DNA from: a virus
DNA length: 20,812 nucleotides
IMG/VR virus record: IMGVR_UViG_3300025435_000117
Span: 1-20,812 of that record
Strand: one strand, 5' to 3'
In this document: one piece after another, positions 1 to 20,812 of the stretch
Numbering within the stretch: the stretch's first letter is position 1
How the letters are laid out: each line of letters opens with the position of its first letter
Notes under the pieces: model-generated
Told to the model about the DNA's origin: nothing
The model's database searches: none
Seen by the model: only the letters and a program-made list of their open reading frames with translations
Made by a program: the position numbers and the translations under genes

Positions 1-1
1 T

Positions 2-262
2 GATGGTAAGAAGCATCAGATGAATCCAATGACTGCTCACCGCATCTTGGCTCACCACGACAACTTACACACTCCTGCAGAGAAAGAAGCATTTGCTTCT
101 AGAATCCACAAGAGTGCAGAGTCACTCCATAACTGGATGCACGGTAAGTCAGACGACGAAGAGCTACCAAAGATCAGTCTCGGTGGTGGGGCTAAAGTAG
201 GTGGTCTCGGCGGACGCAGCAGACCGACTATCTCAGGTATGAAGCCAGGTAAGAAGAAATAA
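2..262 (+). CDS. Hypothetical protein, 5' end outside window
   Basis: The reading frame is open from base 2, so the true start probably lies upstream; the first ATG seen is at base 20. The visible part is hydrophilic, with His- and Glu-rich helical sequence (for example EKEAFASRIHKSAESLHNWM). It ends in a Gly/Lys-rich tail with GGGAKVGGLGGRSR followed by PGKKK. I do not recognise the family. Its stop codon overlaps the next ATG (TAATG at 260-264), which suggests translational coupling. It lies before the structural genes, so a virion-related role is possible, but nothing in the sequence proves it. Confidence 0.6.
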   Translation, partial: DGKKHQMNPMTAHRILAHHDNLHTPAEKEAFASRIHKSAESLHNWMHGKSDDEELPKISLGGGAKVGGLGGRSRPTISGMKPGKKK

Positions 263-474
263 TGCCACTAATAATTGCTGGTGATCTTGTCAAAGCAGAA
301 CCGCAACCTCCTGGAAAGTCTTTCAGGGACTTCAGGCAGGAGGTTGCTGCTCAAGTTGAGAATAAGAATATCCAGACTAATTTGAAGAAGATTGAGGCTA
401 AGAAAGCAGAAGTTAAGAACGCTAAGAGAACTTCGGCTTATCATCGAGATATGACGACAGTTCATAAAGTATAA
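262..474 (+). CDS. Small Lys-rich hypothetical protein
   Basis: A 70-residue protein begins in a TAATG overlap with the preceding gene. The N-terminus is hydrophobic and short (MPLIIAGDLV). The rest is charged and helix-prone, with a Lys/Glu-rich stretch (KKIEAKKAEVKNAKR) around residues 42-56. No catalytic motif is visible and I do not recognise it. The stop codon lies inside the TATAAATA box at 470-477, so the promoter of the next transcript overlaps the end of this gene. The coupled start and co-direction support it being real. Confidence 0.6.
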   Translation: MPLIIAGDLVKAEPQPPGKSFRDFRQEVAAQVENKNIQTNLKKIEAKKAEVKNAKRTSAYHRDMTTVHKV

Positions 475-477
475 ATA
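470..477 (+). promoter_or_regulatory. T4-type late promoter box (TATAAATA)
   Basis: This is an exact match to TATAAATA, the single -10 element of T4-family late promoters, which are read by a gp55-type sigma factor with the sliding clamp. It lies 32 bases before the ATG of a structural protein gene and just before a perfect AGGAGG site at 495-500. About 0.6 exact copies would be expected by chance on both strands of this window. Position, orientation and gene type all fit late transcription of the virion genes. Confidence 0.75.
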
Positions 478-509
478 AGAAAAACAAGTTCTCTAGGAGG
501 AAGACTACA

Positions 510-1517
510 ATGGCACAATGGGGTCAAAACGATCAGAGCGTTACTGCTAACAGCTCAACAACTGCAGAATCATCAAAGGGCGCACCTATCGGTACCTACG
601 CCCTAGTTAAAGGTGACCAAGTAAACCGCGCAGACGGAGCTAATGCTCACTTCGGCAATACATCAGCTGGCTCGCGCGCATACACCGATTTTAACATGTT
701 TGGTAACACCACGATCGGTGCTTTTCAAGCAAACGTGGCCAAGGGTGTCTTCGCAGTTAATGCTCAGATGATGCAGTCGACCGGTGGTAACCTCGCTATC
801 GGCATTGTAACATCCGGTGGTTCAGGCTATCAAGCAAACGCTGCAGTTACTCTTACGGTAACAAGTGGTGGTACCGGCGGCGTTGTTAACGCATTCGCCA
901 ATACAACTGCAGGCTCATCCAATGCCGGACGCATCACAGCCCTCAACATTCAGACCAAGGGTTCTGCATATGTTAAGGCTCCTACAGTAGCTATCGCCGC
1001 TCCTGCAGCAATCAGCTTCTATGCTAACTCAACTGGCTTCGCAAACGGAACAGTTGCCGGCGCAGCAAATAGCTCGCTCATCATCACAAATGCCAACTCA
1101 TACTGGCAGGTAGGCGACCGCTTCTATTACGGTGTTCCAACAGCGAATACTCCAATCGCTCCTCTCACCGGCAACACATACTACTACGTATCATTTGCTA
1201 ACACAACCGTAATTAAGCTAGCAGCTACATCCGGTGGTGCAAACATCACCATCACAGATACTCGTACCACAGGTGCTGCAGAAACACACACCATCACCGG
1301 TGATACTGCAACCGGTTATGTAGATACCAACTCAGTGGTACCGCAGGTAACTCATGCCGGTTGGGTACTCCGCACAGAAGGTACAGGCGGTCGTGCAGGA
1401 CGTATTCACTACGAGACACTCGTGGCGATGCACTCAGTCGGTCAGAGCGGAACTACTGCAACTGGCGTATACGGTACAGCTACAGTAACTTCTAACACCG
1501 TCGATCAGTACGTATAA
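510..1517 (+). CDS. Virion structural protein, Gly/Ser/Thr/Asn-rich
   Basis: A 335-residue protein poor in charge and rich in Gly, Ala, Ser, Thr and Asn, typical of beta-rich phage structural proteins. Residues 95-165 contain two related segments: IGIVTSGGSGYQANAAVTL, then ITALNIQTKGSAYVKAPTVA. Both have the form of a strand followed by 'G-x-x-Y' and a second strand, suggesting a small tandem repeat. The conserved-looking C-terminal part (about residues 281-310) includes HAGWVLRTEGTGGRAGRIHYE. I recall this kind of sequence from structural proteins of T4-like marine phages. The start is fixed by a perfect AGGAGG at 495-500, nine bases before the ATG, downstream of a late promoter box. These signals predict abundant late expression. 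Capsid decoration, neck or tail are all possible locations. Confidence 0.8.
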   Translation: MAQWGQNDQSVTANSSTTAESSKGAPIGTYALVKGDQVNRADGANAHFGNTSAGSRAYTDFNMFGNTTIGAFQANVAKGVFAVNAQMMQSTGGNLAIGIVTSGGSGYQANAAVTLTVTSGGTGGVVNAFANTTAGSSNAGRITALNIQTKGSAYVKAPTVAIAAPAAISFYANSTGFANGTVAGAANSSLIITNANSYWQVGDRFYYGVPTANTPIAPLTGNTYYYVSFANTTVIKLAATSGGANITITDTRTTGAAETHTITGDTATGYVDTNSVVPQVTHAGWVLRTEGTGGRAGRIHYETLVAMHSVGQSGTTATGVYGTATVTSNTVDQYV

Positions 1518-1529
1518 TCGGTTTAGAAC

Positions 1530-2549
1530 ATGGCAAATGACTCCAAGAGAGTTTCGCAATTAGGGATCACGACTTCTGTCGCAGCAAACGACAGGATCGT
1601 GGTCTTGACCAATCCTGGGTCTGCCACTGCTAACTTACAGTCAATCACTGTAAACAATTTCAACAACTATGTAAAAATTGCCAATCTTAATAATGGATCT
1701 AATACTCTAAGCTTTGATGCCAATGGCGTTCTAAACTTTCCGAACGGTGTTAAGCTAGGTGCTAACATTGAGGGAGATAACGCTAGCTTTGACATGTATG
1801 CTCCGGCTACTCTAAACTACATGGGATTATCTTATGGGTCAAACGCTTCTACCGGCGCCGCCAGTTATCTTACTTTATACAAGATGGGATCTGATCTCAA
1901 CAGAGAACATCAATTAGGTATTCAAGTTTACAGAGGGACTGCCAACGGAGCCGACGGTGGTCTCACCGGTTGGCAATTTAATTCCAACGGCAGTATAACA
2001 TATCCGGATGGAACAGTAGATTATGGCAACACCATAATTGTTCCAGGAAACTATGATATTCAAAGCATATCAAATACTTATATCCAAACGAGTGCCTCCA
2101 GTGGTGCAAAGACTTGGAATTTTGACACGACTGGAACAGTAACATTCCCAGATAGCTCTACTCAAAGCACAGCTTTTAACTTAGCTTCTGCATATACATT
2201 CACAAACGTTCATACTTACTCAGCTAACGTAACTATTAATGCGTCTGTTAACGTTTCAACAAATACATTAACTCTTGGCACCTCGACAAAAGCTGCAAAC
2301 GGCTACACATACCTCCCAAATGGTATGAAGATGAACTGGGGTTCTTTTGTCTGCAATACCACCAGTAGAATTACTTTCTCCAGCGCGTTCGCAACAGCTT
2401 TAGTATCTCTTACTGTTACACCAAATGGTCCTTACTACGTAGGTGCAAACACTCCTTACATCTTTGCATCTAACACGACCACTGCAAATATCTACTCGGT
2501 CTCTACGACTACCACTAATACTGTTTATTATGTTGCAATAGGATACTAA
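1530..2549 (+). CDS. Tail-fibre-like protein with gp53-like C-terminal domain
   Basis: A 339-residue protein. Three imperfect copies of a fibre motif of the form 'F-x-x-x-G-x-(F/Y)-P-(D/N)-G/S' occur at residues 60-77 (SFDANGVLNFPNGVKLG), 148-166 (WQFNSNGSITYPDGTVDYG) and 196-213 (WNFDTTGTVTFPDSSTQS). These are common in structural proteins of marine T4-like phages. Residues 257-339 fit the C-terminal domain of gp53-like tail fibres: NGYTYLPNGMKMNWGSF, then strands, ending in VYYVAIGY. That domain commonly forms a trimeric receptor-binding tip. It lies 12 bases after the preceding structural gene and is probably on the same late transcript. The function is inferred from motifs. A role in host recognition is likely but unproven. 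Confidence 0.75.
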   Translation: MANDSKRVSQLGITTSVAANDRIVVLTNPGSATANLQSITVNNFNNYVKIANLNNGSNTLSFDANGVLNFPNGVKLGANIEGDNASFDMYAPATLNYMGLSYGSNASTGAASYLTLYKMGSDLNREHQLGIQVYRGTANGADGGLTGWQFNSNGSITYPDGTVDYGNTIIVPGNYDIQSISNTYIQTSASSGAKTWNFDTTGTVTFPDSSTQSTAFNLASAYTFTNVHTYSANVTINASVNVSTNTLTLGTSTKAANGYTYLPNGMKMNWGSFVCNTTSRITFSSAFATALVSLTVTPNGPYYVGANTPYIFASNTTTANIYSVSTTTTNTVYYVAIGY

Positions 2550-2563
2550 TAAAGAAATTTATA

Positions 2564-2962
2564 ATGCATGAAAAATTAAGTGATGATAATTTCTTGATAT
2601 ACTGCGCGAGGTACTACGATAATCCTCAATGCCACTCCACCGAAGAGTTCATTGAAGACTTAAAGAGGATCAAGTATATCAAGAAGCTTATTACTCGCTA
2701 TGTTGATAGCGGTGAGCTCAAAGATAGGTTGATCCTCAATCACTTAATCATACTTTATAATGTGTTTGGTGCCGAGCACATGACTCGCATACTATATCTT
2801 AAAATGAGAGGACAGTTCAAGTACATTAAGCCGTTCTTAATTCTACTTGGAGTCCTGCCTGAAAAGATCTATAATATTAAAGAAGAAGCCGTAATAAATA
2901 CTGATATAATACCTATGGACGACGTCATCGTTCAGTCGCTAAGGAAAGTTAAAGATGACTAA
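2564..2962 (+). CDS. Conserved T4-like phage protein of unknown function
   Basis: A 132-residue helical protein starting with MHEKLSDDNFLIYCARYYDN. The segment EEFIEDLKRIKYIKKLITRY at about residues 27-46 is followed by GELKDRLILNHLIILYNVFG. This pattern looks familiar from short conserved proteins of T4-like marine phages that sit next to structural genes, but I cannot assign a function. No membrane segment or catalytic motif is evident. The SD site is weak. The gene overlaps the next one by 8 bases (2955-2962), which supports a co-transcribed unit. Confidence 0.7.
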   Translation: MHEKLSDDNFLIYCARYYDNPQCHSTEEFIEDLKRIKYIKKLITRYVDSGELKDRLILNHLIILYNVFGAEHMTRILYLKMRGQFKYIKPFLILLGVLPEKIYNIKEEAVINTDIIPMDDVIVQSLRKVKDD

Positions 2963-3158
2963 CTTAAGAGAAGATGGCGCGGCCTTTGCATCTACCACAC
3001 CAGCAAATGCAGCTGGCTCTGGTGGGATTGCTGGAATTGGTGCGGGTGCAGCTGATCAACGTGAGCCCGGAGTAAATAAGAAAAAGAAGAAGCTCCGCGA
3101 CATCACAGTAATGTCAACGCCAATTAAGAGACTCTTGCCAAATGACCTCGAACGATAG
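2955..3158 (+). CDS. Small Ala/Gly-rich basic protein
   Basis: A 67-residue protein that overlaps both neighbours. Residues 8-35 are Ala/Gly-rich (AAFASTTPANAAGSGGIAG). Residues 42-46 are a run of five lysines, followed by LRDITVMSTPIKRLLPNDLER. The Ala/Gly/Pro linker followed by a basic patch suggests a flexible peptide that could bind nucleic acid or a virion surface, but this is only composition. I do not recognise a family. Reality is supported by the tight overlaps (8 bases upstream, 17 bases downstream) and the preserved frame. Confidence 0.5.
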   Translation: MTNLREDGAAFASTTPANAAGSGGIAGIGAGAADQREPGVNKKKKKLRDITVMSTPIKRLLPNDLER

Positions 3159-3522
3159 AATCGACATCGCTCTAGAGAAGCTAACCGAAATCTCAAGTGA
3201 GCTTAAAGCAATGATTGCAGTTCACGAGCAGCGCTTGAACCAGCAAGAAAAAGATACTGGCATCATCTTTAAGCTTCTAGAAAATAGAAGAAAAGAAATG
3301 GATGACAAGATCAATGAGGTCTATGTCGATATGAGTACAAAAGACAACAGCATCCTCGAGCACATCGAGCAGATGAGAAAAGAAGCCAACGAGCAGCACA
3401 AAGCTTTGAATGATAAGATCGGCAAGCTCGAGAAGTTCATCTGGGTAGCAATCGGCGGCGGTATGGTTCTCGTCTGGTTGCTATCATACGTAGCAAATTA
3501 CTTTAAGATTATGGGCCACTGA
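3142..3522 (+). CDS. Coiled-coil protein with C-terminal membrane segment
   Basis: A 126-residue protein. Residues 5-97 are almost wholly charged heptad-like helix (for example EISSELKAMIAVHEQRLNQQ), followed by one strong hydrophobic segment at about 98-118 (KFIWVAIGGGMVLVWLLSYV) and a short tail. This order (soluble coiled coil, then one membrane helix near the C-terminus) resembles XhlA/haemolysin-type and other small phage lysis-associated proteins. The similarity is architectural only. It is the last gene of the structural run, before a new promoter. It shares its layout with the reverse-strand proteins at 5967-7321, so it may act in the same membrane process. Confidence 0.65.
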   Translation: MTSNDRIDIALEKLTEISSELKAMIAVHEQRLNQQEKDTGIIFKLLENRRKEMDDKINEVYVDMSTKDNSILEHIEQMRKEANEQHKALNDKIGKLEKFIWVAIGGGMVLVWLLSYVANYFKIMGH

Positions 3523-3535
3523 CTAAAAATAACTG

Positions 3536-3563
3536 TTTACTTTTCTTCCAATCTGTGTATAAT
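3536..3563 (+). promoter_or_regulatory. Sigma70-like promoter before primase
   Basis: A perfect -10 hexamer TATAAT lies at 3558-3563. A moderate -35 (TTTACT at 3536-3541, four of six matches to TTGACA) is 16 bases upstream. The primase ATG is 27 bases after the -10 box, with GGAG at 3578-3581 placed eight bases before it. The element sits in one of the few intergenic gaps, exactly where structural genes give way to replication genes. This suggests a host-polymerase (early) promoter for the replication module. Confidence 0.6.
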
Positions 3564-3589
3564 AGATATATCGGATTGGAGTTATTGGA

Positions 3590-4609
3590 ATGAATTGGTT
3601 AGAACAGAAGTACATCAGTCTAGTATCCCACAGGCTAGAAAGATTCAGTAGAAAATCAGCGGGTAGGTATAACTTCAGGTGTCCGGTATGCGGGGACTCT
3701 GAGAAAGATAAGTACAAGGCTCGAGCATGGGTCTATGAGGTACAGGGCAAGGGCAGGTTCCACTGCTTCAACTGCTCTACTTCTATGGGAGTTCCCAAGT
3801 TTATCAAGATGCTCGACAGCAACATCTACTCAGAGTACATGCTTGAGAAGATGCGTGACCAGAAGACTCCTGAGCAGGTCGATCTTGAGAACTTTGTTAA
3901 TAAGATGAAGCCGCCTGAGTTTACCAAGACCACGCTCAAGGGGCTCAAGAAAGTAAGTCAACTACGCCACGATCACCCGATAAAGAAGTACATCGATGAG
4001 AGAAAGATTCCTCCAGCTTATCACTCTAAGCTCTACGTCTGTCATAACTTTTTCGCTTATGTCAATGGCCTCATTCCTGGCAAGTTTTCTGCCGAGTCGC
4101 TGAGGCGCGATGAGACACGACTCCTCATTCCCTTTCTTACAAGAGAGAAGAAAGTCCACGCTTTCCAAGGTAGGGCACTGGGCAAGAGCAATCTCAAGTA
4201 TATCACGATTGTTCTCGACGAGTCAGAGCCAAAGATCTATGGAATGGACACGGTTGACCTCACCAAGACTACGTACGTCTTTGAAGGTCCTATTGATAGC
4301 ATGTTTATTCCTAATTCTATCGCTACTGCGGGTGGCGACATCGCTTCTGCTCTATCTATTCTCGACAAGTCAAAGCTGGTAGTGGTTTACGACAATGAGC
4401 CTAGGTCAGCTGACACGATAAAAAAGATTGACAAGGCTAGGTTACTAGGTTATAATGTTTGCATATGGCCGGATAATATCGACGAGAAAGACGTGAACGA
4501 TATGGTAAAGTCTGGAATGAGTCCTGAGTTTATCAAGCACATCATCGATAAGAATACTTATAGAGATCTGGCCGCGAAGCTTGCTCTTACAGCATGGAGC
4601 AAAGTATGA
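3590..4609 (+). CDS. 61: DNA primase, T4 gp61 type
   Basis: A 339-residue protein, close to the length of T4 gp61. The N-terminal zinc-binding domain has C31-x2-C34 (FRCPVCGDS) and C59-x2-C62 (HCFNC), the DnaG-type ribbon that reads the template. A TOPRIM catalytic core follows: the Glu motif FEGPIDS at 231-237 (E232, D236), then VVVYDNE at 264-270 (D268) and DEKDVND at 298-304, which can bind metal ions. It would synthesise RNA primers for lagging-strand replication with a gp41-type helicase encoded elsewhere. The start has GGAG eight bases upstream behind a TATAAT promoter. The end overlaps the next gene as ATGA. Confidence 0.92.
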   Translation: MNWLEQKYISLVSHRLERFSRKSAGRYNFRCPVCGDSEKDKYKARAWVYEVQGKGRFHCFNCSTSMGVPKFIKMLDSNIYSEYMLEKMRDQKTPEQVDLENFVNKMKPPEFTKTTLKGLKKVSQLRHDHPIKKYIDERKIPPAYHSKLYVCHNFFAYVNGLIPGKFSAESLRRDETRLLIPFLTREKKVHAFQGRALGKSNLKYITIVLDESEPKIYGMDTVDLTKTTYVFEGPIDSMFIPNSIATAGGDIASALSILDKSKLVVVYDNEPRSADTIKKIDKARLLGYNVCIWPDNIDEKDVNDMVKSGMSPEFIKHIIDKNTYRDLAAKLALTAWSKV

Positions 4610-4812
4610 TTAAGCTGACAAATATGGCAGACGGCTACCTTGGAATGCCTGTATATATAGCTGTAGATAAGATAGTCTCTGTGTTTGAGGCTAGTGAAGA
4701 TGGTGAGGGAAGTCTCAGCACCGTCGTAATGACTGGACACGACCAACTCTGGGTAGTCGAAGAAGGTCTAAGTGAAGTGATTAAGTTAATAAGGGAAGTG
4801 AAGAATGCATAA
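4606..4812 (+). CDS. Small FlbD-like phage protein
   Basis: The ATG at 4606 overlaps the primase stop as ATGA and has GGAG at 4597-4600, so it is preferred to the in-frame ATG at 4594. The 68-residue product starts MIKLTNMADGYLGMPVYIAV. It has the pattern of a beta-rich N-terminus (about residues 1-45) followed by a short helix (EEGLSEVIKLIREV). This resembles the small FlbD-type fold (start MIKLT, ending in a 'V-x-E-x-x-x-E-V' helix), also seen in phage proteins of unknown role. Function is unknown. It lies between primase and thyX and overlaps thyX by 8 bases. Confidence 0.65.
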   Translation: MIKLTNMADGYLGMPVYIAVDKIVSVFEASEDGEGSLSTVVMTGHDQLWVVEEGLSEVIKLIREVKNA

Positions 4813-5497
4813 TGCTAGAATCGTAGCGGTGACGCAGCCAACCATCAGTAATCCCGATGATCCATTTGACTCTTTAATGGCAGTCGATGACTTCATCGCA
4901 TACGTGGCTCGAGTGTCTAATCCGTCCAACCAGCACAATACTCTTACAGCTAATAAGCTTATTCGGTATCTAGCCAAGCACAAGCACTGGTCACCATTTG
5001 AGATGGTGCACGTGGTTATGGAGATCAACACGACACGAGACATCGCTCGTCAGATCCTGCGTCACCGCAGCTTCACATTTCAGGAGTTTAGCCAGCGCTA
5101 TGCAGACCCTACAGGAGATCTTGGCTTTAGCCATCGAGAGGCACGTTTGCAGGATACAAAGAATCGTCAGAACTCTATCGAGTTATCTCCAAACGACAAG
5201 AAGATCGCTGAGCGCTGGGAGCAAGAACAGAAGTTTATCATTGACAATGTTAAGCGTAGCTATGATTGGGCGATTAAAGCAGGAATTGCAAAAGAGCAGG
5301 CACGGGCAGTTTTACCAGAAGGTCTTACAAATAGCCGTATGTATATGGCTGGTTCTCTGCGTAGCTGGATTCATTACTGCCAACTGAGAATGTCTAATGG
5401 AACTCAGAAAGAGCATCAGGAAGTCGCTACTGATGCTTGGTATCAGCTTACTGCTAAGTTTCCGTCCCTCAAAGACAGCTTAGACATCGGTAATTAA
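4805..5497 (+). CDS. thyX: Flavin-dependent thymidylate synthase ThyX
   Basis: A 230-residue protein of normal ThyX length. The family signature RHR-x7-S is complete: R86 H87 R88, then S96 (RHRSFTFQEFSQRY). The N-terminal HWSPFE at 61-66 and the C-terminal R/S-rich segment (NSRMYMAGSLRSWIHY) also fit. ThyX makes dTMP from dUMP using FAD, NADPH and methylene-tetrahydrofolate. It works here with NrdA/NrdB to supply thymidine nucleotides for phage DNA. It overlaps the preceding small gene by 8 bases. Its 3' end overlaps the end of the convergent DUF4337 gene by 4 bases with no visible terminator, so convergent transcripts could run into each other. Confidence 0.95.
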   Translation: MHNARIVAVTQPTISNPDDPFDSLMAVDDFIAYVARVSNPSNQHNTLTANKLIRYLAKHKHWSPFEMVHVVMEINTTRDIARQILRHRSFTFQEFSQRYADPTGDLGFSHREARLQDTKNRQNSIELSPNDKKIAERWEQEQKFIIDNVKRSYDWAIKAGIAKEQARAVLPEGLTNSRMYMAGSLRSWIHYCQLRMSNGTQKEHQEVATDAWYQLTAKFPSLKDSLDIGN

Positions 5498-5967
5498 AAG
5501 AAAAGCCAGTATCCATTAGAGAATAGCATGCTTGCAAATACTGCACAGCCTACGCTTGCCCAGAGTAGCTCCATGCTAACTGCGAGAATGGAAGTAGAAG
5601 AGAGAACCATGGCGATCTGAAGAAATGTAATAGCCATTGAGTACCAAGGGCTGCGCTTCTTAGCTTCGTCTCTATCAGCTTCGAGTTTACGAGCCTCCGC
5701 CATGATCTCTCTCTTCTCACTCTCGTACTTCGCAATCATCTTCTCGTCCGGCTCTACGCGAAGCTCATAGATATTCTGTTTAATTGACTTTGCCTGATAG
5801 AAAGACCAAGTGTCGTTGATAGAAAGAGTAGCGCTTAAGATCTTGCTGCTGTTGCCATTTGACACGAGAGAAAATACTGCGAGAAGTAGAGCAAAGATAG
5901 AGATCGTGACAGCGCCACGTCCTTTCATAATTGCTTCACCCTCTGATCTTGACATACCTTTTAGCAT
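5494..5967 (-). CDS. DUF4337-family membrane protein
   Basis: A 157-residue protein with a membrane helix at about residues 19-37 (AVTISIFALLLAVFSLV). The DUF4337-like core has NDTWSFYQAKSIKQNIYELR at 51-70. A charged helix follows (KYESEKREIMAEARKLEADR, 80-99), then two more hydrophobic helices at about 109-131 and 134-156. This order and the 'NDTW-x-F-x-QAKS' motif match my memory of DUF4337, a membrane family of unknown function found in bacteria. The start has a strong GGAGGAAAG site just upstream and overlaps the previous gene's stop as TAATG. It is the last gene of the reverse-strand cassette and ends inside the thyX stop region. Three membrane passes are predicted. The role is unknown. 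Confidence 0.75.
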   Translation of the reverse strand: MLKGMSRSEGEAIMKGRGAVTISIFALLLAVFSLVSNGNSSKILSATLSINDTWSFYQAKSIKQNIYELRVEPDEKMIAKYESEKREIMAEARKLEADRDEAKKRSPWYSMAITFLQIAMVLSSTSILAVSMELLWASVGCAVFASMLFSNGYWLFF

Positions 5968-6269
5968 TACTTTCCTCCAATTAAACTCTTAAGTAAACCT
6001 ACACCCTGCTTGGCCTGCATCATGTCAACTGGACCACTCTGAATAGAACCCCAGACTACTGCAACTAGTAACATCAATGTTAGTCCGCAGTTAATGATCT
6101 GGATTACTGAACCTATACCAAGAAGATGCTCTACCCTAACTAACTCACGGGCGAGTAAGCTAACCATCTCGACTTCAGTCTTACATCTCTCAGCTTCATT
6201 TAACCAGAATGCTTTTTCTTTCATCTCGGGAGGGTATCTTCTCTTGACTTCCTGATCTACTATGGCCAT
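5967..6269 (-). CDS. Small single-pass membrane protein
   Basis: A 100-residue protein. Residues 1-48 are charged and helical (EMKEKAFWLNEAERCKTEVE), followed by a hydrophobic segment at about 50-74 (IGSVIQIINCGLTLMLLVAV) and a short Gly/Lys tail. No enzyme motif is seen and I do not recognise a family. Its start overlaps the stop of the upstream gene as TAATG, and its own stop does the same with the DUF4337 gene, so three genes are translationally chained. Its size and single membrane helix would suit a holin or a small membrane adaptor, but this is only architecture. Confidence 0.65.
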   Translation of the reverse strand: MAIVDQEVKRRYPPEMKEKAFWLNEAERCKTEVEMVSLLARELVRVEHLLGIGSVIQIINCGLTLMLLVAVVWGSIQSGPVDMMQAKQGVGLLKSLIGGK

Positions 6270-6820
6270 TATTTGATACCAGCTTTAAATTCTAGTATCG
6301 ACAACCTCTTGTCAACGTTGCCTCTTGATATAGCCGCGTCTAAAGCTAGTTTATCTACGCGGTCGCCCAGTTCTTCTCTCAGCTGCTGTCTACCCAATGC
6401 AGCTTCTGCCTTTATCGCTGCCCTAGCTTGCGCAGCATCTGCCTGCATCTCGAGTGTAATCTTTTGATTGGATGCGATGCTCTTTTCTCTGTCGAGAGTC
6501 ATAGCGGCTCTTGCCAAAGCCGCTTCTTTTTCTACCTTGTCTATCTTCTCATTCAGAGATTCTCTGATCTGTGCCATGTCGATCGTCGTTCCCTGTGGAG
6601 GAATGGCCTTATTATCAGCATTGACGACTACGGCAACTTTGGATTTAAGTTGAATGATCTCGTTGTTAGCGGCACTCAAGGCCGACATCAAGTAAACGAC
6701 GCAGCTAAAGAGAATAGGAATGCCAGCGAATACGATCTTCTCAATCAATGCGCCCTTACTTTGGTTGGAAGCTAACTGTTGCTCGACCGCCGCGATCTTT
6801 TTATCTTCGTCTGTTAACAT
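6269..6820 (-). CDS. Membrane-anchored coiled-coil protein
   Basis: A 183-residue protein. A short charged N-terminus is followed by one membrane helix at about residues 28-50 (IVFAGIPILFSCVVYLMSAL). A long Ala/Glu/Lys-rich coiled coil spans roughly 85-175 (for example ALARAAMTLDREKSIASNQK and AAIKAEAALGRQQLREEL). The anchor-plus-coil layout is similar to i-spanins and other envelope-spanning proteins, though longer than most. It has GGAG eight bases before the ATG. It belongs to a four-gene reverse-strand run in which every product is a membrane protein. The function is unknown. Confidence 0.65.
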   Translation of the reverse strand: MLTDEDKKIAAVEQQLASNQSKGALIEKIVFAGIPILFSCVVYLMSALSAANNEIIQLKSKVAVVVNADNKAIPPQGTTIDMAQIRESLNEKIDKVEKEAALARAAMTLDREKSIASNQKITLEMQADAAQARAAIKAEAALGRQQLREELGDRVDKLALDAAISRGNVDKRLSILEFKAGIK

Positions 6821-6841
6821 GGTTTACTCCATTTTTTATTA

Positions 6842-7321
6842 TTAGAACCCAGGTAGTATCTTAGATAACATGTGATAAGTTGAGTAATCACCACTGGCTT
6901 TTGCCATCATAGCAAACGCTGCTAAGAATACCCATAAGATTGCTGGAACGATGATTATTAACACGCCGCCGAGAATCATTAGCTGTTCTCTCTCTTCTGC
7001 AGCTTCTTTTGCTTCTATCTCAGCGCGCGCGGCAGCTTTAGCCAGTTCGGCTTTATCTTTAAAGTACTTTTCTTTTTCTGCTGCTGAGAGGGTAACGAGC
7101 ATGCGAGCTTCTTCATCTTGAAGCTTCTTTGCATTCTCGGATCTTATTTTGGCATTCTTAATGGCTTGTCTTTGATTCTGTATCTTCATCTTGGCATTTG
7201 CAGCCTCTTTCATGCCCTTACGGTCTCTAAAGAGGTCTGTTATTCCAAATATGGACTCAGCTAGAACTTCGCCCCAAGCCTTGCCTAACTTGGCGGCATC
7301 TTTTGGATCTGTAGGTAGCAT
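6842..7321 (-). CDS. Coiled-coil protein with C-terminal membrane helix
   Basis: The start at 7321 is preferred because GAGAG lies about seven bases upstream; an in-frame ATG at 7354 lacks any SD site. The 159-residue product has a Gly/Lys N-terminus (KLGKAWGEVLAESIFGITDL). A long basic and Ala-rich helix follows at about 35-112, then a strong membrane helix at about 114-138 (LMILGGVLIIIVPAILWVFL) and a short tail. I do not recognise the family. It is the first gene after the minus-strand late promoter box at 7416-7409. Its architecture echoes that of the plus-strand gene at 3142-3522. Confidence 0.6.
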   Translation of the reverse strand: MLPTDPKDAAKLGKAWGEVLAESIFGITDLFRDRKGMKEAANAKMKIQNQRQAIKNAKIRSENAKKLQDEEARMLVTLSAAEKEKYFKDKAELAKAAARAEIEAKEAAEEREQLMILGGVLIIIVPAILWVFLAAFAMMAKASGDYSTYHMLSKILPGF

Positions 7322-7408
7322 TGAAATTCTCTCTTTTTTTATTTTTGTAAACATAAACTAAAGAGAGTTCAATCAGCGTTACATATAAGTAGTTGGTCCA
7401 ATCGTTAA

Positions 7409-7416
7409 TATTTATA
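7409..7416 (-). promoter_or_regulatory. Reverse-strand T4-type late promoter box
   Basis: The plus strand reads TATTTATA, so the minus strand carries an exact TATAAATA. It is about 88 bases upstream of the ATG of the first reverse-strand membrane gene and points toward it. It is one of only two exact copies found in the window, and both precede a gene run. It overlaps the region just before the plcP-like gene's SD site (7416-7421), so late transcription would start outward from the front of that gene. Confidence 0.7.
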
Positions 7417-7425
7417 GAGAGAAAC

Positions 7426-8196
7426 ATGGTAGAAGCCGCCAGATATAAGTCTATATTCATTTCCGACATACATTTAGGCACCAGAGGTAGCAAAGCAGAG
7501 GTTTTGCTATCGTTTCTCAAGGACGTGGAGTGCGACAACTTATTCTTGGTCGGAGATATATTTGATGGGTGGAGACTAAAGAAGGGTTGGTACTGGCCGC
7601 AGGAACACTCGACGGTCATACAGAAGATTCTTAGAATGTCTCGCAAGGGAACTAAGATAGTCTATCTTCCGGGAAACCACGACGAGTTTATGCGTCAGTT
7701 TCTAGAGCATAACTTTGGAAGCGTAGAGCTCCACGACGAGACAGTCTACGAGGCTCTTAATGGTAAGAAGTACGTCATAGTTCACGGCGATAAGTTTGAC
7801 TTGGTTACCATGAATATGAAGTGGCTGGCACATGTCGGCGACTGGGCATACTCTCTCCTCCTAAATATAAACACGGGACTGCACTGGGCTAGATCGTATC
7901 TCAGACTTCCCTATTGGTCACTATCTAAGTGGGCAAAACATAAAGTAAAAGAGGCAGTAAATTTTATAGGTAACTATGAAGATTCTCTCGCTCATTATGC
8001 TCGAATTAAACACGTTGATGGTGTTATCTGCGGGCATATTCATTCGGCTAATATTTCTATAATAGAAGATGTAGAGTACATGAACTGTGGGGACTGGGTT
8101 GAGTCGTGCACAGCATTGGTTGAGACTTTGGATGGAAAGTTTGAAATCATTCATTGGGGAGAAACCGATGTGGATACTAATCATACTGGCAATTAA
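7426..8196 (+). CDS. plcP: PlcP-like calcineurin-type phosphoesterase
   Basis: A 256-residue metallophosphoesterase with all metal-site motifs: D14-x-H16 (SDIHLG), G43-D44-x-x-D47, G83-N84-H85-D86, H120-G-D and G203-H204-I-H206. The surrounding segments WYWPQ (56-60), YWSLSKWAKHKVKEAVNFIG (163-182) and GDWVESC (222-228) are those I recall from the alphaproteobacterial PlcP branch of COG2908. That branch is often mis-labelled UDP-2,3-diacylglucosamine hydrolase (LpxH). PlcP removes phosphate-containing head groups from phosphatidylcholine and phosphatidylethanolamine at the inner membrane, leaving diacylglycerol. The ATG at 7426 with AGAGAG is preferred over an in-frame TTG at 7393. An Agt-like glycosyltransferase follows, as in bacterial lipid-remodelling loci. 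The substrate is inferred; a lipid A role cannot be excluded. Confidence 0.82.
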   Translation: MVEAARYKSIFISDIHLGTRGSKAEVLLSFLKDVECDNLFLVGDIFDGWRLKKGWYWPQEHSTVIQKILRMSRKGTKIVYLPGNHDEFMRQFLEHNFGSVELHDETVYEALNGKKYVIVHGDKFDLVTMNMKWLAHVGDWAYSLLLNINTGLHWARSYLRLPYWSLSKWAKHKVKEAVNFIGNYEDSLAHYARIKHVDGVICGHIHSANISIIEDVEYMNCGDWVESCTALVETLDGKFEIIHWGETDVDTNHTGN

Positions 8197-8338
8197 TGTT
8201 AACAATCCTGATGACATTCCTGGACAGGTTACTTTAAAGTTTCAAAACGGTCAGCAGTGCTACGAAGCACTGGCCTCACTTCAGTACAAGCTTAAATTTA
8301 GTAACTTTTATGTGTCGGGCAAATGTCAAAGATCTTAA
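8168..8338 (+). CDS. 56-residue protein with hydrophobic N-terminus
   Basis: The ATG at 8168 has a very strong SD site (GGGGAG at 8156-8161, six bases upstream), so I choose it over a longer frame that begins inside the plcP-like gene. The product starts MWILIILAINV, which could be a signal peptide or anchor. It continues with DIPGQVTLKFQNGQQCYEAL and ends with a second cysteine (SGKCQRS); the two cysteines could pair outside the cytoplasm. It overlaps the plcP-like gene by 29 bases and the agt-like gene by 16, linking the two enzymes translationally. Small proteins of this pattern occur in T4-like marine phages. The function is unknown. Confidence 0.65.
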   Translation: MWILIILAINVNNPDDIPGQVTLKFQNGQQCYEALASLQYKLKFSNFYVSGKCQRS

Positions 8339-9399
8339 TCGTAACAGATTGCTATGAGCCATCAATCAACGGCGTCGTAACAACACTCAAGAACATAAAG
8401 AAAGAAGCCGAGAAAGACGGGTACCAAGTGCTCGTCATAGAGCCGTCTCTCTTTCGCAACTTCAGCTCAATGATATATCCGGACGTGAAGATCTCTATTC
8501 CAATCGGCTTCAGCAAGATGATAGATGAGTTTGGTCCGGACTATATTCATATCGCGACAGAGGGAGTTCTTGGGATCTCAGCTCTGTTCTACTGCAAGAA
8601 GAAGAACTACAACTTCACCACTGCTTTTCATACCAAGTGGGGCGAGTTCCTCAACAGTATTCTTCACATCCCAGTTAGCTGGACAAACTCTTGGCTCAGA
8701 AGATTCCACAAGAACAAGATCGTGTTCTGCACCTCGCAGTCGATGATAGACTACTTGACAAAAGAGAAGATAGGTAAGACACTTATCAGCTGGTCTCGCG
8801 GGGTCGACACAGATATCTTTGGCCCGCCAAGACTGACTCGCAATCAAAATAATATCTTCATCAAGCCGAGAAACCTGTTAACAGTCAATAGAATAAGCAA
8901 AGAAAAGAATCTCGATGCCTTCTGTCAGCTGTCGCATTTCCTATATAATCTTACGGTGGTCGGAGACGGCCCCTATCTCAAAGAACTAAAATCAAAGTAT
9001 CCAAAAGTAAAATTCAAGGGAGCACTTACTGGTAAGGAGCTAGCTGCGGAATATGCTGCAGCCGACTGTTTCGTCTTTCCCAGTAAGAATGACACGTTTG
9101 GCGTGGTGAACATCGAGGCTCAGACTATGGGAACACCGGTCGCGGCTTATCCCGTAACCGGTCCAATTGATATTATTGTAAATGGAGTCAATGGATATGT
9201 GCACAATGATCTTAATGTTGCTATAAAGCACGCATTAAAGGTTGACAGAAAGGCCTGCTTTGATTATACTATAGATAGGTACTCGTGGAAGAGCGTTTGG
9301 AATACATTTAAAGAAAACATGGTAGGAGTAGAAAAGAATGATGGCGACGATTCAGGTAGTAAAGAGGGACGGAACAAAGGAGCTGCTGGACCTCAATAA
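8323..9399 (+). CDS. agt: Agt-like family 1/GT4 glycosyltransferase
   Basis: A 358-residue GT-B enzyme. The N-terminal domain has ILIVTDCYEPSINGVVTTL (4-22), YIHIATEG (74-81) and FHTKWGEF (102-109). The hinge has SWSRGVDTDIFGPP (156-169). The C-terminal donor-binding domain has VVGDGPYLKEL (212-222) and FVFPSKNDTFGVVNIEA (250-266). The order and wording resemble the Agt-type glycosyltransferases next to plcP in Alphaproteobacteria, which add glucose or glucuronic acid to diacylglycerol. It would use the product of the neighbouring PlcP-like enzyme. Oddly, the last 20 residues (339-358) are low-complexity and come from reading out of frame through the first 62 bases of nrdA. Donor and acceptor are not shown by sequence. 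Confidence 0.8.
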   Translation: MSKILIVTDCYEPSINGVVTTLKNIKKEAEKDGYQVLVIEPSLFRNFSSMIYPDVKISIPIGFSKMIDEFGPDYIHIATEGVLGISALFYCKKKNYNFTTAFHTKWGEFLNSILHIPVSWTNSWLRRFHKNKIVFCTSQSMIDYLTKEKIGKTLISWSRGVDTDIFGPPRLTRNQNNIFIKPRNLLTVNRISKEKNLDAFCQLSHFLYNLTVVGDGPYLKELKSKYPKVKFKGALTGKELAAEYAAADCFVFPSKNDTFGVVNIEAQTMGTPVAAYPVTGPIDIIVNGVNGYVHNDLNVAIKHALKVDRKACFDYTIDRYSWKSVWNTFKENMVGVEKNDGDDSGSKEGRNKGAAGPQ

Positions 9400-11632
9400 G
9401 TTTCACAAGGTCGTCGCGTGGGCTTGCGAGGGTTTAAGTGGAGTCTCTGAATCGCAGATCGAGATCAACTCTCACATCCAGTTCTTCAACGGCATCAAGA
9501 CTACAGAAGTTCAAGAGACCCTGATCAAGGCCGCCGCCGAGCTCATCAGCGAGGAGTCACCTAACTACCAGTACGTAGCTGGCAACCTCATCAACTATAA
9601 TCTTAGGAAAGAAGTCTATGGAAGTTATAATCCCGTTGATCTTGGTAGCCATATTAGGAAAGTTGTTGAGCTGGGGTACTATGACCCTGATATTGAAAAA
9701 TGGTATTCGCCTTTTGATCTTGCTTATCTTGATTCAGTTATTGATCACAAGCGAGATTTTAATCTCACATATGCAGGGATGGAACAGTTCCGCGGCAAGT
9801 ATCTCGTTAAGAACAGAGTAACGGGCAAGTACTTTGAGACACCACAGATGGCTTTCATGCTCATTGGGATGGTGTTGTTTAGAAACTATCCAAGTGAAAC
9901 GCGTCTAAAGTGGGTGAAGGACTTCTATGATTCAGTCTCTAATTTCGAAATTTCGCTACCAACTCCTATCATGGCGGGCTTACGCACACCTCAAAAGCAG
10001 TTCTCTTCGTGTGTTCTTATTGAGACGGGAGATAGCCTTGACTCAATCAACGCCACGAGTTCTGCGATCGTTAAGTACGTCAGTCAAAAAGCTGGTATTG
10101 GTATTGGTGCTGGGTCCATTCGCGCTATTGGTTCTCCTATCAGGAGCGGTGATGCGTCTCATACCGGCGTTGTTCCGTTCTATAAGCATTTCCAGTCTGC
10201 CGTTAAGAGTTGCAGTCAGGGAGGAGTTAGAGGCGGCGCGGCGACTCTTTACTATCCTATTTGGCACTTAGAAGTAGAAGACTTATTAGTACTCAAGAAC
10301 AACAAGGGAACGGAAGATAATCGTGTCAGACATCTCGACTACGGAGTCCAATTCAATAAAGTTATGTATGAGAGACTGCTTGCTGGCGGAAACATCACTC
10401 TCTTCTCGCCGTCAGATGTTCCTGAGTTGTACGAGACGTTTTTCACGAATACAGACAGGTTCCGTGAGCTCTATGAAAGAGCAGAGAAGAACAGCAAACT
10501 TCGCAAGAAATCGGTACCTGCGATCGACCTCTTCTCTGCTTTTATGCAAGAGCGAAAAGATACTGGGCGAATCTATCTTCAAAATGTGGACCACGCTAAC
10601 GACCACGGTTCGTTCATTAAGGAACTCGCACCGATAAGGCAGTCCAACCTCTGCTCTGAGATCGACCTGCCTACCAAGCCACTCAATGACCTGCACGATC
10701 CAGTTGGAGAGATCTCGCTCTGCACTCTGGCTGCTATTAACTGGGGAAAGATCCGTGAGACTTCTGATTTTCAAAGGCCTTGTACGCTTATTGTTCGTGC
10801 TCTTGACGAGCTTCTGGATTACCAAGATTATCCTGTCTATGCAGCAAGAAAATCTACAATGGACAGACGTCCTCTGGGCGTCGGTATCATCAATCTCGCT
10901 TATTGGCTGGCTCGCAATGACCTATCTTATCAACACATTGGAGTGGATGGACTAGCCAAGCTGCATGAGTATGCCGAAGCTTGGTCTTACTACCTGATCA
11001 AGGCATCAGTCGACTTGGCAGAAGAGAAGGGTATGATTCCCAAGGCCCGCGAGACTAAGTACTATCATGGTCAGTTCCCAATCGACACCTATAAGAAAGA
11101 AGTAGACGAACTTGTAACTCCAGTTTACAAGTTGGACTGGGAGTCTCTCAGAGCAAAGGCACAAACTTATGGCACCCGTAATTCCACACTCATGGCCCTC
11201 ATGCCAGCGGAAACCTCTGCTCAGATCTCCAACTCTACTAATGGAATCGAGCCTCCTAGATCTCTCGTCTCTGTTAAGCAAAGCAAGGACGGCGTTCTCA
11301 AGCAGGTCGTGCCCGAAGTCAGAAAGCTTAAGAAGAAGTACGATCTACTTTGGGACCAAAAGTCACCCGAGGGCTATCTCAAGATCTGCGCGGTCCTTCA
11401 GAAGTTTATTGATCAGGGTATCTCGGTAAACACCTCTTATAATCCAAAGCACTTTGACGGCGAGGAGATCCCGCTGTCACTGATGCTGCAGCACCTGTTG
11501 ATGTTCTATAAGTATGGTGGAAAACAGCTATATTATTTTAACACCGCGGATGGGGCAGGCGAGTTGGATGTTGGTACTCCACTCGCCATTGGTGAAACAG
11601 ATGACGAGGATTGCGAAGCATGCAAGATCTAA
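9338..11632 (+). CDS. nrdA: Ribonucleoside-diphosphate reductase, large subunit
   Basis: A 764-residue class Ia NrdA that makes dNDPs from NDPs with NrdB. An ATP-cone domain occupies residues 4-95 (VVKRDGTKELLDLNKFHKVV). The catalytic barrel keeps C225, N437, C439, E441 and C462, the same numbers as in E. coli NrdA. The radical-transfer tyrosines are Y732-Y733 (KQLYYFN). The C-terminal tail ends DCEACKI, with a C759-x2-C762 pair for re-reduction, shorter than the x4 spacing in E. coli. The phage glutaredoxin at 19140 is a natural partner. AGGAG at 9324-9328 supports the ATG at 9338, deep inside the end of agt. The ATP cone implies allosteric control by ATP/dATP. Confidence 0.96.
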   Translation: MMATIQVVKRDGTKELLDLNKFHKVVAWACEGLSGVSESQIEINSHIQFFNGIKTTEVQETLIKAAAELISEESPNYQYVAGNLINYNLRKEVYGSYNPVDLGSHIRKVVELGYYDPDIEKWYSPFDLAYLDSVIDHKRDFNLTYAGMEQFRGKYLVKNRVTGKYFETPQMAFMLIGMVLFRNYPSETRLKWVKDFYDSVSNFEISLPTPIMAGLRTPQKQFSSCVLIETGDSLDSINATSSAIVKYVSQKAGIGIGAGSIRAIGSPIRSGDASHTGVVPFYKHFQSAVKSCSQGGVRGGAATLYYPIWHLEVEDLLVLKNNKGTEDNRVRHLDYGVQFNKVMYERLLAGGNITLFSPSDVPELYETFFTNTDRFRELYERAEKNSKLRKKSVPAIDLFSAFMQERKDTGRIYLQNVDHANDHGSFIKELAPIRQSNLCSEIDLPTKPLNDLHDPVGEISLCTLAAINWGKIRETSDFQRPCTLIVRALDELLDYQDYPVYAARKSTMDRRPLGVGIINLAYWLARNDLSYQHIGVDGLAKLHEYAEAWSYYLIKASVDLAEEKGMIPKARETKYYHGQFPIDTYKKEVDELVTPVYKLDWESLRAKAQTYGTRNSTLMALMPAETSAQISNSTNGIEPPRSLVSVKQSKDGVLKQVVPEVRKLKKKYDLLWDQKSPEGYLKICAVLQKFIDQGISVNTSYNPKHFDGEEIPLSLMLQHLLMFYKYGGKQLYYFNTADGAGELDVGTPLAIGETDDEDCEACKI

Positions 11633-11814
11633 ACCCAATGTTGACACACGCTGAGTTGTTCGATAAGATCAATCGCTTGGACGACTACATCATCGTCCAT
11701 GTAAAGCCGGATCTTACTCCAGCTCTCTATGAGTGCGAGACCAAGAAGCTATATAATGTACCTGAAGGCTATATGGATTATGAAAAGAAACATCTGTGGA
11801 GAAAAGCTGCATGA
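11620..11814 (+). CDS. Small hypothetical protein between nrdA and nrdB
   Basis: A 64-residue protein that begins inside the end of nrdA (13-base overlap). The ATG at 11620 has AGGA at 11607-11610. A later in-frame ATG at 11638 would avoid the overlap but has no SD site. The sequence is mixed and contains DDYIIVHVKPDLTPALYECE and KKLYNVPEGYMDYEKKHLW. It is compact, soluble and without a motif I recognise. Its stop overlaps the next start as ATGA. Position within a ribonucleotide reductase operon is suggestive only. Confidence 0.55.
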   Translation: MQDLNPMLTHAELFDKINRLDDYIIVHVKPDLTPALYECETKKLYNVPEGYMDYEKKHLWRKAA

Positions 11815-12086
11815 GAGTGATTGAACGACCAATGTCGACGTCGTATGTAGACGACGCAATCTTTCATTATTGTCAAAACAGAGAAGAAGCTGAAAACGCT
11901 TTTAGAGGTGTAGCTCCCGAAGATATTATCACTTGGGGTCGCACAGTAAATATGGAAACGTTTCAGCCATTGCTAGCCGTGATGGTCAGAGAGAAAGACA
12001 AGCCGATCAAAGATTGGTACAAATATATCGTTCCAATGGAACTTTATACAGAAGTAGATGAACTAAAAGAAAGAAAAGTACTATGA
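11811..12086 (+). CDS. Hypothetical protein in nrd operon
   Basis: A 91-residue protein. The ATG at 11811 forms ATGA with the preceding stop and has GGAG at 11798-11801, so it is preferred to an in-frame GTG at 11796. The sequence contains VDDAIFHYCQNREEAENAFR and ITWGRTVNMETFQPLLAVMV and looks like a small alpha/beta fold. No catalytic or metal motif is clear and I do not recognise it. It is followed by another ATGA overlap, so it is firmly part of the chain of small genes leading to nrdB. Confidence 0.6.
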   Translation: MRVIERPMSTSYVDDAIFHYCQNREEAENAFRGVAPEDIITWGRTVNMETFQPLLAVMVREKDKPIKDWYKYIVPMELYTEVDELKERKVL

Positions 12087-12283
12087 GCGATAACGTAAAA
12101 GATTACACGACTGGATACTCTCAGGGATTTAGAGACGGCTGGGAAGCTGCTATGAATACTTTTCTTAACACAAGACCACAGTGGACTCAACCTAAAGAAA
12201 ATGGTTGCCCAGTCTGTGGAATGACTGGTGTTATGGGATATGTTTGTAACAACCCTAAGTGTCCAACAAGAATAACTTGCTAA
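12083..12283 (+). CDS. Small zinc-ribbon-like protein
   Basis: A 66-residue protein. The N-terminal half has helix-like TTGYSQGFRDGWEAAMNTF. The C-terminal half has two Cys pairs: NGCPVCGMTG (C-x2-C at residues 42-45) and VCNNPKCP (C-x4-C at 55-60). Together these make a probable four-cysteine zinc site. Such proteins are found in T4-like phages, often without known function. It could bind nucleic acid or a protein partner. The start overlaps the previous stop as ATGA, and nrdB follows nine bases after its end. Confidence 0.65.
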   Translation: MSDNVKDYTTGYSQGFRDGWEAAMNTFLNTRPQWTQPKENGCPVCGMTGVMGYVCNNPKCPTRITC

Positions 12284-12292
12284 GGAACTATT

Positions 12293-13399
12293 ATGAGTGT
12301 ATTCGATTCAACTAACCGTAAAGATCCTACAAAGGTAAGAGCGTTCTTTGACGATCCGCCTACCATTGCTCGCTACGACAAGCAGAAGTACCCATTCCTT
12401 GAGAAGCTGACGACTCAGCAGCTCGGGTTCTTCTGGCGTCCAGAGGAGATCGACATCTATCGCGATGCTAAAGACTTCAAAGGATTGACACCGCATGAGC
12501 AGCACATCTTTACATCAAACCTCAAGCGTCAGATCCTACTCGACAGTGTACAAGGTAGAGCTCCTACGGTCGCCTTCGGTCCAATTTGTAGTCTACCAGA
12601 ACTTGAGAACTGGATCCTTACATGGGCATTTAGCGAGTCCATCCACTCTAGATCATACACTCATATTATCAGAAACATCTACTCTAACCCATCAGAGGTG
12701 TTCGACGGTATTCTAGACATGCAGGAGATCGTAGACTGCGCTGGCGACATCAGCAAGTACTACGATGAGTTGATTGCTTATAATAACGACTTGGAACATT
12801 CAAAAAATTTAGGTCAGAAAATTCTGCATGAAAAGTATGAGCACAAGAAAGCTCTGTGGCTCACACTTATGTCAGTCAACATTCTTGAGGGCGTTCGCTT
12901 CTACGTCAGCTTTGCATGCTCGTGGGCATTTGCAGAGTTGAAGAAGATGGAGGGTAATGCCAAGATTATCAAGTTGATTGCACGAGATGAGAACCTGCAT
13001 CTCGCCGGTACTCAACAGATGCTCAAGGTACTCGTAACCGATGATCCCGACTTCGCTAAGATTCGCGAAGAGACCAAGGACGAGTGCATCAAGATGTTTA
13101 AAGATGCAGCCGAGCAAGAGAAGGCTTGGGCTCACTACCTGTTCAAGGATGGCTCGATGATCGGTCTCAACGAGACACTTCTCAACGACTACGTTGAGTG
13201 GATCTGCAACAAGCGAATGACTGCAGTCGGACTCACGCCTATATATAAGAATGGATCAAACCCGCTACCTTGGACACAGAAGTGGATCAGCGGCGCGGAG
13301 GTTCAAGTCGCTCCACAGGAAACAGAGATCACCAGCTACATTACTGGTGGCGTTAAGAAGGATATATCTGATGAAACTTTTAAAGGCTTTTCTCTATAG
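12293..13399 (+). CDS. nrdB: Ribonucleoside-diphosphate reductase, small subunit
   Basis: A 368-residue class Ia NrdB that holds the di-iron centre and tyrosyl radical for NrdA. Ligands D84 (ILLDSVQGR), E115 and H118 (FSESIHSRSY) and the radical Y122 fall at the same numbers as in E. coli. E199 (ILEGVRFY), E233 and H236 (ARDENLHL) complete the iron site. The family is therefore a standard iron/tyrosyl enzyme, not a phenylalanine-type or tyrosine-less variant. AAGGA six bases upstream supports the start. The 3' end overlaps the exported nuclease gene by 29 bases. Confidence 0.96.
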   Translation: MSVFDSTNRKDPTKVRAFFDDPPTIARYDKQKYPFLEKLTTQQLGFFWRPEEIDIYRDAKDFKGLTPHEQHIFTSNLKRQILLDSVQGRAPTVAFGPICSLPELENWILTWAFSESIHSRSYTHIIRNIYSNPSEVFDGILDMQEIVDCAGDISKYYDELIAYNNDLEHSKNLGQKILHEKYEHKKALWLTLMSVNILEGVRFYVSFACSWAFAELKKMEGNAKIIKLIARDENLHLAGTQQMLKVLVTDDPDFAKIREETKDECIKMFKDAAEQEKAWAHYLFKDGSMIGLNETLLNDYVEWICNKRMTAVGLTPIYKNGSNPLPWTQKWISGAEVQVAPQETEITSYITGGVKKDISDETFKGFSL

Positions 13400-14177
13400 T
13401 CTAGTACTATTCACAACCGCTACATTTGCAGCGGACCAGCAACCACCTAAACCAGTAGCTTCATGCGCAGCGCAGGTACCCTATGGCACACCTTCAACCG
13501 TTGCTAATCACCCAGTTATCTGTCGCAATGCTTATATCTTGGAGCATGACCCAGTTGCTAAGATCCCGAATTGGGTTGCTTGGACTCTTACGCCTGAGCA
13601 TGCTATTGGCTGCGTTGCTCGGACTAATGCTTTCGCTACTGATCAATCTCTACCTAACGGAGCCCGCTCTACTCCCGCTGATTACGCCCATTCTGGCTAC
13701 GATCAGGGTCATCTAGCAAACGACGCCGACATGTCGTGGGATGATCAGGTAGAGCATGAGTCTTTCTACATGTCAAACATGTCTCCTCAGCTGCCCTCAG
13801 TTAATCGCGGCACTTGGAAGAACTTAGAATCCGCGGCGCGCGCGTGGGTTTATTCTACCAAGCATCCGTTCACCATCTATGCTGGCAACGTGTACTCTTC
13901 TTCATCGAAGACGATCGGCGACGACAAGGTGGTGGTACCCGACACTCTGTTCAAGATCGTCATCGACGATGTGACAAAGAAGTCATATGCATTTTTATTC
14001 CCTCACAAGGACGGTCTCGACTCAGACTTTACTAAATATCAGGTAACAGTTGCCGAGGTTGAAGTGGCTTCTAAGATTGTATTCCCAGTACCGGATTCAA
14101 AGACAACTAAGAATCCAGTTCCAGTGACTGACCTTAAAACATTGGCAGCAGACAAGAAGAAGCAATGTAAGGAGTAA
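13371..14177 (+). CDS. Exported DNA/RNA non-specific endonuclease (NucA type)
   Basis: The ATG at 13371 has AAGGA at 13358-13362 and opens a clear signal peptide (MKLLKAFLYSLVLFTTATFA, probable cleavage after residue 20). The longer frame upstream is only nrdB read out of frame. The 268-residue product carries the beta-beta-alpha-metal nuclease core: D111-Q-G-H114 in place of the usual DRGH, N136 (MSNMSPQ) and N145-R-G-T-W, which fit the magnesium-binding Asn and its surroundings. Four cysteines (32, 51, 81, 266) could form disulfides outside the cytoplasm. It would cut DNA and RNA without sequence preference in the periplasm or after lysis. The DQGH variant also occurs in related phage enzymes as I recall. 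Activity is not proven. Confidence 0.85.
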   Translation: MKLLKAFLYSLVLFTTATFAADQQPPKPVASCAAQVPYGTPSTVANHPVICRNAYILEHDPVAKIPNWVAWTLTPEHAIGCVARTNAFATDQSLPNGARSTPADYAHSGYDQGHLANDADMSWDDQVEHESFYMSNMSPQLPSVNRGTWKNLESAARAWVYSTKHPFTIYAGNVYSSSSKTIGDDKVVVPDTLFKIVIDDVTKKSYAFLFPHKDGLDSDFTKYQVTVAEVEVASKIVFPVPDSKTTKNPVPVTDLKTLAADKKKQCKE

Positions 14178-14180
14178 GAC

Positions 14181-14453
14181 ATGAGCTGGAAATTAGGTTC
14201 TACCATCATGGATAACATCATCGAAGCACTTAAAGATCGCATCGATGATGAGGCAGTCAGAGAAGAAGTATACGCGACTCTTATTGAAGTTTTCATGGAG
14301 AATGACTGTGAAAATCTCGATGAGTGCTATGGTATAGACTCAGCATTTGACTCGGCACTAGACGATGCCAGCTTTGACCTCGACGATGAACTAGATGAAG
14401 AGCATATCTTCGACGAGGATGAAGATGATGATGATGATGAAGAAGACGAGTAA
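14181..14453 (+). CDS. Very acidic small phage protein
   Basis: A 90-residue protein starting MSWKLGSTIMDNIIEALKDR, with AAGGAG at 14167-14172 as a strong SD site. The N-terminal half is helical with a CENLDECYG turn at about residues 43-51. The C-terminal third is almost only Asp and Glu, including an uninterrupted run near residues 78-90. I recall proteins with the same N-terminus in T4-like marine phages, without known function. A polyanionic tail could mimic DNA or bind a basic protein, but this is only composition. The stop overlaps the next start as TAATG. Confidence 0.65.
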   Translation: MSWKLGSTIMDNIIEALKDRIDDEAVREEVYATLIEVFMENDCENLDECYGIDSAFDSALDDASFDLDDELDEEHIFDEDEDDDDDEEDE

Positions 14454-14863
14454 TGTCCTATGACAATCCTTGGCTCTATAACGGGCAGGTTGTCGATTCT
14501 GAAGTGTTAGAAAACTATCTGGGGTTCGTGTACTTGATCACGAACCTCACTAACAATAAGAAGTACATTGGTAAGAAACTCCTGAAGAGAACCAAGACAA
14601 AAGTCGTCAAGGGCAAGAAAAAGAGATCACTCGTTGAAAGCGACTGGAAAGATTATTACGGTTCCAATAGAGAGCTGGCGGAAGACGTCGAGAAGCTTGG
14701 AATCCACAGCTTCAAAAGAGAAATCACGCGATTCTGTACCAAGAAGGGTGAGCTCAGTTATTATGAAGCACAGGCACAATTTGCTGTTGACATATTGCAC
14801 AGAGATGATTATTATAATGGATGGATCAGCGTAAAGGTACAGAGATCACACTTACCTAAATGA
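14453..14863 (+). CDS. GIY-YIG-like nuclease family protein
   Basis: A 136-residue protein. The segment FVYLITNLTNNKKYIGKK (25-42) is a GIY-YIG-type motif with V-Y in the first half and Y-I-G in the second. A basic loop (KKLLKRTKTKVVKGKKKRS, 41-59) follows, and a candidate catalytic Glu lies at 105 (YYEAQAQF). Full-length GIY-YIG nucleases cut DNA; T4 DenA and Seg enzymes belong to the same superfamily. No separate DNA-binding domain is attached, so it is either a small free-standing nuclease or a homologue with a changed role. It starts in a TAATG overlap. It lies in the host-DNA/nucleotide gene block, compatible with recycling host DNA. Confidence 0.7.
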   Translation: MSYDNPWLYNGQVVDSEVLENYLGFVYLITNLTNNKKYIGKKLLKRTKTKVVKGKKKRSLVESDWKDYYGSNRELAEDVEKLGIHSFKREITRFCTKKGELSYYEAQAQFAVDILHRDDYYNGWISVKVQRSHLPK

Positions 14864-14870
14864 GAATGTC

Positions 14871-15341
14871 ATGAAACAGATGAACTTAGAAGAAGTTAGA
14901 GACTTCATCAGAAACACAAGCGACACCACTAAGATCTACATCGGAGCAGACTCGGAGCGACACAATAGAAAAGGATTGTGGTACGCCGACTACACACTCG
15001 CGGTTGTTATCCACCACGACGGCTGCAGAGGATGCAAAGTGTTCGGCGAGGTAGTGACCGAGCGCGACTACGACCAGAAGAAAGATAAGCCGGCCATGCG
15101 TCTCATGAACGAGGTGATGAAGGCTGCTCAGCTTTATCTCGACTTGGCCGAGTGCGTAGGCGATCGCCACTTTGAAGTTCATCTCGACATCAATCCAGAC
15201 GTCATGCACGGCTCTTCATGCGTGGCTCAGCAGGCTGTTGGTTATATCCGTGGCATGTGTAACGTAGTGCCGATGATCAAGCCAAATGCGTTCGCTGCAT
15301 CATACGCTGCAGACAGATTAAAGGACATCCTCGCTGCATGA
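14871..15341 (+). CDS. YkuK/DUF458-type RNase H-like protein
   Basis: A 156-residue protein. IYIGADSERH (22-31) gives the first acidic residue (D27) of an RNase H-like fold, and HLDINPD (104-110) gives another strand with D106. The C-terminal IKPNAFAASYAADRL (136-150) matches the 'KP-x-A-x-A-A-x-x-A-D' ending of the YkuK family. That family is conserved in bacteria and T4-like phages and its biochemical role is unclear. A second in-frame ATG at 14880 is possible. It overlaps the methyltransferase gene as ATGA (15338). Confidence 0.75.
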   Translation: MKQMNLEEVRDFIRNTSDTTKIYIGADSERHNRKGLWYADYTLAVVIHHDGCRGCKVFGEVVTERDYDQKKDKPAMRLMNEVMKAAQLYLDLAECVGDRHFEVHLDINPDVMHGSSCVAQQAVGYIRGMCNVVPMIKPNAFAASYAADRLKDILAA

Positions 15342-15955
15342 GTATTATATTATCCGAACTTATCAAGTACTCAGATACTTGGGAAGGTCATGTGAAGTTT
15401 GCAAAGTGGTTGGCGGCTCAGTGGGATTATCCTCAGATCATTGATCTTGGTGTAGACTACGGGCTGTCAACTTTCTCGTTCGCTCTCGGCAACAGGTGTG
15501 CCGATGTAACAGGTATCGACTGCTTCGAGGGAGATCCCCAGTCAGGCTTTCGCGATACTCAGCAGGTTGTCAACGACTTCAAGGCAAAGCATAACCTGAC
15601 AAATATAAACTTCATCAAGGGATACTTTGATGAGGTAGCTGAGCAATTGAGGTACTGCATCCTCGCCGACATCATCCATATCGATGGGCTGCATACTTAT
15701 GAAGCGGTCAAGCACGACTTCAATACTTGGCTTCCCATGCTCAAGCATGATGGCGTCATCCTTATGCATGATACACGAGCATACAAGCCGGGTTTTGGTG
15801 TGGGTAAGTTCTTCTCAGAGATCAACATGCCTAAGCTAAACTTCAGCGGCTCGTATGGTCTTGGTGTAGTAAGTAGAGATGCTGAGTTGATTGATAAGAT
15901 TTACGATGAGTTCACTGACAAGATTGATTATCTCTATTATCCAGGTGGTAAATGA
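15338..15955 (+). CDS. SAM-dependent class I methyltransferase
   Basis: A 205-residue protein with a Rossmann-type SAM fold. Motif I is QIIDLGVDYGLSTFSFA (33-49) and the acidic end of strand 2 is VTGIDCFEG (57-65). The later motif IIHIDGLHTYEAVKHDFNTW (112-131) with ILMHDT is typical of the Methyltransf_24 family. Members often modify sugars or cell-surface glycans. The gene overlaps the YkuK-like and glycosyltransferase genes by 4 bases each. It therefore probably works with the glycosyltransferase on a carbohydrate substrate, which is inference from context. Confidence 0.8.
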   Translation: MSIILSELIKYSDTWEGHVKFAKWLAAQWDYPQIIDLGVDYGLSTFSFALGNRCADVTGIDCFEGDPQSGFRDTQQVVNDFKAKHNLTNINFIKGYFDEVAEQLRYCILADIIHIDGLHTYEAVKHDFNTWLPMLKHDGVILMHDTRAYKPGFGVGKFFSEINMPKLNFSGSYGLGVVSRDAELIDKIYDEFTDKIDYLYYPGGK

Positions 15956-17151
15956 ACGGACATCCCAACATACTAATAGTCGCTGAGAAGTTTCCCAACG
16001 ACTACAATCCGAGAACTACACCAAATCCGGCCGAGGGCTTTGCCGAGACATTCAACCTTCACTTCGTATCGAGCTTGAATGTTCTCGACGAGGTGCTGGC
16101 TACATGTAAGATTGACTTGATCGTTGTAGATCAGGAGTTCTGCTCTGACTTACCGGTTAACAGTGAGTACGAGAATAAGATCCTATACATCAACCCGATT
16201 GATATGATTCACCTGCTCGATGGCGACTACCTGTTTAAGCACTACATCTCATCGATGATGAAGCCGGTTGATAAGCTGATCAGCGTATTCACGCCGACGT
16301 ACAACACCGGTAACATGATCTTTGAGACGCATCGCTGTCTCTGCAACCAGACCTATAAGAACTGGGAGTGGGTTATCATTGACGACTCAACAGACGATGT
16401 TACATTTACAATGCTGAGTGATCTCGCAAGCAGAGACTATCGAGTCAAGGTGTACAAGCGATCTCAGAGATCTGGCGTCATTGGCTATCTCAAGAACAAG
16501 GCTGCATCTCTCTGCAGCGGCGATATTCTAGTTGAGCTTGATCACGACGACATCTTGACTGAAGAAGCACTTGAAATCATCTTAAACGCATTTACAGCTC
16601 ATCCTGAAGCCGGCTATCTCTTTAGCGACAGCGTTGAGTTTTATCCTGACATGCAGAGCCGCACCTACGGCGAGGGCTTTGGAATGGGCTGCGGTACCTA
16701 CTACGAGTTTGAGTATGGACCAGATACATTTACTGCGTGCGCTGTACCACTCAACTCAAGGACTCTTCGCCACAACGTAGGACTTCCCAACCACATTAGA
16801 GCTTGGCGTAAGAGCTTCTACATAGAAGTCGGTGGCCACAATAAGAACTTAGGCATCGCAGATGATCACGAGCTCTCGGTGAGATCATTCCTCAACACTC
16901 GAGTAATCCACATCAACTCGGTGCTCTACTTCCAGAGAGTACGCGAGGACGGACAGAACACCACCAACACGCGCAACTCAGAGATACAGAGAACATCACG
17001 CGGCATCTTTGACTATTACGACAAGCAGATACACGATCGAATAGAACAACTTGGTTATCAAGATCTAGTATGGGATAGCATAAATAACAGGTCTGACTTA
17101 GGGAAGGCAATTGATATAAAAGAAGACTACTCAATAAAATACATCCCATAG
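15952..17151 (+). CDS. Family 2 glycosyltransferase with N-terminal extension
   Basis: A 399-residue protein. Residues 1-105 are an extra domain starting NILIVAEKFPNDYNPRTT, which resembles a Rossmann-like domain of unknown role. A GT-A glycosyltransferase domain follows: SVFTPTYNTG (111-120), VIIDDST (141-147) and the metal-binding DHD at 197-199 (ELDHDD). A late segment ADDHELSVRSF is consistent with the catalytic base region. It would transfer a sugar from a nucleotide donor, but the acceptor (phage DNA, virion protein or host surface) cannot be read. Overlap with the methyltransferase gene as ATGA suggests a joint pathway. Confidence 0.85.
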   Translation: MNGHPNILIVAEKFPNDYNPRTTPNPAEGFAETFNLHFVSSLNVLDEVLATCKIDLIVVDQEFCSDLPVNSEYENKILYINPIDMIHLLDGDYLFKHYISSMMKPVDKLISVFTPTYNTGNMIFETHRCLCNQTYKNWEWVIIDDSTDDVTFTMLSDLASRDYRVKVYKRSQRSGVIGYLKNKAASLCSGDILVELDHDDILTEEALEIILNAFTAHPEAGYLFSDSVEFYPDMQSRTYGEGFGMGCGTYYEFEYGPDTFTACAVPLNSRTLRHNVGLPNHIRAWRKSFYIEVGGHNKNLGIADDHELSVRSFLNTRVIHINSVLYFQRVREDGQNTTNTRNSEIQRTSRGIFDYYDKQIHDRIEQLGYQDLVWDSINNRSDLGKAIDIKEDYSIKYIP

Positions 17152-17161
17152 GGAGATCAAA

Positions 17162-17839
17162 TTGCTAAAAACTAAAGTCAGCCACTTCTTTGGATCACAG
17201 GAGAGGTGGAATATCCAGCTGACACGACTCGACTTAGATACGGAAGACCTAGACGAGAAAGAAGCTCTTGAGAACGGCTGGCTTATCTGGAATAACAGGT
17301 GGTATAACTGCAGGAGTGTTCGCCTCCGCCTAGATGACTATATTCCAGTCAAGACTCTATCTTCAATCACTGCCGGATTTACCACCGACCTAGACGTAGT
17401 TGCCAAGATCTATCGAGAGTTCTTGGACTACAAGGGATACACTGAAGAGTTTGATCTCTTTCTCGAGCAGCATAGGGCCGAGTGGCTTCTACTTAAAGAT
17501 AGTGGAGTCCCAGTGGCATTCACTAAGTTTAAGAAGTACGACGGCGGGATTGAGTCTGAGTTTACGTCTTGGAACTATCACAATCCTAAATTATCGATAG
17601 GTAAAGTGATCGTTAACTTTGAAGTTGAGTATGCAAAGAAACTCGGGTACGAGCATCTCTACATCGGCCAAGGATATGAAAAGGGCAGCGTCTATAAAAA
17701 TAAGTTTGCTGGATTTGAGTGGTGGGATGGTAACGAGTGGACCACCGACCAAGAAAGATTCAAGTTCCTATGCGAGCGAGATTCTACAATAAATACATTA
17801 GATCAAATAGACGAGTTATTCAATGGCGAAGTTCGGTAA
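17162..17839 (+). CDS. GNAT-like acyl/aminoacyl-transferase, TTG start
   Basis: A 225-residue protein with no internal methionine, so the TTG at 17162 is the only plausible start near the SD site GGGAGA (17151-17156, five bases upstream). Residues 152-194 (VNFEVEYAKKLGYEHLYIGQ, then YKNKFAGFEWWDGNEW) resemble the C-terminal half of arginyl/leucyl-tRNA-protein transferases: 'YLG-Y', then a 'Y-K-x-x-F-x-x-x-E' motif and a Trp. The expected N-terminal cysteine cluster of arginyltransferases is not visible. I therefore call only a GNAT-fold relative. Substrate unknown. It overlaps the next gene by 17 bases. Confidence 0.6.
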   Translation: MLKTKVSHFFGSQERWNIQLTRLDLDTEDLDEKEALENGWLIWNNRWYNCRSVRLRLDDYIPVKTLSSITAGFTTDLDVVAKIYREFLDYKGYTEEFDLFLEQHRAEWLLLKDSGVPVAFTKFKKYDGGIESEFTSWNYHNPKLSIGKVIVNFEVEYAKKLGYEHLYIGQGYEKGSVYKNKFAGFEWWDGNEWTTDQERFKFLCERDSTINTLDQIDELFNGEVR

Positions 17840-19031
17840 AATAAAGTCAATACCAGTACTCAGTAAGAAAGAGACTGACGCATACAGGGAGCTCTTGGCT
17901 AATCCCAAGTTCAAGGCTCGCTTGGCTAAGATACACTCGACTCCAGTGATATATGGTTTCGACATCCCGTTTCTCTGTGGATATAGTAAAGACGCCAGTA
18001 AAGTATACTGCGATCGCCACTTCCAGACTATGTGGAAGGGCGTCGATCTCATGAAGTTCCTCAAGGTTCACGAGCTCGTAGAGAAGGCTATGATTGATCT
18101 CTACGACTATCGCTATGAGTCTGCTCACAAGATCGCCACTTACTTCGAGGCACAGGCGGTTACGAAAGCCGGCATCAACTTCACTTCTTATCAGGACTAT
18201 ATTAAGCCATTCATCAAGCCTATTGAGCACGAGAAGGTACAGAAAGTACCACACGATCTCGACCTCACTCCATACAAGGATGAGAAGGGATTCCACAAGC
18301 TAGCTAAGCTGCTTGCCAAAAAAGAACACATTCACGAGACGAAGATCAGTCTTGAGTACCATAACGAGCTTAATCCAAAACTGTGGGATGATTGGCAGCT
18401 TAAGCCTGAAGTTAGAGATAAGTTAATCTCGTTTGCTTATGCGTGGGCAGGATTCGCTAACATTCCCATGAACATCGTGCAGGACATTATCATGATCGGT
18501 GGTAACTGCAACTACAACTATACCAAGATGTCGGACATCGACGTTCACTTGGTACTTGATAGAAATAAGATCAGCAACGACAGGGCTTTAGTAGATGATT
18601 ATCTCCAGTCAAAGAAGACTCTTTGGACCCTCACCCATAATATATCAGTCTACGGGTACCCGATCGAACCATACGCTCAGGGAACCGATCAGCCCTATCA
18701 AAAAGGTCAGGGGGTTTACAGTCTCAAGAGAGACGAGTGGATCCAACGTCCTGTACAAGGCGAATACAATTTCGCCAACGACATCAACTTAAAGCGCAAA
18801 GTTCTATTCTACAAGAAGACGATCGACGACATCATCAAGAACAAGATGGGTGAGAGCGCTGTAAAAGAGTTTAAGAAAAAGATGTCGGACATGAGAGCCG
18901 CGGCGATCTCCAGCGGAGGTGAGTTCTCATTTGAGAACCTGATATTCAAGGAGCTTCGCAATAGAGGCTACCTAGATAAACTTAATAAATATGAAAAAGG
19001 TCTGAAAGATCAGCAACTTAGCTTGAGGTGA
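17823..19031 (+). CDS. Two-domain protein: HE-motif domain plus nucleotidyltransferase-like domain
   Basis: A 402-residue protein. The N-terminal domain (about 1-150) has YGFDIPFLCGYSKDASKVYC (44-63) and a helix with H83-E84-x-x-E87, followed by Y98-x-x-A-H102 and E109 (KVHELVEKAMIDLYDYRYES). These residues look able to bind a metal and recall a domain found alone in some bacteria and phages. The second domain has IGGNCNYNYTKMSDIDVHLV (225-244), a Pol-beta-like nucleotidyltransferase signature with GG-x(6)-T-x-x-SD-I-D; D238 and D240 would be the metal ligands. The rest (about 330-402) is helical and charged. No family name is certain. Joining a possible protease-like domain to a nucleotidyltransferase is unusual. 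RNA, protein or small-molecule targets are all possible. Confidence 0.65.
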   Translation: MAKFGKIKSIPVLSKKETDAYRELLANPKFKARLAKIHSTPVIYGFDIPFLCGYSKDASKVYCDRHFQTMWKGVDLMKFLKVHELVEKAMIDLYDYRYESAHKIATYFEAQAVTKAGINFTSYQDYIKPFIKPIEHEKVQKVPHDLDLTPYKDEKGFHKLAKLLAKKEHIHETKISLEYHNELNPKLWDDWQLKPEVRDKLISFAYAWAGFANIPMNIVQDIIMIGGNCNYNYTKMSDIDVHLVLDRNKISNDRALVDDYLQSKKTLWTLTHNISVYGYPIEPYAQGTDQPYQKGQGVYSLKRDEWIQRPVQGEYNFANDINLKRKVLFYKKTIDDIIKNKMGESAVKEFKKKMSDMRAAAISSGGEFSFENLIFKELRNRGYLDKLNKYEKGLKDQQLSLR

Positions 19032-19033
19032 AT

Positions 19034-19132
19034 ATGTTATTAGAAGAAATGATCATGATAGACATGCTGACGAATGGATATAATCCACTCCTGAAATTAG
19101 ATGTTGACAAATATTGGCAAGAGAGGTTATAA
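19034..19132 (+). CDS. 32-residue small ORF
   Basis: The ATG at 19034 is three bases past the preceding stop and has GAGG at 19025-19028, a well-placed SD site. The product begins MLLEEMIMIDMLTNGYNPLL and ends DVDKYWQERL; it is helix-like and acidic. Small proteins of this type appear to occur in T4-like marine phages. Its last 29 bases contain the consensus promoter of the glutaredoxin gene. The function is unknown and the ORF could be only a translated leader. Confidence 0.5.
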   Translation: MLLEEMIMIDMLTNGYNPLLKLDVDKYWQERL

Positions 19133-19133
19133 T
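19104..19133 (+). promoter_or_regulatory. Consensus sigma70 promoter, possible leaderless start
   Basis: A perfect -35 TTGACA (19104-19109) and a perfect -10 TATAAT (19128-19133) are separated by 18 bases. A start site six to seven bases after the -10 would fall at 19139-19140, the A of the glutaredoxin ATG. The transcript would then have little or no leader. The element lies within the end of the 32-residue ORF. Confidence 0.75.
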
Positions 19134-19139
19134 AGGACT

Positions 19140-19409
19140 ATGATTGGACACGTGGAAATATACTCAAAGGACAATTGTCCATACTGCAATCGAGCCAAGC
19201 AGCTGCTCAACACCATGAACATCCCGTTCAATGAGCAGAAGCTCGACAGAGACTTTACTCGCGAGATCTTACTCGAGAGATTCCCTAACGCAAAGACATA
19301 TCCCGTAGTAGTTGTAGATGGATTCCACATCGGTGGATACTCTCAGCTATCTGAGATGGTCAATTCCAAGACTCAATCAACGGCCGTACTACTTAATGAA
19401 TCGCTATAA
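19140..19409 (+). CDS. Glutaredoxin
   Basis: An 89-residue thioredoxin-fold protein with active site C13-P-Y-C16 (SKDNCPYCNRA), the cis-proline motif TYPVV (53-57) and the glutathione-contact GG at 65-66 (HIGGYSQL). It passes electrons from glutathione to partner enzymes; the phage NrdA with its C-terminal CEAC tail is the natural one. I choose the ATG at 19140 because the protein proper begins there (MIGHVEIYSKD). An in-frame ATG at 19101 would add 13 residues but lies upstream of the consensus promoter. A close SD-like AGGA ends only two bases before the ATG. Confidence 0.9.
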   Translation: MIGHVEIYSKDNCPYCNRAKQLLNTMNIPFNEQKLDRDFTREILLERFPNAKTYPVVVVDGFHIGGYSQLSEMVNSKTQSTAVLLNESL

Positions 19410-19423
19410 CTGGAGACTATATA

Positions 19424-19699
19424 ATGCAAACCTATGTGAATCGCGACACCTTGTTGCAAGATCTACGCCTTCATACCTGTAAGATCCACTTCACCAAGAT
19501 CAACGGCGAGAAGCGCCAGATGATCTGTACCCTCCTCCCCGAGAAGCTCCCACCTCAGACCAATCGCTCTGCACTCGAGGAAGCGCACAAGCGTCCTGAG
19601 AACCAAGAAACTATCGCCGTGTTTGATCTTGAGAAGGGTGCATGGCGCTCTTTCCGAGTCGACTTGGTAGAGTACGCCGAGATCATCGACGGGTACTGA
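19424..19699 (+). CDS. WYL_2/DUF2693-type SH3-fold phage protein
   Basis: A 91-residue protein. The segment CKIHFTKINGEKRQMICTLL (19-38), a Pro-rich loop (PEKLPPQ, 39-45) and VFDLEKGAWRSFRVDLVEY (66-84) follow the order of the WYL_2 (DUF2693) family of small SH3-like beta barrels, which is common in T4-like phages. The family is thought to bind nucleic acid or a ligand; the precise job is unknown. GGAG at 19412-19415, eight bases before the ATG, supports the start. Confidence 0.8.
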   Translation: MQTYVNRDTLLQDLRLHTCKIHFTKINGEKRQMICTLLPEKLPPQTNRSALEEAHKRPENQETIAVFDLEKGAWRSFRVDLVEYAEIIDGY

Positions 19700-19736
19700 T
19701 AAATAAACCATCTTTCAACTGCTTATAGGAGTATCT

Positions 19737-19745
19737 ATGAAATGA
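19737..19745 (+). other. Minimal ORF (Met-Lys-stop) before speD-like gene
   Basis: The sequence ATGAAATGA follows AGGAG (19727-19731) at five bases, a better spacing than the ten bases to the gene's own ATG at 19742. Its stop TGA overlaps that ATG (ATGA). Ribosomes could start here, stop after two codons and restart on the gene. The alternative is that the ATG at 19742 is used directly. The evidence is spacing only. Confidence 0.35.
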
Positions 19746-20110
19746 CAGATTATTGGGGTTTTCATTTGATCTTAGACTCAGCCGGTTGCGATCACGCATC
19801 AATCACCAGCTATGAAACCATCTATGAGTTTGCCAAGGAGCTTGTCGTTGCTATCGACATGGTACCATATGGCGAGCCACAAATTGTAAACTTTGGCAGT
19901 GGTAATAAGGCTGGGTATACCTTAGTACAGCTTATCGAGACCAGTAACATCTGCGCTCACTTCGTCAATGAGCACGATCACATCTATCTAGATGTGTTCT
20001 CTTGCAAGACATTTGATCCTGAGATCGTTATCAAGCTTGTTCAGAAATACTTCCGAGCACAGAACTACAACACTGCATTCCTTGAGCGTCAAGCACCCAA
20101 TCCCCAATAA
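19742..20110 (+). CDS. speD: SpeD-like pyruvoyl-dependent decarboxylase
   Basis: A 122-residue protein of the length of bacterial class 1b AdoMet decarboxylases. The sequence GFHLILDSAGCD (6-17) and the conserved pyruvoyl region at 64-79 fit the family. In LIETSNICAHF, S68 aligns with the serine that becomes pyruvoyl, and C88 in DVFSCKTFDPE aligns with the proton-donor cysteine of 'D-(I/V)-F-T-C'. The histidine that follows the serine in cellular SpeD (E-S-H) is Asn here. SpeD provides aminopropyl groups for spermidine; relatives have been shown to decarboxylate ornithine or arginine instead. It may make polyamines that help pack DNA. The substrate is undetermined. Confidence 0.75.
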   Translation: MTDYWGFHLILDSAGCDHASITSYETIYEFAKELVVAIDMVPYGEPQIVNFGSGNKAGYTLVQLIETSNICAHFVNEHDHIYLDVFSCKTFDPEIVIKLVQKYFRAQNYNTAFLERQAPNPQ

Positions 20111-20119
20111 CTGGAGACT
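20107..20119 (+). repeat. Stop/SD 13-base repeat, second copy
   Basis: The 13 bases ATAACTGGAGACT occur here and at 19406-19418. Each copy spans the stop codon of a gene (glutaredoxin or the SpeD-like gene) and the SD site of the next. It may be a shared translation-start signal or an early-gene element; two copies are little evidence. Confidence 0.4.
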
Positions 20120-20125
20120 TTTGTT

Positions 20126-20812
20126 ATGAATTATATTTGGTCCGACTTTAATCATGAGTCTGAGTTCTCTCAGATGCAGATCAAGGCTAAGCAGGTAAAT
20201 GGTCCAGAGTACTGGCCAACGATGCGCAAGGTGTTTGAGCACGACACAGCCACCTTGCCTCTCACTCGCTTTCGCTTGTGGGCGAGCTGCCACAACGTCC
20301 CTCTCATCACCACAGGTCGAGTCGCTCGGTTTCTCGGAGCGGCATTTGACGCGGCGATGAAAGACGATAAAGTATCGTATGCTCTTAAAGAGAATTGGAT
20401 CGGTATTCCAGAGTCTCAGAACCAGTTCCTCAAGGTAGCAGATGACTTCGACACTAGCATGCAGCGGGTTCAAGACGTGGCTCACCTCGCTATCTGTGGC
20501 TTCACCCCGGATATGCTGCAGGGATACAACAGCATCGTTGAGATCGGTGGTGGATACGGTGACATGTGCTCGGTAGTTCACGACATGGGCTTCAAGGGCA
20601 AGTACACGATCTATGACTTCCCTGAGGTGCAGAATATCCAGCGCTTTTATCTCGAGAAGCAGGGCATCAACGCCAACTTCGCAACTGATCCGTCAGAGCT
20701 TGAGAAGGCAGATCTCGTCATCGCTACTTGGTCGCTCAGTGAGATCCCGATCGACTTCCGCGAGACAATCATGGAGCGAATCATCGACTCACGGAAGTGG
20801 TTAGTGATGTAT
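20126..20812 (+). CDS. Methyltransferase-like protein, 3' end outside window
   Basis: The frame starting at the ATG at 20126 stays open to the last base (229 codons), so the gene continues past the window. GGAG at 20113-20116 supports the start. The N-terminal part (about 1-120) is helical and probably a lid or dimer domain, starting MNYIWSDFNHESEFSQMQIK. The SAM-binding motif I is at about 137-146 (VEIGGGYGDM), with YTIYDFPEV at 157-165 as the end of strand 2. This resembles putative sugar O-methyltransferases, whose motif is followed by 'D-x-P-E'. The substrate is unknown. It is the second methyltransferase of the window and may belong to glycan modification. Confidence 0.7.
   Translation, partial: MNYIWSDFNHESEFSQMQIKAKQVNGPEYWPTMRKVFEHDTATLPLTRFRLWASCHNVPLITTGRVARFLGAAFDAAMKDDKVSYALKENWIGIPESQNQFLKVADDFDTSMQRVQDVAHLAICGFTPDMLQGYNSIVEIGGGYGDMCSVVHDMGFKGKYTIYDFPEVQNIQRFYLEKQGINANFATDPSELEKADLVIATWSLSEIPIDFRETIMERIIDSRKWLVMY

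Follow-up and report, generated by a model that had tools for sequence, protein, structure and literature searches.

A putative late operon of four membrane proteins, including a DUF4337 protein, in a freshwater T4-like virus and its recurrent association with phage lysis genes

The window analyzed here is the whole of a 20,812-base virus record (IMGVR_UViG_3300025435_000117, positions 1 to 20,812) from a freshwater T4-like virus of bacteria. As a first-pass annotation of the DNA had proposed, it carries four adjacent minus-strand genes, which we call P4, P3, P2, and P1 in operon order (Table 1), and no other convincing minus-strand gene was seen in the window. Three of the genes are linked by TAATG stop-start overlaps at the P3/P2 (6269/6269) and P2/P1 (5967/5967) junctions, and P4 is separated from P3 by a gap of 21 nt. 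The position of the cassette between thyX and plcP, also claimed earlier, was borne out by profile searches: the convergent flanking gene, whose 3' end overlaps that of P1 by 4 nt, matches PF02511 (E = 8.7e-40), and the divergent gene on the P4 side encodes a calcineurin-like phosphoesterase (PF00149; E = 1.2e-11), which fits the plcP label. P4 likely starts at 7321 rather than at the start of its ORF, 7354, because its homologues begin at MLPTDPK.

Table 1. Features of the minus-strand cassette and its upstream promoter box
Feature	Coordinates	Strand	Description
Late promoter box TATAAATA	7409..7416	-	T4-type, exact; ~88 nt upstream of the P4 start codon; position kept in relatives
P4	6842..7321	-	159 aa; first operon gene; ORF 6842-7354; N-terminal MLPTDPK amphipathic segment, charged coiled coil, hydrophobic C-terminal anchor (single tail anchor or tight hairpin)
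P3	6269..6820	-	183 aa; ORF 6269-6820; short N-terminal segment, TM VEKIVFAGIPILFSCVVYLM, loop NADNKAIPPQGTTIDMAQIRE, long C-terminal helix
P2	5967..6269	-	100 aa; ORF 5967-6269; short helix, one TM, small amphipathic tail
P1	5494..5967	-	157 aa; ORF 5494-5967; DUF4337 (PF14235); TM1, helical hairpin with DTWSFYQAKSIKQ motif, TM2-TM3; last operon gene

All four genes encode membrane proteins, with transmembrane (TM) stretches detected by hydropathy at residues 13-32 and 110-132 of P1, 49-77 of P2, 23-52 of P3, and 122-154 of P4, the last in the 170-aa numbering of the ORF from 7354. Relatives of P1 have three TM segments. P3 and P4 also contain long charged helical or coiled-coil parts, in keeping with the earlier remark that at least two of the proteins have long coiled coils. 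Comparison with the close relative G001, a 62.8-kb contig, gave dN/dS ratios of 0.084 for P1, 0.013 for P2, 0.024 for P3, and 0.038 for P4 (dS is saturated for P2 and P4); this strong purifying selection, with ratios of 0.01 to 0.08, means that all four are real genes.

P1 belongs to DUF4337, as had been recognized from the sequence alone (PF14235; E = 1.3e-31; 110.4 bits against a gathering cut-off of 27; model positions 5-161 of 161). A Pfam search returned no family match for P2 and P3 and chance-level matches only for P4. Pfam, PHROGs, and NCBIfam linked none of the four proteins to a holin family, whether PF11351, phrog_3427, or another listed holin, and profile searches found no sequence homology to spanin or antiholin families and no match to exclusion families. 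PADLOC defence models gave no real match to P1-P4, the best (E = 0.0078) being a coiled-coil match, and tblastn against 50,697 isolate phage records gave none for P1-P4, for another P3, or for a second DUF4337 protein. Sequence searches of solved structures produced nothing usable (best E for P3, 0.34; none for P1). AlphaFold2 predicted helices at residues 7-68, 75-129, and 132-154 of P1 (pLDDT 85.1, pTM 0.68) and, in P3, a helix at 4-62, a loop, and a helix at 78-179 (pLDDT 79.5, pTM 0.29). Fold searches found no match for P1 at E 0.001 among the PDB and viral models and were uninformative for P3 among viral models (best E, 2.1); VIA-align scores for P1 reached a Z of 11.2, to generic helical bundles only, and were likewise uninformative. 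Profile searches did not support a likeness between the P3 loop and the periplasmic parts of ExbD/TolR.

The exact late-promoter box reported in the first-pass annotation, TATAAATA, occurs ahead of P4 and once more on the plus strand, at 470-477, just before an ORF (510-1517) with no assigned family. Two copies in the window alone are not significant (0.71 expected; two or more copies in 17 of 100 shuffles); the box is significant because its position is conserved across relatives. Among 35 non-redundant P4 loci, ATAAATA lies in the 130 nt ahead of the P4 start codon in 26, against 2.8 expected from shuffled sequence, and TATAAATA in 15, against 1.1 expected, with control rates for the other genes of the same loci of 101/686 and 69/686, respectively. 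Most of the P4-upstream ATAAATA boxes are at -68 to -92, and in larger related contigs the late-type box is strongly biased to one strand. A sigma-70 scan showed no excess of promoter-like sites. This conserved upstream box makes it very likely that the operon is transcribed by T4-type late machinery.

A search for the four genes together in other phages was suggested with the original annotation. G001 has the full set in the identical order P4-P3-P2-P1 and at the corresponding site, flanked by thyX on the P1 side and by plcP on the P4 side; other T4-like contigs have it reordered or in part. The order is P4-P2-P3-P1 in the T4-like contigs G004, G008, and L007, with an SLT gene divergent from the cassette in the first two; P4-P3-P1 follows a signal-peptide SLT gene in G003 and G015; G002 has P4-P2-P1 and a holin, without P3; G005 and G007 have P4-P3 only; and P3 stands alone in G006 and G012. 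Neither an endolysin nor a holin adjoins the cassette in G006, G012, or the window itself. The varied orders and contents among T4-like contigs indicate that the module loses, gains, and reorders members and is therefore not an obligate unit.

By alignment, P3 is a widespread, very conserved, and previously undescribed family, with at least 298 relatives in viral contigs, and is the most conserved member of the cassette. Its TM segment, VEKIVFAGIPILFSCVVYLM, and loop, NADNKAIPPQGTTIDMAQIRE, are near-invariant among homologues, and mean column identity is 67% in a 23-member alignment drawn from otherwise different phages. Across the same contig pairs, P3 is more conserved than each neighbouring family, endolysins included, in loci selected by P3 similarity. 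Gene neighbourhoods place P3 at the core of many lysis cassettes. A lysis gene lies within 2.5 kb in 41 of 58 non-redundant P3 loci, against 5 of 121 control genes more than 3.5 kb away; like the other locus counts given here, this is not a random sample, since loci were picked by similarity to P1, P3, or P4. An endolysin cluster is present in 56 of 79 P3 loci and, with 2 exceptions among these 56, shares the strand of P3; the endolysins found include GH108 (E = 7.8e-28), GH24 lysozyme (E = 5.9e-48), N-acetylmuramidase (E = 7.4e-57), and SLT (E = 3e-13) enzymes. Outside T4-like phages, the usual P3 cassette consists of c2 (a 77-aa TM/coil protein), often c5 (157 aa, C-anchored), P3, c6 (70 aa), and c1 (174 aa, with C-terminal TM segments), followed by the endolysin. 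At one locus, L052, P3 is found beside Rz1, Rz, GH19, and holin genes.

The usual lysis genes, which the first-pass annotation had proposed to look for, are encoded elsewhere in relatives of the window. A GH19 endolysin is encoded in G001 and, together with Rz/Rz1, in G014, whose P1 is 96% identical; G004 has SLT, GH19, and Rz/Rz1; PF11351-type holins occur in G002, G003, and G005, and SLT in G002, G003, G004, G006, G008, and G015. It follows that the cassette does not make up the basic lysis set and that basic lysis does not depend on the module; these genes together with L052 argue that P3 is neither the sole spanin nor a replacement for the holin. A mutual exclusion between P3 and canonical holins, suggested by G002, was rejected, as both are present in G003, G005, and L052.

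P3 could nonetheless belong to a third envelope-disruption device, in which it would be an inner-membrane-anchored periplasmic rod that helps to break the outer membrane and the other proteins would be anchors. Its predicted layout, an N-terminal TM and a long, presumably periplasmic helix at 78-179, resembles the topology of i-spanins, in which a long helix comes after a single N-terminal TM (PMC6139136), and variation of the coil between homologues in blocks of 11 and 22 residues fits such a rod. However, two-component Rz/Rz1 spanins differ from P3 in having an o-spanin partner: no same-strand lipobox ORF lies within -2.0/+2.5 kb of P3 in the window, same-strand lipobox proteins were found near P3 in only 5 of 91 loci, and genuine Rz/Rz1 pairs coexist separately in relatives, directly beside P3 in L052. 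Spanins are, moreover, usually far less conserved than P3. We rejected P3 as a spanin on the lack of a lipoprotein partner and the presence of true Rz/Rz1 in relatives, and we regard the broader idea of an envelope-breaking rod as quite improbable.

DUF4337 proteins, of which at least 137 relatives were found in viral contigs, show a similar association. DUF4337 directly precedes a PF11351/phrog_3427-type holin at L139-143, L152, L154, L156, and L189; one small ORF separates the two at L168 and L169; and at L196 the beginning of the DUF4337 gene overlaps the stop codon of a GH19 endolysin gene. P1 has another cassette member within 2.5 kb in 38 of 64 non-redundant loci. A lysis gene is near DUF4337 in 15 of 64 loci, against 17 of 168 controls drawn from the same loci, a modest enrichment, weaker than that of P3, because many relatives have only unlabelled neighbours. 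This link between DUF4337 and phage lysis loci, read from gene neighbourhoods, is new here; a literature search on DUF4337 returned no phage-context paper as judged by title.

P4 relatives pair with P2 and P3. Another cassette member lies within 2.5 kb of P4 in 24 of 37 non-redundant loci and P4 within 2.5 kb of P2 in 18 of 19. These co-occurrence counts drew on an iteratively built c5 profile, in which some coiled-coil false positives may be present. A lysis gene is near P4 in 8 of the 37 loci, against 2 of 111 control genes. P4 and c5 are probably distant homologues: phrog_32327 matches both (E = 8.9e-9 for c5 and 0.003 for P4), hhalign aligned them mostly over the C-terminal part at E = 1.8e-4 but with a probability of only 49%, and the T4-like contig G013 has P3 with c5 in the place of P4. 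Lysis genes also accompany c5, which comes after a gene annotated as a holin in MW202496 (Caudoviricetes) and lies upstream of a lysozyme in HMO-2011. Limnohabitans phage DC31, the nearest isolate found, has c5 and an EF-hand protein in its lysis cassette, with c5 ahead of Rz, in which an Rz1-like lipoprotein is embedded, and of an L-alanyl-D-glutamate peptidase (endolysin).

The closest parallel is the lysis cassette of Escherichia phage N4, gp60-gp63, made up of an Rz-like spanin, a SAR endolysin, the regulator gp62, and the pinholin gp63. The pinholin gp63 is anchored by its C terminus and has a helical domain in the cytoplasm, and gp62 is a two-TM lysis regulator (PMC12642591). The cassette resembles that of N4 in having several small TM proteins, one of them predicted to be C-anchored with a cytoplasmic helix, and in the likely presence of an exported endolysin, a signal-peptide SLT, in several relatives; joint action in lysis belongs to N4 and is predicted here. 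Hydropathy fits a gp63-like class III C-anchored topology for both P2 (49-77 of 100) and P4 (122-154 of 170), and the architecture of P2 is like that of XhlA or N4 gp63. Unlike the N4 genes, P1-P4 form a separate, very likely late operon away from the endolysin and spanins and include the long-coil P3 and DUF4337. Homology of P1-P4 to gp62 and gp63 was rejected, as none was found in sequence (hmmsearch, at most 4.1 bits; hhalign probability, at most 13%).

The architecture that P4 and P2 share with the gp63 pinholin raises the further alternative that the cassette is the main holin of the phage and has displaced the usual one. The order at L222, where P4-P2 directly precede a lysozyme and a lipoprotein and no holin was recognized, is what this alternative would predict. 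It is made very improbable by the PF11351/phrog_3427 holins that coexist with these families in G002, G003, G005, L052, and others, the window itself being a short fragment. Holins of this type (PF11351, GTA_holin_3TM) match none of P1-P4; they adjoin DUF4337 in other phages and, in G002, P4 directly.

The first-pass suggestion of a new lysis or holin/spanin-like module thus survives in its link to lysis, as in other phages the families turn up repeatedly next to holins, endolysins, and spanins and the late-type box is kept across relatives; the holin or spanin identity is not supported, given the lack of a family match, the canonical genes elsewhere, and the absence of an o-spanin by P3. We consider it somewhat more probable than an even chance that the cassette is a late operon encoding an accessory inner-membrane lysis module, its products acting as holin partners or timing regulators, and we judge such a module to be analogous, not homologous, to N4 gp62/gp63. 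Function is read from gene context, and late expression, complex formation, contact with the holin, and a role in timing are inferred. In this model, the conserved ATAAATA promoter would drive late synthesis of P1-P4, which would accumulate in the inner membrane alongside a separate canonical holin, P4 and P2 as C-terminal anchors with cytoplasmic helices, P3 as a protein anchored by its N terminus whose long coiled coil is probably periplasmic, and the DUF4337 protein as three TM segments and a helical hairpin. The module would most likely assemble with or beside the holin and set, sharpen, or delay membrane permeabilization, after which an endolysin encoded elsewhere (GH19 or signal-peptide SLT) and Rz/Rz1 would complete lysis.

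Late inner-membrane proteins could instead serve in superinfection exclusion or as a lysis-inhibition sensor, detecting or blocking an incoming phage and stalling lysis as T4 RI, T, Imm, and Sp do collectively. Exclusion genes are usually early, whereas the promoter here is of the late type, and the recurrent neighbours of the cassette are endolysins and holins; P1-P4, as noted, match no known exclusion family. The combination of membrane segments with a probably periplasmic coil would nevertheless suit such a sensor, as would the strong conservation of P3 between different phages, which might be expected of a factor facing a shared host component, and a functional link between exclusion and lysis genes exists in T4 and possibly in N4 (PMC12642591). 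We consider this explanation unlikely.

These results give DUF4337 a first testable functional context and identify, in P3, a highly conserved lysis-locus family with numerous relatives in viral contigs and no match among the isolate phage records. If the module does control lysis timing in abundant uncultured freshwater phages, it would bear on their burst size and latent period and would show that lysis control extends well past the holin/endolysin/spanin set. A bolder and rather unlikely extension is that P1-P4 and their interchangeable relatives form an undescribed modular membrane complex, with one coil on either face of the inner membrane and the DUF4337 hairpin protein, that ties holin triggering physically to envelope state, serves as a lysis clock or sensor across the membrane, and is passed horizontally among many unrelated uncultured freshwater phages. 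The phrog_32327/c5 proteins, which occur in both marine and freshwater phages (HMO-2011 gp60, Roseobacter CRP phages, and Limnohabitans phage DC31), share with P4 an MxDP start, a coil, and a C-terminal TM, and have P3 or DUF4337 together with lysis genes as neighbours.

Some cassettes related to the P4-P3-P2-P1 membrane-protein operon contain an additional or apparently substitute member (see the table). The EF-hand protein with two transmembrane segments is inserted in the P4-P2-P3 cassette, and Limnohabitans phage DC31 has it inserted in its lysis cassette too. It may bind calcium and act as a holin-like protein or a regulator. The L141-type protein, with a P3-like layout, precedes the genes for the C-anchored P4-like protein (c5), the DUF4337 protein and the holin; comparison with P3 gave no convincing homology, and it is apparently an analogue occupying the P3 position. 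The 174-aa c1 protein seems to be missing from cassettes whose GH24 lysozyme has a C-terminal transmembrane segment and to accompany soluble GH108 or muramidase endolysins. In locus L052, a homologue of the window DUF7201 protein lies immediately 3' of the holin gene, so the window protein may be a further lysis-associated protein.

A P3 homologue with 72% identity was found in L087 (CANCHK010000124.1). This contig, probably viral or a prophage, was binned into an Opitutae MAG, and a DUF4337 gene is present in the MAG's genome as well.

Besides the operon's own late-promoter box, the sole exact copy of TATAAATA in the window is that ahead of the 335-aa ORF. The solitary P3 of L010 carries its own TATAAATA box.

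The operon adjoins the plcP-like/GT4 pair, which resembles plcP-agt, a lipid-remodelling pair in phosphate-starved bacteria. Elsewhere in the window, the non-specific endonuclease ORF overlaps the end of nrdB and likely encodes a signal peptide beginning within the ORF (MKLLKAFLYSLVLFTTATFAA); similar secreted nucleases occur in related contigs G001, G004 and G005.

Features of the window and of related loci
Feature	Location	Strand	Details
335-aa ORF, unknown family	window 510-1517	+	exact TATAAATA just upstream (region 470-1517)
DUF7201 protein	window 3142-3522	+	E 3.2e-16; coiled coil, then C-terminal TM; primase directly downstream
plcP-like phosphoesterase, then GT4 glycosyltransferase	window 7426-9399	+	GT4: PF00534, E 9.2e-21
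DNA/RNA non-specific endonuclease	window 13251-14177	+	PF01223, E 5e-44
SegE-type GIY-YIG homing endonuclease	window 14453-14863	+	PF19835, E 2.3e-36
EF-hand, two-TM protein	L008 5678-5992; L202 4591-4911; L120 4482-4820		
P3-like-layout protein, 174-194 aa	L141 4886-5470; homologues in L139, L152, L154, L156, L168		TM, then long coil
GH24 lysozymes with C-terminal TM	L080 3810-4538; other c8 loci		
Trypsin-like protease gene	L010 1099-1920 (contig G012)		PF13365, E 3.9e-22; convergent toward lone P3

Follow-up and report, generated by a model that had tools for sequence, protein, structure and literature searches.

The stretch of DNA analysed here, referred to as the window, is the 20,812-bp viral fragment of IMG/VR record IMGVR_UViG_3300025435_000117. 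At 7426..8196 on the plus strand it carries plcP, whose product of 256 aa is assigned by motifs, Pfam, tree and residues to the PlcP-type (phospholipase C-like) calcineurin-fold metallophosphoesterases. It is followed on the same strand by agt (8323..9399), which encodes 358 aa and is placed by Pfam, tree, residues and synteny with the Agt-type GT4 diacylglycerol glycosyltransferases. plcP could also start from a TTG at 7393, though the ATG at 7426 is favoured because the AGAGAG directly upstream of it resembles a ribosome site. The end of plcP and the start of agt lie 127 bp apart, and the 3′ end of agt overlaps by 62 bp the start of nrdA (9338..11632, plus strand), the gene for the large chain of class I ribonucleotide reductase. 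A sequence-only reading of this DNA had placed both genes at 7426-9399 with nrdA directly after them, and the open reading frames bear this out. The order plcP-agt-nrdA, with an overlap of similar length, is also found in L001 and L003; the latter, a 62.8-kb contig, has most of the window gene order in common and encodes a T4-like DNA polymerase.

Further plus-strand genes in the window are nrdB (12293..13399), encoding the small chain of ribonucleotide reductase, and thyX (4805..5497), encoding a thymidylate synthase for DNA precursor supply. Two genes serve as viral markers, a phage DNA primase (3590..4609, plus strand; phrog_47, 2.2e-79) and a tail-fibre-like protein with a gp53-like C-terminal domain (1530..2549, plus strand; PF21882, 31.4 bits against a cut-off of 24.9). 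A DNA/RNA non-specific endonuclease (13251-14177, plus strand), which seems to bear a signal peptide and is encoded near plcP in several related phages as well, may be a source of nucleotides from DNA. The window also encodes a SegE-type GIY-YIG nuclease and, within a minus-strand group adjoining plcP, a DUF4337 protein (5494-5967; E 1.3e-31). At 15338-17151 on the plus strand, the genes for a methyltransferase (PF13578) and then a GT2-family glycosyltransferase (the latter at 15952-17151) make up a second sugar-transfer module. PADLOC gave no defence-system match for either the plcP or the agt product.

The plcP product contains the motifs SDIHLG, GDIFDGW, WYWPQ, GNHDE, HGDKFD, NFIG, GHIH and GDWVESC, so that every phosphoesterase motif claimed by the sequence-only reading was recovered, and with them the full calcineurin-type metal-binding set (DxH, GDxxD, GNHD, H, GHxH). 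The Pfam family Metallophos matches at 1.1e-11, though Pfam resolves the superfamily only. Identity to an alphaproteobacterial PlcP is 57% over 243 aa, far beyond chance, and 104 of 289 alphaproteobacterial genomes contain a match. The active-site residues D14, H16, D44, N84, H85, H120, H204 and H206 are invariant or nearly so among viral and bacterial members. In a tree of 86 proteins, in which orthologues of experimentally tested PlcPs stood in for the tested sequences, window PlcP groups with the plcP products of lipid-remodelling bacteria, and the LpxH proteins of E. coli and Ideonella are split from all PlcP-type rows with a support of 100; the exact positions of LpxH, S-SRM01 and L049 in this tree are unsure because their branches are long. 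Individual residues follow the same division: GNHD, with H85, is present in all 117 viral and all 130 bacterial PlcP sequences as against GNRD in three of three LpxH, GHIH or GHVH in PlcP stands against GHTH in LpxH, and the WYWPQ segment is missing from LpxH. By these sequence comparisons, the assignment of the 7426-8196 product to the PlcP-type phosphoesterases rather than to LpxH is confirmed.

The agt product matches the Pfam families Glycos_transf_1 (9.2e-21) and Glyco_transf_4 (9.2e-13), and its structural model has a GT-B fold (pLDDT 90). Among 14 plcP-bearing bacterial genomes, the gene adjacent to plcP is the best match to window Agt in 11, and such plcP-adjacent bacterial genes are 34-45% identical to it (E 1e-56 to 1e-80), again far beyond chance. 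Matches to other GT4 paralogues are shorter and far weaker, with the exception of second Agt-like copies in three genomes. In the tree, all plcP-adjacent phage glycosyltransferases fall inside the Agt group, and a branch with a support of 97 unites the window sequence with three low-GC alphaproteobacterial genomes and 21 viral rows. Close to the phage Agt branch, low-GC genomes of about 1.4-1.6 Mb have a SAR11-like look. In the characterised SAR11 enzyme (GTcp), a His104-Asp256 dyad and further residues were found by mutation to be essential or crucial (PMC8231724). Our comparison with it rests on the published residue numbers and on Agt orthologues. The corresponding dyad of window Agt is His103-Asp257, and 13 of the 14 key residues are identical (G17, G81, G84, H103, R159, R190, K195, D257, T258, F259, G260, E265 and W322). 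The odd one is T162 of SAR11, which is S158 in the window; bacterial Agt, too, most often has serine at this place. Among 140 viral Agt sequences, most of the key positions do not vary, and the family motifs GRVxxEKN and FPSxTDTFG appear in the window as NRISKEKN and FPSKNDTFG. The GT4 glycosyltransferase of Agt pattern that had been proposed for 8323-9399 is thus confirmed at the level of sequence, and it falls in the Agt clade rather than with capsule or LPS enzymes.

A search of viral genomes for the pair, as the sequence-only reading had suggested, showed that the window is one case among many. In scans of IMG/VR, in which genes within 2 kb were counted as neighbours, agt lies near plcP in 59 of 111 viral plcP loci after removal of duplicates. 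Starting from the 80 best agt loci, plcP lies nearby in 76, and two of the four exceptions end at a contig edge; because the best-scoring loci were kept, these counts are not unbiased frequencies. For comparison, 54 of 80 bacterial plcP loci have an agt neighbour. At 85% identity the viral plcP genes form 98 clusters, at least 70 of which have a paired member. A scan with window Agt alone matched only two syntenic contigs, and the wider set was retrieved by an alignment scan. At four loci (L043 6807-7544, L173 1619-2362, L184 4338-5048 and L187 1831-2541), the gene after plcP encodes not Agt but a GT2-family glycosyltransferase, possibly an alternative partner. At L007 (1596-2666; also L008, L009 and L037), a 356-residue protein without Pfam match begins 5 bp after plcP.

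With respect to the viruses involved, the T4-like major capsid protein gp23 is encoded on 13 of 50 plcP contigs, among them L004, whose PlcP is 81% identical to that of the window. Of 22 long agt contigs, 10 encode it. Terminase or T4-like polymerase genes mark further contigs, primase is found on some, and a tail-sheath model, with a match in one of 26, was of no use as a phage marker. Where it could be estimated, dN/dS was 0.03-0.10 for plcP and 0.06-0.20 for agt, values which indicate that both genes are under strong purifying selection. Lying in a viral genome among phage neighbours and bearing this mark of selection, the two are, as far as sequence can tell, auxiliary metabolic genes of the phage.

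In several viral lineages plcP stands beside nrdA, nrdB or thyX, although such proximity to nrd genes may mean no more than that they lie in the same region of early or middle genes. A link to phosphorus is found on sister contigs. In L356 (contig G363, 1873-7079), phoX, pstS, plcP and agt follow one another on a single strand; a search of G363 for hallmark phage genes found none, and the IMG/VR call is the basis for regarding it as viral. L355 (G366, 518-5020), on a contig that encodes a T4-like polymerase, has plcP-agt-pstS and a phosphate-selective porin gene on one strand. In L357, whose contig encodes capsid protein, terminase and primase, pstS and three further genes precede plcP-agt, while L171 has the order plcP-agt-pstS, L174 and L179 have plcP-pstS, and in the Pelagibacter phage Mosig pstS adjoins plcP divergently. 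Against a role in phosphorus salvage stands that the window has no pstS, and that among the sampled contigs pstS scored above the TIGR00975 cut-off in only three of 50 and three of 22, though this model misses some.

In its regulation, phage plcP appears to depart from bacterial plcP. With a simple PHO-box score over the 250 bp upstream of plcP, significant PHO-box-like sites were found for 40% of bacterial plcP genes, many of them about 75-95 bp upstream, which served as a positive control. Among phage plcP genes the figure was 6.5%, near chance, and no site above chance was found in the 250 bp upstream of window plcP. Since phage plcP lacks a recognisable PHO box, host PhoB probably does not control its expression, and phosphate limitation probably does not induce it in the way that it induces the host gene. 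The pair thus seems, from its upstream sequence, to have been freed from PhoB, at least at the plcP promoter. Such independence fits a phage that needs phosphate whatever the host senses, and equally leaves room for a role at the cell surface. It is a trait of gene control and has no bearing on the identity of the enzymes. Just upstream of plcP, at 7409-7416 on the minus strand, a TATAAATA site like that of T4 late promoters faces the small minus-strand genes at 5494-7354; there are two sites of this type in the window, which is not above chance (17 of 100 shuffles).

In bacteria, PlcP converts phospholipid to diacylglycerol, from which Agt makes mono-glucosyl and glucuronosyl diacylglycerol (PMC4796936, PMC9239053, PMC8231724). 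The proposal that the window encodes a PlcP-Agt pair for lipid remodelling drew support from sequence, tree, residue and synteny tests, and we consider it probable that the two genes form a phage auxiliary metabolic module which remodels the host membrane and supplies phosphate to DNA precursors. In such a module, PlcP would cut host glycerophospholipids (PE, PC or PG) to diacylglycerol and a phospho-headgroup, and Agt would add glucose, galactose or glucuronic acid from the UDP form to the diacylglycerol, so that the resulting glycolipid would take the place of the lost phospholipid and keep the membrane intact. The sequence-only reading had further suggested that phosphate is stripped from phospholipids for nucleotide synthesis. 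This phosphorus-salvage role gains support because sister contigs set the pair beside pstS, phoX and a phosphate porin, and the nrd and thyX neighbours speak for it as well; what does not stand is direct phosphate release, since PlcP, as a phospholipase C, releases a phospho-headgroup, and a second phosphatase is required for free phosphate. Host phosphatases would hydrolyse the headgroup further, and the freed phosphate would feed the DNA-precursor pathway whose genes nrdA, nrdB and thyX surround the pair.

A cell of 0.5 micrometre contains a few million phospholipids, and a genome of 140 kb contains 280,000 phosphates. With these assumed sizes, the membrane would hold phosphorus for on the order of ten phage genomes, a rough estimate by which the supply is useful though not dominant. 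It is possible, though here we lean slightly against, that T4-like, large-genome and other phages impose a phospholipid-to-glycolipid swap independently of the host Pho system, such that infected cells mine their membranes even without phosphate limitation, make glycolipids that are at present attributed to starved bacteria, and have a surface unlike that of uninfected cells.

Several other explanations have to be weighed against a phosphorus-salvaging membrane module. One is that an LpxH-like phosphoesterase and an LPS or capsule glycosyltransferase together edit lipopolysaccharide. GenBank phages do name the gene UDP-2,3-diacylglucosamine hydrolase, and the nearest solved structures to the AlphaFold model of window PlcP (mean pLDDT 80, with a poorly defined helical lid) are those of LpxH; the enzymes are related, which accounts for the likeness, and the fold does not set the substrate. 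LpxH identity is rejected by the tree split, by the GNHD and GHIH residues and by profile scores of 49.0 and 54.7 bits against cut-offs of 190.35 and 134, scores that bacterial PlcP proteins about equal. Furthermore, two betaproteobacterial genomes encode both LpxH and a separate PlcP, and the glycosyltransferase matches plcP-adjacent Agt and not other GT4 paralogues, so that lipopolysaccharide editing is already contradicted and highly improbable. DNA glucosyltransferases are known in T4-like phages and the window holds a second glycosyltransferase (the GT2 protein), which might suggest that agt acts on phage DNA or protein, as T4 alpha-glucosyltransferase does on DNA. However, window Agt matched no other glycosyltransferase family above cut-off, on which ground a T4-type DNA glucosyltransferase was rejected, its lipid-acceptor residues are kept, and it is tightly coupled to plcP, the predicted product of which is the Agt acceptor; we give this idea the least credence of all. 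Nor is it at all probable that the genes are passengers without phage function, captured recently from a host or mis-binned from a bacterium. The window is a fragment, and one related 'viral' plcP (L035, 7830-8771, IMGVR 2852813956_000002) does group with bacteria and likely represents flanking host DNA, but phage PlcP proteins otherwise form viral-only groups and phage Agt proteins a mostly viral one, which contradicts the passenger idea for the group, as do the capsid, terminase, polymerase and primase genes on their contigs and the low dN/dS.

A weightier competitor, which we nevertheless regard as unlikely, holds that the pair remodels the membrane for physical or surface effects (receptors, a block to superinfection, fluidity or lysis) and that phosphate release is incidental. 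The absence of PHO boxes from phage plcP would allow remodelling at any phosphate status, agt is missing next to plcP in roughly half of the viral loci, and lipid composition is reported to affect phage adsorption in bacteria (PMC9804370; PMC9938194). Against this stands the recurrent linkage to pstS, phoX, the phosphate porin and DNA-precursor genes, although surface effects and phosphorus salvage may coexist.

If phosphorus salvage is the correct reading, the recurrence of the pair would imply that viruses may mine host membranes for phosphorus, and infection would be tied to the glycolipids by which phosphorus stress in waters is gauged. Current annotation hides plcP under the name lpxH. 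The phages Mosig EXVC030M and S-SRM01 encode PlcP relatives (47.8% and 36.1% identity), both mislabelled as LpxH of lipid A biosynthesis and neither with an adjoining agt; lpxH is also listed in surveys of viral genes (PMC10653327, PMC9611531), and our guess is that these entries are PlcP. At least one large survey of the oceans leaves out any contig that encodes a glycosyltransferase or an endonuclease (PMC11360552), a rule by which contigs like the window would be dropped. Our search of the open-licence full-text literature found no described plcP-agt system in phages, a scope in which a paper published elsewhere could be missed. The proposal is directly testable, since assays are known for both enzymes and the plcP-carrying phage Mosig and its host are in culture.

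The phage pair has both enzymes, their order and strand and their active-site residues in common with the bacterial plcP-agt of SAR11, Agrobacterium, Methylosinus and Pseudomonas aeruginosa (PMC4796936, PMC8231724, PMC9239053). It differs from these in its phage-specific branches in both trees, in having no upstream PHO box and in its setting among nrd and thyX genes. Phage phosphorus genes such as pstS, phoA, phoD and ugpQ (PMC10987575), some of which adjoin plcP-agt, likewise raise phosphorus supply; the words phospholipid, glycolipid and lipid are absent from the main text of that study. However, those genes serve uptake, the use of external esters or regulation, whereas plcP-agt would tap the phosphorus of the host membrane itself, refilling it with glycolipid and so keeping it whole.
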